Below, piece by piece: positions 1-64,000 of a DNA stretch of 64,000 nucleotides. The stretch comes from Candidatus Dormiibacterota bacterium (GTDB taxonomy: Bacteria > Chloroflexota > Dormibacteria > Dormibacterales > Dormibacteraceae). Under the pieces are notes generated by a model. That model was given only the letters and a program-made list of their open reading frames with translations. It did not search any database and was not told the origin of the DNA. Location of the stretch: positions 1 to 64,000 of the forward strand of contig JAMXLM010000012.1 of the NCBI GenBank assembly GCA_024280995.1. The letters are read 5' to 3'. The first letter of the stretch is position 1, and each line of letters begins with the position of its first letter. A program made the translations under genes and the position numbers.

Positions 1-26
1 AGCTCGTGGCGCTTTAACATCGGCTG

Positions 27-1259
27 GTGATCCGAGCCGTCATGGCCGACGCGCTTCTCGACCCGGCGAGCGGAGGCACGACCCGCGACGCCGTGGTCCT
101 GATCGAGGACGGGCGCGTCACAAAAGCCGGCAAGCGCGATGGCACGAACGTCCCGCGCGATGCCGAGACCATCGACGCCACCGGCCTCACCATCCTGCCC
201 GGCCTGATCGACTGCCACGTCCACCTCACGAGCCTCGGCGAAGGTCTCGACCTCGCCCGCGAGCTGACCACTCCGCCGACCTTCGAGCTGATGCGCGCCG
301 TGCGCGCAGCCAGGCGAACCCTAGACGCCGGGTTCACCTCGGTCCGTGACGCGGCCGGGTCTCCCGCCGGCATCAAGATGGCCATCGAGCAGGGCTACTT
401 TTCCGGACCGCGGATGTTCGTCACGGTTACCGGTCTCAGCCAGACCGGCGGCCACACCGACGCGCACTTCATGTGCGGCGCGGACCTCGACATCCCGCTG
501 CCCGACCGGCCCTACTCCGTGGTCGACGGGGTGGAAAACATGCGCCTGCGTGTGCGCGAGGTGCTCCGAGCCGGCGCCGACTGGATCAAGCTGTGCACGT
601 CGGGTGGGGTGCTGTCTCCGGGCGACCAACCCCATCACGCCGCGTTGTCGCTCGAAGAGATCAAGGCCGCGGTCGAAGAGGCGCGCGTCCAGGGCCGCAG
701 GGTCATGGCCCACGCGCAGGCGAACGCGGGCATCAAGAACGCCTTGCGCGGCGGCGTCTCGACCATCGAGCACGCGATCTGGCTCGACGGCGATGCGATC
801 GAGATGATGCTCGATGGGCGCAACGGGCTCGTTCCGACGCTCGTCGCCCCGCACTGGGTCATCCGCCACGCGGAGGCGGGGAAGATGCCGTCGTACGCGA
901 TCGCCAAGGCGAAGGCCGTGATCGACGACCACAAGGCAAGCATCAAGATGGCGATCGAGTCCGGCGTGAAAGTCGCCTTCGGCACCGACACAGGCGTCGG
1001 ACCGCACGGCTCCAACGGCGAGGAGTTCCTCCTGATGCACGAGCTTGGGATGGAGCCGCTCGAATGCATCCGCGCCGCGACGAACGTCGCCGCGGAGACG
1101 ATCGGCATGCAAGGTGTCGGCAGCCTCGACCTGGGATCGTGGGGAGACGTGATCGGCGTGGCAGGCGACCCCGTCGCCAACCTCGAGCTGCTCTCGAAAC
1201 CCGAGAACATCCAGCTCGTGATCAAGGGCGGCGACCTGGTGAAGAGCACGCTCAATTGA
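27..1259 (+). CDS. Amidohydrolase family protein
   Basis: Predicted metal-dependent amidohydrolase of 410 residues, closest in pattern to the imidazolonepropionase/prolidase branch. The TIM-barrel entry carries the metal motif GLIDCHVHLTS (HxH) near residue 60. Further expected ligands are the histidines in MAHAQANAG and STIEHA and the aspartate in FGTDTGVG near residue 320. Relatives hydrolyse C-N bonds of cyclic amides or dipeptides in the cytoplasm; the substrate cannot be told here. GTG 27 is taken as start because the first strand begins at once (VIRAVMADALLDP). The following gene starts inside this gene's stop codon, so the two are probably cotranscribed. The window begins only 26 bases upstream. 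Confidence 0.85.
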   Translation: MIRAVMADALLDPASGGTTRDAVVLIEDGRVTKAGKRDGTNVPRDAETIDATGLTILPGLIDCHVHLTSLGEGLDLARELTTPPTFELMRAVRAARRTLDAGFTSVRDAAGSPAGIKMAIEQGYFSGPRMFVTVTGLSQTGGHTDAHFMCGADLDIPLPDRPYSVVDGVENMRLRVREVLRAGADWIKLCTSGGVLSPGDQPHHAALSLEEIKAAVEEARVQGRRVMAHAQANAGIKNALRGGVSTIEHAIWLDGDAIEMMLDGRNGLVPTLVAPHWVIRHAEAGKMPSYAIAKAKAVIDDHKASIKMAIESGVKVAFGTDTGVGPHGSNGEEFLLMHELGMEPLECIRAATNVAAETIGMQGVGSLDLGSWGDVIGVAGDPVANLELLSKPENIQLVIKGGDLVKSTLN

Positions 1260-1684
1260 GACTCGACTGGGCGCTGCTCGCCAACGCCGCCGAGGCCCCG
1301 CCCAACGGCCTCGTCTACATCCTCGGCGCCGGCTTCGACACTCTGATCCGCGACCAGTTCCCGACCCCGTTCGGCGGTGTGATCGTCCTGAGACTTCAGA
1401 CGACGCGACTCGAGACGGAGCGTCCACACAAGGTGGAGGTGCACGCCACCGACGAGGACGGCAAGCCGATACTTCCGCAACCCATCGTGCTCAACCTCCC
1501 CGCGCGCCAGGTCCCGGCCGAGTATCCGCACGGCTGGGATCTTTCCGCGAGCATCGTCATCAACCTGACGAGCGTGCCCATCAACCGGCCCGGCTTCTAC
1601 AACTTCGAGATCCTGATCGACGACCAGCAGGTCCGAACCCTGCCCTTCCGCGCGGTGAAAGCAGCTCAGGTCCAGACCGTTTGA
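1256..1684 (+). CDS. DUF6941-like conserved hypothetical protein
   Basis: A 142-residue protein starting at TTG 1256, which overlaps the preceding stop as TTGA. The N-terminal pattern LDWALLANAAEAPPNGLVYILGAGFDT resembles the DUF6941 family, whose members begin with a short strand and an LxGxG(W/F)D segment (the quoted stretch is two adjacent pieces, residues 3-29). The rest is beta-rich, with a PxFxN-type segment near the C-terminus (NRPGFYNFEILID). There is no signal peptide or membrane segment. The function of the family is unknown. It ends in a TTGA overlap with the DedA gene, so three genes form one likely operon. Confidence 0.7.
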   Translation: MRLDWALLANAAEAPPNGLVYILGAGFDTLIRDQFPTPFGGVIVLRLQTTRLETERPHKVEVHATDEDGKPILPQPIVLNLPARQVPAEYPHGWDLSASIVINLTSVPINRPGFYNFEILIDDQQVRTLPFRAVKAAQVQTV

Positions 1685-2274
1685 CCGCCGCGGTCAGCAA
1701 CTTCATCGCGAGCTACGGCCTGCTCGCCGTGTTCGTCCTCATGGTGATCGAGAGCTGCGGCATTCCGTTTCCGAGCGAGGTCATCATGCCGACCGCCGGT
1801 CTATTGGCGGCCGGCGGACACATGAGCCTGGTGGCGGCGATCATCGCCGGCGCTTTCGCCAACCTCGTCGGCTCGCTCATCGCATACGGGCTCGCGGCTC
1901 GATTCGGAAAGCCGCTGTTGCTCGGCCCCGGCCGTTACGTCGGCATCCGGCGCCACCACCTGGAGATCGCCGACGGCTGGTTCCAGAGATGGGGTCTCTT
2001 CGCCGTGCTCGCAGGTCGGGTGCTGCCGGCCGTCCGCACCTACATCTCGTTTCCGGCGGGCCTCGCGCGGGTCGACCTCGTCCGGTTCTCAGTGCTCACG
2101 TTCGCCGGCGCTCTGCCCTGGTGCGCGGCGCTGGCGCTCGTCGGCTTCGAGCTTGGCCGCAACTACCAGAAGGTGAGCGACCCCATCGGCAAAGCGGCGA
2201 TCGTGCTGGCGCTACTCGTGGTGGCCGCGGTGGTCGTCTGGTACTTCCGAGGCAGACGCGAAGCGGTCCAGTGA
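1681..2274 (+). CDS. DedA family (SNARE-associated Golgi) membrane protein
   Basis: Integral membrane protein of 197 residues with about five hydrophobic segments. It has the DedA hallmarks: an early ESCGIPFPSEV segment (acidic residue plus PxPSE), the loop GYxxAxRFGKPLL-like AARFGKPLLL, and the conserved arginine/proline segment LAGRVLPAVRTYISFPAG. Family members are proposed lipid-carrier flippases or transporters for undecaprenyl phosphate or phosphatidylethanolamine, with proton coupling. Start TTG 1681 overlaps the previous stop. The 3' end overlaps the convergent flavoenzyme gene by 63 bp. Confidence 0.9.
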   Translation: MTAAVSNFIASYGLLAVFVLMVIESCGIPFPSEVIMPTAGLLAAGGHMSLVAAIIAGAFANLVGSLIAYGLAARFGKPLLLGPGRYVGIRRHHLEIADGWFQRWGLFAVLAGRVLPAVRTYISFPAGLARVDLVRFSVLTFAGALPWCAALALVGFELGRNYQKVSDPIGKAAIVLALLVVAAVVVWYFRGRREAVQ

Positions 2275-3327
2275 AAAGTGCGCGATATCGCGTCGCGTGC
2301 CGCCGTCCAGGACCATGTCGGCAGCGATGTCGCCAATGATCGGGCCGAACTTGAAGCCGTGCCCTGAGCACGCGCTGATCACCACCACGCGCGGGTCATC
2401 GGGGCTGAAGTCGATGACGAAGTCGTCGTCGGGCGTGTTGCTGTACATGCACGTCAGTGTTCGCTCGACGTGCCCGCTCACGCCTCGCAGATGGGTTGCG
2501 GCAAGCAGTCGCAGCGGGTCGAGGTCGCGCTCGTCGACGCGCCGGCGGATCGTCTCCGGCGTCGTGATCTCACCTTCGTGATGGCGTCCGAGCTTCAGCG
2601 TCTTTCCGTCGAGCGATGGGATTCCGTACATGAACTTGGAATCCGGCGACTCTCGCATGAACGCCGGAAAGTTGTCGGGCCGGAACCATTCGGCGTCGCG
2701 AGCGATCGAGAACCAGCCATGAACCTGGCGCTCGATCCGCAGCGGGATCCAATCGACCAGCTCGGGTGTCCACGGGCCGGCCGCGACGACTACCGCGTCG
2801 ACGCCTGAGCGCACGCCGGCGATCGATTTGACCAGCGTGTCGCGACGGACGTCTGGAACCTGCGCGAGCATCGCTCTCACCGCGGCCTCGGGGTTCAGAA
2901 ACCCCGCCTGGTGATCGAGGACCGCAACCTCGCCGTCGCGGACCAGGTGCCCGCGATAGCGGCGGCGGAAGTCCTCGGTCTCGAGGTAGTCGACCGCAAG
3001 GCCATGCTCCCTCGCCGCCTGAGCCGCCCTCGTGACCAGCCCGGAGGTGGCAGACCCGATCATCAGCGCGCCGTTCATGGTCAGGATGTGCTCTCCGCTC
3101 AGCTGCTCGAGCTCGCGCCACAGCGGGAAGACCTCGTTGAGGAGCGGGACGTAGAACGAGCCCTCGAAATACGCGGACCGGATGATTCGCGACTCGCCGT
3201 GCGACGAGCCCTGCGCATGAGGCGGAGAGAAGCGGTCGTACAGCGTGACTTCGGCGCCGCGCTTCGTCAGCCGCCAGGCGGCGGCCGCGCCGGCCACGCC
3301 TCCACCGATGACCGCGACCTTCACCAC
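2212..3327 (-). CDS. FAD-dependent oxidoreductase, sarcosine/N-methyltryptophan oxidase-like
   Basis: A 371-residue flavoenzyme of the DAO family. The N-terminus holds the dinucleotide motif VIGGGVAGAAAAWRL, followed by QGSSHGESRIIRSAYFEG, which matches the GSSHG(D/E)xRI signature of monomeric sarcosine oxidase. Near residue 295 the segment LTCMYSNTPDDDFVID contains the cysteine that covalently binds FAD in monomeric sarcosine oxidases. These enzymes oxidise secondary N-methyl amines to the amine, formaldehyde and peroxide. GTG 3327 or the next codon, GTG 3324, is the start. The lipoyl protein lies 9 bp upstream on the same strand. The 3' end runs 63 bp into the DedA gene. Confidence 0.85.
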   Translation of the reverse strand: MVKVAVIGGGVAGAAAAWRLTKRGAEVTLYDRFSPPHAQGSSHGESRIIRSAYFEGSFYVPLLNEVFPLWRELEQLSGEHILTMNGALMIGSATSGLVTRAAQAAREHGLAVDYLETEDFRRRYRGHLVRDGEVAVLDHQAGFLNPEAAVRAMLAQVPDVRRDTLVKSIAGVRSGVDAVVVAAGPWTPELVDWIPLRIERQVHGWFSIARDAEWFRPDNFPAFMRESPDSKFMYGIPSLDGKTLKLGRHHEGEITTPETIRRRVDERDLDPLRLLAATHLRGVSGHVERTLTCMYSNTPDDDFVIDFSPDDPRVVVISACSGHGFKFGPIIGDIAADMVLDGGTRRDIAHFSLDRFASASEVPDDHRGHHE

Positions 3328-3336
3328 GGAGGCTCG

Positions 3337-3582
3337 CTACTCGGCGGCGATGCGCGCGATCGCCTGCCCGGGTGTCACCGGATCTCCGACCTCCAGCAGC
3401 AGCGCGTCGACGACCCCGGAGATAGGGGAGGGGATCTCGGCGTTGACCTTGTCGGTGTGAGCCTCCATCAACGTCTCGCCCTCGGCGACATGGTCGCCGC
3501 GCTGCTTGCTCCACGCGCCGACGGTGATCTCTTCCGCCCCCTGCAGCTCCGGCATCACGACCTCGCGAACCTCAACGCTCAT
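3337..3582 (-). CDS. Stand-alone biotin/lipoyl-attachment domain protein
   Basis: An 81-residue protein consisting of a single lipoyl/biotinyl hammerhead. The lysine expected to be modified sits in HTDKVNAEIPSP, which is the lipoyl type (DKxxxE) rather than the biotin type (AMKM). In 2-oxoacid dehydrogenases this domain is fused to the E2 core; here no catalytic domain follows. No E1, E2 or E3 genes are nearby. ATG 3582 is preceded by a GGAG/GAGG stretch. The sarcosine-oxidase-like gene follows after 9 bp, so the pair is probably one transcript. A free carrier domain of this kind could serve a dehydrogenase encoded elsewhere or act as a lipoyl reservoir; this is inference. Confidence 0.85.
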   Translation of the reverse strand: MSVEVREVVMPELQGAEEITVGAWSKQRGDHVAEGETLMEAHTDKVNAEIPSPISGVVDALLLEVGDPVTPGQAIARIAAE

Positions 3583-3600
3583 CGCCTCAATTCTCCAACG

Positions 3601-5190
<1,590 letters not shown>

Positions 5191-5262
5191 GGCGTCGCCA
5201 TGTTACGTCCCGACCCTCCGCGCGTTTGGTCAGCAAATCTTTCGCGCAGGAGGCCGACTCAC
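5191..5262. promoter_or_regulatory. Divergent upstream region of the ABC-F and DUF4349 genes
   Basis: This 72-bp segment separates two divergently transcribed genes and must hold both 5' ends. The Shine-Dalgarno sequence AGGAGG lies at 5248-5253, nine bases before ATG 5263, and fixes the DUF4349 start. No convincing -35/-10 pair stands out. Confidence 0.4.
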
Positions 5263-6201
5263 ATGAGGAAGCTCGTCGTCACCCTTTTCGTCCTGGGGAC
5301 CCTGGCGGCGATGGCCGCATGCGGCGGATCCGCTAGCGAGAGCGCCGGCCCGACCAACACCAACCAGTCTCGCGGGGCCGGGCTCAGCAACGGGGCGGGC
5401 TCCTCCTCCGGAGCGCCTTCCACCAGCACCGGCGCGCCCGCGCAAACCGCACCCGGCGGTGGAACCCTGCCGGCCGACACCGTCCCGGCGCTCCAGGGTC
5501 CGCCCGTGATCCGACAGGCGCAGCTGAGCATCATCGTCGGCTCTGGCACCTTCGACACCAAGCTGAGCGACGTGCGCACTCTGGTCGAGGGCCAGGGCGG
5601 CTACATCGCCGGCACCGACGCGCAGGCCAACCCGACGGCGTCTGACCAGCCGTCCTCGATCCGCACCGGCGTCATCAACTTCATGGTCCCGGCCGCCAAC
5701 TTCGACGCCACCATCGACGCGCTCTCCAAGGTCGGCAAGGTGCAGGGCGAGCACATCACGGGCACCGACGTCAGCGCGCAGTACGTCGACCTGCACGCCC
5801 GCCTGGACAACGCCGAGGCGCAGCGCAGCGCCATGCTCGCGCTCCTGGCCCAGGCCAAGAACATCAACGACATCATCGCGGTGCAGAACCAGATCGGCCA
5901 GATCACCGCCCAGATCGAGCAGCTGAAGGGGCAGATCAAGTACCTCGACGACAACACCTCGTACAGCCAGGTGTCGGTGACGCTGACCGAGGCAGGCGCG
6001 CCAGCACAGTCCACCACGACGTCAGACAGCTGGGGCTTCGCCACCGCGCTCAACGACGCGGCGCACAACTTCGTCGCTACCATCAACTACGTCATCAGCG
6101 GCCTCGGGGCGGTCGGTCCGCTCCTCGTGCTTGTCGGCCTTGGATACCTCGTCTGGCGCAGCAGGCGCCGCCCCGCGGCGTCGACCCCGCGCCAGGCCTG
6201 A
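5263..6201 (+). CDS. DUF4349 domain-containing lipoprotein
   Basis: A 312-residue secreted lipoprotein. Residues 1-19 are a lipoprotein signal with lipobox AAMAAC. A Ser/Gly/Pro-rich linker follows to about residue 75. The DUF4349 domain (about 80-255) opens with RQAQLSI, contains an alpha-helical coiled-coil part around IIAVQNQIGQITAQIEQLKG, and ends with a strand (YSQVSVTLTE). A C-terminal membrane helix (about 280-300) and Arg-rich tail follow. Family members are surface or periplasmic proteins of unknown function. The strong AGGAGG site supports ATG 5263 against the much longer open frame upstream, which is antisense to the ABC-F gene. Confidence 0.85.
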   Translation: MRKLVVTLFVLGTLAAMAACGGSASESAGPTNTNQSRGAGLSNGAGSSSGAPSTSTGAPAQTAPGGGTLPADTVPALQGPPVIRQAQLSIIVGSGTFDTKLSDVRTLVEGQGGYIAGTDAQANPTASDQPSSIRTGVINFMVPAANFDATIDALSKVGKVQGEHITGTDVSAQYVDLHARLDNAEAQRSAMLALLAQAKNINDIIAVQNQIGQITAQIEQLKGQIKYLDDNTSYSQVSVTLTEAGAPAQSTTTSDSWGFATALNDAAHNFVATINYVISGLGAVGPLLVLVGLGYLVWRSRRRPAASTPRQA

Positions 6202-6207
6202 CTCCTG

Positions 6208-6237
6208 AGCGGGCCGGTTTCCAAACGCCGGCCCGCT
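6208..6237 (+). terminator. Hairpin downstream of the DUF4349 gene
   Basis: A perfect 10-bp inverted repeat (AGCGGGCCGG at 6208-6217, CCGGCCCGCT at 6228-6237) with a 10-base loop lies 6 bases after the stop codon. It is not followed by a T run, so it may be a weak terminator or an RNA 3'-end stabiliser. Confidence 0.5.
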
Positions 6238-6392
6238 TCAGTAACCTTCGGCGGTAATGCTGAAGACACGGTGCTTCACCGCAATGCCGCCCGCCAGAAT
6301 CCCCGCCTCGACGTACCTGGCCGCGCTGGGACTGGCGACTTGCGGCGGCCCGAAATATCTCCTCTGCCGGGATCTGTTCCATCAGGTGGGGC

Positions 6393-6923
6393 ATGACGGC
6401 CGAAGAGAAGGCCGGTGACGAAGGCCAGATCGTCGAGCTGCCGGCGGCGTCGCGCGCAACCGACATAGCGCTCGACGAGCTGGAGCTGGTCTACGCCTTC
6501 ATCTACGCACGGGTCGGCAACCGGGCCGATACCGAGGACCTGACTCAGCAGGTGGCCTTGAAGGCGATCCCCCGCCTGCGCCAGGGCGCCCCGGCGAGCG
6601 CGATCCGGGGCTATCTGTTCGCGACCGCCCGGTCCGTGCTTGGGGCGTTCTGGAGCACTCGGCTCGGGCTCTCCGAGGCCGAGCTGCACGAGGACCTGGC
6701 CATGGTGCTTCCGGCGCCGCCGCCCTCCGAGGAGGGGGTCGAGCGAGTGCAGGGCATCCTGGAACAGCTTTCGGACAACTACCGCAAGGTGCTGGAGCTG
6801 CGTTTCCTGCACGGGTATTCGTTAAAGGAAGTCGCTGCTGAGATGAACTCCACGGTCGGAGCGATAAAGGTGATGCAGCTGCGCGCGCTGCGCGCGGCCG
6901 CCAAGTTGAGGCCCCCTGAATGA
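6393..6923 (+). CDS. RNA polymerase sigma factor, ECF (sigma-70 family)
   Basis: A 176-residue ECF sigma factor. Region 2 lies at about residues 25-85 (YAFIYARVGNRADTEDLTQQVALKA, read as two adjacent pieces), with the typical AEDLTQ-like core. Region 4 lies at about 110-170 with LSDNYRKVLELRFLHGYS and the HTH LKEVAAEMNSTVGAIKVMQ. The last bases overlap the next gene as ATGA (6920-6923), so the sigma factor and the Rieske membrane protein are translationally coupled. That is the position where ECF operons normally encode the anti-sigma factor. ATG 6393 is preceded by a purine-rich GGTGGGG stretch. Confidence 0.9.
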   Translation: MTAEEKAGDEGQIVELPAASRATDIALDELELVYAFIYARVGNRADTEDLTQQVALKAIPRLRQGAPASAIRGYLFATARSVLGAFWSTRLGLSEAELHEDLAMVLPAPPPSEEGVERVQGILEQLSDNYRKVLELRFLHGYSLKEVAAEMNSTVGAIKVMQLRALRAAAKLRPPE

Positions 6924-7573
6924 ACGACAAGCCCGAAAATCGAGTCGAGAAGATAGTCGCCGACCTGCTCCATGGCCGGCGCCTGAAGCTGCGCGCCGGT
7001 GACGCCGAAGAGAAGTCGGCGATCACGGCGGCGGCGCAGCTGGCTGGAATGCGCCAGGGTCCGCAGAGGATGCACCCTGCGTTCCGCAAGCGCCTGCAGC
7101 GTGCGCTGGAGGAGGCGCCAGGCGACGCCTGGATCTCCCGGCGCGCCGCGCTGGTGGCGGGCCTGGGTTTCGCAGCCGGCGCGGCCGGCGGCGTGCTCCT
7201 GGGCCGGGACGTCCGCCCCCAAACCTTCCAGGCATCGTCGTCGCAGCCGATCGAGCCCTTCAACGCTCGCTGGGTCGACGTCGGGGCGCTGACGGACCTT
7301 CCCGACGGAGGTGGCGCTCGGGTCACCGCAGGCGGCGTCGGCGCGTACGTCTTCCGCAGCGGAGACAAGGTCAACGCGGTCTCCTCGGTCTGCTCGCACC
7401 TTCCTTGCGAGCTCTGGTACGACCAGCACGAAGCCAACCTCGCTTGCCCATGCCACCCGGCGAGATTCACCTCCACGGGCCAGCCGATCGACTCCTACAC
7501 GCTCTCCCCGCTGAGCACCGTCCACGCGCGCGTCACGGCCGAGGGCCGGGTGGAGGTGCTGGGCACCGAATGA
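6920..7573 (+). CDS. Membrane-anchored Rieske [2Fe-2S] protein coupled to an ECF sigma factor
   Basis: A 217-residue protein in three parts. Residues 1-70 are a charged helical cytoplasmic region containing a DAEEKSAI-type segment and PAFRKRLQRAL. Residues 73-96 form a Tat-like twin-arginine plus hydrophobic helix (SRRAALVAGLGFAAGAAGG). Residues 110-217 form a Rieske domain. Cluster ligands are C158/H160 (CSH) and C176/H179 (CPCH). C163 and C178 are placed as the disulfide pair of bc1-type high-potential Rieske proteins. No cytochrome b or oxygenase gene is nearby. The 4-bp overlaps with the sigma gene upstream and the small gene downstream suggest a role as a redox-responsive anti-sigma factor, which is inference. 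Confidence 0.85.
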   Translation: MNDKPENRVEKIVADLLHGRRLKLRAGDAEEKSAITAAAQLAGMRQGPQRMHPAFRKRLQRALEEAPGDAWISRRAALVAGLGFAAGAAGGVLLGRDVRPQTFQASSSQPIEPFNARWVDVGALTDLPDGGGARVTAGGVGAYVFRSGDKVNAVSSVCSHLPCELWYDQHEANLACPCHPARFTSTGQPIDSYTLSPLSTVHARVTAEGRVEVLGTE

Positions 7574-7833
7574 ACGTGCCGGTGCACAGGTCGAGGCAGG
7601 TTGCCCTCGACCGCTGTCTACTGCTCCTCGAGGAGGCGCAGGTGCGCGGCCAGGCCCGGATCGACGGCGAGCTCGGCGCGGCCCTGCGCAAGAACCTCGA
7701 GCACGCCGGCGTGATCGCCGACCACCGGCTGGAGGGGCGAAGGATCGACCGCGTGCTCGACGACATCTTCGCGCTGCAGGCCAGTTTGCTGGGCCAGGAA
7801 CCCGAGGACTCGCGGCACCACAACGGCGCTTAG
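7570..7833 (+). CDS. Small hypothetical protein, third gene of the ECF-Rieske operon
   Basis: An 87-residue soluble protein starting at ATG 7570, overlapping the Rieske gene's stop as ATGA. It is predicted mostly alpha-helical (residues 10-75 form two to three charged helices) with no cysteines beyond one near residue 16. There is no signal peptide and no recognised domain. The strict 4-bp coupling makes a functional link with the sigma factor and Rieske protein likely. I do not recognise a family. Confidence 0.65.
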   Translation: MNVPVHRSRQVALDRCLLLLEEAQVRGQARIDGELGAALRKNLEHAGVIADHRLEGRRIDRVLDDIFALQASLLGQEPEDSRHHNGA

Positions 7834-7848
7834 CTATCATGCCCCCTT

Positions 7849-9075
7849 GTGACTACGAGCTTCAGTTCCTCGCGCTCTTTCCTCCTCACCTCTGAGTCGG
7901 TAACCGAAGGGCACCCCGACAAAGTCTGCGACCAGGTCTCCGACGCGGTCCTCGACGGCATGCTCACGCAGGACCCGCACGCGCGGGTGGCCTGCGAGAC
8001 CGCCATCACAAAAGGCCTGTGCGTCGTCATCGGCGAGGTGACGACCCACGCCGAGCTGGACATCCAGCGGACGATCCGCGACACCATCCGGTCGATCGGC
8101 TACAACGACGAATCGATCGGCTTTGACGCCGACCACGCCCTGATCCAGGTCTACCTCAAGGAGCAATCGCCGGACATCGCGGCCGGCGTCGACCGTTCGC
8201 TCGAGCTACGCGAAGGTCCGCTCGGCGAGGACCCGTACGACCTACAGGGAGCCGGCGACCAGGGCATGATGATCGGCTTCGCCTGCAGTGAGACGCCGGA
8301 GCTGATGCCGCTGACGATCTCGCTGGCGAACCGGCTGGCCCAGAGACTGGCCGAGGTCCGCAAGACCGGCAAGCTTCCCTTCCTGCGGCCGGACGGCAAG
8401 ACGCAGGTCACCGTGGAGTACGAGTACGGCAAGCCGAAGCGCATCGAGGCGATCGTCGTCTCGACCCACCACGCGGCGAGCGCGACGCAGAAGGAGATCG
8501 CCGAGGGGGTCAGAGCTCTGGTCATCGACCCGGTGCTCAAGGGCCAGGTGGTCGACGCCGCGACGAAGATCATGGTCAACCCGAGCGGCTCGTTCGTGAT
8601 CGGCGGCCCGGCCGCCGACGCCGGCCTCACCGGGCGAAAGATCATCGTCGACACCTACGGCGGCGTCGCCCGGCACGGCGGTGGCGCGTTCAGCGGCAAG
8701 GACCCGAGCAAGGTGGACCGCTCGGCCGCGTACGCCGCGCGACACGTGGCCAAGAACCTGGTGGCGGCGGGGCTGGCCGACAGGTGCGAGGTCCAGGTCT
8801 CGTACGCGATCGGTCGGGCGCATCCGACCTCGATCGCGGTCGAGACGTTCGGCACCGCGACCAAGAGCGAGGAGGAGCTGCTTGCGCTGGTGCGGCGGCA
8901 CTTCGACCTCAGGCCGGGCGCGATCATCGCCGGCATGGACCTGCTGCGGCCCATCTATCGGCCGACCGCGGCCTACGGACACTTCGGTCGTGACGACCTG
9001 GGCGTGCCCTGGGAACAGACCAACAAGGTCGAGGCGCTCCGCGCCGACGCGACGCTGGCCGCCCCGCACAGCTAA
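7849..9075 (+). CDS. metK: S-adenosylmethionine synthetase (methionine adenosyltransferase)
   Basis: A 408-residue cytoplasmic enzyme making S-adenosylmethionine from ATP and methionine. Family signatures are visible: [13 protein letters not shown] near the N-terminus (ATP and metal binding), the methionine-site hexapeptide GAGDQG (residues ~134-139), and the P-loop-like [19 protein letters not shown] at about residue 280. The length is as expected (about 390-410). GTG 7849 lies 15 bp after the ECF operon, leaving no room for a SAM riboswitch. The MshC-like ligase follows immediately. Confidence 0.97.
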
Positions 9076-9090
9076 CAAGCCACGGTCCGC

Positions 9091-10266
9091 CTGCGCGTCC
9101 GCGACACGCTGACCCGGCGGAAAGTCGCCGTCGGGCCGCGGCCGGGCAAGCCGTTGACGCTGTACGTGTGCGGCGTGACGCCCTACGACTCGGGGCACAT
9201 GGGCCACGCCTTCACGTTCTTGATGTTCGACGTGCTCGTGCGGTTCTTCGAAGCCGGCGGCACGCGCGTCAAGTACGTGCAGAACGTCACCGACGTCGAC
9301 GACCCGCTGTTCGAGCGTGCGCGGCGTGACGGAGTCGACTGGCGTGAGCTGGCCGACCGGGAGACGAAGGTCCATGTGCGCGACATGACCGTCCTGGGCT
9401 GGCGGCCGCCGGACAAGATGCCGCGGGTCTCGGACGAGATTCCGCGCATCGTTTCCGCCGCGACCAGGCTCCAGACCTCGGGGCACGCATACAAGACCGA
9501 CGCGCTCTACTTCGACACGAGCACGTATCCGGAGTTCGGCCGGCTGTCGCATCGCAGCCGGCGATCGATGCTCCGCAAGCTGCGCGAGGAGGAGCTGCTC
9601 GGCACCGTCGGCCCCGGCGCGAAGCACGACGCCCTCGACTTCACCCTTTGGCGTGGATCGCGCCCCGACGAGCCGGCGTGGCCGTCGAAGTTCGGTGCCG
9701 GCAGGCCGGGATGGCACATCGAATGCTCGGTCATGGCGATGCGCTACCTCGGTCCGCAGATCGACATCCACGGAGGCGGCCGCGACCTGGTCTTCAGCCA
9801 CCACGAGTCAGAGCGCGCGCAGTCCGAATCGTTGACCGGGAAGTCGCCCTTCTCGCAGGCCTGGGTGCACACCGGGATGGTCCGGTACCAGGGCCGCAAG
9901 ATGAGCAAGTCCCTGGGCAACCTGGTCAAGGTCAGCCAGGCGCTCCAGCGGGCTCCGGCCGCGGCCTTGCGCCTTTACCTGGTGTCGCATCGCTACCGGA
10001 GCGACTGGAACTTCGAGTGGGCGGGCCTGACGCGGGCGGCCAGGTTCATCGAGCGGATGCGCAAGCTGCTCGCCGACGAAGCGCGGGCGAAGCGACCAAA
10101 GCGCGCGCCCGGCCGCGCGCTCATGGCCGAGTTCAATGCCGCCCTCGCCGACGACCTCGACACCCCGCGCGCGGTGCGCGCGCTGCGCGCGGCGGTGCGT
10201 CAGAAGGACGTGGCGGCTGTGCAGGCGATGCGGGAAGTGCTTTTGGGAACGGCCGCTCTCAGCTAA
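9091..10266 (+). CDS. MshC-like / cysteinyl-tRNA-synthetase-like cysteine ligase
   Basis: Class I aminoacyl-synthetase-type catalytic domain that activates cysteine with ATP. The HIGH motif is HMGH and the KMSKS motif is intact (GRKMSKSLGNLV). Zinc ligands are the cysteines in YVCGVTPYD and HIECSVMAM and the histidines in SHHESE. Wording such as YVQNVTDVDDPLFERA and RDGVDWREL, and SHRYRSDWNFEW after KMSKS, matches mycothiol ligase MshC better than typical CysRS. The length (about 390) is also nearer MshC, with no CysRS C-terminal domain. The conserved TLTRRK segment lies before the first TTG (9154). The only initiator-like codon in frame after the metK stop is CTG 9091, chosen here with caution; TTG 9154 is the fallback. 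Confidence 0.75.
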   Translation: MRVRDTLTRRKVAVGPRPGKPLTLYVCGVTPYDSGHMGHAFTFLMFDVLVRFFEAGGTRVKYVQNVTDVDDPLFERARRDGVDWRELADRETKVHVRDMTVLGWRPPDKMPRVSDEIPRIVSAATRLQTSGHAYKTDALYFDTSTYPEFGRLSHRSRRSMLRKLREEELLGTVGPGAKHDALDFTLWRGSRPDEPAWPSKFGAGRPGWHIECSVMAMRYLGPQIDIHGGGRDLVFSHHESERAQSESLTGKSPFSQAWVHTGMVRYQGRKMSKSLGNLVKVSQALQRAPAAALRLYLVSHRYRSDWNFEWAGLTRAARFIERMRKLLADEARAKRPKRAPGRALMAEFNAALADDLDTPRAVRALRAAVRQKDVAAVQAMREVLLGTAALS

Positions 10267-10571
10267 CCGACTTCGAGCGGAGACCCGCAGTTCGGGCACT
10301 CCATGCCGGCGTCGAGCTGGACCATCGTTTCGCATACCGGGCACAGCACGTCGGCCGTGACGATGCTCGACGCCTCATCCTCGCGCGCCTCCTCCTCCAG
10401 GGCTGCGGGCACCTCGCCCAGGTCCAGCGCCGGCGCGCCGCAGTTGAGGCACACATAGCCCGGCTGGGTCACGCGGTGGTCCTGGTAAATGCCGGTTCGG
10501 TCCACGTCGACCTCCGCGAAGAGGGCGCGGAACAACGTCCCGCCGCATTTCCGCGAGCAGACGAGCAGCAT
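10263..10571 (-). CDS. Zinc-ribbon hypothetical protein
   Basis: A 102-residue protein with cysteine pairs arranged as zinc ribbons: CSRKC near the N-terminus, CLNCG in the middle, and CPVC with CPNCG near the C-terminus. An acidic helix (about residues 55-67) separates the ribbons. No catalytic domain is present. The stop interlocks with the stop of the convergent ligase gene (CTAA, 10263-10266). The ABC permease gene ends 12 bp upstream on the same strand, so it may be the last gene of the TetR-ABC transcript. Function unknown. Confidence 0.65.
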   Translation of the reverse strand: MLLVCSRKCGGTLFRALFAEVDVDRTGIYQDHRVTQPGYVCLNCGAPALDLGEVPAALEEEAREDEASSIVTADVLCPVCETMVQLDAGMECPNCGSPLEVG

Positions 10572-10583
10572 TTCGCGTCCAGA

Positions 10584-11678
10584 CTACGCAACCCTCCGTC
10601 GAAGGGTCGCGGTCCCCGCGACCAGGAACAACAGGAAGAAGCCTGCTACGACCGCCACATCGACTTGTAAGGAGGACCACGTGAGGTCCGCGCCCTTGAC
10701 CATGATGTCTCGCATCCCGTTCACCGCGTAAGTCAGGGGAAGCACGTTGGACAACCACTGCAGGGGTCCCGGCTCCGACGAGACCGGGAAGATGACACCG
10801 GACAGCAGCACCTGCGGCACGATGACGAGCGGGATGAACTGCACCGCCTGGAACTCCGACCGCGCGAACATGCTGAGGAAGATTCCGAGGTTGACGGCAG
10901 CGATGGCCATCAGCGCCTCCATGCCGAAGATCAGAAAGACGTTGCCCTCGTTGTGGATCCGCAGCACGGCGAGCGAGAAGACGAGGACCTCAATCGACTG
11001 GATCACCGCGAGCACCGTGAATCCGAGCATGTAACCGACCACGATCTCGCCGCGGCGCAGAGGGCTCGCCATGAGGCGCTCGAGCGTGCCTTGCGTGCGC
11101 TCGTTGAGGAACGCGACGATCGTGATCACGAACACGAGAAAGAAGACGACGAGGCCGATGAACGCCGCGCCGAAGTAGTCGAGCGTGTCGAAGTTCGGTC
11201 CGCCGTAGAGGTAGTGGATGTTCGGCGCGAAGTGAATGTTGTTGCCCTGCCCCGCGATCGAGATCAGCGACTGCTGGAGCGCCTGCAGCACCGGCGAGTC
11301 CTGGCCCGGCTGGGATCCTTCGAGATGGACCTCGGGTGCGATCGTTCCCGCCTGCGCCTGCTGGCTGAAGTTCGCGGGAAGCACGATGTACGCGACGAGG
11401 GAGCCGTCTTTGAGCTTCGAGTCGCCGGCGGATGCGTCGATGTCGGTCGCGTCGATGTGGCTCGACTGGTGCAGCGAGCCTGCGACAACGGCACCGAGCG
11501 GGCCGGTGTCCTCGTTGGCGATGCCGACGTTGGGCGCGGTCGACGACCCGCGCAGCAGGTAGCCGAGCAACGCGAGGATGACGATCGGCGCGACGAAGAG
11601 CAGCGCAAGCGTGCGGCGGTCGCGGCGGAATCCCTGCAGCAAGCGTCGAGTGATCGCGCCGACGCGGCGGCCGCTCAC
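10584..11678 (-). CDS. ABC-2 type transporter permease
   Basis: A 364-residue ABC-2 permease. There is one membrane helix after a basic N-terminus (about 25-45, APIVILALLGYLLRG). A large extracytoplasmic segment follows to about residue 170, with five more helices to the end. The E-loop-like segment FLNERTQGTLERLMASPLRR is the classic coupling region of DrrB/YhhJ-type exporters. Start GTG 11678 is preceded by GGAGGGA and overlaps the ATPase stop as GTGA. With the ATPase it forms a drug- or lipid-exporting ABC transporter controlled by the upstream TetR protein. Confidence 0.9.
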   Translation of the reverse strand: MSGRRVGAITRRLLQGFRRDRRTLALLFVAPIVILALLGYLLRGSSTAPNVGIANEDTGPLGAVVAGSLHQSSHIDATDIDASAGDSKLKDGSLVAYIVLPANFSQQAQAGTIAPEVHLEGSQPGQDSPVLQALQQSLISIAGQGNNIHFAPNIHYLYGGPNFDTLDYFGAAFIGLVVFFLVFVITIVAFLNERTQGTLERLMASPLRRGEIVVGYMLGFTVLAVIQSIEVLVFSLAVLRIHNEGNVFLIFGMEALMAIAAVNLGIFLSMFARSEFQAVQFIPLVIVPQVLLSGVIFPVSSEPGPLQWLSNVLPLTYAVNGMRDIMVKGADLTWSSLQVDVAVVAGFFLLFLVAGTATLRRRVA

Positions 11679-12391
11679 GACTCCCTCCTTCCCGCGAGGT
11701 TGAGAAACGCTTCTTCCAGGTTCGGCGACCCTCCCTGCGCGCGGATGTCGGCGGGTGAGCCTTCCGCCAGCAGCCGCCCGTACTGGATCAGGCCCAGGCG
11801 CTGGCAGCGGTCGGCCTCGTCCATCACGTGGCTCGACACGATCAGCGTCGTGCCGTCCGCGGCCATCTGCCGGAAGTAGTCCCAGAACTGCACGCGGAGC
11901 TGTGGGTCGATGCCGACGGTCGGCTCGTCGAGCAGCAAGAGGTCGGGCCGGTGCACGAGCGCGCATGCGAGCGAGCAGCGCTGGCGCATGCCGCCGCTCA
12001 GCGTCGACACGACCGATTTCCGGCGGTCGTAGAGATGCACCAGCTCGAGCGCCGCCTTCACCCCGGCTTCGGCGCTGTTGATCGCCGCGAAGAACGCGAC
12101 GTTCTCCTCGACCGACAGCCCTGGGTATAGCGCCGCCTGCTGGGTCATGTACCCGATGTGGCGCAGCACCGCGACGTTCGGCATCCGCTGACCGAGCACG
12201 GTGACCGATCCGTCGTTTGCCTCGACCAGGCCGCAGATCGCGCGTATCAGCGTCGTCTTGCCCGCGCCGTTCGGGCCGAGCAGGCCGTAGATCTCACCCT
12301 GGCGCACGCGCAGCGTGACGCCGTTCAGGGCCTTGAAGGATCCGAACGACTTCGAGACGTCGTCGACGTTGACCGCGTAGGTCTCACTCAA
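11675..12391 (-). CDS. ABC transporter ATP-binding protein
   Basis: A 238-residue ATPase of the DrrA/CcmA type. Motifs are Walker A GPNGAGKTTLI, Q-loop YMTQQAALYPGLSVEENV (Q near residue 85), signature LSGGMRQRCSLA and Walker B LLLLDEPTVGID. TTG 12391 is chosen because it is preceded by AGGAGGAAGGAAG and overlaps the TetR stop as TTGA. An in-frame ATG at 12427 would lengthen the protein by 12 unlikely residues. It pairs with the permease downstream. The three-gene order regulator-ATPase-permease is typical of TetR-controlled efflux pumps. Confidence 0.92.
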   Translation of the reverse strand: MSETYAVNVDDVSKSFGSFKALNGVTLRVRQGEIYGLLGPNGAGKTTLIRAICGLVEANDGSVTVLGQRMPNVAVLRHIGYMTQQAALYPGLSVEENVAFFAAINSAEAGVKAALELVHLYDRRKSVVSTLSGGMRQRCSLACALVHRPDLLLLDEPTVGIDPQLRVQFWDYFRQMAADGTTLIVSSHVMDEADRCQRLGLIQYGRLLAEGSPADIRAQGGSPNLEEAFLNLAGRRES

Positions 12392-13149
12392 CTTCCTTCC
12401 TCCTCTGGTGACATGGCGCGCAGCCATGCTTCGGCGAGCTGCGTCACGGCAGCCTCGCCCTCGACGTCAAGACTCAGGACCTTCTCCGCCAGCGGGCGCG
12501 TGATTATGTGGAACAGGACCGGGCCGACGAGCGACTGGAGCGCGAGCAGAGGATGCATGCGGCGGAGCCGGCCCGCCCCCATCTGCGCCATCACGTACAT
12601 CACGAGCCGGCCGACCACCCTGTTGATCGCCTCCGCGGCCACGGCCTCGGTCTCGGCGGAGAGCCCGCTGATTTCGAAGAACAGCGCGCGAATCAACCCG
12701 ACGCGGCCCACGCTCGCGCGGTAGGCGGCGCGCGCGACCTCGGGCACCAGGACCTCGGGCGGTTCTTCCCCGCGCGCGGTCAGCACGTGCAGGACGGGCT
12801 CGAGCGGTGAGTAGCCCTCGATGAGCGCGGCAAGGAGCGGGGACTTGCCGGGGAAGAGGCGATAGACCGTGGCGCGGGATACGCCGGCGCGGTCGGCGAG
12901 CTCATCCATCGACAGGCTCGCAAGTCCCTTTTCCCCTACCAACTCCACCGCGGCCGTGAGGATCCGCTCGCGGGCGTCGGGCTCAGGGGAAACGGCGAGC
13001 GCCTGGAGCAGGGCCTCTCTCGACTTGAAGTGGCGGTAGAAGCTGGCCCGGGAGACTCCTGCCGCGGCCGCGAATTCGCTGACGGTGGGCTTGCCGCCGC
13101 GGGCGAGCACCTGGTGCGCGCGATCGAGGATCCGGCCGCTGACGTCCAC
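12388..13149 (-). CDS. TetR-family regulator with two tandem HTH segments
   Basis: A 253-residue repressor. Two TetR-type HTH motifs occur in series: residues 22-41 (TVSEFAAAAGVSRASFYRHF) and 80-99 (SMDELADRAGVSRATVYRLF). A normal TetR protein has one. The remaining 150 residues are the helical ligand-binding and dimerisation part. GTG 13149 lies only 10 bases from the -10 element. A perfect 7-7-7 inverted repeat sits between the -35 and -10 of its own promoter, so it probably represses itself and the downstream ABC exporter genes, which it overlaps as TTGA. Confidence 0.9.
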   Translation of the reverse strand: MDVSGRILDRAHQVLARGGKPTVSEFAAAAGVSRASFYRHFKSREALLQALAVSPEPDARERILTAAVELVGEKGLASLSMDELADRAGVSRATVYRLFPGKSPLLAALIEGYSPLEPVLHVLTARGEEPPEVLVPEVARAAYRASVGRVGLIRALFFEISGLSAETEAVAAEAINRVVGRLVMYVMAQMGAGRLRRMHPLLALQSLVGPVLFHIITRPLAEKVLSLDVEGEAAVTQLAEAWLRAMSPEEEGS

Positions 13150-13158
13150 TCTGATTCG

Positions 13159-13187
13159 AGACTAGACAAGACGTCGCATCTTGTCAA
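13159..13187 (-). promoter_or_regulatory. Promoter of the tetR-ABC operon
   Basis: Reading leftward, a perfect -35 TTGACA (13187-13182) is followed after 17 bp by TAGTCT (13164-13159). The predicted start of transcription, about 7 bases on, falls within a few bases of GTG 13149, giving a leaderless or nearly leaderless mRNA. Confidence 0.7.
13165..13185. promoter_or_regulatory. Likely TetR operator
   Basis: GACAAGA (13165-13171) and TCTTGTC (13179-13185) form a perfect inverted repeat with a 7-bp spacer. It fills the space between the -35 and -10 elements of the tetR promoter, where bound repressor would block RNA polymerase. Confidence 0.7.
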
Positions 13188-13235
13188 GTTCCATCATGTC
13201 CGCTTTCGCGTCGTCCGGCGGTACTTGGGCTCAGG

Positions 13236-13769
13236 ATGGTGGCCACGCTGACCGCGATCGCCGACCGGGCGCCGACCGCCGACGAGCTGTGCCGGCTTTA
13301 CGCGGCCGATGTCTGCCGCTTCGCCGCGCTGATGTCCCGGAGCCCGGCCGACGCGGAGGACCTCGCGCAGGAGGCCTTGCTGAAGGCCGTGCGCGGCCTG
13401 CCCGGCTTCGATCCCTCGCGAGGATCCGTCTCGGGCTGGTTGTGGCGGATCGTCGCCAATGCGGCAAGGGACGCCGCCGGGCGGCGGAGGCGCTGGAGCG
13501 ACCTAGTCATCCGCGCCGGCATCATGACGCCGCGCGAGTCCCAGTCGGTCGAAGACGTCGCGCTCGCCCGCATCCGCGACGGTGAGCTTCGCCGGATGCT
13601 GGCGACGCTTCCGCTCCGTGACCGGACGCTGGTGGCGCTGCGCTACGGCGCGGGCCTCGACGCCGGTGAGGTAGGGCGGGTGATGGGAATGCAATCGGAG
13701 GCCGCCGGAAAGGCGATTCGCCGCGCCCTCGCCCGCCTGCGGGCGCGCATGGAGGAGACACCGCGATGA
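13236..13769 (+). CDS. RNA polymerase sigma factor, ECF (sigma-70 family)
   Basis: A 177-residue ECF sigma factor, not closely similar to the one at 6.4 kb. Region 2 (about 18-85) contains SPADAEDLAQEALLKA and the WLWRIVANAARD segment. Region 4 (about 115-172) contains LATLPLRDRTLVALRY and an HTH (DAGEVGRVMGMQSEAAGKAI). ATG 13236 follows CTCAGG. The last codon overlaps the next gene as ATGA (13766-13769), so it is coupled to a single-pass membrane protein that probably controls it. Confidence 0.9.
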   Translation: MVATLTAIADRAPTADELCRLYAADVCRFAALMSRSPADAEDLAQEALLKAVRGLPGFDPSRGSVSGWLWRIVANAARDAAGRRRRWSDLVIRAGIMTPRESQSVEDVALARIRDGELRRMLATLPLRDRTLVALRYGAGLDAGEVGRVMGMQSEAAGKAIRRALARLRARMEETPR

Positions 13770-14719
13770 CGACAGAGCTACTCGAAAAGAGGCTGGAGAG
13801 CCTTGCCGCCGATGCTCCGGACGCGGGTCGCGTGTCGGCCCACGTGCTCTCGGCGTCGCCGGGACGGGTCCGGCCGGTGTGGCCGCGAGTCGGCCTGAGC
13901 CTGGTCGGAGTCATCGTGCTGGTCGCGCTCGTCGCCTACTTCGTCCCGGCCGCGGACACCGCGGTTGCTTCGAAGGCGCCGTGGGGCGGCGACATCCTGC
14001 AGTGGGCCGGCCTGGTCGGAGCCCGCGATCGAATCACCTACGTCGACTCCGAGGCAAGCTCCTCCGGCTACAGCATTCGGTTGGAAGGCGTTTACGCCGA
14101 CTCGACGAGGACGGTGCTTCTGCTGCACGCCGAACCGGTCGCGGTCTTTCCGTTTCGGGCGAGCCTTACGGACCAATTCGGGCGCTCTTATGAGCCCAAT
14201 GGCGGCGTCGCCGACACGCGGACCGGAGATTCGTCCGTCGAGTTCGAGCCGCTGGCGTGGCCCGATCAGTACACGGGCGCCAGGATCACGCTGCGGGTGT
14301 CCCAGCTGCAGACCGTCCCAGGCGCGTTCGTCAACGGGCTCTGGGCGGTGACGGCCACGATCGGGGTCGATGTCGCGAAGCCGCTCCCCGCGCCGGCTGA
14401 CGGTCAGCTCGGTCCGGCCCACTTTCACTTCACATCTGCGAGCTACACACCGGCGACCATTCAGGTCGACTTCGAGGTGACTGGAGTCTCGCCCGAGGAC
14501 CTCGGCCGGATTGTGCCGGATGGCGGTAAGGGCGGCCCGGCCCTCATCGTGCTCGTGCTCGATCCTTCAGGGCAGGTGATCAACGGCAACAGCGCGGCGT
14601 CCGGGGCTCCGTACAGCTACCACGCCCTCGGGTTTCGTACGGGCGGAGGTGGCGACTACGTGCTGCGTGTCAGCTACTACGGCTACGGCAGCTTCGACCG
14701 CGTGATCCGGATCCCTTAA
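13766..14719 (+). CDS. Single-pass membrane protein coupled to an ECF sigma factor (putative anti-sigma)
   Basis: A 317-residue protein with a short cytoplasmic N-terminus (about 1-38), one membrane helix (about 42-62, VGLSLVGVIVLVALVAYFV) and a large extracytoplasmic region. The exterior part is beta-rich, with two repeating modules beginning around residues 85 and 215. No zinc-binding anti-sigma motif (HxxxCxxC) is seen in the cytoplasmic part. Its position, start-stop overlapped with the sigma gene, and its topology suggest an anti-sigma factor or surface sensor; this is inference. The 3' end shares the stop tetranucleotide TTAA with the convergent PPOX gene. Confidence 0.75.
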   Translation: MTTELLEKRLESLAADAPDAGRVSAHVLSASPGRVRPVWPRVGLSLVGVIVLVALVAYFVPAADTAVASKAPWGGDILQWAGLVGARDRITYVDSEASSSGYSIRLEGVYADSTRTVLLLHAEPVAVFPFRASLTDQFGRSYEPNGGVADTRTGDSSVEFEPLAWPDQYTGARITLRVSQLQTVPGAFVNGLWAVTATIGVDVAKPLPAPADGQLGPAHFHFTSASYTPATIQVDFEVTGVSPEDLGRIVPDGGKGGPALIVLVLDPSGQVINGNSAASGAPYSYHALGFRTGGGGDYVLRVSYYGYGSFDRVIRIP

Positions 14720-15132
14720 CAGGCTGGATTGTCGGCTGCCGCCCAGCCGGTCATCCTGTCGATCGAGATGGCGACGACCGGGCCTGGCGGCCTCGTCCTT
14801 CGGTACTGCTCGTATTTGCGCGCGAGCACCTCGAGCGCCGGCGCGGTGTCTTCGACGATTCGCGCCGTCCCGTCGACGCGCACCCACCACAGACGGGTCC
14901 AGTCGTCCTCGTAATGGTCGACCAGCACCGAAACGGCGGGGTTGGCCGCGATGTTGCGCAGGCGTTTGAGGTCGGTGGTGCGCTTGGGCTTGGCATCGAC
15001 CGCGAAAAAAAGGGACTCCCCGTCGAAAGCGAAGGTGATCGGAACGACGTGCGGCCGGCCGTCCGTTCCGGCTGTTGCCAGGCGGCCAACCCGCGCTTCA
15101 AACAGGCGGGCTCGCATGGATGCGCCGTCCAT
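14716..15132 (-). CDS. PPOX-class probable F420-dependent oxidoreductase
   Basis: A 138-residue split-barrel flavin/F420-binding protein of the pyridoxamine-phosphate-oxidase-like superfamily. It opens with the typical RVGRLATAGTDGRPHVVPIT strand pair. KPKRTTDLKRLRNIAANP (cofactor phosphate binding) and HYEDDWTRLWWVRVDG follow, and the C-terminal strand has MTGWAA. This pattern matches the Rv0121-like subgroup (TIGR03668) of Actinobacteria and relatives. The substrate is unknown. The start may be at 15132 or the ATG at 15117, which would remove five residues. Its stop interlocks with the neighbouring gene. Confidence 0.85.
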   Translation of the reverse strand: MDGASMRARLFEARVGRLATAGTDGRPHVVPITFAFDGESLFFAVDAKPKRTTDLKRLRNIAANPAVSVLVDHYEDDWTRLWWVRVDGTARIVEDTAPALEVLARKYEQYRRTRPPGPVVAISIDRMTGWAAADNPAC

Positions 15133-15153
15133 CGAACGAAGTATCGTTGACCC

Positions 15154-15558
15154 GTGCAGCGGCTCCGGACGTACACCGTCGACGAGGCAAATCGCGAGCT
15201 TCCTCGCGTGCGTCCGATCGTCGCTCAGATCGCAGAGCTGTCAGCTCTCCGTCCTGACCTCGAGGAGCAGCTGCGGATGGCGGAGTACAGCGCCCAGCGG
15301 CCGAGCGCCAACGGCTCGGACCACGAGCGCGAGCAGCAGGCCCGCGACGCGGTCCAGGGCGCCGAGGAGGAGCTGCTCAAGGCGGTGCTAAGTCTCAACG
15401 CCATGGGCATCCAGCTCAAGGGCCCGCTCGAGGGATTGATCGATTTCCCGTCGTATCGGGACGGCGAGCTGGTGGAGCTGTGCTGGAAGCTGGGCGAGGA
15501 GCGGGTCGAGCACTGGCACCGGGTCGGCGAGGGCTTCGGCGGGAGAAAGAAGCTCTAA
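15154..15558 (+). CDS. DUF2203 domain-containing protein
   Basis: A 134-residue soluble protein. The N-terminus TYTVDEANRELPRVRPIVAQ and the C-terminal motif ELCWKLGEERVEHWH followed by GFGGRKKL are diagnostic of DUF2203. The middle is helical and charged. The family is widespread in Chloroflexota, Acidobacteria and relatives; function unknown. It stands alone between the divergent PPOX gene and the convergent cyclase gene, with whose stop it interlocks (CTAA at 15555-15558). Confidence 0.85.
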   Translation: MQRLRTYTVDEANRELPRVRPIVAQIAELSALRPDLEEQLRMAEYSAQRPSANGSDHEREQQARDAVQGAEEELLKAVLSLNAMGIQLKGPLEGLIDFPSYRDGELVELCWKLGEERVEHWHRVGEGFGGRKKL

Positions 15559-18173
15559 GCCAGCCAGCCCTGCGCGAAGGTGGTGGCGTCCTGCAGCGAC
15601 ATACCTGCGCCTTCGGTCCACGCGACTTCCTCCTCGGGCGTTGTCACCGACTCATGCCAATCACGGCCGTCGTTGAGGCCCGCGTTGCCGGCGAGATCTG
15701 TGCCCGTCTTGTTGCGGCTCGCGAGGGCAGCCGCGGCCAGCCTTAGCGCCGCCGTTTTGTCGCGCTCGTACTCCGCCACGGACGCGACGTCGTCCAGGAA
15801 GATCGTGATCCCGCTTATGTCGTTCGCCTCGGCGAAGATCTCCAGACCCTGCCTGGCGCAATCATGTGCCCTGGTCACGTCGCCGAGCTTCAGCGCAGCC
15901 AGGCACCTCGTGTGCAGAGCCCATCCGTGTCCAAACCTGTTGTCCACCTTCCGGTTGAGCTCGATGGCTTCGTCGAGCGCCACCGCGGCTTCGGCATTGC
16001 GCTCCTGGAAGTAAAGCGCGTTGCCGATGGCCCACCCGCTGCGTGCCGCGCCCGCGGCGTCGCCCAGCTCCTTGAAGATGGCGTTCGCCTCCTGGACCAT
16101 CTCGAGCGCACTGACCAGGTCGGTCCGTCCGACCAACCGTGGGAAGCTCGAGTTGTAGAGGGCGTCCGCGAGCTTGGCTTTGTCGCCTGTTGCCCGAACC
16201 AGGACGATGTTTTCGTCGTACCAGCGCTGCGAAGCCTCCATGTCGGCCTGCCAGTAGGCGATGCCGGCCGCGGCCTCGAGTGCGCGGGCCCTCTCCTGGG
16301 TCGGCGCCGTCGACATCGCGAGGATCGCTTCCATGCGCGCGCGACCCTCGCGCAGCTGGCCGCGCATCTGCCAGAAGCGCCAGAAGGCTGCGCCCAGGCA
16401 CATCGCTCGCGACGCGTCGCCAGTTGCGGCCGCCCAGTCGAAGGCGGCGCGGAAGTTGTCGTGGTCGCGCTCGAGGCGGTCGAGCCAGTCCTTGCGCTCG
16501 GCGCCGAACAGGTTGGGCGACGCGGCTTCGGCCAGAGCCTGAAACGCGGCCGCGTGCCTGTCTCTGATGGCTTGTTCCTCGCCGCTTTCACGCAATCGCT
16601 CCCCCGCGTATTCGCGCACGACCTGGAGCATCAGCAGACGCGGTTCCTCGAAGTCCGGCATGCGCCGCAGAAGGCTCTGGTCGGCGAGCTCGTCGAGGCC
16701 GGTGAGCACGTCGATCCCCAGGTCGTCCGAGCCGCAGACCGCTTCGATCTGCTCCAGGCTTGCGCCGCGCGCGAACACCGAGAAGCGGCGGAAGAGCCGG
16801 CGGTGCGGCTCGTCCAGGAGGTCGTAGCTCCAGGCGATCGCGCCCGCCAGGGTCTGCTGCCGCCCGGGCAGGTCACGCGCGCCGCCGGCGAGGACCTGCT
16901 GCAGGCTCTTGTCGAGCCGCGCAAGGAGGGCCTTTGGCGCGAAAAGCTTCACGCGCGCGGCGGCAAGCTCGATCGCGAGGGGCAAGCCATCGACGCGCTC
17001 GCATATGCCGGCGACCGCGGCAGCGTTGTCGTTCGTGACCTGGAAGTCCGGTTTGACCGATACGGCGCGCTCGATGAAAAGCTGAACGGCTTCGAACTGG
17101 GACAGAGCCGCCAGCGGCGGCAGGGCTCTTGGATCAGGTAGGCGCAAAGGGCGGACAGGCATCTCCTGCTCGCCATAGACGCGCAGCACTGCCCGGCTGC
17201 TGACGACTGCCTTGATGCCGGGGCTCGCGTGCAGCAGCTCCGACACCACGCCCGCCCCGTCCGGAAGCAGCTGCTCGTAGTTGTCGAGGACGAGCAGCGC
17301 CTTGCGGTCATGGAGGTAGTCGTTTACGACATCGAGCGGCATGCGATTGCCCGCGACCCCGACTCCGAGCATGTTGACGATGACGGCTGGGATGACCGTA
17401 GGGTCGGTCACTGCCGAAAGTGGGACGAAGAACACACCGCCCGGGAAGTCGTGGATCACGTCGGCGGCGAGCTGCAGGCTCAATCGCGTCTTGCCGATGC
17501 CGCCCGGACCGGTCAGCGTGAGCAGACGCGTGCCCGACAGCAGCCGCCGCGCCTCGATCACGTCTTCCTCACGACCGATGAAGCTCGTCAGCTGAGTCGG
17601 GAGGTTGTTCGGAGTCGAGTCGAGCGTGCGCAGCGGCGGGAAGGCATCGCGAACGCCGGGTATCACGAGCTGGTACAGGCGCTCAGGTCGCGCCAGATCC
17701 TTGAGACGGTGCATGCCGAGGTCGCGCAGCGTGACTCCGTCGTCCAGGTGCTCATCGACCAGCGCACGTGTCGCCTCCGATATGACGACCTGGCCGCCGT
17801 GCGCGGACGCCGCGACCCGTGCGGCATGGTGCACGTCCAGACCGATGTACTCGTTGCCGACGAGCGGAGCCTCGCCGGTGTGCAGCCCGATCCGGACGCG
17901 GATGGTCACGCCTTCCGGCCACTCGTTAGTGGCGAGGTCGGTCTGGGCAGTCGCCGCCGCATGGCACGCGTCGACCGCGCTTTCGAAGACGGCGAAGAAA
18001 GAGTCGCCTTCGGTGCGGAGCTCGCGCCCGCGGCTGCCGGTGAATGCCGCGCGGAGTATCGCGTGATGGTCGGTCTGTGCCTTGACGTAGCGGTCGCCCA
18101 CCTCCTGCATGAGGCGTGTCGAGCCTTCTATGTCGGTGAAGAGGAAGGTGACGGTGCCGGTCGGCAGGGTCAT
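15555..18173 (-). CDS. Class III nucleotidyl cyclase - NB-ARC-type ATPase - TPR protein
   Basis: An 872-residue regulator. Residues 1-170 form a class III cyclase homology domain (TVTFLFTDIEGSTRL, RTEGDSFFAVF, IGLDVHHAARVA). Residues about 205-500 form an AfsR/NB-ARC-like ATPase with Walker A GPGGIGKTRLS, Walker B ALLVLDNYEQLL and SSRAVLRVYGE. Residues about 530-870 are helical TPR-like repeats. Canonical metal aspartates are present. The position of the transition-state asparagine is histidine and the substrate-specifying aspartate is shifted or lost, so the product is uncertain. The start overlaps the FAD oxidoreductase stop as ATGA. It is last in a seven-gene leftward run. Confidence 0.9.
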   Translation of the reverse strand: MTLPTGTVTFLFTDIEGSTRLMQEVGDRYVKAQTDHHAILRAAFTGSRGRELRTEGDSFFAVFESAVDACHAAATAQTDLATNEWPEGVTIRVRIGLHTGEAPLVGNEYIGLDVHHAARVAASAHGGQVVISEATRALVDEHLDDGVTLRDLGMHRLKDLARPERLYQLVIPGVRDAFPPLRTLDSTPNNLPTQLTSFIGREEDVIEARRLLSGTRLLTLTGPGGIGKTRLSLQLAADVIHDFPGGVFFVPLSAVTDPTVIPAVIVNMLGVGVAGNRMPLDVVNDYLHDRKALLVLDNYEQLLPDGAGVVSELLHASPGIKAVVSSRAVLRVYGEQEMPVRPLRLPDPRALPPLAALSQFEAVQLFIERAVSVKPDFQVTNDNAAAVAGICERVDGLPLAIELAAARVKLFAPKALLARLDKSLQQVLAGGARDLPGRQQTLAGAIAWSYDLLDEPHRRLFRRFSVFARGASLEQIEAVCGSDDLGIDVLTGLDELADQSLLRRMPDFEEPRLLMLQVVREYAGERLRESGEEQAIRDRHAAAFQALAEAASPNLFGAERKDWLDRLERDHDNFRAAFDWAAATGDASRAMCLGAAFWRFWQMRGQLREGRARMEAILAMSTAPTQERARALEAAAGIAYWQADMEASQRWYDENIVLVRATGDKAKLADALYNSSFPRLVGRTDLVSALEMVQEANAIFKELGDAAGAARSGWAIGNALYFQERNAEAAVALDEAIELNRKVDNRFGHGWALHTRCLAALKLGDVTRAHDCARQGLEIFAEANDISGITIFLDDVASVAEYERDKTAALRLAAAALASRNKTGTDLAGNAGLNDGRDWHESVTTPEEEVAWTEGAGMSLQDATTFAQGWLA

Positions 18174-19699
18174 GTCGCTACGCGCGTCAGGTTGGGGTCG
18201 AGGAGTGGCTCGAGCGCGGCGCCGAGCTCGCGCTGGTACGAGGGGCCCTCGAAGTCGAGCAGTGGATCCGGCGCCAGCGAGCGCTCGCGCAGCGTCTGGC
18301 CGCGCCTGCGCACGTAAGCCGTCGGATACGGGTCGTCGTGACCGTTCGACTCGAGCGTGATCGCCACGGCATCGGGGCCGTGCTCGTCGTCGACGAAATG
18401 CGCGAGCGGCTGGATGCCTTCGCGAAAGATCTCTCCGTCACGGAAGCTCACGACCTGGGCGAGGTATGAACGCTGGTTCCAGAGCTCCGGGCCACGGCTG
18501 GCCTCGGCGAGCAGGAATGGAATTACCTCGTCCGCGCCCATGGGTGTTCTCATCGGCACCGCGCCGAATCTCTTCTCGGCGATGTGCCGCGCCAGGCATC
18601 GGGCGTTGTAGCGATAGCCCTGCACGGCACCCGAGTTGCTCGGGATCCCGTGCTTGCGCAGCCCCTGCGCGCCCTGGTTGATCGTCCCCGCGAAGTAGAT
18701 TCCGGGCACCGTCGCGCTCTCCCAGAACGGAGTCTGCGCGGGCAGGCGGCTCTGGCCGAACGTCGCCACCCCGATGTCGGCGAGGTCACGCAGCGGGCAG
18801 GTGAAGCCCGTTGCCGCGATGACGTCGTCGACCGCGAAATGACGCGGGCGGTCCTCGTGTGCGCTTTTCGTCGTGACGTGAAACACGGGCCCATCCCGCT
18901 CGACGCTCTCGATCGAAGCGTCGAGGATGACCACGCCGCCCGCCAGCGCCCAGTCCTCGTACGGCTGGACGTATCGGGCGCGCACGCCGACGAGCGAGTG
19001 AGTCTGCACGGACAGCTGAGCCGGGCTCGGCGAGGAGAGGACGATCTGGCGCGCCCACGGCAGGAGTCCGGTCGCGATCTCGAAGCCCGAGTTCTGTTTG
19101 CCGACGATGAACACGCGGCGGTCGCGATAGGTCTCGATCGGGCGCAGCTGACCGTATTCCTGCACCCCCTCGAGGTTGAGGACCTTGGGCCGCCAGGGCT
19201 GGGCGACTCCGACCGCGAACACGACGGTGCGAGCGCGGTACTCACCGTCCGACGTCTCGAGCGCGAACTCGCCGTCGTCGAGCCGTTTGGTCGACAGCCA
19301 CTCGCACCCGTAGCGCACCTGGAGCTTCGCGCGCTCGGCGAAGGTCACCAACCCTCGTTCCATCTCCGGTCGTGACGGGAAGTACGAGGTCCCGTCCATC
19401 ACAGACGGCATGATCGCCCGGGTCTCCTCGTCATCTCCAAGCAAGCTGTTCCAGTCGTAACGCTGGTAGGCGGACGTGCCTCGCTCCTGGTCCGCGTAGG
19501 GCTTGGTCCAGCTGAGCATGCGCTGGAAGATCGGCCACTTCCGGAACATCCCGCCGGGCGAATCGTCTCTGGAGATGACCGCGTGGTCGATGCCGAGACG
19601 GCGCAGCGAGTACGTGAGCTGCAGCGCGCCAGGCCCGCTGCCGACGACCACTAGCTCGTACCGGCCCGGCGGGAACGGACGGTCCGTCAGCCCAGCCAC
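18170..19699 (-). CDS. FAD/NAD(P)-binding oxidoreductase (flavin monooxygenase-like)
   Basis: A 509-residue two-dinucleotide-fold flavoprotein. The FAD motif VVVGSGPGALQLTYSL is at residues ~13-28. A GGMFRKWP segment follows, and a second nucleotide motif VFIVGKQNSGFEIATG lies near residue 175. There is an ATG-type FAD motif (VPGIYFAGTINQGAQG) near residue 355. No CxxC redox centre is seen, so it looks like a group B monooxygenase or related dehydrogenase rather than a thioredoxin reductase. GTG 19699 begins just before the first strand and overlaps the cyclic-nucleotide-binding gene by 13 bp. It in turn overlaps the cyclase gene by 4 bp. Confidence 0.85.
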   Translation of the reverse strand: MAGLTDRPFPPGRYELVVVGSGPGALQLTYSLRRLGIDHAVISRDDSPGGMFRKWPIFQRMLSWTKPYADQERGTSAYQRYDWNSLLGDDEETRAIMPSVMDGTSYFPSRPEMERGLVTFAERAKLQVRYGCEWLSTKRLDDGEFALETSDGEYRARTVVFAVGVAQPWRPKVLNLEGVQEYGQLRPIETYRDRRVFIVGKQNSGFEIATGLLPWARQIVLSSPSPAQLSVQTHSLVGVRARYVQPYEDWALAGGVVILDASIESVERDGPVFHVTTKSAHEDRPRHFAVDDVIAATGFTCPLRDLADIGVATFGQSRLPAQTPFWESATVPGIYFAGTINQGAQGLRKHGIPSNSGAVQGYRYNARCLARHIAEKRFGAVPMRTPMGADEVIPFLLAEASRGPELWNQRSYLAQVVSFRDGEIFREGIQPLAHFVDDEHGPDAVAITLESNGHDDPYPTAYVRRRGQTLRERSLAPDPLLDFEGPSYQRELGAALEPLLDPNLTRVAT

Positions 19700-20109
19700 C
19701 GAGTCGTGGTTCGAAGCTTGCGCGCCTCCCCCTGGAGCACGCGGTACATGACGTGCGGGTTGGCGACGAGGAACTCCTCGACCGCCGCCGGAGGCAGCAC
19801 CAGGCACCGCAGCGCCTGCCTGGCGATGATGTCCGCCGTCGGCGGCTCGCCGAGCAGGCACGAGATCTCTCCGAAGAAGTCGCCCGGCCGCAGGCTGGCG
19901 CGCTCCTTGCCTCCCACGCTGATGATGGCGCCCCCCTCGACGATCACGTAGAAACCGGTGGCCGTAAGGCCCTGCCGGATGACCCGCTCGCCCTCGGCGA
20001 AATAAACCTCGCCGAATGTCTGGACGATGTTCTCGAGCTCGGGCGTGGAGAGGTCGGCGAACAGCGCAAAACCGGAGAGGATGTCGACGACGTCCTGGCG
20101 TACCTGCAT
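19687..20109 (-). CDS. Cyclic-nucleotide-binding-domain protein without HTH
   Basis: A 140-residue single CAP_ED (cNMP-binding) domain: beta roll with ADLSTPELENIV, ERVIRQGLTATGFYVIVEGG and the phosphate-binding-cassette region DFFGEISCLLGEPPTADI. There is no C-terminal helix-turn-helix, so it is not a CRP transcription factor. The cassette glutamate is present, but the arginine that normally contacts the cyclic phosphate (GEPRSA in CAP) is a proline. The gene lies 12 bp after dxs and overlaps the oxidoreductase by 13 bp. Fusions of such domains to flavin reductases are known, which suggests it gates the neighbouring enzyme. Confidence 0.88.
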   Translation of the reverse strand: MQVRQDVVDILSGFALFADLSTPELENIVQTFGEVYFAEGERVIRQGLTATGFYVIVEGGAIISVGGKERASLRPGDFFGEISCLLGEPPTADIIARQALRCLVLPPAAVEEFLVANPHVMYRVLQGEARKLRTTTRWLG

Positions 20110-20121
20110 TGGGGAGGAAGC

Positions 20122-22011
20122 TTAGTCTGTCGCCTTCTCTTTGACGGCGGGACCGCGAACCGCCTGGTAGACGGCCGCCGCGACGCCCGCCGCATCAAGC
20201 CCATGCTCGCGGAGGATGTCGGCCGCCTTGCCCTGGGGAAGGAAGGCATCGGGCAACGCCAGCGTGCGTACCCGGCCGGCAAGCCCGTGCGGCGCCAGCG
20301 CCTCGAGCACCGCGCCGCCGAACCCGCCGGTGCCGACGTTGTCCTCGACGGTGATGACCGCCGGGTGCGACCGCGCCCAGTCGACGATCCGCGGATCGAC
20401 GGGCTTGACCCAGCGCGCGTTCACGACCGCGCAGACCACGCCCTGGACCTCCAGACGTTCGGCCGCTTCAACCGCGACCTCGACCATGCGTCCGACCGCG
20501 AAGATGACCGCGTCGCCGCCCTTGCGCAGCTCTTCCCAGCGACCTACGGGCAGCGGCTCGACCGGAAGGTCCGGAACGGCTGGGATAGCGCTGCTTGGGA
20601 AGCGGATCGCCACCGGACCGTCGGTCGCGAGCGCGGTCTCCAGCAGCGCGCACAGCTCGGTCGCGTCGCGGGGCGCGGCGATCTTCAGGTTCGGGATCAA
20701 GCGCAGGTACGAGAGGTCGAAGATGCCGTGGTGGCTGGCGCCGTCGGGGCCGGTCACACCGGCCCGGTCGATGATGAAGGTCACCGGCAGCTTGTGCAGC
20801 GCCACGTCCATGATTGTCTGGTCGAAGGCGCGCGCAAGGAAGGTCGAATAGATGCAGACGACCGGGTGCATGCCCGCCAGCGCAAGGCCTGCCGCAAAAG
20901 TGACCGCGTGCTGCTCGCAGATCCCGACGTCGAAGAACCGGTCGGGAAATTCCTTCGCAAAGTTCAGCAAGCCCGTCGACGATGCCATCGCCGCGGTGAT
21001 GGCGCACATGTCCGGGTGGGTCGTCGCCGCGGTCATGATCGCGTCGCCGAACACGTCCGTGTACTTCATCTCGGTCCGGCGCGGCCGGCCGGTCAATGGG
21101 TCGAAGGCACTGACGCCGTGCAGCTTGTCGACGTCGTCGTCGACGGCGGGGCCGTAGCCGTGTCCCTTCTCGGTGACGACGTGAACCACCACCGGCTCGT
21201 GCAGCTTCTTCGAGCGCTGCAGTACCTCCTCCAGCGCAGGCTCGTCATGGCCGTCGACCAGGCCCGCGTACTTGATGCCGAGGCTCTCGAACATGGTCGA
21301 GGGCTGGAGCAGCTGCTTCAAGCCTTCCTTGACGCGGTAGGCGGCCTGGTCGGCGGTCGACCCGACGAGAGGAAGGTCGCGGAGGAGACGTGAGATGTCG
21401 TCCTTGATCCGCTCGTAGCGCGGGTCGACCCGAAGCTGGGCGAGATGGCGGGCCAGGCCGCCGACGGTCGGCGCGTAGGAGCGCCCGTTGTCGTTGAGGA
21501 TGATGATCAGGTTCGGCGGATGCAGATGCGCGATCTGGTTCAGCGCCTCATAGGCCATGCCGCCGGTGAGGGCACCGTCGCCGATGACCGCGACCACGTA
21601 CCCGCCGATCTTCTTCCGCAGGCGGGCCTCGGCGATGCCGAGCGCGTAGCTGAGCGATGTGGAGGCATGGCTGTTCTCGACCAGGTCGTGCTCGGACTCC
21701 TTGCGCGAGGGATAGCCCGACATGCCGTCCGCCTGCCGCAGGCTGGCGAACTGGGCGGCCCGGCCGGTTACGAGCTTGTGCACGTATGCCTGGTGGCCGG
21801 TGTCCCACACGATCGCGTCCTTGGGGCTGCTGAACACCCGATGGAGCGCGAAGGTCAGCTCGACGACCCCCAGGTTCGGCGACAGGTGTCCGCCGGTCCG
21901 CGAGGTCTGCTCGACCAGGAACGCACGCACTTCGCCCGCGAGCTCGTTGAGCTGGATCTGGGTGAGCGCCTTCAGGTCGGCCGGGGAGTGGATCGTCTCG
22001 AGGATGGCCAC
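20122..22011 (-). CDS. dxs: 1-deoxy-D-xylulose-5-phosphate synthase
   Basis: A 629-residue thiamine-diphosphate enzyme, the usual length. It condenses pyruvate with glyceraldehyde 3-phosphate in the first step of the MEP isoprenoid pathway. Visible motifs are DTGHQAYVHKLVTGR (HQ(A/S)Y) near residue 70, the ThDP motif VIGDGALTGGMAYEALN near 145-165, and the transketolase pyrimidine domain with MPVVCIYSTFLARAFDQ-like text near 400. C-terminal residues 500-625 form the transketolase C domain. It lies 9 bp after pepA and 12 bp before the cyclic-nucleotide-binding gene. Confidence 0.96.
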   Translation of the reverse strand: MAILETIHSPADLKALTQIQLNELAGEVRAFLVEQTSRTGGHLSPNLGVVELTFALHRVFSSPKDAIVWDTGHQAYVHKLVTGRAAQFASLRQADGMSGYPSRKESEHDLVENSHASTSLSYALGIAEARLRKKIGGYVVAVIGDGALTGGMAYEALNQIAHLHPPNLIIILNDNGRSYAPTVGGLARHLAQLRVDPRYERIKDDISRLLRDLPLVGSTADQAAYRVKEGLKQLLQPSTMFESLGIKYAGLVDGHDEPALEEVLQRSKKLHEPVVVHVVTEKGHGYGPAVDDDVDKLHGVSAFDPLTGRPRRTEMKYTDVFGDAIMTAATTHPDMCAITAAMASSTGLLNFAKEFPDRFFDVGICEQHAVTFAAGLALAGMHPVVCIYSTFLARAFDQTIMDVALHKLPVTFIIDRAGVTGPDGASHHGIFDLSYLRLIPNLKIAAPRDATELCALLETALATDGPVAIRFPSSAIPAVPDLPVEPLPVGRWEELRKGGDAVIFAVGRMVEVAVEAAERLEVQGVVCAVVNARWVKPVDPRIVDWARSHPAVITVEDNVGTGGFGGAVLEALAPHGLAGRVRTLALPDAFLPQGKAADILREHGLDAAGVAAAVYQAVRGPAVKEKATD

Positions 22012-22020
22012 TTCTTACTA

Positions 22021-23565
22021 CTAACGCCCGGCCCTTGTCACTCGTTCCGAAGTGGCAGGCGGCCAGGAGTCGGTCGCTTTGCGGGACATCATTTCCGCGA
22101 GCTCGATGCACAGCCGGGTGCCCGCGCCGCTGGGGCCCCGGAGCACGGTGGTCAGCTCGAGGTTGGTGTTCCAGGCGGACGCGGCGATGTCGATGTGCGC
22201 CCACGGCTTGCCGCCCGCGAACTCGGCGATGAACATGCCGCCCATGATCGTTCCGGCCTCGCCGTACTCGGAGTTGCGGATGTCGGCGATGTTGCTGCTC
22301 AGCAGGACTCGGTAGTCGGCGTAGATCGGCAGCCGCCACACGCGGTCACCCGCCTCGCGCGAGGCTTGCTCGACCAGGCGCCAGAACTCGTCGTCGTTGC
22401 TCACCGCGGCGCTGGCGGCGTGGCCGATCGCGACGGTCGCGGCGCCGGTGAGCGTCGCAAGGTCGATCAGGTGAGTGGCGCCGTTGCGTAGAGCGTGGGT
22501 CAGCGCGTCGGCGAGGACGAGCCGGCCTTCGGCGTCCGTGTTCAGGATCTCCACCGTCTTGCCGTCGGCGCTGACCACCACGTCACCTGGTCGTTGCGCG
22601 GTCGGACCGGGCATGTTCTCGGCGGCGGCGACCACGGCCATCACGTCGAGCGGGAGCTTTCGGGAAGCGATCACGTCGATCGCGGACAGCACCGCCGCCG
22701 CGCCGGACATGTCGTCCTTCATGCGGCTCATGTGCTCGGGCTCCTTGAGCGAGATGCCGCCGCTGTCGAACGTGATGCCCTTGCCGATGAGTGCGAGCAC
22801 CGTACTGTCGGCCGCGCCCTGTTGATGGTTGCCGTGGTAGCGGACGCGGATCATGCGCGGCGGGCGGGCTGAGCCGCCGCCGACGCCGAGGAGAAGGTTG
22901 TAGCCGCCGCTCTTGAGCTCGGCCGGACCAAGCACCTCGACCTCGAGGTTGTGGCGTTGGGCGATGCGAGTGGCTTCCTGCGCGAGCGCGTCGGGCGTGA
23001 GCTCGTTGCCCGGAGCGTTCTGCCACTCTCTCGCCCGGTTGGTCGCCTCGCCGTTCTCCTGCGCGGCGATCACCTCGGCCTCGCGGCCGGCGCCGAATCC
23101 GACCAGCACGATCTCCTGGATCTCGCGGCGCTCCGGCGCCTGGCCCGTCTGGCGCGAGCGGCGCTCGAAAGTGCCGAGCACGCTGCCCTCGACCACCGCC
23201 TTCAATGAATCGGGTCCCAGCGGCTCGACGCCCATGATCGCGAGTCGTTTGTAGCCCCACGTGCGCGAGGCGCGGACGAGCTCGTGGTGCGCCGAACGCA
23301 GGCGCTGTCCGTCGAGGTCGTGCAGAGCGCCGAGCCCGTAGAGGATCACGCGCCGCGGTCTGATCCGGCCCTGCGCCGGCATGGGGAGGACCTCATGGAT
23401 GCGGCCGCGAAACTCGGCGTTCGTCACCATCTCGCCGAGCACGCCGCCCATGGCCACGTTGAGCTCCTGGGCGGCCGCGCCGAGCTGCTGACCGGTGGCG
23501 ATGGGGATCGCCAGGGCGTCGACCTCCAGCTCGGTTGCCGGCGCCGAGGCCAGGGTGATCTTCAC
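22021..23565 (-). CDS. pepA: Leucyl aminopeptidase (M17 family)
   Basis: A 514-residue cytosolic di-metal aminopeptidase. The N-terminal macro-like domain covers about 1-165. The catalytic domain holds the M17 signature NTDAEGRLVLADAL. The metal-binding lysine and aspartates lie in LIGKGITFDSGGIS and MKDDMSGAAAV. The C-terminal IADIRNSEYGEAGTIMGGMF and WAHIDIAA complete the active site. The enzyme removes N-terminal residues from peptides. It sits 9 bp ahead of dxs and 22 bp after the LutB-LutA fusion gene in the same leftward run. Confidence 0.96.
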   Translation of the reverse strand: MKITLASAPATELEVDALAIPIATGQQLGAAAQELNVAMGGVLGEMVTNAEFRGRIHEVLPMPAQGRIRPRRVILYGLGALHDLDGQRLRSAHHELVRASRTWGYKRLAIMGVEPLGPDSLKAVVEGSVLGTFERRSRQTGQAPERREIQEIVLVGFGAGREAEVIAAQENGEATNRAREWQNAPGNELTPDALAQEATRIAQRHNLEVEVLGPAELKSGGYNLLLGVGGGSARPPRMIRVRYHGNHQQGAADSTVLALIGKGITFDSGGISLKEPEHMSRMKDDMSGAAAVLSAIDVIASRKLPLDVMAVVAAAENMPGPTAQRPGDVVVSADGKTVEILNTDAEGRLVLADALTHALRNGATHLIDLATLTGAATVAIGHAASAAVSNDDEFWRLVEQASREAGDRVWRLPIYADYRVLLSSNIADIRNSEYGEAGTIMGGMFIAEFAGGKPWAHIDIAASAWNTNLELTTVLRGPSGAGTRLCIELAEMMSRKATDSWPPATSERVTRAGR

Positions 23566-23587
23566 GGCGCCTTAAGCCTAAGCGACG

Positions 23588-25663
23588 TTACGCCAATCGC
23601 TCCGCCACTAACTCGAGGACGTGAGCGACGCGGAGGTCGAGACCGCGCTTACGGGCCGCCGCCGCGATGTGCATCAGGCAGCCCGGGTTGTCGGAGGCGA
23701 CCACCGCGCACCCCGTCTTGGCGATCGCGTCGAGCTTCCACTCCGCCAGCCGGTCCGCCACGCGCGGCCACTCGAGGCTGAAGCTCCCGCCGAACCCGCA
23801 GCAGTTGGCGATGTCGGGAAGGTCGACCACCTCGTAGCCGGCGAGCTCCAGCACCCGGCGGGGCTCGTCTTTGAGGCCCAGCTGGCGAAGCGTCTGGCAC
23901 GAGTCGTGGTAGGCGATCTTGAGGCTCATCCGTTCGCCGTCCACCAGGTCGGGATTGGCCTCCAGGAGCTGGAGGACGAAGCGGGTCGAGTCGCGCATTC
24001 GATCGCGTACCGCTTCGTCGGGCGGCGTCGGGCCCCACTCGAGCGCGTCCATGGTGAAAGCGCCGAAGCATGACGCCGACGGTGTCACGATCAGACCCTT
24101 GGAGTTCCGAAGGCTCGCGGAAAGGGCTGTCGTCAATTTGTCGGCGGTCTTGAAATCGCCCGCATTGGCCGCAACGAGGCCGCAGCACCACTGGTCCTTG
24201 GGAAATCCAACGTCGAAGCCGGCGGTGGTCGCTATCCGTTCCAGCGCGACGACGGCGCCAGGCCATGCGCGGTCGCCCAGGCAGGAGGCGAAGATGGTCA
24301 GCGGCTCGCCGTCGACCTTGTGCGGGCGCACCCGATCGCGGTAGGGCGTGCCGGCAAGCTTCGGCGCGCCGGGCACCAACCCGCTGAACGGCGCGGCCGT
24401 GCGCATCAGCGTGTCCGCAAGCCGCGGCCGCTTCCACATGCCAAGCACCGCCTGCTTGCGCAGCGACTTCCGACCCTGGCGCCGGTGCTCGAGGATCAGG
24501 CGCGGCAGCGGGATGCCGACGGGGCAGATCTCCTGGCACGCGTTGCACTGAGCGCACAGGGTGTTCGCGAGGTCGGCGTCTTCGATGCCGTGGTGGAACG
24601 GCGTGAGCACGAGCCCGATCGGCCCGTTGTAGATGTGACCGCCGAACTGATGGCCTCCGACCGCCATGAATGGTGGGCACGCGTTGGAGCACGCGCCGCA
24701 GCGGATGCAGGTGAGCGTGTCGCGGAACATCGCGTCCCCGAGCATCTCCTCGCGGCCGTTGTCGAGGATCACGCAGTGCATCTCGCGCGGCCCGTGAACG
24801 CCGATGGTCAGCGACTGCTCGATGTCGGCGGATCGCGACGGACCGGTGATCCAGTTGACGTAGCTGCTCATGATCTGGCCCGTCCCGCTGCGCGGCAGCA
24901 TCCGCAGGACCGCGACCGCGTCGTCGAGTGAAGCCACCAGCTTGTCGATGCCAAAGAGCGCGATGTGCACCGGTGGCAGCGTCGTCGTCAGGTCGGCGTT
25001 GCCTTCGTTGGTGACGAGGACGATCGTCCCGGTCTCGGCGATGGCCATGTTCGCTCCCGACACGCCAACGGTCGCCTCGATGAACTTCTGGCGCAGCGAA
25101 TCGCGCGCGTGCTGCTGGATCGCCTGCACCGTGGGCTCGGTGCCGAAGACCCTCGCCGCATCCTCCTTCGTCAGATGGATCGCCGGCGCGATGAGGTGCG
25201 AGGGGTGCGTGTGCGTCAGCTGAACCATGCGCTCGCCGAGGTCGGTCTCCACGACCTCCATCCCCATGGACTCGAGGTGCTCGTTCAGGCCGATTTCCTC
25301 GCTGGCCATGGACTTGCTCTTGGTCACGATCATCTGCTTGCCGGCGGGCAGGTCCTTCGCCGCCTCCGAGCAGATCCCGCCGATGATCTCGCGCGCCTCG
25401 GCCGCATTCCGCGCGATGTGGACCACGCCACCGACGGCGGCCAATCGCTCCGCGAACTGTTCGAGCAGCTCGGGGAGGCGGTCGAGGTTGGCCTGGCGGC
25501 GGCGCTTCAGGTCCTCACGGCCCTGCTCGAAGTCGAAGGACGCGAAGGCGGCGTTGCGCCGTCCGCGAAGGCCGGTCATGGCGCCGACCAATGCCTTCTG
25601 GAGGCTGGGGTCGTCTAGTGCGCGGTTGACGCGCCGCGAGAAATGGCCCCGACTTTCAGGCAC
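23588..25663 (-). CDS. LutB-LutA fusion: LUD domain, two 4Fe-4S sites and CCG (cysteine-rich) domains
   Basis: A 691-residue iron-sulfur protein that joins two subunits of the lactate-oxidising LutABC/LldEFG complex. Residues about 65-300 are the LUD domain (KSKSMASEEIGLNEHL, GANMAIAETGTIVL). Two 4Fe-4S motifs follow, CIRCGACSNACP (~319) and CAQCNACQEICP (~370). The rest (about 455-691) is LutA-like with WCCG and NCCGFGGSF. Chosen start GTG 25663 overlaps the YyaL stop by 8 bp. A longer open frame would overlap it by nearly 100 bp with low-complexity basic residues. No LutC-like gene is adjacent. Confidence 0.85.
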   Translation of the reverse strand: MPESRGHFSRRVNRALDDPSLQKALVGAMTGLRGRRNAAFASFDFEQGREDLKRRRQANLDRLPELLEQFAERLAAVGGVVHIARNAAEAREIIGGICSEAAKDLPAGKQMIVTKSKSMASEEIGLNEHLESMGMEVVETDLGERMVQLTHTHPSHLIAPAIHLTKEDAARVFGTEPTVQAIQQHARDSLRQKFIEATVGVSGANMAIAETGTIVLVTNEGNADLTTTLPPVHIALFGIDKLVASLDDAVAVLRMLPRSGTGQIMSSYVNWITGPSRSADIEQSLTIGVHGPREMHCVILDNGREEMLGDAMFRDTLTCIRCGACSNACPPFMAVGGHQFGGHIYNGPIGLVLTPFHHGIEDADLANTLCAQCNACQEICPVGIPLPRLILEHRRQGRKSLRKQAVLGMWKRPRLADTLMRTAAPFSGLVPGAPKLAGTPYRDRVRPHKVDGEPLTIFASCLGDRAWPGAVVALERIATTAGFDVGFPKDQWCCGLVAANAGDFKTADKLTTALSASLRNSKGLIVTPSASCFGAFTMDALEWGPTPPDEAVRDRMRDSTRFVLQLLEANPDLVDGERMSLKIAYHDSCQTLRQLGLKDEPRRVLELAGYEVVDLPDIANCCGFGGSFSLEWPRVADRLAEWKLDAIAKTGCAVVASDNPGCLMHIAAAARKRGLDLRVAHVLELVAERLA

Positions 25664-27299
25664 GTGATCTATCGATTTCTTTGGAGGCTTCTTTGATCGC
25701 TTCTTTGACAGCGTGCGGAGTCGACACCGGCGCCAAGCATATGGTTCCGACACACACGACCGCGCGGTCGTCCCCAGTCGTGTCGATCACGGCGTAGGGA
25801 TGCGCGGCCCGGGCGGCGCCGGCAAGCTCCCGATTCCGCGTCGTGATCTTCAGCGCGTGAGGCAGCCGGTCGAGGGCGCGAGCGAAGACCGCCGCCATGA
25901 GTCCGTACGAGCGTGGAAGCGCGGCCACGGACTCGAGCGCTCGTCGTGCGCGATCGCGGTACGGCGCCTGCGGGTCGCCGACGAGCGTGTCCAGCTCGAT
26001 GAGGGCCATCGCCGCGACCGAGTTCTCGGCAAGCGGTTTGATGCGCTCGCCCAACCGACCGAGCTCATCGCCTCCGGCGTGGTCCAGGTAACCACCGAGC
26101 TCGCGGTCCGCGTAGCGCTCTTCGAGAAGCGAGGCGAGGTCGAGCGCCATGTCCATGCGGTGCGAGCGGACCGCCGCCCACAGCGACCACACCTGATCGC
26201 CGAGCTGGCCGCCGACACCCTCGGTATGTGTCATTCCCTCGCCCTTCTTGTAGAAGCGCTCGAACAGCGAGTCGAGCGTCCTTTCGCCATCCAGGCCGGC
26301 GTCCATGTACGCGATCGCCATGGCCGCGTTCCAGGCCGTGTAGACGCGCCGGTCGACGTATGGCGCAGCCGCCGTCCTGCGTTCCTCAGCGTCAAGCGAG
26401 TAGTAGTGCTCGTCTGCGTCCTGGCTGCCGGCGAAGAGGCCGCTCTTCGGGTCGCGAAGCACGCGGTCGAGATAGCCGACCGTCTTCTCCAGCTGCTCGC
26501 TCATCCCCGCGAGTGCGAGCGCCTGCACGAGGCCCGCGTGGTCCTCGAGCATCTTCTCGAAATGAGGAACGCTCCAATCCTGCGTGGTCGAGTAGCGAAA
26601 GAACCCGCCTTCGACGTGGTCGTAGGTCCCGCCGCCCGTCATTTCCTCCAGCGTGTGCACAGCCATCCGCTGGAGCTCGTCGTCGTTGCGAAGCACGGAC
26701 TGCTCCACTAGGAGGAGCAGGGCGTCAGTCTGAGGAAATTTGGGAGCGCCGCCGAAGCCGCCGAACTCCGCGTCGTACGCGTTCTTGACGGCGTCGAGGA
26801 TCTCGTCGACGAGGCCCGGCCGCAGTTCGCCCGCGCCGCGCGCCACGCCCGCGGCGGCCCGCTTGCGCGCCTCGAGCGCACGCGTGGCGATCTCGGTCTG
26901 GTTGTTGCGGTAGTAGGTCGCGATCTGCGCGAGCGCGCTCGCCATCTGGTCCGGCGGCAGGTAGGTCGCGCCGGTGAGGATGTCGCCGGACGACGTCAGA
27001 AAAGCGGTCGTCGGCCAGCCGCCCATGTTGTAGCGCTGGTTGATGTCTGGGCGGACGTCGTTGTCGACGCGCACCGGCACGAAGTCGTTGTTGATCAGCT
27101 CGATGACGCCCGGGTGCGAGTAACTGGTCTCGTCCATCACGTGGCACCAGTGGCACCAGACCGCGGAGATGGAGAGAAGGATGGGCCGCCCGGTCCTGCG
27201 CGCTTCGTCGAAAGCCTCTTGCGACCAGGGGCGCCAGCGGATCTCGGACGCCCGGTTGGGCCGCGGCGAGAAGTGAAATTCGCTCCCCTCGTGCCTCAC
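25656..27299 (-). CDS. YyaL/DUF255-type thioredoxin-domain protein
   Basis: A 547-residue protein. The N-terminal thioredoxin-like domain (about 20-160) has WRPWSQEAFDEARRTGRPI and the CxxC motif AVWCHWCHVMDE. An (alpha/alpha)6 barrel resembling N-acylglucosamine epimerases follows, with GGGTYDHVEGGFFRYSTTQ and VPHFEKMLEDHA. Family members usually have about 650-700 residues, so this one has a shorter C-terminal part. The function of the family (spermatogenesis-associated protein 20 in animals) is not established. It heads the leftward seven-gene run; its upstream region, 27300-27518, is shared with the divergent M20 peptidase. Confidence 0.88.
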   Translation of the reverse strand: MRHEGSEFHFSPRPNRASEIRWRPWSQEAFDEARRTGRPILLSISAVWCHWCHVMDETSYSHPGVIELINNDFVPVRVDNDVRPDINQRYNMGGWPTTAFLTSSGDILTGATYLPPDQMASALAQIATYYRNNQTEIATRALEARKRAAAGVARGAGELRPGLVDEILDAVKNAYDAEFGGFGGAPKFPQTDALLLLVEQSVLRNDDELQRMAVHTLEEMTGGGTYDHVEGGFFRYSTTQDWSVPHFEKMLEDHAGLVQALALAGMSEQLEKTVGYLDRVLRDPKSGLFAGSQDADEHYYSLDAEERRTAAAPYVDRRVYTAWNAAMAIAYMDAGLDGERTLDSLFERFYKKGEGMTHTEGVGGQLGDQVWSLWAAVRSHRMDMALDLASLLEERYADRELGGYLDHAGGDELGRLGERIKPLAENSVAAMALIELDTLVGDPQAPYRDRARRALESVAALPRSYGLMAAVFARALDRLPHALKITTRNRELAGAARAAHPYAVIDTTGDDRAVVCVGTICLAPVSTPHAVKEAIKEASKEIDRSRA

Positions 27300-27518
27300 T
27301 TAGAGCGTCCCGCCCCCGACGGTCCGCGCGGCTTCGCGGTCTCGACGGCCGGGCGCCTGCGGCGCTGAAGCCGGCGTCATGGGGCCCGGCGCCTCCTCGT
27401 CACGCACCAACGGGTGCGCTCCTCGACGCGCCACCCTTTCCTTGGCTCCGGCCGTCGATCCTCGCGAATCCATCGCGGCCCACGGGGTCGGCACACTCTG
27501 GAAGGTTACGATGGGGCT
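27300..27518. promoter_or_regulatory. Divergent intergenic region (YyaL / M20 peptidase)
   Basis: A 219-bp gap between two divergent gene starts. Apart from a GGAAGG stretch at 27501-27506 before GTG 27519, I see no clear promoter pair, operator or coding potential with family similarity. Both operons' promoters should lie here. Confidence 0.4.
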
Positions 27519-28877
27519 GTGATCTCAACCAGCGCGGTGGACGCGTACGTCGAAAAGAACACCCGTCGCTTTGTCGACGAGCTGAAAGAGCTTTGCTCGT
27601 TTCCAAGCATCTCCAACCACGGCCTTGACGCCGTGCAGCCTGCACGCGATTGGCTGGCCGACCGCCTGGCGAAGTTCACCGATCGAGTCGAGACGCTCGA
27701 AGCGGGCGGCATGCCCGCGCTGTATGCGGAGGTGAAGGGCACCGGGCGGCGCAAGCTCCTCCTCTACGAGCACTACGACGTCCAGCCGGTCGATCCGATC
27801 GACCTGTGGACGTCGCCTCCATTCGAACCCGCGGAGGAAGACGGTCGCATCGTCGCGAGAGGCATCGCCGACGACAAGGCAGACGTCATGGCGCGCATCC
27901 ATGCACTGGAGACGCTGAAGCAGCTCGGCGACATTCCGGTCACTCTCCGATTCCTCATCGAAGGCGAGGAGGAGATCGGCTCGAAGACGTTCGAGAAGAT
28001 CGCGCACGTCCACGCCGACAAGCTGAAGGCGGACGGCTGCCTCTGGGAGTCGGGCTCGTCGTTCGACGACGCGGGCCGGCCGACCCTGCAGTTCGGGTGT
28101 CGCGGACTTCTCTACGTGAACCTGCGCGTCAAGATGCTCGACTTCGACCAGCACTCGGGCTTTGCGTCCGTCTATCCGTCGGCGGCGATGTACATCGTCG
28201 GCGCGCTCGCGAGCCTGCGCGACCAGGACATGAACGTCAAGATCGACGGCTTCTATGACAGGGTCGTCAACCCGACGGAAAACGATCGCCGGATGATGGC
28301 GACCATCGACCCTGAGGTCGAGAAGCGCCGCAAGCTCGTCGGCTTCGACAGGATGGTGCGCGACCCGAAGGCGGAGCAGGTGGTCGAGCAGATGCTCTTC
28401 CTGCCGACGTGCAACATCGCCGGCGTGACGACGGGCTACCAGGGGCCAGGCTCCAAGACGGTGCTTCCGGCCGAGGCCACCGCGAAGCTGGACTTCCGGC
28501 TGATCCCGAACCAGGACCCCGACGACGTGCTGCAGCTGCTGCGCAAGCACCTCGACTCGCATGGTTTCGACAAGGTGGAGATCGTCGGCGGGGAGGGCGA
28601 GAAGCCCGCGCGCTCGGACCCGTCGTCGGCCATCGCTCGGACCACCATCGATTGCGTGCGGGACATGTACGGCGAACCGGTGCTGTGGCCGTTCATGCCC
28701 GCCACCGGTCCGATGCACCCGGTCGTCTCGGATCTCGAGATCCCAACGGTGCTGCCGGTCGGCGTGGGGCGGCCCGACAATCGCATCCACGCGCCGAACG
28801 AGAACATCCTGGCCGCGGACTACATCAACACGGTGAAGCTGATGTGCCGCATCTGGGAGCGTTTCGGGGCGAGCTGA
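27519..28877 (+). CDS. M20 family metallopeptidase (dipeptidase-like)
   Basis: A 452-residue zinc peptidase of the M20/ArgE/DapE family. First metal motif is LLLYEHYDVQPVDP (HxD). Second is the GRIVARGIADDKADVMAR segment with its bridging aspartate. FLIEGEEEIGS supplies the catalytic Glu-Glu pair. A dimerisation domain (about 195-310) follows, and HAPNENI near the end supplies the last histidine. GTG 27519 is chosen because the conserved FVDELKELCSFPSIS helix starts soon after it; upstream frame residues are unlike the family. It ends in a TGATG overlap with the ferredoxin gene. Confidence 0.92.
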   Translation: MISTSAVDAYVEKNTRRFVDELKELCSFPSISNHGLDAVQPARDWLADRLAKFTDRVETLEAGGMPALYAEVKGTGRRKLLLYEHYDVQPVDPIDLWTSPPFEPAEEDGRIVARGIADDKADVMARIHALETLKQLGDIPVTLRFLIEGEEEIGSKTFEKIAHVHADKLKADGCLWESGSSFDDAGRPTLQFGCRGLLYVNLRVKMLDFDQHSGFASVYPSAAMYIVGALASLRDQDMNVKIDGFYDRVVNPTENDRRMMATIDPEVEKRRKLVGFDRMVRDPKAEQVVEQMLFLPTCNIAGVTTGYQGPGSKTVLPAEATAKLDFRLIPNQDPDDVLQLLRKHLDSHGFDKVEIVGGEGEKPARSDPSSAIARTTIDCVRDMYGEPVLWPFMPATGPMHPVVSDLEIPTVLPVGVGRPDNRIHAPNENILAADYINTVKLMCRIWERFGAS

Positions 28878-29164
28878 TGGAGAAGCTGACCGACAAGCTC
28901 TTCACCGTCAAGTACAACGAGGACACGGGCAAGCCGCACATCGAGGTCGTCGACCAGAACGTGTGCTTCAAGAAGTGCACCGGCAAGTACTGCAACCACT
29001 TCTGCCCGGCCGGGGTCTACGAGTGGAACGAGGAGCAGAAGAAGAACCTGGTCAGCTTCGGCAACTGCATCGAGTGCGGGGCGTGCTCCATCGGCTGCCC
29101 GTTCGACAACATCTCGTGCCACGCGCCGAGGGGCGGGTTCGGGGTCCGCTACCAGGTGGGCTAG
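28877..29164 (+). CDS. FixX-like ferredoxin family protein
   Basis: A 95-residue iron-sulfur protein. The cysteines fall into FKKCTGKYCNHFCPAG and CIECGACSIGCPFDNISC, the FixX pattern. FixX proteins are partners of FixC-type ETF:quinone oxidoreductases and pass electrons from FixAB flavoproteins to quinone. No fixA, fixB or fixC is present in the window, so the partner is unknown. ATG 28877 overlaps the preceding TGA by one base. The thioredoxin-reductase gene begins 85 bp downstream on the same strand and may use it as a neighbour in redox metabolism. Confidence 0.85.
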   Translation: MEKLTDKLFTVKYNEDTGKPHIEVVDQNVCFKKCTGKYCNHFCPAGVYEWNEEQKKNLVSFGNCIECGACSIGCPFDNISCHAPRGGFGVRYQVG

Positions 29165-29249
29165 AAAGGGGTCCCGTGTTCTCGGATGGTCGCGACTGTC
29201 CGGGCGGACCAGGAATACAAACCGAAACGGGAATACTTCCAACTAGCGC

Positions 29250-30188
29250 ATGAAGGAATACGACGTGATCATCGTGGGCGGGGGCCCCGCCGGCCTGGCG
29301 GCGGCGCTCTACACCGCCCGCATGGACCTGAAGACGGTGGTGCTCGACCGCGGTCCCCTGGGCGGCCAGCTCCTGAACACCGAGCTCGTGGAGGACTATC
29401 CCGGCTTCGAGTCGGTTCTCGGCTCAGAGCTCGCCTTGAAGATGGGCGAGCACGCCCGCAAGTTCGGCGTCGAGGTGCGCGACTTCGAGCCGGTCCAGGA
29501 GATCGACGTCGACGGTCCGGCCAAGGTGGTGCGGCTGGAGTCGGGCGAAGAGCTCCGTGCTCCCGCGCTGATCATGGCCGCCGGCGGGCTTCCCCGCTAT
29601 CTCGAGATTCCCGGCGAGAAAGAGTTCTGGGGCCGCGGAGTGAGCTACTGCGCCGTCTGCGACGGGGCTTTCTTCAAAGGCCAGGAGCTGGCGGTGGTCG
29701 GCGGCGGCGATGCCGCGGTCGAGGAGGGGGATTTCCTCACCCGATATGCCTCGAAGGTCTACGTCATCCACCGCCGGACCGAGCTGCGAGCACAGCCCAT
29801 CCTGGTCGACCGGGCGAGGTCCAACCCGAAGATCAAGTTCATCCTCGACGCGCGCGTCAAGGAGATCGGCGGGAACGAGAAGGTTCACGTCATCCGGTAC
29901 GAGCAGGGGGGCGAGGACCGGGAGCTGAAGGTCGGCGGGGTGTTCATCTTCGTCGGCTTTGTGCCGAACTCCAAGCTCCTGAAGGTCCACGTCGACCACG
30001 ACGCGGCCGGCTACATCCTCACCGACCGGAACATGCAGACGTCGGTCGAAGGGATCTGGGCGGTCGGCGACGTGCGCGCCCAGCTGACCAAGCAGATCGC
30101 CACCGCGGTCGGCGACGGCACGACGGCGGCGGTCTCTGCCTCGATGTACATCACCGCGTTGAAGGACGCGTCTCGAGCCTCGGCTTAA
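29250..30188 (+). CDS. trxB: Thioredoxin reductase-like NAD(P)H/FAD disulfide reductase
   Basis: A 312-residue low-molecular-weight thioredoxin reductase. The FAD motif is VGGGPAGLAAALYTARM; GGQLLNTELVEDYPGF follows. The redox-active disulfide is CAVCDG near residue 135. The NAD(P) motif is AVVGGGDAAVEEGDFL and the second FAD motif is IWAVGDVRAQLTKQ. It reduces thioredoxin with NAD(P)H in the cytoplasm. HRRTEL after the nucleotide site gives the basic residues typical of NADPH preference. Its stop interlocks with the convergent gene (TTAA, 30185-30188). Confidence 0.92.
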   Translation: MKEYDVIIVGGGPAGLAAALYTARMDLKTVVLDRGPLGGQLLNTELVEDYPGFESVLGSELALKMGEHARKFGVEVRDFEPVQEIDVDGPAKVVRLESGEELRAPALIMAAGGLPRYLEIPGEKEFWGRGVSYCAVCDGAFFKGQELAVVGGGDAAVEEGDFLTRYASKVYVIHRRTELRAQPILVDRARSNPKIKFILDARVKEIGGNEKVHVIRYEQGGEDRELKVGGVFIFVGFVPNSKLLKVHVDHDAAGYILTDRNMQTSVEGIWAVGDVRAQLTKQIATAVGDGTTAAVSASMYITALKDASRASA

Positions 30189-31360
30189 CCGCTCCCGACG
30201 TCGACCTGGACCTGGAACGAATACTTGCCGTCGGCGGACGTCGCCTCGACGCGCGCCACGCCGTCCTGGTGGGCGCTGAACTTCGCCAGCGGCTTGGACG
30301 GGTCTGAGGTGTCGAGGCTCAGAACGCTCGGGTTGCTGGTCTTGAACGCGACCCGGCTCCACTCCGACGAAGGCCAACCGGTGAGGTCCAGGGACACGTC
30401 GCCGCCACGCGTCACGTAGATCTCTCCGCCGTCGTCGGCGAGCGTCGCTTTGACGTGGGTGTAGTCGCCTTTGAGGATGGCGTTCGCCTGCGTGCGCTCG
30501 AGCTGCGGGAGCACGCCGTCGTAGACGACTGCGAGGCCGAGCATCGCGACGATGTATGCGGCCCACGCGATGTTGCGCACCCCCGCGGTCGGGCTTGAAA
30601 ACCCGGGCGTTGCGTACGCCATGTTGCGGAAGTTGAACAGCAGGCCCGCGCCGAAGACGATGCCGGCGAGAAGGACGACGCTGAGGATGATTCGCAGCGT
30701 CTGGTAGGACATCACGCCGGGTCCGCCGTTGAGGACGCTCGGCAGGGCGAGGAGGCTGCCGAGCCCGCCGAACCCATAGCGCAGCGCGAAGAGCAGCAGG
30801 AGGATGCCGAGCCCGGACCTCAGCGTGGGCGAAACCCCGAGCATCCGCATCTGCATCACGCCTCGCTCAGCCATGTCCAGCTCGCCCAACGGCGGCGCAG
30901 GCACTCCGCGCATCAGGTTCGCCGCGGCGCGCTTGATCTCCGCGGCGGGAGGTGAGCCAGGTGGCTTGCCTGCGATGTCCACCTTGCCGGTCGCCGAGTC
31001 GACCGTCCAGATGGCGGCGGGGACCGCGGCGCCGGCGACAGGTCCGGCCGGCTGAAGCTGGTTGCCCGGAGCAACGTGGACGGCCACGACCCCGGGCCTC
31101 ACGGTGCGCTGGATCGCGTTGGGCCGCCAATTGGCCGCAGCCCATGAGGCCGCCGCCGTGGCGGCCGCGTTGGGGTTCTGGCCCGGTCCCGAGAAAAGAA
31201 GAAATGCGGGAGTTGCGCCCTGCTGCCGGTACGCGATGCGGGTGGTGTTTCCGGCGAAGGACAGGAACCTTTGGTCTGTCTGCGCGGCCAGGCGGTAACG
31301 GCTGCGCGGCAGGATCTGGACGAGGGCGGTGACGGCGAGCTCTTCTGGTGTGAACGACAA
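30185..31360 (-). CDS. Membrane protein of unknown function with C-terminal Ig-like module
   Basis: A 391-residue protein. Residues 1-185 are soluble, with repeated Ala/Pro-rich stretches and the sequence FLLFSGPGQNPNAAATAAA. Three hydrophobic helices lie at about 190-290 (LGILLLLFALRYGFGGLG, IILSVVLLAGIVFGAG, WAAYIVAMLGLAVVYDG). Residues about 305-391 look like a beta-sandwich of the bacterial Ig2 type (GGDVSLDLTGW, ATSADGKYSFQVQVD). I do not recognise a family. It is transcribed alone, convergent with trxB and divergent from the His-repeat secreted protein. Confidence 0.7.
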   Translation of the reverse strand: MSFTPEELAVTALVQILPRSRYRLAAQTDQRFLSFAGNTTRIAYRQQGATPAFLLFSGPGQNPNAAATAAASWAAANWRPNAIQRTVRPGVVAVHVAPGNQLQPAGPVAGAAVPAAIWTVDSATGKVDIAGKPPGSPPAAEIKRAAANLMRGVPAPPLGELDMAERGVMQMRMLGVSPTLRSGLGILLLLFALRYGFGGLGSLLALPSVLNGGPGVMSYQTLRIILSVVLLAGIVFGAGLLFNFRNMAYATPGFSSPTAGVRNIAWAAYIVAMLGLAVVYDGVLPQLERTQANAILKGDYTHVKATLADDGGEIYVTRGGDVSLDLTGWPSSEWSRVAFKTSNPSVLSLDTSDPSKPLAKFSAHQDGVARVEATSADGKYSFQVQVDVGSG

Positions 31361-31503
31361 GGCGGGCCGATTCTAGGTCGAGCCACCGCCATCGGGTTGT
31401 CATCTCTGCAGTCGGTCGAGTCCCAGCGCACGGACGAAAGGTCCCATTGGCCACGTCGATGTCCGCCGCTAGCCTTCGAAGCACCGAGAGGAGGGATATC
31501 GAT

Positions 31504-32025
31504 TTGAAGCGTGTCGTCGCACACGTCGCCGCAAGCTTTGTCCTTGCGTCAACCGCCGCCCTGATGCTGTCGTCCGTGGCTGCCTTCGCCCAGATCTTGC
31601 CGGGAAACCCCGGCCACCACTATGGCGAGATCAGCAACCCCGGCCACCACTACGGGCAGCAGAAGCATCATCAGCCGGCGCCGTCCCCAACGCCGAACCC
31701 GGTGCCGACGCCGAACCCGGTGCCGACGCCGAACCCCGTCAGCAAGCCGAGCCAGCCGCCGACTGGCAGTGGCGCCCACGGCACCGCCGCGGGTGCTGCA
31801 CCGTCTCACGCCGGCTCAGGTGTCGCCAACGCCGGAGTCGGCAGCATCGGCGTCCCGGCGCAGGACCAGAAGAAGGTTCGAGCCGTGTCTGAGATCCCTG
31901 GTTCGCCGATCGGGCTGGACTGGCTGATCCTGCTGGTCCTCCCGGTGCTGCTCGCGATCTGGGCGATCGTCGCGTCGAGGATCGTCCGGAACAGCCTGAG
32001 AACTCTGAGCCCGGTCGCCGCTTAG
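31504..32025 (+). CDS. Secreted protein with NPGHHYG repeats and C-terminal membrane helix
   Basis: A 173-residue exported protein. Residues 1-30 are a signal peptide ending VAAFAQ. Two copies of NPGHHYG follow (period 10 residues), then QQKHH. A proline-rich PNPVPT stretch repeated three times comes next, then an Ala/Gly-rich linker and a membrane helix (about 137-160, LDWLILLVLPVLLAIWAIVA). TTG 31504 is chosen because AGGAGG at 31489-31494 lies nine bases upstream and the signal peptide starts there. The histidine-rich repeats may bind metal, which is inference. No family is recognised. Confidence 0.7.
   Translation: MKRVVAHVAASFVLASTAALMLSSVAAFAQILPGNPGHHYGEISNPGHHYGQQKHHQPAPSPTPNPVPTPNPVPTPNPVSKPSQPPTGSGAHGTAAGAAPSHAGSGVANAGVGSIGVPAQDQKKVRAVSEIPGSPIGLDWLILLVLPVLLAIWAIVASRIVRNSLRTLSPVAA
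31606..31654 (+). repeat. Two 30-bp coding repeats (NPGHHYG)
   Basis: Copies begin at 31606 and 31636 with period 30 bp. The first 17 bases of each (AACCCCGGCCACCACTA) are identical. Confidence 0.85.
31691..31739 (+). repeat. 18-bp tandem repeat encoding Pro-rich linker
   Basis: Unit CGCCGAACCCGGTGCCGA occurs at 31691-31708 and 31709-31726, with a partial third copy to 31739. It encodes PNPVPT and may vary in copy number between strains. Confidence 0.85.
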
Positions 32026-32041
32026 CGGAGCCTGATCCAGC

Positions 32042-33079
32042 TCACCTGGCGGGGAGCTGGATCCGGCCGAGCCGGTCGTCGTTGTACTCCGTGAACCACG
32101 CACGTCTGTCGGTCGTGATCGCGAGGTGGTCGGGCCAGCTTCCAGTCTGAAAGTCCTGCTCCAGCGCCGAGCCCCGCACGCTGGCGAGGCGGTCCGCGCC
32201 GCTCTCGGTCACCCAGATGACACCGGACGGGCCGAGCGCCAGACCTTGCGGCTTGGCGCCAGAAGGCGCGGTCCAGGACGTTTGCGTGCGGTCCGTCGCA
32301 ACCCGAATGAGGCGGTCGCCACCGAAGTCGGCGACCCACACCGCGCCGTCGGCAGTCTCGAGCAGCCCGATTGCGCTTCCCGAGCTGGAGATCGGAATTC
32401 GCTCGATCGCACCCTGCGCGGAGACGTGTCCGAGGAATTGACCGCCCATCACCGAGAACCAGGCGCCGCCTCCGGGATCCGCGATCACCTCGACGCCTTG
32501 CACTCCGTTCTGGCCGATGGCGTATTCGGTGAACTTGCCGTCGACCAGATGCGCGATCGCACCACCCGCGGATTCGCTCACCCACACTGAGCCGTCCTGG
32601 GCCACGGATGTGGCCGCCGGCTGGTGGTTGCTCCCAGGGAGGAAGCACTCCTCGTCGCCGGCGGCGTTGGCTGCCAGCGCGACGACCGCGTCCCGCGACT
32701 GCTCTGGAACCCAGACGGTGCCGTCCGGCGCCTGTGAGAGCTGAAATCCAAGGCCGCTCGTTTGAAGCTGGTAGACGGTCGCGTCTCCGGTGGGCATGAC
32801 GTGAAGCACGGTGTCGAGGCCGCTGCCCAGGACCCAGACCGATGCCCCGTCGTTGTCGCGCACGATCCCGACCGGCGACGTGTTGGAGGGGAGCTTGAAT
32901 CCGGCCGTTGGCTTGTCCGTCGGGTCGAGCTTCATCTGCTGCGACGGCACGGTGATGGACTTGCAGCCCTGACGCGACAGGGGCGATGTCGCCGCCGTGG
33001 GCGTGGCGCTCGACCCGCAGGCTGCCTGCGCGAGGAGTGCGATCATCAGCAGTCCCCTGAGATGAACGAGCTTCGACAT
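32042..33079 (-). CDS. Lipoprotein with streptogramin-lyase-like (Vgb) beta-propeller
   Basis: A 345-residue lipoprotein. The signal is MSKLVHLRGLLMIALLAQAAC with lipobox AQAAC (the signal runs residues 1-21). Six to seven repeats of about 40-45 residues follow, each with a DGxVWVxE/D motif (APDGTVWVPE, AQDGSVWVSE, TADGAVWVADFGG, GPSGVIWVTESG, TDRRAWFTEYN). This is the virginiamycin B lyase/NHL propeller pattern. Without the catalytic histidine region it is probably a surface binding protein rather than an antibiotic lyase. Its 5' end overlaps that of the divergent YqeY gene by 18 bp. Confidence 0.82.
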   Translation of the reverse strand: MSKLVHLRGLLMIALLAQAACGSSATPTAATSPLSRQGCKSITVPSQQMKLDPTDKPTAGFKLPSNTSPVGIVRDNDGASVWVLGSGLDTVLHVMPTGDATVYQLQTSGLGFQLSQAPDGTVWVPEQSRDAVVALAANAAGDEECFLPGSNHQPAATSVAQDGSVWVSESAGGAIAHLVDGKFTEYAIGQNGVQGVEVIADPGGGAWFSVMGGQFLGHVSAQGAIERIPISSSGSAIGLLETADGAVWVADFGGDRLIRVATDRTQTSWTAPSGAKPQGLALGPSGVIWVTESGADRLASVRGSALEQDFQTGSWPDHLAITTDRRAWFTEYNDDRLGRIQLPAR

Positions 33080-33394
33080 CAAATCTCCGCGGCCTTGACC
33101 GCAGCGCTCCGCGCACGAGACGCCATCGCCGTTTCCGTCCTCCGGTCTACGCTGGGCGCGATCGACAACGCCACTGCAATCCCTGGCCCCGACCGGTATC
33201 GACCCCGGCTGGGCGTCGGCGCGGGCGAGGCCGAGAGGCGCGAACTGTCCGTCCAAGACATCCGGGCAATTGTGCGCTCCGAGATCGCGGATCGAAATTC
33301 CGCGGCGGCAGAGCTCCAGAGGCTGGGGCGAGTCGCCGATGCGGAACGGCTGCGCGCGGAAGTGGCGATCCTCGAGCCGTTTGCCGGCTCCTAG
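33062..33394 (+). CDS. GatB/YqeY domain-containing protein (short)
   Basis: A 110-residue helical protein. LRHQISAALTAALRARD, AVSVLRSTLGAIDNA and IRAIVRSEIADRNSAA match the YqeY domain, which resembles the tail of amidotransferase GatB. Family members usually have about 145-150 residues; this one stops early in the C-terminal helical bundle. The role of free YqeY proteins is unclear. ATG 33062 is the only in-frame start that keeps the first helix. It overlaps head-to-head with the Vgb-like lipoprotein gene. Confidence 0.75.
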   Translation: MNELRHQISAALTAALRARDAIAVSVLRSTLGAIDNATAIPGPDRYRPRLGVGAGEAERRELSVQDIRAIVRSEIADRNSAAAELQRLGRVADAERLRAEVAILEPFAGS

Positions 33395-33461
33395 ATTGTC
33401 GAATTCGCCTGCCGCCGTTCGTCGTCTGGGTGAAGTCAAAACTCCTGGAGGTCCAAATCTG

Positions 33462-33803
33462 ATGAGCAGCGAAGTAGTCCACGTCGAGGTCACCGGCAAG
33501 AATGGAGAGGCGCTTCAGCGCTTCTATTCGGAAGCGTTCGGCTGGAAGCTCGACACCAACAACCCCGGCGGATACGGGATGCTGCGCCAGGACGGGCAGA
33601 AGATCACCGGCGGTATCGGCGGGGCGCAGCAGGGGTCGCAGGGCGGCGTGACGTTCTACGTCCACACCGACGACCCGAAGGCGACGCTGGCCAGGATCGA
33701 GAAGCTCGGCGGAAAGGTGCTGATGCCACTGACGCAGGTCGCGCCCGAGACCACCATCGCCCTGTTCGCGGACCCGGAGGGGCACGTCGTCGGCTTGATG
33801 TAA
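33462..33803 (+). CDS. VOC (glyoxalase/bleomycin-resistance) family protein
   Basis: A 113-residue vicinal-oxygen-chelate protein, a single betaalphabetabetabeta pair. HVEVTGKNGEALQRFYSEAF and WKLDTNN at the start and LFADPEGHVVGLM at the end are typical of the small VOC proteins that bind metal or form dimers. The substrate is unknown. ATG 33462 has a good GGAGG site at 33447-33451. A strong intrinsic terminator follows at 33816-33853. Confidence 0.88.
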   Translation: MSSEVVHVEVTGKNGEALQRFYSEAFGWKLDTNNPGGYGMLRQDGQKITGGIGGAQQGSQGGVTFYVHTDDPKATLARIEKLGGKVLMPLTQVAPETTIALFADPEGHVVGLM

Positions 33804-33815
33804 GCCGTAAACGCG

Positions 33816-33853
33816 GGCGAGAGGAGCTCGGTGATGCTCCTCTCGCCGGTTTT
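33816..33853 (+). terminator. Rho-independent terminator
   Basis: A perfect 12-bp stem (GGCGAGAGGAGC at 33816-33827, GCTCCTCTCGCC at 33836-33847) with an 8-base loop is followed by GGTTTTGTT. It ends rightward transcription of the VOC gene. The convergent gene stops at 33857, so the hairpin may serve both. Confidence 0.85.
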
Positions 33854-33856
33854 GTT

Positions 33857-34681
33857 CTAGCGGTCCAGCTCGGTGCGCACGTACTCGAGGAACTGGCCTC
33901 GCGGGCCCTCACTGTGAAACGTCTGGAAGGAGAACAGCTGCGCATCGGCCAGGAACTCGGATTTGGCCGCGTCCAGCTTTTGGCCGAGGCTCCGCTCCTG
34001 TGAAGCGAGCTTCTCGGCCTTGCGCCGCAACCGACGCGCCTGACCCTCGGCGACGGAGACCGGCCGCGACCTCGTGAAGCTCAGCACGAGCACGCCGAGC
34101 CACACCATCATCGTCGTGAAGACCGTCAGCGCCACAGCCTCGAGCACGGCCGCCAGAGGATCGCCAGCGGTGACCCACAGGAACCAGAAGCGGAGCGCGC
34201 CGATGGAGGCGAGCCCGACGGCGATCGCCGTGATGGCGGCGGCCCGAGGCCAGCCGCTCTTGTAGTGCACGACCGCCCACATGCCGGCCGCCAGGGCGCC
34301 GATGATGACCGCGGTGATGCCCCACGTGGGACCCGGGCTCAGGCCGAACGTTTGGGCGGCTAGGTTGGCCGGAAGCGCGTCGAGCGCGACAAACAATGTC
34401 GCCAGGAAAAGGCCGACTGGAAAGCTGAGGCGGTGGTGCCGATGTTCGTCGTTCGCCCGCGCCCTTCGGCCCGCCTCGAGCTCGGCTTCGGCCGCCCTCG
34501 CGACGAGCATCTCGCGCTCCCTTGCCATCGAGGCAAGCTTCTGCGCGTCGGCCTTCAGGTCCTGGAAGTCGCGCGCGATGCGGGTCTTGGCAAGGAAGTC
34601 GCGCATCGTCGCGATGTAGCCGTCGCCGTTGGGACTCGGCTCATGCTGCGGCGGCGCTCCAATTCGTTCGATCGACTGCAT
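33857..34681 (-). CDS. Four-helix membrane protein with flanking coiled coils
   Basis: A 274-residue protein. The N-terminal part (about 25-80) is a charged coiled coil (DFQDLKADAQKLASMARERE). Four membrane helices span about 88-200. A second coiled coil (about 205-245, RRLRRKAEKLASQERSL) precedes a short C-terminal domain. AGGAGG lies just before ATG 34681. It starts 9 bp after the LysM lipoprotein gene and is probably cotranscribed with it. I do not recognise a family. The arrangement suggests an inner-membrane scaffold facing the cytoplasm. Confidence 0.7.
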   Translation of the reverse strand: MQSIERIGAPPQHEPSPNGDGYIATMRDFLAKTRIARDFQDLKADAQKLASMAREREMLVARAAEAELEAGRRARANDEHRHHRLSFPVGLFLATLFVALDALPANLAAQTFGLSPGPTWGITAVIIGALAAGMWAVVHYKSGWPRAAAITAIAVGLASIGALRFWFLWVTAGDPLAAVLEAVALTVFTTMMVWLGVLVLSFTRSRPVSVAEGQARRLRRKAEKLASQERSLGQKLDAAKSEFLADAQLFSFQTFHSEGPRGQFLEYVRTELDR

Positions 34682-34690
34682 TGCTCCCTC

Positions 34691-35659
34691 CTAGTGGTTG
34701 ATGACCTGCGCGAGCTGCAGCCGCGTCAGCGCCGGGTCGAGCGCCCTGACGGACGCGGCACCGGCGGTCGTGGCGGCCGAGCTCCAGGCTGCGGCGGCAT
34801 TGCTGTCAGAGAGGTTGGCGATCACGAGATTCACGTTCGCGAGGCTGCGAGGCGCGAGCGTCTGCGGCACGTTCTCGCCGCCACCGAGAAGCACGAGCAT
34901 GCGTCGACCGTCGAGCCCGTTCAGCGTCGTCAGGCCCGCTACGAGCGATGCCGACATGATCTGTGTGTCGGGCGTATGCGCACCGGAGACGGGTGCGGCC
35001 GCCTTGTTCGCCAGCTGGTCGACGACGGACTGCTGCCACGGCGCCAGCTGTCGAGCCGCGTCTGCCTGCCACGCGGCGATTCGAGCGTCGTTGGTCGCCT
35101 TGTCCGACTCGACCGTGTGCCGGTATTGCGCGCGCTGATAGTCCGTCGGGTTGTCCGGCGCCGGCGGAATGCGGATCAGCTGCGGCACCGGAGGTCCTGC
35201 CGGCCCCCGGGACACCAGGAGCAGTGAGCCCTGCGTCGCTCCGTCCGGGATCGTCACGCGCTCGTCGGGATGGATCAGCTTCCAGTTCCGTCCGGACAGC
35301 GGGCCGAGCTGCGGGTTCGCGGCTTCGAGCGCTGCCAGAGACATGCCATGAGCAGAGGCGATCGAGCTGAGGTTGTCGCCCGGACGCACCACGTATGACT
35401 GTCCGTAGGAGGGCTGCAGGACCATCACGACGAGCGCCTCGCCCGGGCTCGCGCCGGTGCGGATCACGTCCTGGAGCTGAGGCAGCTCCACTGCCATCCG
35501 GCCAGGAGACGGATCGACGAGCACCACGAGCGCGAGCGGAGGCGGTGGCTTGTACGTGACCGTGTTGGCGAGCGGGGTCGGACCGCATCCGATGATGAGA
35601 AGTGCGACCGCGGCCGCGAGGCCGAGCCGGCGCGAGCAGAAACGCACTGCGGAATCCAT
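34691..35659 (-). CDS. Lipoprotein with LysM domain set inside a VWA-like fold
   Basis: A 322-residue lipoprotein with lipobox LLIIGC near residue 25. Residues about 40-85 read like the first half of a von Willebrand A domain (ALVVLVDPSPGRM, then SPGEALVVMVLQ), with a degenerate metal site DPSPG. A LysM module follows (about 90-140, SYVVRPGDNLSSIASAHGMS). A helical Ala/Gln-rich segment comes next, then VWA-like strands (GLDGRRMLVLLGGGEN, NLVIANLSDS). LysM binds peptidoglycan. The 98-bp gap upstream separates it from the DUF3048 gene, so it may have its own promoter. Confidence 0.75.
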   Translation of the reverse strand: MDSAVRFCSRRLGLAAAVALLIIGCGPTPLANTVTYKPPPPLALVVLVDPSPGRMAVELPQLQDVIRTGASPGEALVVMVLQPSYGQSYVVRPGDNLSSIASAHGMSLAALEAANPQLGPLSGRNWKLIHPDERVTIPDGATQGSLLLVSRGPAGPPVPQLIRIPPAPDNPTDYQRAQYRHTVESDKATNDARIAAWQADAARQLAPWQQSVVDQLANKAAAPVSGAHTPDTQIMSASLVAGLTTLNGLDGRRMLVLLGGGENVPQTLAPRSLANVNLVIANLSDSNAAAAWSSAATTAGAASVRALDPALTRLQLAQVINH

Positions 35660-35757
35660 GCCTTCGTGGCTTTGCGGCTCTTAACCCCCGGACCGCTCTA
35701 CCGAAGCATCAACGCGCCGTCGAAACCGCCTACGCGATGCTGAGAATTTCCTTGGCT
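35660..35757. promoter_or_regulatory. Short gap upstream of the LysM lipoprotein gene
   Basis: A 98-bp gap between two leftward genes. It is less GC-rich than its neighbours near 35740-35757. No clear promoter motif is visible; a promoter for the two-gene LysM/membrane-protein unit is likely. Confidence 0.3.
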
Positions 35758-37347
35758 TTACTGCGTGACGTCGATCCAGACCAGGCCTGGCGGCAAAGTC
35801 AGCGCCTGCCCGTTGCTCAAGGTGAAGACCAACGGCTGATGCGAGTCGACCGACTTCCACGTCCCGGTGTAGGCGAGGCCTTTGTAGTACACGTTGATCG
35901 CGCCGTTCGAGTCGAGGTCGAAGTCGTGGATGTGCGCGCCGTGCCCATCGCCGACGTTGAGCAGCTGCTCTTGAGTGTGGAGAACGATGAGCATCTCGAT
36001 CCGCAGCGGTGCCTTCAGGCTCACGTCGCTGTAGGTGTGACCGGCCTCGGTTTTCAGATACGTGCCGGTCGCCGCGTCGTAGGCGTACGTCGAGTAGTGC
36101 TCGGTGACGCTGACCGAGGTGGCGGGGGACCCACCGCTCAGGTCAGGCCGCGTCTTCGTGATCGTGAACGAGCCGATCCCGAACAGGTTCTCAGCTGCGG
36201 CGACGCGGTCGCCGTTGATCATCAGGTTGTCAGGCGCCACCCGCGCGCCGGTGCGGAACTGGTAGCCGACCGTGTCGAAGAACTGCGGCGTCGGATCTGA
36301 CGCCTCTCGCGCACGCGTCGCCGCCGACTCACCGGACTGGAAGAGCAGACCGCGATAGTGGCGACCCAGCTTCAGCGAGATGAAGCGCGCCGAGCGCATC
36401 GGGCCGATCAGGTCTGGTGCGTACTGGTAGACGGCGGTCAGGCGGGTGATGCCGCCCTCGGCCAGGTACTCGAATACGATGCTCGCCGCCTGCAGCCCGT
36501 TCTGATCGACCGCGAACTCGTCGTTCGGGATCTGGATCAGAGCCGGATAGCGCAGCCCGACGACGTGCTCGCGGTCGTGCCAGTAGATGCCGGTTTTCAC
36601 ACTGAAGTTCGACGCCACCGCGTGCCCGGTCTGGTCGCGACCTCCGGGCGCGATCTGGACAGTGAGCGGACCCGATGGAAGGCCGGCGGTCGAGAAGGTC
36701 GCGCTGCGGCCGTCGCCCGCCCAGGTCAGGGCTGCCGGTTGCCCGCCGACGGTCGCCTTGATCGTCGACGGCTGCATCGCGTCGTTGAACACGACCCTCA
36801 ACGTCGACGACGGGTCGATCTCCATGCCGTCTTTCAACTGCGAGCCGTCCGGTGCGGTCAGGCCGATGACGCGCGGGACGATGATCGTCGTGAAGCTCCA
36901 GTGACCACCGCCGATCCGGTGATGGCTCGTGTCGACGACCGCCTGAAGCGCGACCGTGTACGTGGTCAGCTCGGCGAGCGGTTTGCTCGGCGTCCACGCG
37001 TACTCCGTTTGGCCGGTCACCGAGTACAGCTCGCCGTCGGTCGCGGGCGAGACGGAGAACGCGGCCTTGACCGCGTCAGGCGACACGGACCGCGAGAACG
37101 TGAGCACGAAGCTGCCGTCCGTCGGCACGTCCTTCTGGCCGGTCTTGATGTTGGTAGTGACCGTCGTCGGCAGCGTGCTCTGGTACCAGAGAAACGCGCC
37201 CGCGCCGATGAGCAAGACGAGAACCACCATCCCTACGGCCGCCCAGACGTGGCGATCGATTCCTCGGCGGCGACGCGCTGGACGCCTTTGAGGAATAGGC
37301 CCTAGTGATGTGGGCTCGAGCGAAGGCGGCGACGTGGAGATCGACAA
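35758..37347 (-). CDS. DUF3048 (YerB-like) membrane-anchored protein with Ig-like domains
   Basis: A 529-residue protein. A basic N-terminus and one membrane helix (about 33-53, VWAAVGMVVLVLLIGAGAF) anchor it outside the cell. Residues about 65-250 contain two bacterial Ig-like (Big_5) modules, with FVLTFSRSVSPDAVKAAF and LRVVFNDAMQPSTIKA. Residues about 265-529 are DUF3048 (ALIQIPNDEF, IVFEYLAEGGITRLTAVY, IGPMRSARFISL, DNLMIN). YerB-family proteins are Gram-positive-type envelope lipoproteins of unknown activity. Start TTG 37347 lies 13 bp after the DUF971 gene. Confidence 0.87.
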   Translation of the reverse strand: MSISTSPPSLEPTSLGPIPQRRPARRRRGIDRHVWAAVGMVVLVLLIGAGAFLWYQSTLPTTVTTNIKTGQKDVPTDGSFVLTFSRSVSPDAVKAAFSVSPATDGELYSVTGQTEYAWTPSKPLAELTTYTVALQAVVDTSHHRIGGGHWSFTTIIVPRVIGLTAPDGSQLKDGMEIDPSSTLRVVFNDAMQPSTIKATVGGQPAALTWAGDGRSATFSTAGLPSGPLTVQIAPGGRDQTGHAVASNFSVKTGIYWHDREHVVGLRYPALIQIPNDEFAVDQNGLQAASIVFEYLAEGGITRLTAVYQYAPDLIGPMRSARFISLKLGRHYRGLLFQSGESAATRAREASDPTPQFFDTVGYQFRTGARVAPDNLMINGDRVAAAENLFGIGSFTITKTRPDLSGGSPATSVSVTEHYSTYAYDAATGTYLKTEAGHTYSDVSLKAPLRIEMLIVLHTQEQLLNVGDGHGAHIHDFDLDSNGAINVYYKGLAYTGTWKSVDSHQPLVFTLSNGQALTLPPGLVWIDVTQ

Positions 37348-37360
37348 CGGGCCGCGCGAA

Positions 37361-37618
37361 TTATTGCATCAAGCGCCGCAGCATTGAAAAGCTGTACAGG
37401 CCGGTGGCGTGGCCGCTTTCGAACGCAATCTGCAGCGCGTACTGACCGATGAGCGTCACGTCTTTGACGCGCAGCTCTTCATCGCTCAGCGTTTTGACGC
37501 GCGACAGACGACCCGGTGAACCACCCTCGCCGCGACATTCTGCGCACGGGCACGCCCACCGCAGCTGCTTGCCGGTGTACGCCGTGCGCGTGCCGTCCTC
37601 CCACGTGATCTCCATCAC
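37361..37618 (-). CDS. DUF971 domain protein (truncated start or read-through from Mrp)
   Basis: An 85-residue DUF971 (gamma-butyrobetaine-hydroxylase N-terminal-like) domain: MEITWEDGTRTAY, LRWACPCAECRGEGG, VKDVTLIGQYALQIAF, YSFSMLRRL. DUF971 often accompanies or is fused to Mrp/ApbC-type iron-sulfur carriers, as in plant HCF101. The first in-frame start is GTG 37618, but the family's first strand (FPTNVDVDRERQ) is encoded upstream. It is in the same frame as the Mrp gene, with a single TGA between them and no start codon there. The protein therefore either lacks that strand or is made by read-through. Confidence 0.75.
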   Translation of the reverse strand: MMEITWEDGTRTAYTGKQLRWACPCAECRGEGGSPGRLSRVKTLSDEELRVKDVTLIGQYALQIAFESGHATGLYSFSMLRRLMQ

Positions 37619-37684
37619 CTGGCGCTCGCGGTCGACGTCGACGTTGGTGGGAAACGGGTCGGGGTCTTGCGTGTCGCCGACCTC

Positions 37685-38764
37685 TCAGTGGACGTTGATG
37701 ACCGGGAGCTGGCGGTACGACTGGATCGACGTGCGCGCGGCGACCTGTGACGCGATCTCGACAAAGGCTTTCGCGCCCGCCGACTCCGGACGGGAGATCA
37801 CGACCGGTGTTCCGGAGTCAGCGTCTTCGCGGATCGTCTCCTCGAGTGGGATCGCGCCGAGGAAGGGAACACCGAATCTCTTCGCCGCCGACTCGGCGCC
37901 ACCGTGGCTGAAGATCTCATGGCGGTGGCCGCAGCTCGGGCACACGTACCAGCTCATGTTCTCGATGAGCCCGAGCGGAGTGACGTTGAGGCGGCGGAAC
38001 ATCTGGAGCGCCTTCATCGCGATATCGGTGGCGACGTCCTGAGGCGTGCACACGATGGCGACGCCGGTCAGTGGCACGGCCTGCGCCAACGTCAGCGACG
38101 CGTCGCCGGTGCCCGGGGGAAGATCGATCACGAGGTAGTCGAGGCGGCCCCAGTCGACCTGGATCATCATCGCCTCGATCGCCTTGCCGACCATCGGCCC
38201 GCGGTAGATGGTCGGCTCGCTGCCAGGGTTGAGGTGGCCGAACGACATGAGCTTCATGCCGTGGGCCTCGATGGGCAGCAGGTGGCCGTTCGACTGCTGC
38301 GGGGTCGTGAGCGAGCCGGTCATCACCGGCACGGACGGGCCGTAGATGTCAGCGTCCAGAAGTCCGACCGAGGCTCCGCTCAGGCGCAGCGCAGCCGCGA
38401 GGTTGACCGCGACCGTCGACTTGCCGACGCCGCCCTTGCCGGAGGCGACGGCGATCGTCTGCTTCACCCTGGGCAGGATCTCGGAAGGCTTCGGCCGCAT
38501 GAACGCGGGGCGGACGTTGGCCGACATCCGGACGTCGACGCCTGTGACGCCTGCCAGCTGCCCGACCGCGTCTTCGGCTTGCGACTTGAAGCGGTCGCGG
38601 ACCGGGCACGCCGGAGTGGTGAGCTCAAAGGTGAAGCTGACCCTGCCTTCGGAGCTGACGTCCAGCTCCTTGATCATGCCCAGGCTGACGACGTCCCGGC
38701 CGAGGTCTGGGTCTCTGATCGTCGCCAGTGCCTCGAGCACCTGATGCGTGGTTGGCGCGTCCAT
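37685..38764 (-). CDS. mrp: Mrp/NBP35 (ApbC) family iron-sulfur cluster carrier ATPase
   Basis: A 359-residue P-loop ATPase that assembles and delivers Fe-S clusters in the cytoplasm. The N-terminal MIP18/DUF59 domain (about 5-80) has ATIRDPDLGRDVVSLG and LTTPACPVRD. The ATPase domain has the deviant Walker A VASGKGGVGKST, LLDADIYGPSVP, LPPGTGDASLT, and the cluster-binding CPSCG (CxxC) near residue 275. ATG 38764 is 42 bp from the divergent nicotinate phosphoribosyltransferase start. The TGA stop (37687-37685) is in frame with the DUF971 coding sequence. Confidence 0.95.
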   Translation of the reverse strand: MDAPTTHQVLEALATIRDPDLGRDVVSLGMIKELDVSSEGRVSFTFELTTPACPVRDRFKSQAEDAVGQLAGVTGVDVRMSANVRPAFMRPKPSEILPRVKQTIAVASGKGGVGKSTVAVNLAAALRLSGASVGLLDADIYGPSVPVMTGSLTTPQQSNGHLLPIEAHGMKLMSFGHLNPGSEPTIYRGPMVGKAIEAMMIQVDWGRLDYLVIDLPPGTGDASLTLAQAVPLTGVAIVCTPQDVATDIAMKALQMFRRLNVTPLGLIENMSWYVCPSCGHRHEIFSHGGAESAAKRFGVPFLGAIPLEETIREDADSGTPVVISRPESAGAKAFVEIASQVAARTSIQSYRQLPVINVH

Positions 38765-38806
38765 CCGGCTCCGGATGTTACCGAGGCTGCTAAGTTCAAT
38801 GCCGCG
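38765..38806. promoter_or_regulatory. Short divergent region (mrp / nicotinate phosphoribosyltransferase)
   Basis: Only 42 bp separate the two divergent start codons, so the promoters of the two operons must overlap each other or the opposite gene. No perfect consensus pair is visible. Confidence 0.35.
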
Positions 38807-39817
38807 ATGAAGCAGGCGACGGCGACCAGCGCTTCGGCGGAGCTGATCGAGTACTACGGCGGCCCTGCCTCCGACGTCTACTTCCAGCGCGCGCGGAAGA
38901 CCCTCGCTCACGCGCACGTCGACGCCGTCGTCGCCATGGACTTCTTCTCCAGCAAGGCCGGGACCCTCTGCGGCGTGGCGGAGGCGGTGCGCTTGCTGGG
39001 CGGAATCCTTCAAGACGGCGACGAGGCGTACGCGGTGCCCGAGGGCGCACCGATGGGCGTCAAGGAGACCGTGCTGCGCGTGCGCGCGCCCTACTCGCGG
39101 TTCGGCGTGTACGAGACGGCTCTGCTGGGCATGCTCTCGAGCTGCTCGGGCTGGGCGACCGCGGCGCACGAGATCGTCCAGGCCGCGAACGGCAAGCGTG
39201 TGATCAGCTTCGGCGCGCGCCATGTGCATCCGCTCGTGGCGCCGACGATGGAGTACTCGGCGGTCGTCGGTGGATGCGCAGGCTGCGCCACGCCGCTCGG
39301 CGCCCAGCTCGCCGGCCTGCAGGGGGCATCCGGCACGATGCCGCACGCGATGATCCTGTTGTTCGGCGACACGGTGAAAGCCGCGGTCGCCTTCGACGAG
39401 GCGATGGGCGAGGACGTGCTGCGGATCGTGCTCGTGGACACATTCAAAGACGAGGCCGAGGAGGCTCTGCGTGTCGCCGAGGCGCTCGGCAAGCGCCTAC
39501 GCGGGGTGCGCCTCGACACCCCAGGCGAGCGCGGCGGCGTGACCATCGACCTGGTGAAGGAGGTCCGAGCCCGGCTCGACCTGGCCGGCTTCGATCATGT
39601 CGGGATCTTCGTGTCCGGCGGCCTCGACGCGGCGCGGATCAGGGAGTTCGAGGCGGCGAAGGCGCCCATCCATTCGTACGGTGTCGGCATGGCGATCAGC
39701 TCTGCTCCGCCGATCTCGTTCACGGCCGACATCAAGGAGATCGACGGCAAGCCGAAGACCAAGCGCGGGCGCATTCCTGGCGCAGCGCCCAGCGAAAGGC
39801 TCGTCAGGGTCATCTGA
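38807..39817 (+). CDS. Nicotinate phosphoribosyltransferase family protein
   Basis: A 336-residue enzyme of the NAD salvage type, converting nicotinate and PRPP to nicotinate mononucleotide. Typical features are the SKAGTLCGVAEAVRLL segment, the histidine region SFGARHVHPLVAPTMEYSA (phosphoribosyl-acceptor histidine), LDTPGERGG for PRPP phosphate binding, and the barrel end IFVSGGLDAARI with YGVGMAIS. The length suits the shorter archaeal-like branch. ATG 38807 starts the protein; the uracil-DNA glycosylase frame begins at its stop. Confidence 0.88.
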   Translation: MKQATATSASAELIEYYGGPASDVYFQRARKTLAHAHVDAVVAMDFFSSKAGTLCGVAEAVRLLGGILQDGDEAYAVPEGAPMGVKETVLRVRAPYSRFGVYETALLGMLSSCSGWATAAHEIVQAANGKRVISFGARHVHPLVAPTMEYSAVVGGCAGCATPLGAQLAGLQGASGTMPHAMILLFGDTVKAAVAFDEAMGEDVLRIVLVDTFKDEAEEALRVAEALGKRLRGVRLDTPGERGGVTIDLVKEVRARLDLAGFDHVGIFVSGGLDAARIREFEAAKAPIHSYGVGMAISSAPPISFTADIKEIDGKPKTKRGRIPGAAPSERLVRVI

Positions 39818-40416
39818 AGAGGAAGGCGCTCGGCGAGCTCCAGGCCGCGTGCCGCGCGTGCCGGGTCTGCGAGGAGCAGGGGATCATCGCCGAGGCACGA
39901 CCGACGTTCGAAGGCGCGTGGGGAGCGCCGTTCTTCATCGTCGGCCAGGCTCCGGGTCCCGCCGAGCGCGAGTCGCGCCGGCCGTTCTCCGGGCGGGCAG
40001 GCAAGGAGCTCGACCGCTGGATGTTGCGGGCGGGCTTTCGCGACCCGATGGAGTTCCGCCGCATGACCTATATCGCGGCTCTGATGCGCTGCTTTCCGGG
40101 CCGCAACAAGTCGAACACCGGCGATCTGCCGCCATCGCCGAGGGGCATCTCCAACTGCGCGCACTGGCTCGACTCGGAGCTGCGTCTGCTGAAACCGAAG
40201 GCCCTGATCCTTGTCGGCCAGATGGCGATCTCTCGCTTCCTCGGCCCGGCGCCCCTCGAGGAGAGAGTGGGGAGGAGCTTCGGCGGCCGGCCGGTGATGA
40301 TCCCGCTGCCGCATCCCTCGGGCCAGAGCCGCTGGCTGAACGACGCCGCAAACCGAGAACGGCTTGCGACCGCGCTCGCCCTGATCGGCGAGCAGCGCGC
40401 AAAATTTGCGCGGTGA
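39814..40416 (+). CDS. Uracil-DNA glycosylase family protein
   Basis: A 200-residue DNA-repair glycosylase of the family 4/5 type. It starts with a cysteine cluster (CRACRVCEEQG) that could bind 4Fe-4S. Motif 1 is IVGQAPGPAERESRRPFSGRAG (in two adjacent pieces), and motif 2 is PLPHPSGQSRW. It removes uracil from DNA. The conserved N-terminal helix KALGELQAACRAC lies before any ATG, GTG or TTG in frame. CTG 39814, overlapping the previous stop as CTGA, is the best start. The YCII gene follows as GTGA. Confidence 0.85.
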   Translation: MKRKALGELQAACRACRVCEEQGIIAEARPTFEGAWGAPFFIVGQAPGPAERESRRPFSGRAGKELDRWMLRAGFRDPMEFRRMTYIAALMRCFPGRNKSNTGDLPPSPRGISNCAHWLDSELRLLKPKALILVGQMAISRFLGPAPLEERVGRSFGGRPVMIPLPHPSGQSRWLNDAANRERLATALALIGEQRAKFAR

Positions 40417-40727
40417 GGTATGTCCTTATCTATTACGGCGGGACGATGCCCGACTCGCCGGCGCAACAGGCGCGGGTGATGAAGCAGTGGACGACGTGGT
40501 TCAACAAGCTGGGGCACGCGATCATCGATCCAGGCAATCCGTTCTCGGGCAAGGTGAGCAAGGTTCGCGCGGACGGTGCCGCCAAAGGCCCGGTCGGCCA
40601 GCGCGCGTCGGGCTACAGCATCATCGAGGCGCCGTCTCTCGACGCAGCGACGAAGCTTGCGAAAAGCTGTCCGGTGATCAAGAGCGGCGCCCAGGTCGCG
40701 GTCTACGAAACGTTCAACGTGATGTAG
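40413..40727 (+). CDS. YCII-related / DGPF-type small protein
   Basis: A 104-residue ferredoxin-like-fold protein. VRYVLIYYGGTMP at the start, then a helix (AQQARVMKQWTTWFNKLG) and the end segment LAKSCPVIKSGAQVAVYE match the YCII/DGPF group. That group includes proteins fused or adjacent to ECF sigma factors and dehalogenase-like enzymes. GTG 40413 overlaps the glycosylase stop. The rsmE gene starts 7 bp downstream. Function unknown. Confidence 0.75.
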   Translation: MRYVLIYYGGTMPDSPAQQARVMKQWTTWFNKLGHAIIDPGNPFSGKVSKVRADGAAKGPVGQRASGYSIIEAPSLDAATKLAKSCPVIKSGAQVAVYETFNVM

Positions 40728-40734
40728 TCGATCC

Positions 40735-41397
40735 TTGCCAGCTTTCTATGGCCGCCGGGAAGGCGACCGCGTCGTCATCGAGGGCGCCGACGCCCGCCAC
40801 CTTGCGCGCTCGCTGCGCGCGCGTCCGGGCGAGACGATCCAGGTCGTCGACCCCGAAGGCTGGATGCTGAGCGTCCGCCTGGCCTCGGTCAGCGACGCGA
40901 GGATCGAAGGCACGGTCGCTTCAGAGCGCGAGCATGCGCCCGAGCCGGCGCGTCACATCGTCGTCGCGATCGCACACCTCCCGTCCAACGCCCTCGAGCT
41001 GGTGCTGTCGCGCTGCACGGAGGTCGGCGCGTCGGCGTTTCACATCGTCCAGGCTCACCGCAGCGTCGCCCGCGGCGCGCGCCAGGAGCGCTGGCAGACG
41101 ATCATCCGGGAGGCCGCGATGCTCGCCGGCCGGATCCGCGTCCCGATAGTCGCGGGGCCTTCGCCTCTCGCCGAGGTGATCGCCGAGCGGCCCAACCCGG
41201 TGATGCTCGTGCGCGGCGCTCCGCAGCCGCTGGCGACGATGCAGCTGGCCCGCGAGGTGACGCTGTTCATCGGCCCGGAGGGCGGATGGACCGACGCCGA
41301 GCTGACGCTGGTGAAGGACCACGCGGGGTTGGGGCCGCGCAACCTGCGCGCGGATACAGCGGCGATCGTCGCCACGGCGCTCGCGGTCAGGACCTAG
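40735..41397 (+). CDS. rsmE: 16S rRNA (uracil1498-N3)-methyltransferase
   Basis: A 220-residue SPOUT methyltransferase that methylates U1498 of 16S rRNA using S-adenosylmethionine. The N-terminal PUA-like part has GADARHLARSLRARPGE. The knot region includes ELVLSRCTEVGASAF and the SAM-binding LFIGPEGGWTDAEL and LRADTAAIVAT. It is slightly shorter than the usual 240 residues. Start TTG 40735. Its stop abuts, without overlap, the stop of convergent arcA. Confidence 0.92.
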   Translation: MPAFYGRREGDRVVIEGADARHLARSLRARPGETIQVVDPEGWMLSVRLASVSDARIEGTVASEREHAPEPARHIVVAIAHLPSNALELVLSRCTEVGASAFHIVQAHRSVARGARQERWQTIIREAAMLAGRIRVPIVAGPSPLAEVIAERPNPVMLVRGAPQPLATMQLAREVTLFIGPEGGWTDAELTLVKDHAGLGPRNLRADTAAIVATALAVRT

Positions 41398-42630
41398 CTA
41401 CACGGGGTCCCGAATGATCGGGCAGGTCATGCAGTGGCCTGCGCCACGGCCACGGCCGAGCTCCGCGCTGCGAATCTCGATTACCTCGACACCGGCTTTG
41501 CGAAGGTCACCGTTCAGCTGCGTGTTCCGGTCGTAGGCCATGACGACCCCCGGCTCCAACGCGACCAGGTTGTTCCCGCTATCCCACTGCTGCCGCTCCG
41601 GGTCGTAGAAAGTGCCGGCTGACTCGACGACTCGCAGGTTTCTAATACCCAGGGCATCGGCGACCACATCGACGAACGGACGCGTCTCTTCGATCACTTC
41701 AACGCCGGGTGCTCGATCGGACGGCACCAGGGTGAACGGGTGAATCCCATCGACGATCGGTGGGTACGACGTGGCGACCTCGCGGTCGGCGAACGTGAAT
41801 ACGGTGTCGAGGTGCATCGCCGCGCGCAGCTTCGGCATGCCGGCCACGATCACTTTCTCCGCGGCGCCGTTCTCGAAGAGTGCCTTTGCCACCTGGCTGA
41901 TCGCCTGGCGCGAGGATCTCTCGCTGTCGCCGATCAGCACGACGCCGTTGCCCGGGACGAGGACATCCCCTCCCTCGAGCGTCGCCTGGCCCCACTCGAG
42001 CTCCGGATCTCCCCACCAGACCGTCGAGCCCTTGTAGCTGGGGTGGAACTCGTATATCGCCTTCTGCAGAAGCGTCTCGTCGTGCCGCGCCGGCCAGTAC
42101 ATCGGGTTCATCGTCAGCCCTTGGTACATCCAGCACGTGGTGTCGCGGGTGAAGATGGTGTTCGGGAGCGGCGGCATCAGGTACTCGTTGACTCCGTGCG
42201 ACTCGCGGGTCAGGGCGAAGTAGCCCGGCCGCAGGTCCTTTGGCAGATCGCGAGTCGACAGCCCTCCGATGAGGAACCGGGTCAGTTCCTTGCTGCCGAG
42301 GTCGGCGAGGAAGGACCGAACCTCCTCCACCAGCCCCAACCCGACTTCGTTCGCGGTGACCTTGCGGTCGAGAAGCCACGATCTGGCATCGGGAATGTCC
42401 ATGGTCTCGGCAAGCAGCTCGTGCAGCTCGACGACCTCGGTACCGCGCTCGCTCATCTTCCGCACGAAGTCGGCGTGATCCTTGATCCCTTGCTCGACCC
42501 ACATGATGTCGTCGAAGAGAAAGTCGTTTCTGCTGCTGGGAGTAAGCCTTTCGTGTGCCAGCCCTGGTGCGCATACGAGCACCTTGCGCAGCTTCCCGAC
42601 CTCCGAGTACACGCCGTAGTCGTTGGGCAT
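41398..42630 (-). CDS. arcA: Arginine deiminase
   Basis: A 410-residue enzyme hydrolysing arginine to citrulline and ammonia. Visible residues include [23 protein letters not shown] (active-site His and Asp) and the C-terminal [10 protein letters not shown] with the nucleophilic cysteine. [20 protein letters not shown] matches the conserved substrate loop. ATG 42630 is preceded by GAGGAG. The arcD-type transporter ends 11 bp upstream. Ornithine carbamoyltransferase and carbamate kinase are not in this window, so ATP recovery from citrulline must depend on genes elsewhere. Confidence 0.96.
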
Positions 42631-42641
42631 GGTCTTGCTCC

Positions 42642-44114
42642 TCAGATCGAGACTGCGCCGGTGGCGAGCGCCACCACCCCGGCAATTCCGGCGAGCACGA
42701 GCAGCGCGCAAAGCACCGCCTCGTATGTGCGAAACATCCGCTGGCCGGCCTCGCGGCGCGCCCATACGTAAAGGACGGTTCCGGAGGCGTAGATGATGGC
42801 GGCGAAGAGGATGAACTTCACCCCCGCGGTGTAGACCAGGAACAACGTGAAGATCGTGGCGAGCGCGGCCACGATCATGTGCCCGGCTATCGATCGGCCG
42901 TCCGCATACGCCTCCCTCGTCACCGTCAGCTTGAGCGCGAAGGCGGCCGCGAGCAGATACGGGAACAGGTTGAGGCTGGTGGTGAGGTCGAGCAAGAAGT
43001 TGAACGCATCGTCTGAGAACAGCGTGACGATCAGGAAAACCTGGACCGCCGCGCTCGTCATGATCAGCGCCGCGATCGGCACCCCGACCTTGTTCTCACG
43101 GGCGAGGAACCTTGGCATATCTCGATCCGTCGCAGGTATGAAGAGGACCTCAGCGGCCATCAACGTCCACGCCAGGTACGCGCCGAGAATCGAGACGATG
43201 AGGCCGACGCCGATGAAGGCGGATCCCCACGCGCCGACGACGTGCTCCATAACGGTTCCCATCGAGGGCTGCCGCGCGATCTCGAGCTGATCGCGGGGAA
43301 GCACGCCGAAGGAGACCAGGGTCACCGCGGCAAAGACGCACAGCACGCTGAGGAAGCCGATGACGGTGGCACGCCCGACGTCCTCGCGGCGCTTCGCGTA
43401 GCGCGAGTAGACGGTCGCTCCCTCGATGCCCAGGAAGACGAACGTGGTGATGAGCATCGTCGCCCTGACCTGCGAGAACAGCGTTCCAAACGATGGCGTC
43501 TCGCCGCCCCAAAGGTTGAGCCGGAACTCACCGTTGCTGAATCCGATGGCGGCCACGCCGACGATCAGGATGAAGATGACGATCGGCACCAGCTTCGCGA
43601 CGGTGACGATGCGGTTGATGGCCGTCGCCTCCTTCACGCCGCGTGCGATCCCAAAGGCGAACAGCCAGACGAAGACGGTCGACAGGCCGACCGCCAATAT
43701 CGTGTCCCCCTTACCGAATCCAGGGAACACCCGGCCGACGGTGGTCATGATGAACACCCAGTAGAAGGTGTTGCCTGCGGCCGCGCTCGCCCAGTAGCCG
43801 AACGCGGAGTTGAACCCCACGTAGTCACCGAAGCCCGCTTTCGCGTAGGCGAAGATGCCGGCGTTGAGGTTGGGCTTCAGCACAGCGAGGTTCTGGAAGA
43901 CGAAGGCGAGCATGAGCATCCCGGTTCCGGCGACGATCCAGGCCGCGATTGCGCCATAGACGCCGGTCGCGACGCCGAACCTTGCGGGCAGCGAGAAGAC
44001 CCCGGCGCCGACCATCGAACCCACGACCATCGCGGTCAGGGTCGGCACACTCACCTTGGCCGGTGCGCTTGCTGGCTCCCCTTCGCCGGCCCTCGCAGCT
44101 TCGAGTGTTGCCAT
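42642..44114 (-). CDS. arcD: Arginine:ornithine antiporter (APC family)
   Basis: A 490-residue membrane transporter with about 12-13 hydrophobic helices. The first helix carries [15 protein letters not shown], the APC substrate-backbone motif. [22 protein letters not shown] and [21 protein letters not shown] are typical of the basic-amino-acid antiporter branch that includes ArcD and YdgI. It exchanges external arginine for internal ornithine (or citrulline). Its placement directly before arcA supports this role. The start is ATG 44114 after GGGGGCGAG. Confidence 0.9.
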
Positions 44115-44301
44115 CTCGCCCCCACGGCCGCCACCGGAGTGGGCGGCTGCCGACGATTCTAGCCGTGAGTTGATCCGCTGTCGATTAACGGTTGCTTAGC
44201 AACGGTTAAACGGACTGTGAAGGGGGTTTGGGGTAGGGCTTGGTTGCCTGTCAGGCGGCATCTGGCGGGATGGTTTCGAATATAAATAGCCTCGCTGACC
44301 C
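44115..44301. promoter_or_regulatory. Upstream part of the divergent arcD / HNH intergenic region
   Basis: This 187-bp stretch contains a direct repeat AACGGTT (twice around 44186-44206, in a near-palindromic setting) and a short GCCTGTCAGGC hairpin. It probably holds the leftward arcD promoter; no consensus pair is clear. Confidence 0.35.
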
Positions 44302-44330
44302 TTGACATATGAACGTTTGTTTGATATGAT
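44302..44330 (+). promoter_or_regulatory. Sigma-70-type promoter with LexA-like site, HNH gene
   Basis: TTGACA (44302-44307), 17-bp spacer, TATGAT (44325-44330). Transcription would start about at GTG 44337, giving a leaderless mRNA. GAACGTTTGTTT (44311-44322) within the spacer matches the SOS box GAAC-N4-GTTC at all but the last base. Confidence 0.75.
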
Positions 44331-44336
44331 TCCAAT

Positions 44337-45434
44337 GTGGTTCAGCTCCAGCCTCAGGTCGCCGACTACGGCTCCCTCCTGCAAGCCTTGAGCCACGCCA
44401 TTGACAACATGCAGCTCGAGTTCTCCCGCGCCGCCGTCCTCTTCGCCGAGAGCAGCCAGTGGGAGGAGGAGGGCTTCAACACTCCCGCCGACTGGATCCG
44501 CATCAACTGCCACATGAACTCCAACGCGGTCTGGAACGCGCTCCAGGTCGGCGAGCAGCAGGACAAGCTGGCCGCGAGCCTGGCGGCGATGAAGGAGTGG
44601 GAGATCGGTTTTGCGCACCTGGCGACGATGGCCAACACCGCCGACAAGGTGAAGGGCTTCGAGGAGTCGGCCCTGCTGCCGATGGCCAGGGAGCACTCGC
44701 CGGGCAAGTTCTTCCACAAGGTCCGCCACTACCGGCACGCGCTCGACGCCCAGGGCTACAACCGGGAGCAGGAGGAGCTGCAGGAGCAGCGCTACCTGCG
44801 CCTGAATACCGCCGAGGACGGCTGTCTCCTGGTCAGCGGCCTGCTCGACCCGGTGCGCGGCGCCGAGGTCCGTGGCGCGCTGGAGCCGCTGGCTCAGCCC
44901 ATGGGCGAGCACGACCACCGCACCCGGGATCAGCGCATGGCAGATGCACTGCACGAGCGCGTCACGGCTGGAGCGAAGACCAACCTACAGGTGACAACGA
45001 CCATGGAGACGCTGAAGGCAGCTGCGGGTGCTGCGGGCGGCGAGATGGAGTTCTCGCTCCCGCTCTCGCAAGAGAGCGTGCGGCGCGTCGCCTGCGACTG
45101 CAGCGTGACCCGGGTCTTGCTCAGCCAGGAGTCGCTGGTCATCGACGTCGGACGTTCCAAGCGGCTGGTCGACGGGGCGCTGCGCAAGGCGCTGGCAGTG
45201 CGAGACAAGCAATGCCGGTGGCCGGGCTGCGAACGCCCGGCGTCATGGTGCGACGGGCATCACCTGGTGCACTGGGTGGATGGCGGCGAGACCAGCCTCG
45301 AGAACTGCGTCCTCCTTTGCAAGCGCCATCACCGGATGGTGCACGAGGGCGGGTGGAAGTTGATCAGGGCAGAAGGCAAGATCGTCTCGATCGCGCCAAC
45401 CGTCACGTTCGGACTTGCGAGAGGACCGGACTAG
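44337..45434 (+). CDS. DUF222 (13E12-type) protein with C-terminal HNH endonuclease domain
   Basis: A 365-residue protein. Residues about 10-280 are the helical DUF222/13E12 region (NTPADWIRINCHM, KFFHKVRHYRHA, DPVRGAEVRGALEPL). The HNH nuclease (about 290-345) has CRWPGCERPASWCDGHHLVHW, with two zinc cysteine pairs and NCVLLCKRHHRMVHEGGW (each read in shorter pieces). Such proteins are abundant in Actinobacteria, and some in Mycobacterium are LexA-regulated. The biological role is not established. A consensus promoter containing a LexA-like site ends 6 bases before GTG 44337. Confidence 0.9.
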   Translation: MVQLQPQVADYGSLLQALSHAIDNMQLEFSRAAVLFAESSQWEEEGFNTPADWIRINCHMNSNAVWNALQVGEQQDKLAASLAAMKEWEIGFAHLATMANTADKVKGFEESALLPMAREHSPGKFFHKVRHYRHALDAQGYNREQEELQEQRYLRLNTAEDGCLLVSGLLDPVRGAEVRGALEPLAQPMGEHDHRTRDQRMADALHERVTAGAKTNLQVTTTMETLKAAAGAAGGEMEFSLPLSQESVRRVACDCSVTRVLLSQESLVIDVGRSKRLVDGALRKALAVRDKQCRWPGCERPASWCDGHHLVHWVDGGETSLENCVLLCKRHHRMVHEGGWKLIRAEGKIVSIAPTVTFGLARGPD

Positions 45435-45775
45435 GGTTTCGTCGCGCGGACGGTCATGATCTCGCCGCGGATGGCCACGACCGAGAACACGACAAACCCC
45501 ACAGCGCCGAGCGCAAACAGTGCGATCCCAACGGTGATCGAGGATTCCGCCTCGCCGAACCCGGCGAAGAGCAGCCCGATGGCGATCACGAGCAGCGCGT
45601 AGACGCGGAATCCGGCCAGCGAGGCCGCGTACCCGGGCGGCAGCGAGCCCAGGTAGCGCGAGGTCAGGTTGCGCATCACGAAGGCGCCGGCCCCGAGCAG
45701 GTTCAGTACGAGCACCAGTCCGATCAGCACGATCAGCCCGCCGATGATGAGGGTCGCGCTCACGATCCCTAGCAT
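45431..45775 (-). CDS. Small membrane protein of unknown function
   Basis: A 114-residue protein with three hydrophobic helices: about 5-32 ([20 protein letters not shown]), 55-72 ([14 protein letters not shown]) and 78-100. There is no signal peptide cleavage site and no family motif. Its start, ATG 45775, is only 8 bp from the divergent lepA start. Its stop interlocks with that of the HNH gene (CTAG, 45431-45434). Confidence 0.65.
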
Positions 45776-45783
45776 TTTCAGCG

Positions 45784-47592
45784 ATGGCGGTTGCGACCAA
45801 GCAGGCGTTGGTGCGGAACTTCTGCATCATCGCCCACATCGACCACGGCAAATCGACGCTGGCCGACCGGCTGCTCGAACGCACCGGCGCGATCAGCCAG
45901 CGCGACATGCAGGACCAGGTCCTCGACACGATGGACCTGGAGCGCGAGCGCGGCATCACCATCAAGCTCCAGGCCGTCCGCATGACGTATCCCGCCGGCG
46001 ACGGCCAGAGCTACGAGCTCAACCTCATCGACACTCCGGGCCACGTCGACTTCGCGTACGAGGTCTCGCGCTCGCTCGCCGCGTGCGAGGGCGCCATCCT
46101 GGTCGTCGACGCGGCCCAGGGGATCGAGGCGCAGACGCTCGCCAACCTCTACCAGGCGGTCGAGGCGGGGCTGACGATCGTCCCGGTCGTCAACAAGATC
46201 GACCTCGACGCCGCCCAGCCCGAGATGGTGGCCGAGGAGATCTCCGACGTCACCGGCATCGCGCGTGACCAGGTGATCTTCGCTTCGGCGAAGCTTGGCC
46301 TCGGAACCGACGACATCCTGGAAGCCGTCGTGAACCGTGTGCCGCCGCCACGCGGTGATCCCTCAAAGCCGCTTCGCGCGCTGATCTTCGACTCCCACTA
46401 CGACACCTACCGCGGTGTCATCACCTACGTGCGGGTCGTCGACGGCGAGATCTTGCCCCGGACCAGGATCCGGATGATGAACACCGACAAGGTCCACGAG
46501 GTCGACGAGGTCGGCTGGTTCGCGCCGCGACCCCGGCCCGCGGAAAAGCTGAGCGCGGGCGAGGTCGGTTACGTGACCGCGGCGATCAAGAACGTCGTCG
46601 ACGCGCGCGTCGGAGACACCATCACGACCGCCGAACATGGCGCGACCGCGCCGCTGCCCGGCTACCGGCGGGTCAAGCCGATGGTGTTCGCCGGCCTTTT
46701 CCCGACCGACTCCGACCAGTTCGCCGACCTCAAAGAAGCGCTCGAGAAGCTGCAGCTCAACGACGCCGCTCTGTCCTACGAGCCGGAGAACTCGGCCGCG
46801 CTCGGCTTCGGCTTCCGCTGTGGATTCCTGGGCTTGCTCCACCTGGAGATCGTCCAGGAGCGCCTCGAGCGGGAGTTCGAGCTCGACCTCATCACCACCG
46901 CGCCGACCGTGGAGTACCAGGTGATGCTGAAACGCGGCGACGTCGTCGACGTCGACAACCCGGCGCTCTTGCCCGATCCGACGACGATCGAGTCGGTCTC
47001 GGAGCCGTTCGTGAAGCTGTCCATCATCGTGCCGTCTTCATTCGTCGGTCCGATGATGGAGCTCTGCCAGGAGCGGCGTGGTCAGTTCAAGCACCTCGAG
47101 CACCGGCCCGGCGACCGCGTGGTCCTCGAGTACGAGATCCCGCTCGGCGAGATCATCCACGACTTCTACGACCAGCTGAAGTCGCGCTCCAAGGGCTACG
47201 CTTCGATGGACTACGAGATGATCGGCTTCCGCGAGGGCGACCTCGTGAAGGTCGACATCCTCGTCGCGGGCGAGCCGGTCGACGCCCTGTCGGTCATCTC
47301 CCACCGCTCGAAGTCCCAGGCCCAGGGCCGGCGCCTCGCGGAGAAGTTGAAAGCGATCATCCCCCGACAGCTCTACGAGGTCCCGATCCAGGCTGCTATT
47401 GGCGGTAAGGTGATCGCCCGCGAGACGATACCTGCGATGCGCAAGGACGTTCTAGCCAAGTGCTACGGCGGCGACGTGACGCGAAAACGCAAACTCCTGG
47501 AGAAGCAGAAGGAAGGCAAGCGAAGGATGAAAAGGGTGGGGTCGGTCGAGATCCCGCAAGAGGCATTCATGGCGGTGCTGAAGCTTGATTAA
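45784..47592 (+). CDS. lepA: Elongation factor 4 (ribosomal back-translocase)
   Basis: A 602-residue translational GTPase. G1 is [15 protein letters not shown], the switch I region is [13 protein letters not shown]3 is DTPGHVDF and G4 is NKID. Domains II, III and V follow, and the LepA-specific C-terminal domain has [18 protein letters not shown] and [20 protein letters not shown] (the lysine-rich LepA signature). It acts on stalled or mistranslocated ribosomes. The length is normal. The 3' end overlaps the following lipoprotein gene by 8 bp. Confidence 0.98.
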
Positions 47593-48646
47593 GGCCGGCC
47601 GCGCGCTCGGCCTTGTCGTGCTCGGCGCGGTCCTCGCGGCATGCGCGTCGATCGGGGGGAGTACCTTCAACGGGAAGCCGGCCGACCTCTGGTCGGTCAT
47701 CCCAAGCCAGGCGGCCGTCCGAAGCGTGATGGGCGACACCAATTGGTACGCGGGCCCGCCGACGTTCCAGGTCCTGCCCCTGGACGCGGCCACCACGCCG
47801 CCGACCGAGAAGTTCGGCATCAACCAGATGTACGAGCACCTCGGCAGCGACGAGCAGCTCCTGGCCCGCTACACCGTGTACGACAAGGTTTCCTCGGCGA
47901 CGACCGCGATGACCGACGCCCAAACGATCTTCGGTCAGTCCGCCGCGACGTCGCCAAAGGTCGGAGACCAGACTCTCTATTACCTGACGTTCAGCGGCGG
48001 CGGTGCGCCGTACGTCACGCGGACATTCGTGCGGGTCGGCCAGATCGTCCTCGAGCTGTTGTGGTCGAAAAAGGACTCACAGGTCACGACCCAGCAGCTG
48101 GGCAACCACGCCAAGCTCTTCGCCGATCCACTGCGGAATCTGAGCAAGGCCCACGCCGAACAGACCAAGGTCGACCCGAGCCAGCTCCCACCGGCAGGTC
48201 TAGACATCACCCCGCTCGGCGCGGCGAACCTTCCCCTGGAGAGCTTCGTTGTGATGATCAGCGCCGCCATCCCCGGGCCGCTGCTGACCGACATCCAGGG
48301 AATGGGGGCCACGAGCTTCACCTACGGGGACTACGCGCTGAACCTCGACACGCACATGGAGGTGCAGACGGCGGCGTTGAAATTCGCGTCGCCGACGGCG
48401 GCCGCGAGCTTCGCCGCGGCCCTCTCGCCGACTCCGCCCGACTCCAACGGGATCGGCTCGGGATACATCAAGACGGGTGGCACCCCTGCCGCCGGCCTGT
48501 ATCAATATGTCTTCGACTCGGGCTCGTACGCGGTGCTCTTGATCTGCAAGGCAAGCCTCGAGGGCGAAGCCGCCACCCGCGAGTGCGAGGAGCCGATGGA
48601 GAGAACTGCTATCGCCTGGAAGGGAACGCTGGGCACCGCCGGCTAG
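47585..48646 (+). CDS. Predicted lipoprotein of unknown function
   Basis: A 353-residue exported lipoprotein with signal peptide 1-19 and lipobox VLAAC. The mature part is mixed alpha/beta without recognised motifs. Two halves of similar length each contain a YxLxF-type strand segment ([22 protein letters not shown]), so an internal duplication is possible. Two C-terminal cysteines (near residues 319 and 332) may form a disulfide. Start TTG 47585 overlaps the lepA stop. The stop interlocks with the convergent epimerase gene (CTAG). Confidence 0.7.
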
Positions 48647-49632
48647 AGCGGCGACACCTCCGGCCTTCTCGCCGACGCGGCGAGGAACCATTCCCACTGC
48701 TTCGCCAATCCCTCGCGCAGTGAAACGCGCGGCTCCCATCCCAACCGGTCCCGCGCGACGTTGATCGATGCGCCCGTGTGCCGCGGGTCGCCGAGAGCCG
48801 CCGGCATGTACTTGCGCCGGGGCTCGATACCGCTGATCTCCGCCAGCGTGTCCAGGACGCGGTTGACGGATACCCTGCTTCCGCCGCCGAGGTTCACGAC
48901 CTGGCCGACGACGTCGGCCGACGCGGCCTTCACCGTCCCGTCGACGGCGTCGGAGACGAATGTGAACTCGCGCGTCTGCTCGCCGTCGCCGTAGATCTCG
49001 ATCTCGTTACCGTCCGCGAGCGCCTCCATGAAGCGGCAGAACGCCATGTCGGGACGCTGGCGCGGACCGTAGACGGTGAAGTAACGGAGGGACGTGGCGG
49101 GAATGCCGAAGTTGCGCATGTACACGAACGTCAGATGCTCTGCGGCGAGCTTGGTCATGCCGTACGGCGAAACGGGGCGGGGAAGGGCGGTCTCTTTCGT
49201 GGGGAACATCTCCGCGTCGCCGTACACCGACGAGCTCGACGCAAAAACCAGCCGCTTGACCGGGTGCTCGCGCAGAGCTTCGAGCAGCCGCTGCGTCGCC
49301 ACTATGTTGTCCTGGACGTACTGGTCGAAGTGGTCGCCCCAGCTCGGCCTCACGCCAGGCTGGCCCGCCAGGTGAAACACAACCGCCGCGCCGCGAATCG
49401 CCCGGGCAACGTCGCCGTCCACGAGGTCGAGCTCGACGAGCCTGAAGCCGGACTGCTCGCGAGCAGACTCCAGGTTCTGCTTCTTGCGCGCCCGCTCGTA
49501 GTAGTCGCTGAACGAGTCGATGCCGACCACCTCGTGGCCCATCCCGAGGAGGCGGTCGCACAGGTGCGAGCCGACGAAACCCGCGGCGCCGGTCACAACC
49601 ACCCGAGTCGGGGAGTCCAGCATCGCGAACAA
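48643..49632 (-). CDS. NAD-dependent epimerase/dehydratase (nucleotide-sugar type)
   Basis: A 329-residue extended short-chain dehydrogenase. The NAD motif is VTGAAGFVGSHLCDRL, the catalytic set is SSSSVYG and SPYGMTK (YxxxK), and FTVYGPRQRPDMAF gives the sugar-binding part. It is close in pattern to UDP-glucose 4-epimerases and UDP-glucuronate epimerases; the exact sugar is not determined. Either ATG 49632 or ATG 49623 can be the start. It probably supplies sugars for surface polysaccharide. It is transcribed alone, divergent from ybaK. Confidence 0.88.
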   Translation of the reverse strand: MFAMLDSPTRVVVTGAAGFVGSHLCDRLLGMGHEVVGIDSFSDYYERARKKQNLESAREQSGFRLVELDLVDGDVARAIRGAAVVFHLAGQPGVRPSWGDHFDQYVQDNIVATQRLLEALREHPVKRLVFASSSSVYGDAEMFPTKETALPRPVSPYGMTKLAAEHLTFVYMRNFGIPATSLRYFTVYGPRQRPDMAFCRFMEALADGNEIEIYGDGEQTREFTFVSDAVDGTVKAASADVVGQVVNLGGGSRVSVNRVLDTLAEISGIEPRRKYMPAALGDPRHTGASINVARDRLGWEPRVSLREGLAKQWEWFLAASARRPEVSPL

Positions 49633-49656
49633 GACTACCTATCGTTGTGTGGTGCC

Positions 49657-50106
49657 ATGAACCGGTTCGAAGCCTGGCTGCGTGGTGCCGAATTCGACGT
49701 GCACGTAAAAGAGTTCCCCGCCGGCACTCGCACGGCCGTCGACGCGGCGAGCGCGGTGGGGTGCGAGCTGGGTCAGATCGTGAAGTCGCTGGTCTTCGTA
49801 GCCGCCGGGAGGCCGGTCGTTGCGCTCGTGAGCGGCAGCAACCGGCTCGATGAACGGAAGCTGGCGGCGGTGGCGGGCGAGCCTGTCGCCAAAGCGGAGG
49901 CTGCGATCGCGCGAACCGCGACCGGGTACTCGATCGGCGGCGTGCCGCCATTCGGCCACGCCACCGAGGTGCCGGTGTTCATGGACCGCGACCTGCTCGG
50001 CTACCCCGTCGTGTGGGCGGCGGCCGGCCGCCCGGACTCGGTCTTCGAGATCGATCCAGCCCGCCTGCGCGAGCTCAGTCGCGCGGAGGTCGCGGACCTC
50101 AAGTGA
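49657..50106 (+). CDS. ybaK: YbaK/ProX-family aminoacyl-tRNA deacylase
   Basis: A 149-residue trans-editing protein that hydrolyses mischarged tRNA such as Cys-tRNA(Pro). The core has KEFPAGTRTAVDAASAVGCE, IVKSLVFVAAGRPVVALVSG (with the conserved lysine of the active site) and GYSIGGVPPFGH (GxxxPFG). ATG 49657 is chosen because upstream frame residues are unlike the family. Its last codon overlaps hemW as GTGA. The specificity (Cys, Ala or Ser) cannot be read from sequence alone. Confidence 0.9.
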   Translation: MNRFEAWLRGAEFDVHVKEFPAGTRTAVDAASAVGCELGQIVKSLVFVAAGRPVVALVSGSNRLDERKLAAVAGEPVAKAEAAIARTATGYSIGGVPPFGHATEVPVFMDRDLLGYPVVWAAAGRPDSVFEIDPARLRELSRAEVADLK

Positions 50107-51221
50107 CCGGGCTGCAGCCGTTCCGGCACCTGTACGTACACATCCCCTTCTGCCGCCACAAGTGCGGGTACTGCGACTTCAACGCGTACGCCGGAATGGA
50201 CCGGCTGATGCCGGACTACGTTGAGGCCCTCGAACGCGAGCTGCTCTCCGCGCGCGAGCGACATCAGTTTCAGCAGCTCGAGACGATCTACTTCGGCGGC
50301 GGTACGCCGAGCCTCCTCCCGGCCGGGCTGGCGACGCGCCTGCTCGGCTTCGTTCGCTCGACCTTCGACGTCGCATCTGACGCCGAGGTGACCCTCGAGG
50401 CCAACCCCGCGAGCACGGATGCGGAGAAGGTCGCGGCATGGCTCGAAGGCGGTGTGAACCGGCTGAGTCTCGGCGTTCAGGGCTTCGACCCGAAGGCGCT
50501 CGCCGTCCTGGAGCGCCGAACGGACGCCGCCCAGGCGACACGCGCCTTCGCGCTTGCGCGCGAGATGGGTTTCGCCAACATAAGCATCGACCTCATCTAC
50601 GCGGTGCCTTACCAGAGCATGGACACCTGGATCGAGACCCTGCGTCGCGCGGTGGCGATGGGTCCGGACCACGTCTCGACGTACTGCCTCTCATTCGAGG
50701 AGGGGACGCTGCTCTACCGGCGGCGAGCCGAAGGCCGCGTACCCGAGGTCGAGAGCGACCTGCAGTGGGACCAGCTCGACGCCGCGTGCGCGGAGCTGGA
50801 GGCGGCGGGCTTTCACCGCTACGAGGTCTCGAACTGGGCGCGTTCGGAAGGTTTCGAGTCGCGGCACAACCACGCGTACTGGCGGTGCCGGCCGGTGTAC
50901 GGCGCGGGCGCGGGTGCCCACTCGTACGCGACCGACGGCTCGGAGGCCTCGCGCTGGTGGAACGTCGCCCGGCCGAAGGACTACATCGCCGCCGCGCCGG
51001 CGTCCCGCGCGGATGGGGAGGAGCTCGAGCCGCGCAAGAAGGTCGCCGAGTCGTTGATGCTCGGTCTCCGCACAGCCGAGGGAATGGTTGCGCCGGCCGG
51101 CTTTGACCGCGAGCTCGCGACGTTGACCGAGGCGGGGCTGGTCGAACGCCGGGACGGACGGATCGTCCCAACCCGCAAAGGCATGGATCTCCACAACCAG
51201 ATCGCCCTCGCGGTACTGTAG
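50103..51221 (+). CDS. hemW: Radical SAM heme chaperone HemW
   Basis: A 372-residue radical SAM protein of the HemN-like branch. The cluster motif is HIPFCRHKCGYCDF (CxxxCxxC near residues 15-22). IYFGGGTPSLL, LEANPAST and GVNRLSLGVQGF follow, and the YEVSNWAR and RHNHAYW segments lie in the C-terminal part. HemW binds heme and inserts it into respiratory enzymes; it lacks the extra cysteine of true HemN. GTG 50103 overlaps the ybaK stop. The CIRCE operator and hrcA follow directly. This hemW-hrcA order is common in Gram-positive-type genomes. Confidence 0.95.
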   Translation: MTGLQPFRHLYVHIPFCRHKCGYCDFNAYAGMDRLMPDYVEALERELLSARERHQFQQLETIYFGGGTPSLLPAGLATRLLGFVRSTFDVASDAEVTLEANPASTDAEKVAAWLEGGVNRLSLGVQGFDPKALAVLERRTDAAQATRAFALAREMGFANISIDLIYAVPYQSMDTWIETLRRAVAMGPDHVSTYCLSFEEGTLLYRRRAEGRVPEVESDLQWDQLDAACAELEAAGFHRYEVSNWARSEGFESRHNHAYWRCRPVYGAGAGAHSYATDGSEASRWWNVARPKDYIAAAPASRADGEELEPRKKVAESLMLGLRTAEGMVAPAGFDRELATLTEAGLVERRDGRIVPTRKGMDLHNQIALAVL

Positions 51222-51248
51222 TTGGCACTCTCCGACGGAGAGTGCTGA
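51222..51248. promoter_or_regulatory. CIRCE operator upstream of hrcA
   Basis: TTGGCACTC-N9-GAGTGCTGA matches the CIRCE consensus TTAGCACTC-N9-GAGTGCTAA in 16 of 18 arm positions with the exact 9-bp spacer. It is the binding site for HrcA and shows that the heat-shock operon is autoregulated. Confidence 0.95.
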
Positions 51249-51254
51249 AACGAG

Positions 51255-52271
51255 ATGGAGAGCAGGAAGCAAGACATACTCCGCGCCGTCGTCCACGAGT
51301 TCACGACTCGGGCGGTGCCCGTCGGCTCCCAGGCTCTGCAGAGCCGCTACTTCGTCAACCTGTCCTCGGCCACGATCCGAAGCGAGCTGGCCGAGCTGGC
51401 CGATCTGGGCTACCTTGCCCAGCCCCACACCTCGGCGGGGCGCGTGCCGACCGACTTCGGCTACCGCTATTTCGTCGACTTCCTGATGGACGTCGAACCG
51501 ATTCCCGACCGGGTGAGGGCGTACATCACCGACGAGCTGCATAAGGCGCCGGCCGACGTCGAGGGCATGGTCGAGCGGGTGGCCATGACGCTCGCGGAGG
51601 TCACTCAGAACGCCTCGGTGGCAAGCGCCCCGCAGGGCGCCCTCGCCAGGATCAAGCACCTGGATCTCGTGTCCCTAGAGCCAAGGGAGGTGCTCCTGAT
51701 CCTCCTGCTCGAGGGCAATCTCCTGCGCCAGCAGGTCGTGACTACGACCACCGCGGCGACGCAGGCCGAGCTCACGCGGTTGGCGAGCCGCCTGAACACC
51801 GCGCTCGGCGGCAAGGCCAGCGACGAGGCGCGCAGGCGATATGACGCCGCGGCCCTCGGCCTGGAGAAGGAGCTGCTCGGCCGCGTGATCGCCGTGCTCG
51901 ACCTGTACGAGAAGGGCTCGGAGAACCTGGTCGTGCACGACGGTGTTCGCAATCTGCTTCGGCAGCCGGAGTTCGCCGAGTCCTCGCGTGTGCACCAGGT
52001 CCTCGAGGTGCTCGAGGAGACCCGCTACCTCACCGTCCTGCTCCGTCAGCTGATCGGTGAGTCGGACCTCCAGATCGTCATCGGCTCGGAGAATTCGTCG
52101 AGCCAGCTGCAGGCGTGCGCGGTCGTGCTCACGACATACGGCCCATCGGACCGCCTGAAAGGAGTCCTCGGCGTGGTCGGCCCGACCCGCATGGCATACA
52201 GCCAGACAGTCGCCCGGCTGCAGGCCGTGGCACGAAGCGCCAGCGAGCGCATGGCCGAGCTGGGAGTTTGA
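51255..52271 (+). CDS. hrcA: Heat-inducible transcription repressor HrcA
   Basis: A 338-residue repressor of class I heat-shock genes. The N-terminal winged helix (about 1-75) has the HrcA signature VGSQALQSRYFVNLSSATIR and GYLAQPHTSAGRVPTDFGYR (each within two pieces). The GAF-like middle and the C-terminal GVLGVVGPTRMAYSQTVARL are typical. It binds the CIRCE element just upstream at 51222-51248. ATG 51255 lies six bases after CIRCE, so transcription must start at or before the operator. grpE follows after 31 bp. Confidence 0.97.
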   Translation: MESRKQDILRAVVHEFTTRAVPVGSQALQSRYFVNLSSATIRSELAELADLGYLAQPHTSAGRVPTDFGYRYFVDFLMDVEPIPDRVRAYITDELHKAPADVEGMVERVAMTLAEVTQNASVASAPQGALARIKHLDLVSLEPREVLLILLLEGNLLRQQVVTTTTAATQAELTRLASRLNTALGGKASDEARRRYDAAALGLEKELLGRVIAVLDLYEKGSENLVVHDGVRNLLRQPEFAESSRVHQVLEVLEETRYLTVLLRQLIGESDLQIVIGSENSSSQLQACAVVLTTYGPSDRLKGVLGVVGPTRMAYSQTVARLQAVARSASERMAELGV

Positions 52272-52302
52272 TCTCTTGGTCCAGCGCGGTATCTAGAGAC
52301 CG

Positions 52303-52842
52303 ATGACCACCCGCAAGCATCCTCGCGACCCGGAGGAGTTCGAGGCCACGATCTCCCTCTACGAGGGCAAGATCGCCGAGCTCGAATCCGCGGTCGCCGA
52401 GGCGAGGGACAAGTACCTGCGCCTCGCCGCCGACTTCGACAACTACAAGAAGCGCGCTCGTCAGGAGCAGCTCGACACCATGCAGCATGCCTCGTCGGAG
52501 CTCATCCACAGGCTGCTGCCCGTCCTCGACGACCTCCAGAACGTGCTCGAGCACCGGCCGAAGGGGGTCGACGAATCGTGGGCCAAGGGCCTGGAGCTCA
52601 GCGTCCGCAAGCTCGAGGAGGCGCTGGGCACGCACGGCCTCGAGCCCATCGACGCCGTCGGCACGCGGTTCGACCCGAAGCTCCACGAGGCGGTCGGCCA
52701 CGAGGAGTCGAGCGACCATCCCGAGGACACGGTGGTGTCTGAGCTCCGCCGCGGCTACCGCGTTCGCGACCGCGTGGTCAGGCCCGCGCTCGTCAAGGTC
52801 TCGAGGCGTCCAGCACTGCCGGCAGAAAACGAAGAATCCTGA
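52303..52842 (+). CDS. grpE: Nucleotide exchange factor GrpE
   Basis: A 179-residue cochaperone that exchanges nucleotide on DnaK. The N-terminal coiled coil (about 8-60) contains EARDKYLRLAADFDNYKKR, the conserved GrpE helix end. The beta domain has GTRFDPKLHEAVGHEES and VVSELRRGYRVRDRVVRPA. ATG 52303 is preceded by TATCTAGAGA at 52290-52299, which recurs before dnaJ. TTGATC-N16-TATCTA here could form an internal promoter. The DnaK partner gene is not in this operon. Confidence 0.97.
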   Translation: MTTRKHPRDPEEFEATISLYEGKIAELESAVAEARDKYLRLAADFDNYKKRARQEQLDTMQHASSELIHRLLPVLDDLQNVLEHRPKGVDESWAKGLELSVRKLEEALGTHGLEPIDAVGTRFDPKLHEAVGHEESSDHPEDTVVSELRRGYRVRDRVVRPALVKVSRRPALPAENEES

Positions 52843-52858
52843 ACTGACTATCTAGAGA

Positions 52859-53977
52859 GTGGCGGTCAAGCGCGACTACTACGAGGTCCTCGGCGTCGGT
52901 CGCCAGGCCTCGCCGGATGACTTGAAGCGGGCGTTCCGCAAGATCGCCATGGACTCACATCCCGACCGCAACCCGGACGATGCCGTCGCGGCGGCCCGGT
53001 TCAAAGAGGCGAGCGAGGCCTACGCGGTGTTGTCCGATCCCGAGCGGCGGCGGAGCTACGACCTCTTTGGGCATTCGGCGGTCGGCGCCGGCGGACCGGC
53101 CGTCGACTTCAGCGACATGCCGTTCGCGGACATCTTCGACACCTTCTTCGGCGGAGGCTTTGGGGCCCGCAGCCGGCGGCAGGCCTCGAACCGTGGGGAC
53201 GACCTGCGCTACGACCTGACCATCAGCTTCGAGGAGTCGTTCATCGGCGTCGAAAAGGCGATCGAGGTGTCGAAGCTCGCGATGTGCGACCGCTGCGCCG
53301 GCAGCGGCGCCGAGCCGGGCACCGGCCAGGAGACGTGCCCGGGGTGCGGCGGCTCGGGCGCGGTGCGCAGGCAGGTGCAGTCCTTCTTCGGCCAGGTAGT
53401 TACGACGTCCGCGTGCCCGACGTGCGGAGGCGCGGGGCGAATCCTTCGGCATCCGTGCGCCGAGTGCCGTGGACAGGGTCGACTCAATCGGGGCAAACGA
53501 CTCGCCGTGCGGATACCGGCAGGCGTCGACACCGGTTCTCAGATCCGCCTGAGCGGCGAGGGGGAGGCCGGGGTGCGCGGCGGCCCGCCCGGCGACTTGT
53601 ATGTCGTCATCCGGGTCAAGCCCCACGGCCAGCTGGCCCGGCACGAGCAGGACATCGTCTATGAGCTGCGGGTGAACATCGTCCAGGCCGCGCTCGGCGA
53701 CCGGATCGAGATCCCGACCATCGAAGGACCGGTCGAGATCGCCATCCCCGCCGGGACCCAGAACGGCCAGTCGTTCAGGCTGGCCGGGCGCGGGATGCCG
53801 GACGTCCGCGGCGGCCGCCGCGGCGACCAGTTCGTCGTGGTCCAGGTGGTCGTGCCCAAAGACCTGACCCCGGAGCAGAAAGCACTGCTGCGAAAGGTGG
53901 GCGGCCTCACCGGCAAGCCGGAGAAGGTGGCGAAGGGCTTCTTCGACAGGCTGCGCGATGCGATCTCGCTTGACTAG
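52859..53977 (+). CDS. dnaJ: Chaperone protein DnaJ
   Basis: A 372-residue Hsp40 with full architecture. The J domain (1-70) has the HPD motif in MDSHPDRNP. A G/F-rich linker with FGGGFGARSRR follows, then a zinc region (about 140-205) with four CxxCxGxG repeats (CDRCAGSG, CPGCGGSG, CPTCGGAG, CAECRGQG) and C-terminal substrate domains. GTG 52859 directly follows TATCTAGAGA. It closes the hrcA-grpE-dnaJ unit; dnaK, which usually lies between grpE and dnaJ, is absent. Confidence 0.97.
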   Translation: MAVKRDYYEVLGVGRQASPDDLKRAFRKIAMDSHPDRNPDDAVAAARFKEASEAYAVLSDPERRRSYDLFGHSAVGAGGPAVDFSDMPFADIFDTFFGGGFGARSRRQASNRGDDLRYDLTISFEESFIGVEKAIEVSKLAMCDRCAGSGAEPGTGQETCPGCGGSGAVRRQVQSFFGQVVTTSACPTCGGAGRILRHPCAECRGQGRLNRGKRLAVRIPAGVDTGSQIRLSGEGEAGVRGGPPGDLYVVIRVKPHGQLARHEQDIVYELRVNIVQAALGDRIEIPTIEGPVEIAIPAGTQNGQSFRLAGRGMPDVRGGRRGDQFVVVQVVVPKDLTPEQKALLRKVGGLTGKPEKVAKGFFDRLRDAISLD

Positions 53978-54022
53978 ATGAAGTTCCTGTAAAGGGAAAT
54001 AAACTTCGCGTCGCATCAAGCC

Positions 54023-55108
54023 GTGCGTAGTGAAATAGCGAGAGGAAGGTGGCTGGCCGCTGTGGCGGCCGTTTTTCTGTCTGTCGCCGGCTGCACCCTG
54101 CCTTCGCAGGGCAGGTCGGGCAACAACCACGACATCTCGATCGCCTCGCCGTCGCCGCCGGCAAGCCCCTCGCCGTCGCCCACGGCCGCACAGGCCTTCG
54201 CCGCCATCACGCCCACCTTCCACGCCGGTGAGGTCGGGGTCGACTACCCGTCTGTTCCGCTTGGCGCGACCGGCGGCGTCCAGCCCTACCACTGGGCGAT
54301 CAGCGGGGGCGCGCTGCCAACCGGATTGACGATCGGTAACGACGGAGCTCTGTCGGGCAAACCGACCACAGCCGGGAAGTTCTCCTTCTCGATCGAGATC
54401 ACCGACTCGTCCGCCGGCAAGGCGGCGATCACGGGAACGATCACGATCGCTTCGGCGCTCAATGCCGCGCTTGTCCCTGCCTGCGCCCAGCAGTGCAGCG
54501 TGGAGCTCGGCTGCACCAACGCCTGCGGCAACTTCGGCGCGGTGACCGGAGGTCTGGCGCCGTTCACCACCCAGCTGGTGCAGGGTCAGCTCCCGGCGGG
54601 CACCTCCCTGTCGGGGCTGTCGCTGCTGGGAACGTTCACCGGCCTGACCGGCTTTCTCCAGTTCACGGTGAGGGTGAACGACTCCCTCGGCGGCACCGCC
54701 ACGGTGTCGCCAACGTTCTGGATGTACCCACACATCTCCCTGGCCGGCGGCGCCACCTGCTACGGCAACTACGTCACCGGCTGCAGCGCGACGCTTGGAT
54801 ACAGCGGCGGGACCCCGGGCTCCGTCGTTTCGGTCACCCTGGTCGCGCTGGCCACCAACTCCACCTCGAATCCCCCGAACAACAACCCTGGAATGTGCTG
54901 GTCGTCACCGCCGCCAAGCCCGGGTGCGGGCTGGCTCTCCGCCGGTGGAGGCGCGGTCAGAATCGCGATCCCGCCCGCGCCCGAACCAAACGCCGACGGT
55001 TACGGGGCGGTCTGGACCGTGGAGGTGACGAGCACAGACGTTTGCGGCCCCGGGACCAGGTGCGCTTCGAACAAGGCATCGGTGGTGATCGGGGTGCAGT
55101 GCGGTTAA
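54023..55108 (+). CDS. Lipoprotein with Ig-like (He_PIG/cadherin-like) modules
   Basis: A 361-residue lipoprotein with signal peptide and lipobox SVAGC near residue 24. A Ser/Pro-rich linker (to about 55) is followed by two or three Ig-like modules. Each carries the He_PIG pattern PxGLTI...GxLSGxPTTAG: ALPTGLTIGNDGALSGKPTT (about 95-115) and QLPAGTSLSGLSLLGTFTG (about 190-210). The C-terminal third is Cys-rich (eight cysteines), suggesting disulfides. It is probably a cell-surface binding or adhesion protein. It is separated from dnaJ by 45 bp. Confidence 0.75.
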   Translation: MRSEIARGRWLAAVAAVFLSVAGCTLPSQGRSGNNHDISIASPSPPASPSPSPTAAQAFAAITPTFHAGEVGVDYPSVPLGATGGVQPYHWAISGGALPTGLTIGNDGALSGKPTTAGKFSFSIEITDSSAGKAAITGTITIASALNAALVPACAQQCSVELGCTNACGNFGAVTGGLAPFTTQLVQGQLPAGTSLSGLSLLGTFTGLTGFLQFTVRVNDSLGGTATVSPTFWMYPHISLAGGATCYGNYVTGCSATLGYSGGTPGSVVSVTLVALATNSTSNPPNNNPGMCWSSPPPSPGAGWLSAGGGAVRIAIPPAPEPNADGYGAVWTVEVTSTDVCGPGTRCASNKASVVIGVQCG

Positions 55109-55166
55109 GGCACCACGCCGCAACTTGCGGGGAAGTTGACCCGTTCAGTAGCTTTGAACCGTATAA

Positions 55167-55469
55167 ATGAGGCAACCAGTGTCCAAAACCATCGATCTAG
55201 AACTCACCCGAGCCGAAGTCGAAGTCCTCGAGCTGGAGGCCCGCCTGCGGGTGGTCCCCATGAACGACACCCAGCTGTCCGACGCCCTCAAGACCGCCCT
55301 CGCGGCCAAGAAGGAGCGCCTGGCGAAGCTTCGCACGCTTCACGCCACCGCCGGTCGCCGGTCGTCGAAGGACGGTGACGGGGAGAAGGTGAACCCCCTC
55401 CACGCCGGCCGCCGGCCACCCCTCAAGCGGACCGTTCCGCAGCGGCCTCAGGCCAAAACGAGCAAGTAG
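55167..55469 (+). CDS. Small basic hypothetical protein
   Basis: A 100-residue protein (95 if GTG 55179 is the start). It begins with a helical charged part (IDLELTRAEVEVLELEARLR) and ends in a Lys/Arg/Pro-rich tail (RRPPLKRTVPQRPQAKTSK). TATAAAT at 55162-55168 overlaps the ATG at 55167 and looks like a -10 element. GTG 55179 with a near-leaderless mRNA is therefore the more likely start; TTGACC at 55136-55141 is a possible but distant -35. No family is recognised. It may bind nucleic acid because of its charge. Confidence 0.6.
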   Translation: MRQPVSKTIDLELTRAEVEVLELEARLRVVPMNDTQLSDALKTALAAKKERLAKLRTLHATAGRRSSKDGDGEKVNPLHAGRRPPLKRTVPQRPQAKTSK

Positions 55470-55524
55470 CCGGCACTAAGCCGCCAAGTTCGGACCTGAT
55501 CTCAAACCCGGGTCCCGAAAGGTA

Positions 55525-58500
55525 ATGTTCACCCCGTTGGCTAAACAGCTGAACGCGCCCGCGAACTCGGCGGCGGCCGATCCTTTGTTCGGGGCCGCGC
55601 TTGCGTCGTCCTCGCCTCCGACCCCCTGGGACCAGCCGGTCGTGACCGGCCTGGCGGTGGCGGCCATCATCGCGGCGGTCGCCTGGCGGATCTGGCAGGC
55701 AAACCCGCCCGCCTCAGTCCTCAGCCAGGAGGCCGTCCTGATCGGGATCGGGGTCGTCTTCGCCGCGGCCTCCGTGGTCGTGAAAGGCTCCCGCTACTCG
55801 ACCAGCCTGGCCGCCCAGGTGCCGATCATGCTGATCGCCGCCGCCCTGACCGACCTCATCCTCGCGGGCGCGGGCAGGTGGCTCGGCGACGACCTGCCGC
55901 CGCTGGCCGCGGTCAGCTTTGCCACCGTTTTTCTCTACTTCGAAGCCGGCCTGCACTCCCGTTACTTCGCCTGGGTCTTCGGCATCGCCATCCTCGGCAT
56001 CGCGGCGCTCTGGATCTACGCGGTCTCAGCGCTGATGGTCTCGCTCGGCACGGTGATCATCTGGACGCTCGTCCTCGTCGGGCTGGGTGTGCTCGCCTAC
56101 CTCACCTCCCGCTCCGTGGAAAGCGACCTGGCCACGCAGGTGGAGCGGCAGAGCTCGCTCCTCGCGACGTTGAGCGAGCTCGGCGAGGGCTTGATGATCA
56201 CGGAGAAGGGGCGCTTCGTCGCCGGCAACGACGCGTACGTCGAGCTGACTGGGTACTCGCGGTCGGAGCTGGCCGCCATGGCGACGCTGATCGACCTCGC
56301 GCCGCCCGAGCAGCGCGAGGACTTCGAGAGAAACCTCGCCAGGCGCATGGCGGGCAAGGAAGCCCCCGACAAGTACACGTCGACGATCCTCAACAAGTCC
56401 GGGCGGAAGGTCGACGTCGAGGTTGCGATCCACCAGATGGGCCGCCGCAGTCATCAGCAGCTGTCGCTGGTGAGCGACATCTCAGGGCGTCTGCGGGCGG
56501 AGGCGGGCGAGCGCGAGATCGAGGCGCGTTTCCGCACCCTCTTCATGCAGGCGCAGGCGGGCATGGCCTTCGCCTCCCTGGACGGCCACATCACGACCGT
56601 CAATCCGGCCTTCTGCGAGCTCGTGGGCTACACCGAGGACGAGCTGCGAACGGTCTCGCTCGTGGACATCACGCACCCGGACGACGTCGTCGCGCTGCAG
56701 GAGGTCATGCACTCGATGCTCGCCGGCGAGGACGAGGGGCGGCGCATCGAGAAGCGCTACACGCGAAAGGACGGAGAGCATGTCTGGGTCGACCTGACGA
56801 TGCGGTTGGTCCGAGGGGCCGACGGGCGTCCCAGCTATTTCCAGACCGTCGCGGTCGACATCCGCGACCGCAAGCGCGCCGAGGTCTTGCAGGCGGCTCG
56901 CTTCGCGGTCACGCAGGCGCTCGTCACCTCGCCGGGCTGGAAGAAGGCGGCGCCGGGTGTCCTGGAAGGCCTCTGCCGCGCGCTCGACTGGGAGCTCGCC
57001 GAGTACTGGGAGGTCGATGCCGAGCGAGAGGCGATGCACTTCGTGACCTCGTGGAAGCGGCCCGGCCGCGACACCGCCGCGTTCGAGGCCACCGCCGCCG
57101 GTCAGGCCTACAAGCGCGGCGAGGGGCTGGCGGGCAAGGTCTGGGAGGCGGGCAAACCCATCGCCATGCCCGACCTCGCCGGTGACACGTCGCCACGCGC
57201 CGCCGCGGCGGTTGCGGTCGGCCTGCACGGGATCGTCGGCTTCCCGGTCCGCAGCGGTCGTCGCGTGGTGGGCATGATCTCGCTTCACACGTGGGCGGCC
57301 CGCGGCCTCGACGAGGGCTTGATCGCGGTGATGGTCGACGTCGGATCGCAGATCGGCGAGTTCGTCGAGCGCAAGCGCGCCGAGGTTGCGCTGCAGGAGA
57401 GCGAGAAGCGGATGCGCTCGGTGCTCGACAACGTGTCCGACGGCCTGGCGACCATCGACCATGCCGGCATCATCGAGTCCGCCAACCCGGCGGTCGCCAA
57501 GCTCTTCGGCTACTCCGACCACGAGCTCATCGGAGAGCAGGCGAACATCCTGATCGCGACCACGCACCGCGCCGCCTTCGACAACTACCTGCAGCGGCGC
57601 CTCTCGATGGAGGGACAGGGTGGCGGCTCCCACGAGACGATGGGCAAGCGCAAGAACGGCAGCCTGTTCCCGCTCGAGTTCGTGGTCAGCTCGATGCAGG
57701 TCGGTTCGAGACACCTTTTCATCGCCACCCTGCGCGACATCTCCGAGCGCAAGGCGCACACCGACGCGCTCGAGTACCAGGCGCTGCACGACGCGTTGAC
57801 CGGGCTGCCGAACCGCAGCCTGTTCGGCGACCGGCTGCGCCAGGCGCTGCTCGCGGCGCGCCGCAACCAGAAGATGTTCGGCGTCCTGCTCCTCGACCTC
57901 GACCGGTTCAAGGACATCAACGACGCACTCGGTCACGACCGCGGCGACAGCCTTCTCCAGGAGGTGACGGCGCGTCTGCGCGGAGTGCTGCGCGCGACCG
58001 ACACGGTGGCACGCCTCGGCGGAGACGAGTTCGCGGTGCTGACGCTTGACGCGCGGCACCCGGATGACGTGATCGGGACGGCGAAGAAGATCCTTTCGTC
58101 GCTCGAAGGGGCGTTCGCCATCGCCGACCAGATCGTGGAGACGGGCGCGTCGATCGGCATCGCCCTTTATCCGGTGCACGGCGACGACCCCAGCACCCTG
58201 CTGCGCCGCGCCGACGTTGCGATGTACGTGGCCAAGCGATCAGGGGGCGGATTCGCCGTGTACCAACCCGAGCACGAGGCGCAGACGCTTCGCCGCTCCG
58301 GCCTCGCGGGCGAGCTCCGTCGCTCGATTCCGCAGGGCGAGCTCGTGCTGCACTACCAGCCGCAGGTGACGCTCGCGAGCGGAGAGATCCGCACGGTCGA
58401 GGCGCTGGTCCGGTGGAATCACCCGCGCGAGGGCTTGATGCCGCCCGACCGCTTCATCCCGATGGCCGAGGAGACGGGGATCATCCACCCGCTGACCGCG

Positions 58501-59112
58501 TGGGTGATCGACGCGGCGCTGGAGCAGCTGTGCAAGTGGCTCGCCGAGGGGATCGACGTGAGCGTTTCATTGAACGTGTCCCCGCGCAACATCGAGGACC
58601 ACTCGCTCGAGGAGATGGTCGCCCGGGCGTTGAGCAACTTCAAGGTCGAGCCCGCGCGGCTCACCCTCGAGATCACAGAGGGCGTGGCGATGGCGGCGGC
58701 CGCAGCCAAGGCGCTGCATCGCCTGCACGAGATCGGAGTGCGAATCGCGCTCGACGACTTCGGCACCGGCTACTCGTCGCTGCTCTACCTGATGCGCCTG
58801 CCGGTCCATGAGATCAAGATCGACCGCTCGTTCGTGTCGGCGCTCGGGTCCGACCCCGACTCCGGCGCCATCGTGCGCTCCGCCATCGGACTGGGCCACA
58901 ACCTCGGGCTGCGCGTGGTCGCCGAGGGGTTGCAGGACCGGATGGCGGAGACGATCCTGGTCGAGGCCGGTTGCGACGCGGCCCAGGGATTCCTCGTCGG
59001 CCGGCCGGTCGATGCGGCGGAGGTGACGGCGCGACTGCGCCGGCTCTCGGGCATCGCTGAGCTCGCACCGCAGGCAGAGACCGTCGAGCACGCGGACGAA
59101 GCCGCGCTCTGA
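55525..59112 (+). CDS. Multi-sensor diguanylate cyclase/phosphodiesterase (MASE-like, PAS, PAS, GAF, PAS, GGDEF, EAL)
   Basis: A 1195-residue c-di-GMP enzyme. About six to seven membrane helices occupy residues 35-205. PAS domains lie near 225-345 and 350-460, a GAF domain near 475-620 and a third PAS near 635-750. The GGDEF domain (about 760-925) has an intact LGGDEFAVL at ~832. The EAL domain (about 930-1175) has VEALVRWNHP, SLNVSPRNI, LEITEG, LDDFGTGYSSL and IKIDRSF, all catalytic residues in place. Both making and breaking c-di-GMP are therefore possible. It precedes rmlD and the exosortase operon, suggesting control of surface polysaccharide. Start ATG 55525. Confidence 0.93.
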   Translation: MFTPLAKQLNAPANSAAADPLFGAALASSSPPTPWDQPVVTGLAVAAIIAAVAWRIWQANPPASVLSQEAVLIGIGVVFAAASVVVKGSRYSTSLAAQVPIMLIAAALTDLILAGAGRWLGDDLPPLAAVSFATVFLYFEAGLHSRYFAWVFGIAILGIAALWIYAVSALMVSLGTVIIWTLVLVGLGVLAYLTSRSVESDLATQVERQSSLLATLSELGEGLMITEKGRFVAGNDAYVELTGYSRSELAAMATLIDLAPPEQREDFERNLARRMAGKEAPDKYTSTILNKSGRKVDVEVAIHQMGRRSHQQLSLVSDISGRLRAEAGEREIEARFRTLFMQAQAGMAFASLDGHITTVNPAFCELVGYTEDELRTVSLVDITHPDDVVALQEVMHSMLAGEDEGRRIEKRYTRKDGEHVWVDLTMRLVRGADGRPSYFQTVAVDIRDRKRAEVLQAARFAVTQALVTSPGWKKAAPGVLEGLCRALDWELAEYWEVDAEREAMHFVTSWKRPGRDTAAFEATAAGQAYKRGEGLAGKVWEAGKPIAMPDLAGDTSPRAAAAVAVGLHGIVGFPVRSGRRVVGMISLHTWAARGLDEGLIAVMVDVGSQIGEFVERKRAEVALQESEKRMRSVLDNVSDGLATIDHAGIIESANPAVAKLFGYSDHELIGEQANILIATTHRAAFDNYLQRRLSMEGQGGGSHETMGKRKNGSLFPLEFVVSSMQVGSRHLFIATLRDISERKAHTDALEYQALHDALTGLPNRSLFGDRLRQALLAARRNQKMFGVLLLDLDRFKDINDALGHDRGDSLLQEVTARLRGVLRATDTVARLGGDEFAVLTLDARHPDDVIGTAKKILSSLEGAFAIADQIVETGASIGIALYPVHGDDPSTLLRRADVAMYVAKRSGGGFAVYQPEHEAQTLRRSGLAGELRRSIPQGELVLHYQPQVTLASGEIRTVEALVRWNHPREGLMPPDRFIPMAEETGIIHPLTAWVIDAALEQLCKWLAEGIDVSVSLNVSPRNIEDHSLEEMVARALSNFKVEPARLTLEITEGVAMAAAAAKALHRLHEIGVRIALDDFGTGYSSLLYLMRLPVHEIKIDRSFVSALGSDPDSGAIVRSAIGLGHNLGLRVVAEGLQDRMAETILVEAGCDAAQGFLVGRPVDAAEVTARLRRLSGIAELAPQAETVEHADEAAL

Positions 59113-59115
59113 CAC

Positions 59116-59925
59116 CTGCTTAACGCGCTCATCTTCGGCGCTGAGGGTCAGCTCGGGACCGAGCTGACGAGGCTGCTCGGCCCGCAGAGCGCCCTGACGT
59201 ACGAGCAGGTGTCGATCACCGACGCCGGTGCGGTCTCGGCGGTCATCTCCGAGCGCAAACCCGACGTGGTCTTCAACTGCGCCGCATACAACTTCGTCGA
59301 CCGCGCCGAGACGGAGCGCGACAGAGCGTTCGCGGCGAACGCGGATGGGCCGCGCATCCTTGCGCTCGCATGCCGGCAGGTGGGTGCCTCGCTCGTCCAC
59401 TTCTCGACCAACTTCGTCTTCGACGGTGCGCACGACGAGCCCTACATCGAGGCCGATCACGCTGAGCCGATCTCGGTCTACGGCGCGTCGAAGCTGGCCG
59501 GCGAGCGCGCGGTCATCGAGGTGGGGGCGCACGTGGCCGTGCTGCGCACCGCGGCCCTTTACGGCGGGCCGCACAGCTTCCCGATGCGCATCCTGGAGCG
59601 GGCGCGCGCCGGCGGGGACCTCAGCGTCGTGTCCGACCAGTTCGTGAATCCGACCTATGCCCGGGACCTGGCGGCCGCCGCGATTCGGGTGGCCGAGGAG
59701 GGGACCGCCGGAATCGTTCACGCCGTCGCCGAGGGCTGCTGCGGGTGGGACGACTTCGCCCGGGCGGCGCTGGCTGAGGCAGGCATGACGATCGAGGTCC
59801 GCTCCGTGTCGACTTCGGGTTACCGGTCACCGGCCCGGCGACCCGCCAACGGCTGCCTGGCGTCTACGCGGATCGCGCCGCTACGAGCCTGGCGCGAGGC
59901 GCTTCACGAGGCGCTGAACCCCTAA
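59116..59925 (+). CDS. rmlD: dTDP-4-dehydrorhamnose reductase
   Basis: A 269-residue short-chain reductase making dTDP-L-rhamnose in the last step of the pathway. The NAD(P) motif IFGAEGQLGTELTRLL begins a few residues after the proposed start. VVFNCAAYNFVDRAETE, STNFVFDG, PISVYGASKLAGE (YxxxK) and FVNPTYARDLA follow. The first in-frame ATG/GTG/TTG is GTG 59209, which would delete the nucleotide-binding fold. CTG 59116, four bases after the EAL gene's stop, is the only suitable codon. No other rml genes are present here. Confidence 0.88.
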   Translation: MLNALIFGAEGQLGTELTRLLGPQSALTYEQVSITDAGAVSAVISERKPDVVFNCAAYNFVDRAETERDRAFAANADGPRILALACRQVGASLVHFSTNFVFDGAHDEPYIEADHAEPISVYGASKLAGERAVIEVGAHVAVLRTAALYGGPHSFPMRILERARAGGDLSVVSDQFVNPTYARDLAAAAIRVAEEGTAGIVHAVAEGCCGWDDFARAALAEAGMTIEVRSVSTSGYRSPARRPANGCLASTRIAPLRAWREALHEALNP

Positions 59926-59969
59926 AAAAAGGCTCGGGCCGGGCGATTTCTCGACACCGGCTCCGAGCT
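59924..59969 (-). terminator. Intrinsic terminator facing leftward transcription
   Basis: Hairpin arms GCTCGG (59932-59937) with CCGAGC (59963-59968) and CCGG (59939-59942) with CCGG (59957-59960). On the minus strand the hairpin is followed by seven T (59930-59924). It overlaps the rmlD stop. No leftward gene ends here, so the RNA it terminates is unknown. Confidence 0.65.
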
Positions 59970-60219
59970 TGGCTGCGGGGGGTGAGGTTCTAAAAAACGA
60001 TGAGGTCCCTTGTTCCTTTCTGAAGGCCCGCGCACGCTTTCGCGCATTGAAATTCTGGCACGGGCTCTAACTGCGAGTGTCACGTTACATGCACATTTTC
60101 AACGACATTCCGACTACCCTGCTCTGGAAAATCCAAGCACCTCTGTCAACCTGATCGAAATAGGCAGCCCAACCCCGACTGCTTTTTGATATGGGTTCGT
60201 TAGTCGCAGCAGAACGTCC
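59970..60219. other. Unexplained 250-bp intergenic region
   Basis: The region before the exosortase operon is less GC-rich than the genes around it and has no plausible coding frame. On the minus strand TTGACA lies at 60150-60145 (complement of TGTCAA) without a convincing -10. It ends at the leftward terminator. It may encode a leftward small RNA or a long leader of the tandem-HTH gene. No known riboswitch motif is visible. Confidence 0.4.
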
Positions 60220-60576
60220 TTGCAAAGATTGATCAGTTCGAGGGATGTGGCAGCCCGCCTTGGCGTGAGCCAGGCGACAGTCGCACGCGCCGTGGCGCGA
60301 GGCGTCCTCCGCGCTGCGCTCGTCACGCCGGGCGGACACCGCCGCTTCAACGTCGCCGACGTCGAGCTCTACGCCGCCTCGCTCCAGGACGAGCCCGAGG
60401 GCGCAAAGCTCATCACCACCGGCCAGGCGGCGCGTCTGCTCGGGGTCAGCCAGCCGACGCTGAACCGCGCCGTCCGCCGCGGGAAGCTGCAGCCGACCCT
60501 CACGACACCGGGCGGCCACCGCCGGTTCGACAGCGCTGAGCTGAGCGCGGCGCTCCTGTACGAAGACGCGCAGTGA
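60220..60576 (+). CDS. Tandem helix-turn-helix (MerR/BldC-like) DNA-binding protein
   Basis: A 118-residue regulator made of two copies of the same excisionase/BldC-type winged HTH. Copy 1 (about 5-50) has SSRDVAARLGVSQATVARAV and VTPGGHRRFNVADV. Copy 2 (about 65-112) has TTGQAARLLGVSQPTLNRAV and TTPGGHRRFDSAEL. No ligand-binding domain is present. Start TTG 60220 or TTG 60229. Its end overlaps the glycosyltransferase gene as GTGA, so it probably controls the operon it heads, perhaps including itself. Confidence 0.88.
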   Translation: MQRLISSRDVAARLGVSQATVARAVARGVLRAALVTPGGHRRFNVADVELYAASLQDEPEGAKLITTGQAARLLGVSQPTLNRAVRRGKLQPTLTTPGGHRRFDSAELSAALLYEDAQ

Positions 60577-62981
60577 TTTCGCAAGGAGAAGATCCGACTC
60601 ACGTTTCCGGGCCACGCACCGGGCGCGGCCTGGGCAGCCTGACGTGGAGCGTCGTCCTCAACGCCGTCCTCGTCGCCGCGTTTGTCGTCGGCGCGATCCC
60701 CATCGTGGCCATCGCCCGCGGCTTCGTCGAGCTTGTGCAGCAATCCAGGATCCGGAGCGGCGCCGACTGGCTGGCGTACGGCCTGGCCTTCACCGGCCTG
60801 TTCCTCGGCGCGATCTTCTTCGCCTACGCGCTCAAGTACTACCTCAGCACCGCGATGGTGTTGCTGACCACGCTGGTCGGCGCGCCGCCGCGCAACGGCA
60901 ACGGCACCAAACCTGCAAACGGGCGCATCAACGGCAACGGCCACGGCCACGGCATCAGCCTCGACCTCGGCCATCACCCATTCGTCTCGGTGCACGTCGC
61001 CGCCTACAACGAGAAGCGCGTGATCGAGCGACTGCTCGAGGCACTTCGGCAGCTCGACTACCCCGAGTACGAGGTCGTTCTCGTCGACGACTCGACCGAC
61101 GAGTCGGTGGAGATCCTCGAGCGGTGGAAGACGTGGCCGCGGCTGAAGCTCATCCACCGGACGTCGCGCGCCGGGTACAAGGGCGGCGCGCTGCGGGAAG
61201 CGCTGAAGGTCATGGATCCGCGCACCGAGTACGTGGTGATCTTCGACGCCGACTCGGTTCCGTTCCCCGACTCGATCGAGCGGCTGCTTCCCTATTTCTA
61301 TCGGGTCGGCGACGGGTCTTCGTCGAGCCGCCGGTTCGAAGCGGCGTTCGGCCGCACCGATGCTCCATCGGAGCCGGGTCAGATCAAACGCCGGCCTGAG
61401 GTCGCCGCGGTCCAGAGCTATCAATGGCACGTCCTCAACAAGTCCGAGAGCTGGCTGACCGAGGCCGTGCGGGCCGAGTACGCGGGCAGCTACATGATCG
61501 AGCGTCCTTTCCAGGACGCGATCGGCTCGCTGAAGATGATCGCCGGCACCGCGTACATGATCCGCGCCGACGTGCTGCGCCAGGTCGGCTGGGGGACGAG
61601 CATCACGGAGGACTGGGAGCTCACCCTCAAGCTCTACGCGCGCGGCTACAAGGTCGTGTACACGCCGTGGGCGGAGACGCCGGCCGAGTGCGTCAGCACC
61701 TTCTCGCGGCTTGCGCGCCAGCGCATGCGATGGGCCGAAGGCCACACGTACAACGTGCGCAAGTGGTTCCTCGAGATCATGCGGTCGCCTTTCGTGACGC
61801 CGCTCGAAAAGCTCGAGTTCATGTACGACTCCACGTACTACCTGCAGGCGGGGCTCTTCGTGATCGGCTCGATCGCGTGGCTCATCTCCGAGCTTGTGTT
61901 CCGCACGCACGTGCCCGGTTGGACGGCGCTTCTGGGCTGGTCGTTGCTGTTCTCGAACATCTTCGCCCTTCCGCTGATGAACCTCGGCGGGCTGATCCTC
62001 GAGGAGGCGCCGGCGCGCGACGTCCAGGGAGCGTTCGGCGCCGTGGTGCTGTCGTTCGCGCTGGTGCCGTTCCAGGGTTGGGCGGCTTTCAAAGGCCTCA
62101 TCAGCAAGGACGAAGGCCCGTGGTTCCGGACACCCAAGACCGGACGCGTCACGGACAGCGTCCGCCACCTGCGCCGGCTGTACATGCTCCAGCGCCTGCT
62201 GCGTGGCAGGCGCCCGCGCGGACCGCAATGGGTCGCGCCGGCCACGCCTCTGGCAACGTCGACGGTGCGCCGCGCTCCGATGCGCCGGCGTTGGGCCGGA
62301 TGGCTCGCGGTCGTGATCCTGGCGCTCGTCTTTGGCGGACTGGCAGCGATGTCGGTGCACGCGCCGACGGTCAGCGCCGCCGGCAACCCGCTCTACCTCC
62401 ACGGGACCGGGACCTCGCCCGGCTGCACGCCGAGCACGATGGATCCGAACGCCGGCACGCGCGCGACTCCATGCGCGATTCAGTCGGCTGCCGGCGGCGC
62501 CACCAGCACGTGGACGTTGACGAGCTCGACCGCGCAGACGGTCGACCCGGGGACCTGGACCTTCACGTTCTACTGGACCGGCGGCACAGGCGCGACCAAC
62601 GACGTGGTGAGCATCGCGGCGGGCGTGTCCGCGACCGCGAGCTGCGCCGGGTTTGTCGCGACGGTGCCGAGCGGCACGTCGACCTGGTCGGCGAGCTACG
62701 GCGGCAGCACCGCCAATCCCAACAGCCCGCTGACCGTCAGCACCAGCTCAAGCCAGCTGGCATTGGTGATTCCTCCGGGCGGCTCGCTCTGCCTGTCGGT
62801 CACCCTCACGCACAACACCGGCGGGAAGCCGTCGATGCTCTACGACGGAACCGCCGGAATCGGCAACACCGGAGTGGTGCCGCCGAGCATCGTGGTGCCT
62901 GAGAGCCTGGTCGGCCTGACCGGCGTGGCCTTGTTCGCGCCACTGCTGGCCGGGCGCTTCGTGCGGAGACGACGGTCGTGA
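60573..62981 (+). CDS. GT2 glycosyltransferase fused to a secreted domain with PEP-CTERM-like sorting tail
   Basis: An 802-residue protein. Residues 1-550 form a processive GT2 (cellulose-synthase-like): two N-terminal helices, the catalytic aspartates VDDSTD (172) and FDADS (225), TED (345) and QRMRW (383), and further membrane helices to about 500. Residues 570-600 start with MRRRWAG and a hydrophobic stretch ending VSAAG, exactly like a signal peptide. Residues 605-770 are a Ser/Thr/Gly-rich beta domain with cysteine pairs. Residues 775-802 read VPES, a hydrophobic helix and RRRRS, the layout of an exosortase signal. Overlaps by 4 bp on both sides. Confidence 0.88.
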   Translation: MISQGEDPTHVSGPRTGRGLGSLTWSVVLNAVLVAAFVVGAIPIVAIARGFVELVQQSRIRSGADWLAYGLAFTGLFLGAIFFAYALKYYLSTAMVLLTTLVGAPPRNGNGTKPANGRINGNGHGHGISLDLGHHPFVSVHVAAYNEKRVIERLLEALRQLDYPEYEVVLVDDSTDESVEILERWKTWPRLKLIHRTSRAGYKGGALREALKVMDPRTEYVVIFDADSVPFPDSIERLLPYFYRVGDGSSSSRRFEAAFGRTDAPSEPGQIKRRPEVAAVQSYQWHVLNKSESWLTEAVRAEYAGSYMIERPFQDAIGSLKMIAGTAYMIRADVLRQVGWGTSITEDWELTLKLYARGYKVVYTPWAETPAECVSTFSRLARQRMRWAEGHTYNVRKWFLEIMRSPFVTPLEKLEFMYDSTYYLQAGLFVIGSIAWLISELVFRTHVPGWTALLGWSLLFSNIFALPLMNLGGLILEEAPARDVQGAFGAVVLSFALVPFQGWAAFKGLISKDEGPWFRTPKTGRVTDSVRHLRRLYMLQRLLRGRRPRGPQWVAPATPLATSTVRRAPMRRRWAGWLAVVILALVFGGLAAMSVHAPTVSAAGNPLYLHGTGTSPGCTPSTMDPNAGTRATPCAIQSAAGGATSTWTLTSSTAQTVDPGTWTFTFYWTGGTGATNDVVSIAAGVSATASCAGFVATVPSGTSTWSASYGGSTANPNSPLTVSTSSSQLALVIPPGGSLCLSVTLTHNTGGKPSMLYDGTAGIGNTGVVPPSIVVPESLVGLTGVALFAPLLAGRFVRRRRS

Positions 62982-63526
62982 CGCGCACGCGCGCCGACGT
63001 CAACCTCACGTTGATCGCGATGGCCTGCGCGCTGCTGATGGTGATGCCGCTGGTGACGACGTTCAACGACCTGCTGACGGCATGGGCGATGGTCCTCGGC
63101 GCCAACAACCCGCTCCAGGCGATCGTCCCCGCAGAGTCGCGGATGGTGGTCAGCCTGCTGAGCGTGCTCGGTGTCCACGCCGCGGCGTCAGGCAGCCACA
63201 TCGTGGTTTGGGACGGCTCAGGCTCGATGCACACGCTGTTCATCTCGTGGAACTGCATCGGCTGGCAGAGCGTGATCCTGTTCGGCGTGAGTATGATCTC
63301 GGGGCTTCGCGGTGGTGGCGGGGTCGAGGCGCGCGCGCAGGTCATCCTGATCGGAGTCGCCGGGACCATGCTGCTAAACCTGGTGCGCGTGTCGCTCGTG
63401 GCCCTGATTGCGGCGACGATCGGCGTCGGGCCCGCGATCCTCTTCCACGACTACGGCGGCACGATCATGTTCGTCGCCTTCCTGTTCGCGTTCTGGGCGA
63501 TGGCCCAGCGGTGGATCCTGGAATGA
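62978..63526 (+). CDS. Exosortase/archaeosortase family protein
   Basis: A 182-residue membrane protease/transpeptidase with about five to six helices. The catalytic triad of the family is visible: cysteine in SWNCIGWQSV (about residue 90), arginine in LLNLVRVSLVALI (about 135) and histidine in LFHDYGGTIMF (about 155). Such enzymes cut PEP-CTERM-type tails and hand the protein to a membrane or surface carrier. It is shorter than EpsH-type exosortases and lacks their extra domain. GTG 62978 overlaps the glycosyltransferase stop. That protein's C-terminal tail is its probable substrate. Confidence 0.88.
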   Translation: MTRTRADVNLTLIAMACALLMVMPLVTTFNDLLTAWAMVLGANNPLQAIVPAESRMVVSLLSVLGVHAAASGSHIVVWDGSGSMHTLFISWNCIGWQSVILFGVSMISGLRGGGGVEARAQVILIGVAGTMLLNLVRVSLVALIAATIGVGPAILFHDYGGTIMFVAFLFAFWAMAQRWILE

Positions 63527-64000
63527 ACCGCTGGCTGCGTCTCGGGCTGCAAACCGCCTTCGGGCTCGCGCTGCTCTGGCTGTGGCTGCGGACGGTCTCG
63601 CTGCCCGAGATCTTCGCCCACGCACGCGTCCACCAGTGGTGGGCCGTCGTGCTGATGGTGGCCCTGTTCCTCGTGACCAGCGTGCTCCGGGCGAGGCGCT
63701 GGCTCATCCTCCTTCGCCCGCTGGCGCCGGTCGGCATCGTCCGCGCCTTCGCGATGAACGCAGGCGCGAGCCTTCTCAACTACGTCGTGCCGATCCGCCT
63801 CGGCGACGCGATGCGCTACTGGTGGCTGTGGCGCCGCCACCGAGTGCCTTCCGGATCCGCCCTGGCGACGATCGTGGTCGACAAGACGTGCGACCTCGCC
63901 GGCGTGGCGGCGGTGCTCGCGGGTCTCACGGTCGTGGCGTCGACGGGCCTGGTCGTGGCGCCGCGAGGTCTCGTGGGCGCGGCCGCCCTGGCGCTGGCGC
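63523..64000 (+). CDS. YbhN/UPF0104 (lysylphosphatidylglycerol-synthase TM-like) membrane protein, partial
   Basis: The first 159 residues of a polytopic membrane protein, cut by the window end. Helices are at about 5-25 and 38-58. The family motifs RARRWLILLRPL, MNAGASLLNYVVPIRLGDAMRYWW and ATIVVDKTCDLAGV match the flippase-like YbhN/UPF0104 domain (also found in MprF and AglD-like proteins). Members are proposed lipid or lipid-linked-sugar transporters. It starts at ATG 63523 overlapping the exosortase stop, so it belongs to the same operon and could export a lipid-linked glycan or carrier used in it. Confidence 0.85.
   Translation, partial: MNRWLRLGLQTAFGLALLWLWLRTVSLPEIFAHARVHQWWAVVLMVALFLVTSVLRARRWLILLRPLAPVGIVRAFAMNAGASLLNYVVPIRLGDAMRYWWLWRRHRVPSGSALATIVVDKTCDLAGVAAVLAGLTVVASTGLVVAPRGLVGAAALALA

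Follow-up and report, generated by a model that had tools for sequence, protein, structure and literature searches.

Near the end of the window, the whole stretch of 64,000 nucleotides analysed, a glycosyltransferase (GT) gene of a Dormibacterota soil bacterium ends in what looks like a protein-sorting tail and is followed directly by an exosortase gene. Do the two form a dedicated enzyme–substrate pair, and what would it mean for a sorting substrate to be built into a polysaccharide synthase?

Gene order and anatomy of the fusion

Four genes on the + strand overlap by 4 bp each, as the preliminary description had it; the reading frames and coordinates were re-derived and agree. The first gene (60220..60576, TTG start) encodes a putative regulator of 118 aa with two excisionase/MerR-type HTH repeats (TIGR01764, 70.5 bits; HTH_17 in two stretches), matching the tandem-HTH regulator earlier placed at the head of the operon. 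An HTH homologue was found in 18 of the 33 family loci searched, the window's own locus counted. The second gene (60573..62981, GTG start, 4-bp overlap with the HTH stop) encodes an 802-aa fusion of a GT2 synthase, a passenger and a sorting tail. The third (62978..63526, GTG start) encodes the 182-aa exosortase, its start codon and the stop codon of the GT gene overlapping in GTGA. The fourth (63523..64000, ATG start) continues beyond the window to contig position 65751. It had been called YbhN-like, which holds for its LPG_synthase_TM (UPF0104/YbhN-like) part, but the GT4 glycosyltransferase fused to this part had been missed. It is overlapped by 4 bp by a PMT_2-type glycosyltransferase gene (contig 65748-67307), which in turn is overlapped by 4 bp by a methyltransferase gene (contig 67304-68122).

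Processive GT2 synthases are marked by D, DxD, TED and QxxRW motifs and flanking membrane helices. The GT2 catalytic domain of the fusion (residues 136-390; 60978..61742, + strand) matched PF13641 (90.9 bits) and PF00535 (79.6 bits) and contains DD172-173, DxD225-227, TED345-347 and QRMRW383-387. Residues D172, D173, D225, D227, T345, E346 and D347 were invariant in 30 aligned GT sequences, and Q383-W387 were at least 90% conserved. With these conserved motifs and the membrane helices in its model, the protein has the features of a processive GT2 polysaccharide synthase. The best Foldseek matches of the model were BcsA and hyaluronan synthase (HAS). The catalytic motifs and the overall model are like those of BcsA, hyaluronan synthase and PgaC; unlike them, the fusion adds an exported passenger and a sorting tail. 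The best NCBIfam match, PgaC_IcaA (TIGR03937), gave 91.9 bits against an equivalog cut-off of 422.3, and therefore no polymer name can be assigned. Three helices were modelled between the GT domain and the linker, so a cytoplasmic linker would fit poorly unless one of them is not a full span.

Behind the synthase part, the alignment, hydrophobicity and charge pointed to an internal signal-peptide-like helix (residues 572-602; 62286..62378, + strand). Its N-flank is basic, and its C-terminal end reads AP-x-x-x-A|A, making a signal peptidase site between A602 and A603 possible. The archaeal rows of the alignment show a weak A-x-A-like site, and the helix could be an uncleaved anchor. Residues 603-770 (62379..62882, + strand) make up a predicted exported passenger domain with four Cys (618, 634, 691 and 740), assigned from AlphaFold2, fold comparison and composition. 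The model is confident (pLDDT 92.2 for residues 602-761), and fold comparison identified it as a jelly-roll. Ser, Thr and Gly account for 45% of residues 601-770 versus 21% of the first 540. Among the lineages compared, the fusion ORF ranged from 755 to at least 1648 residues.

The sorting tail (residues 775-802; 62895..62978, + strand), identified by alignment and profile match, has the sequence VPESLVGLTGVALFAPLLAGRFVRRRRS. Its VPES-hydrophobic helix-RRRR pattern can be read directly in the C terminus. The GT2 identity, the Ser/Thr/Gly-rich domain and the tail had all been proposed in the preliminary description, and all three were borne out. The tripartite CTERM signal was present in 30 of 30 aligned GTs, with a motif, a hydrophobic stretch and four to eight K/R after the motif. 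The motif was PE in 29 and VDE in one, PE being kept across diverse tails. The window's tail has VPES and not a literal PEP motif, and the matches listed (the best 25 of 27 for NCBIfam and 8 for Pfam) included no curated CTERM model. A CTERM substrate is expected to be a separate preprotein with a cleavable N-terminal signal peptide; here the signal-peptide-like helix is internal, behind the GT2. Model confidence is low for the tail helix (means 44, 47, 48 and 40 over the final four blocks), which could simply anchor the protein in the membrane.

The exosortase and its pairing with the tail

The protein encoded next to the fusion passed TIGR04178 (31.4 bits, cut-off 23). Residues C93, R137 and H157, in C-x-G, N-x-x-R and H motifs, were invariant in 27 aligned exosortases; the alignment covered 27 of the 33 family loci, with two fragments and four others left out. 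The Cys, Arg and His were also present in the 11 exosortase examples listed for chosen loci. These results agree with the earlier identification of the gene by its Cys, Arg and His. The Pfam EpsH model PF09721 matched neither this protein nor any other in its genome. By profile and residues the protein is a member of the exosortase family, and it would be expected to cleave and transfer a CTERM substrate.

The bacterium's own genome (94% complete) contained this exosortase as its sole TIGR04178 match. The tail profile found one strong tail there (E 2.9e-16; next best 0.416), and so did a profile with VDE-type tails added (9.9e-16; next best 0.396). Such profiles can overlook tails: a VDE tail at the second exosortase locus of genome G023 scored just 0.026. 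When the window's 576 ORFs of at least 60 aa were scanned with a looser pattern, the fusion tail came up together with a single further ORF (223 aa near 31353, VSE motif); this ORF was rejected as unlike the family in appearance.

Among 42 family genomes, 29 had a TIGR04178-type exosortase match and 13 had none. A strong tail (E at most 1.8e-11) was found in 27 of the 29 and in none of the 13. In the two remaining genomes, G009 and G032, only exosortase fragments of 76 and 32 residues matched. Strong tails numbered 32, with 28 in ORFs holding GT sequence and four in ORFs cut by contig ends. At the profile level, the pairing was exclusive. The GT stop overlapped the exosortase start in all 31 family loci. 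Of 31 Dormibacterota-type loci on named contigs, 27 had the fusion upstream of the exosortase, and the other four were cut by contig ends. In a set of 32 chosen loci, GT distances correlated with exosortase distances (r 0.95, a value reached in 0 of 2000 permutations), a result that, like the co-occurrence, is weakened by MAG incompleteness and shared ancestry.

The preliminary description had proposed looking for the tail in orthologues and for other exosortases and tails in the genome. A tail of the same kind ended every family orthologue with a visible C terminus, one with VDE for PE, indicating that it is not due to chance. The orthologues are tailed, and the genome gave a single exosortase match and a single strong tail rather than many, so neither of the sequence-based outcomes named in the preliminary description as refuting was observed. 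A dedicated exosortase–substrate pair whose substrate forms one protein with a polymer-type GT2 is therefore well supported.

Distant relatives and known systems

The same fusion beside an exosortase, which had been suggested as a search in public genomes, was found in other phyla, archaea included. Other Chloroflexi, Patescibacteria and Bathyarchaeota supplied 20 loci: the fusion preceded the exosortase in 10, eight had a related exosortase with no such GT fusion upstream, and two were undecidable. The eight loci indicate that the exosortase family is not tied to the GT fusion everywhere. The archaeal locus L301 has three genes in this order: an exosortase, a separate IPE-tailed ORF with a signal-peptide-like beginning, and a GT2 without a tail. 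This split arrangement speaks for the module and for the signal-peptide-like nature of the fusion's internal helix. In Bathyarchaeia, exosortases also bear a tailed passenger, homologous to the GT's passenger in the two cases compared. Three relatives' synthases carry an N-terminal REC, two of them with MshEN too, which fits a regulated exopolysaccharide synthase. Together, these features suggest an old module spread from Dormibacterota to Bathyarchaeota, with REC/MshEN on the synthase or a tailed passenger on the exosortase in some lineages. No description of this module was found in the literature searched. As for single loci, the exosortase of L174 has a GT4 gene nearby and the exosortase of L178 a PMT_2-type gene, and in L042, which shares its contig with L146, the GT frame is itself split into two.

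The closest described system is XrtG with its glycosyltransferases in Gram-positive bacteria. The Lactiplantibacillus plantarum locus, as presented in PMC12854382, has a Firmicu-CTERM protein, XrtG and two XrtG-associated GTs as separate genes, and a table of PMC8951740 labels a GT2 as exosortase G system-associated. Both systems keep an exosortase, a dedicated CTERM protein and associated GTs in one locus, but the CTERM protein and GTs are one protein in the window. The window's exosortase scored 15.3 bits against the XrtG model (cut-off 102.75), and its GT 36.9 bits against the XrtG-associated GT model TIGR03111 (cut-off 363.95). NCBIfam also has an XrtP-associated glycosyltransferase model (NF053846) for a broadly similar GT2, which its curators link to an exosortase. 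The window's GT scored 49 bits against this model (cut-off 520), whose 440 positions leave little room for a passenger and tail.

PEP-CTERM/EpsH sorting, whose link to exopolysaccharide loci was proposed in 2006 (PMC1569441), shares with the window's system the tripartite tail, the Cys/Arg/His enzyme and that gene link. It typically serves numerous stand-alone substrates in a genome, each bearing an N-terminal signal peptide, whereas the window's system has one substrate behind a synthase, VPES instead of PEP, and no PF09721 match. Archaeosortase A belongs to the same enzyme superfamily. For archaeosortase A/PGF-CTERM, archaetidylethanolamine is the proposed acceptor, and the relevant part of PMC7157517 names the S-layer glycoprotein and HVO_0405 as substrates and mentions no fused synthase. 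The preliminary description knew of no described system with this fusion, and no account of an exosortase substrate fused to a glycosyltransferase was found in the literature searched. The exosortase–GT2 link itself was already known.

Proposed mechanism and alternatives

The locus is probably a dedicated one-enzyme, one-substrate exosortase module whose substrate forms part of a polysaccharide synthase. The BcsA/HAS/PgaC-like processive GT2 at the N terminus would polymerise a sugar and very likely extrude the polymer via its own membrane channel. Behind it, in frame, lies an apparent whole exosortase preprotein: a signal-peptide-like helix, a jelly-roll passenger that would sit outside the cell, and a tail. 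With its VPE-helix-Arg layout, the tail would place the cleavage motif on the outer face of the membrane. Cleavage at PE is predicted for the exosortase, which is presumably translated by the stop-start overlap right behind the tail; the C terminus that this creates on the passenger would then be joined to an amine acceptor produced close to where the polymer leaves. The acceptor may be a lipid, or else a glycan or glycolipid that the operon itself produces. A further cut by signal peptidase after A602 would part the synthase from the anchored passenger, giving two proteins made one to one. The preliminary description had suggested self-processing that links glycan synthesis to anchoring; the dedicated pair with a fused substrate is supported, and the anchoring of the freed domain and its link to glycan synthesis are predictions. 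The term self-processing does not quite fit, since the predicted cut is made by another protein, the exosortase.

More tentatively, and with considerable doubt, the exosortase may join the passenger to the very polymer (or its lipid carrier) extruded by the attached synthase. If so, one translationally coupled unit would make a polysaccharide and cap or tether it with a surface protein, an in-place protein–glycan conjugating machine in both bacteria and archaea. What bacterial exosortases join their substrates to is described as still open in the discussion of PMC12188702. Many exosortase systems have dozens of substrates, which makes their biochemistry hard. One small exosortase and one detectable tail in overlapping genes offer a minimal system for reconstitution, and a substrate fused to a synthase points at the site and pathway for the acceptor. 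The relatives in distant bacteria and archaea should help reveal the attachment targets of sorting enzymes.

Among the alternatives, the one that survives best, still unlikely in our view, is that the synthase glycosylates its own passenger and the operon is a protein-glycosylation cassette in which the exosortase finishes the glycoprotein. The Ser/Thr/Gly-rich passenger, the downstream PMT_2-type transferase, GT4 and LPG_synthase_TM protein, and the corresponding genes at L174 and L178 are consistent with this. However, the GT2 resembles synthases that make polymers processively, and its active site would lie on the cytoplasmic side. Slightly less probable is a structural role for the tail as a membrane anchor: the passenger would be a fixed outer domain guiding or binding the polymer, and the exosortase would act on another target. 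The profile searches of the genome turned up no second strong tail that the exosortase could use, and this, the conserved PE, the agreement in exosortase and tail presence or absence across the 42 genomes and the strict gene overlap all argue against it.

We find it less probable again that the exosortase clips off the tail solely to free the synthase or switch its state, activating it or turning it over by proteolysis; water would then be the acceptor and nothing would be anchored. The strict order and overlap of synthase and protease genes would suit such a switch, as would the seemingly tight control implied by REC or REC and MshEN on some relatives' synthases. The wide variation in fusion length between lineages, however, is more cargo-like than switch-like, and the tailed passengers on Bathyarchaeia exosortases also speak against it. 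That sequencing error joined two genes is barely conceivable: the genomes are largely MAGs and one GT frame is broken, but the same open fusion occurs in dozens of genomes from several phyla, and this conservation refutes an artefact of annotation or assembly.

The operon and its exosortase

The preliminary description had placed four genes with 4-bp overlaps at the window end: an HTH regulator, a GT2 glycosyltransferase ending in a secreted domain (the passenger) and a sorting tail, an exosortase and a YbhN-like protein. All four genes, their coordinates and their overlaps were confirmed, with the GT2 fusion, whose passenger is modelled as a jelly roll, at 60573-62981, the exosortase at 62978-63526 and the last gene starting at 63523. 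The source genome has 3.02 Mb in 46 contigs and is 94.4% complete according to its record. On its 89-kb contig, the operon continues past the window end, again with 4-bp overlaps between genes. The gene at 63523-65751 encodes an LPG_synthase_TM domain fused to a GT4 glycosyltransferase. Next come genes for a glycosyltransferase of PMT_2 type (65748-67307) and for a methyltransferase (67304-68122). A GT4 gene was also present near the exosortase of locus L174; at L178, a gene of PMT_2 type lies close to the exosortase. Upstream of the operon lie a PAS-GAF-GGDEF-EAL protein of 1195 aa (55525-59112), whose connection with the operon is a guess, and an RmlD-like reductase (59209-59925). Elsewhere in the window, the C-terminal end of a 223-aa ORF near 31353 (+ strand) fits a loose VSE-helix-basic pattern; this ORF is probably an ordinary membrane protein.

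The exosortase has 182 aa and scored over the TIGR04178 cut-off. Its C93, R137 and H157 showed no variation across 27 aligned sequences. The Cys/Arg/His motifs were also observed in 11 example exosortases from a wider set, archaea included. The cut-off of a named subtype was reached neither by this enzyme nor by any of ten relatives' exosortases or exosortase fusions that were scanned.

Pairing of the tail with the exosortase

The exosortase and the GT-fused tail very probably form a dedicated pair. The source genome was searched for further tails of this kind, as the preliminary description had proposed, and with three profiles the GT fusion was the one strong match. A profile from 25 tails gave it as the single match at E up to 10. 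A more diverse profile (26 tails) gave it 2.9e-16 and the runner-up 0.416, and a third (27 tails, VDE-type and stand-alone tails included) gave 9.9e-16 and 0.396, respectively. Three genomes from farther afield (one Patescibacteria MAG, one Dehalococcoidaceae genome and one bathyarchaeal record) again had the GT fusion as their only strong tail, and no other was found below 0.1; as their own tails sat in the profile, only the absence of further tails is informative there.

Exosortase matches were found in 29 of the 42 Dormibacteraceae genomes; those of G003 and G035 were truncated by contig ends, and those of G009 and G032 were fragments of 76 and 32 residues lying inside contigs. Strong tails (E at most 1.8e-11) were present in 27 genomes, i.e., these 29 minus G009 and G032, and in none of the 13 without exosortase, where the best score was 0.011. 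If the genomes were independent, which they are not, so clean a separation would arise by chance with a probability of 1e-11. Among the 32 strong tails, 28 were in GT-containing ORFs, and the other 4 were in short ORFs truncated at contig ends. In G040 and G041, which have exosortase and tail, the contig breaks off inside the GT or before reaching it. The second exosortase locus of G023 has a VDER tail with a profile score of only 0.026. GT orthologues (E at most 1e-40) occurred in 26 of the 42 genomes; G021 was the sole one of them without an exosortase match, and there the locus runs into a contig end.

The stop codon of the fusion overlapped the exosortase start codon (ATGA or GTGA, exosortase frame) in 31/31 family loci, that is, the 33 loci minus two fragments, with tail and exosortase start both present. 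GT and exosortase distance matrices of 32 chosen loci correlated with r of 0.95, and 0 of 2000 permutations were as high; co-inheritance alone could be enough to give this correlation. The fragments of G009 (L048) and G032 (L065) have neither GT nor tail and appear to be decayed module copies.

Other lineages and rearranged forms

Exosortase relatives were present in 22 of 400 sampled genomes of the phylum (15 from the family, 4 from the class and 3 more distant). A scan of a named genome collection gave 51 exosortase loci; title and identity put 31 of them in a Dormibacterota-type group. In 27 of the 31, GT and tail were in one ORF before the exosortase, with the GT part broken or short in L146 and L166 and cut by a contig end in L167. 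In the remaining four, the tailed upstream ORF ended at the contig edge before any GT. The preliminary description had also suggested looking in public genomes for the GT2-tail fusion beside an exosortase, and other lineages do carry it: among the other 20 loci, it was present in ten (L174, L177, L178, L179, L180, L183, L184, L185, L186 and L194) and absent in eight (L173, L175, L181, L182, L188, L189, L191 and L193), and two (L172 and L190) lie at contig edges and were not classifiable. The VDER tails of L176 and L179 were picked up by pattern and missed by the tail profile.

In the bathyarchaeal class, the exosortase profile matched 34 of 250 genomes, many weakly. Fifteen loci from the stronger matches were inspected, and 11 had the GT fusion; three of these lie on the contigs of L183, L185 and L186 already counted above, and another three are truncated where their contigs begin. 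Of the remaining four, L297 and L300 sit at contig edges, L293 shows an exosortase-tail ORF but no GT within view, and L301 has the parts split.

Bathyarchaeal operons often contained one or two exosortases bearing their own linker helix, passenger and tail, often adjoining a plain exosortase. Among the inspected loci, 11 such ORFs had a profile-supported tail. Exosortases with tails of VPEN/VSEN/VDER type were noted at L183:3913-5313 and L186:3521-4894 and in L288, L290, L291, L293-L296, L298 and L299; these may be self-substrate enzymes. GT and exosortase passengers were homologous in both operons compared (31% identity, E 1e-22; 38%, E 2e-38), indicating that passenger plus tail acts as a module attached to pathway members.

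At L301, the parts are separate, in the order exosortase, a 276-residue tailed ORF (stop to stop) and a GT2 without tail. The tailed ORF begins like a signal peptide and ends in an IPE-helix-basic tail. The GT fusion therefore resembles a complete preprotein added to a synthase, with the internal helix in the position of the preprotein's signal peptide.

In Patescibacteria, a Laminin_G-like ORF of 1110 aa with an IPER tail (L191:3-3332) lies one ORF from an exosortase and is a possible non-GT substrate. On an Anaerolineaceae chromosome record, a 123-residue ORF (stop to stop; L173:4515-4886) with a VPEG tail and no GT lies just before an exosortase and is possibly a small or degraded substrate. 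The L142 region contains a second exosortase (11885-12733) plus an upstream VPER-tailed ORF of >1058 aa (12541-15714) that runs off the contig; no GT domain was found in its available part.

Proposed mechanism and regulation

The synthase would make and extrude a polymer, and the passenger would be exported next to the polymer exit and retained by its tail. The exosortase, encoded by the overlapping next gene, would then cut at the PE motif and join the passenger to an acceptor. Cleavage of the tail by the exosortase is likely, and the chance that signal peptidase releases the passenger is about even. As the substrate is fused to the synthase, the first acceptor candidates would be the polymer, the precursor of the polymer or a lipid present there; confidence in any particular one is low. 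For an archaeal system, the proposed acceptor is an amine-bearing lipid (PMC7157517), and for bacterial CrtB, attachment to a polysaccharide or another molecule is only suggested (PMC12188702).

Exosortase systems associated with glycosyltransferases, as here, are already known (XrtG and XrtP; PMC12854382, PMC8951740); where the available text describes them, their parts are separate genes, whereas here GT2 and CTERM are fused. The literature searched held no account of a GT2-CTERM fusion, nor of exosortases that themselves carry a CTERM tail, a case at which the search was not specifically aimed.

The GT2-tail synthases of L142 (5230-8781), L177 (1568-4912) and L178 (1835-4888) carry an N-terminal response-regulator receiver domain, and those of L142 and L177 additionally carry MshEN, a c-di-GMP-binding domain. 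These domains suggest phosphorylation- and nucleotide-controlled synthesis.
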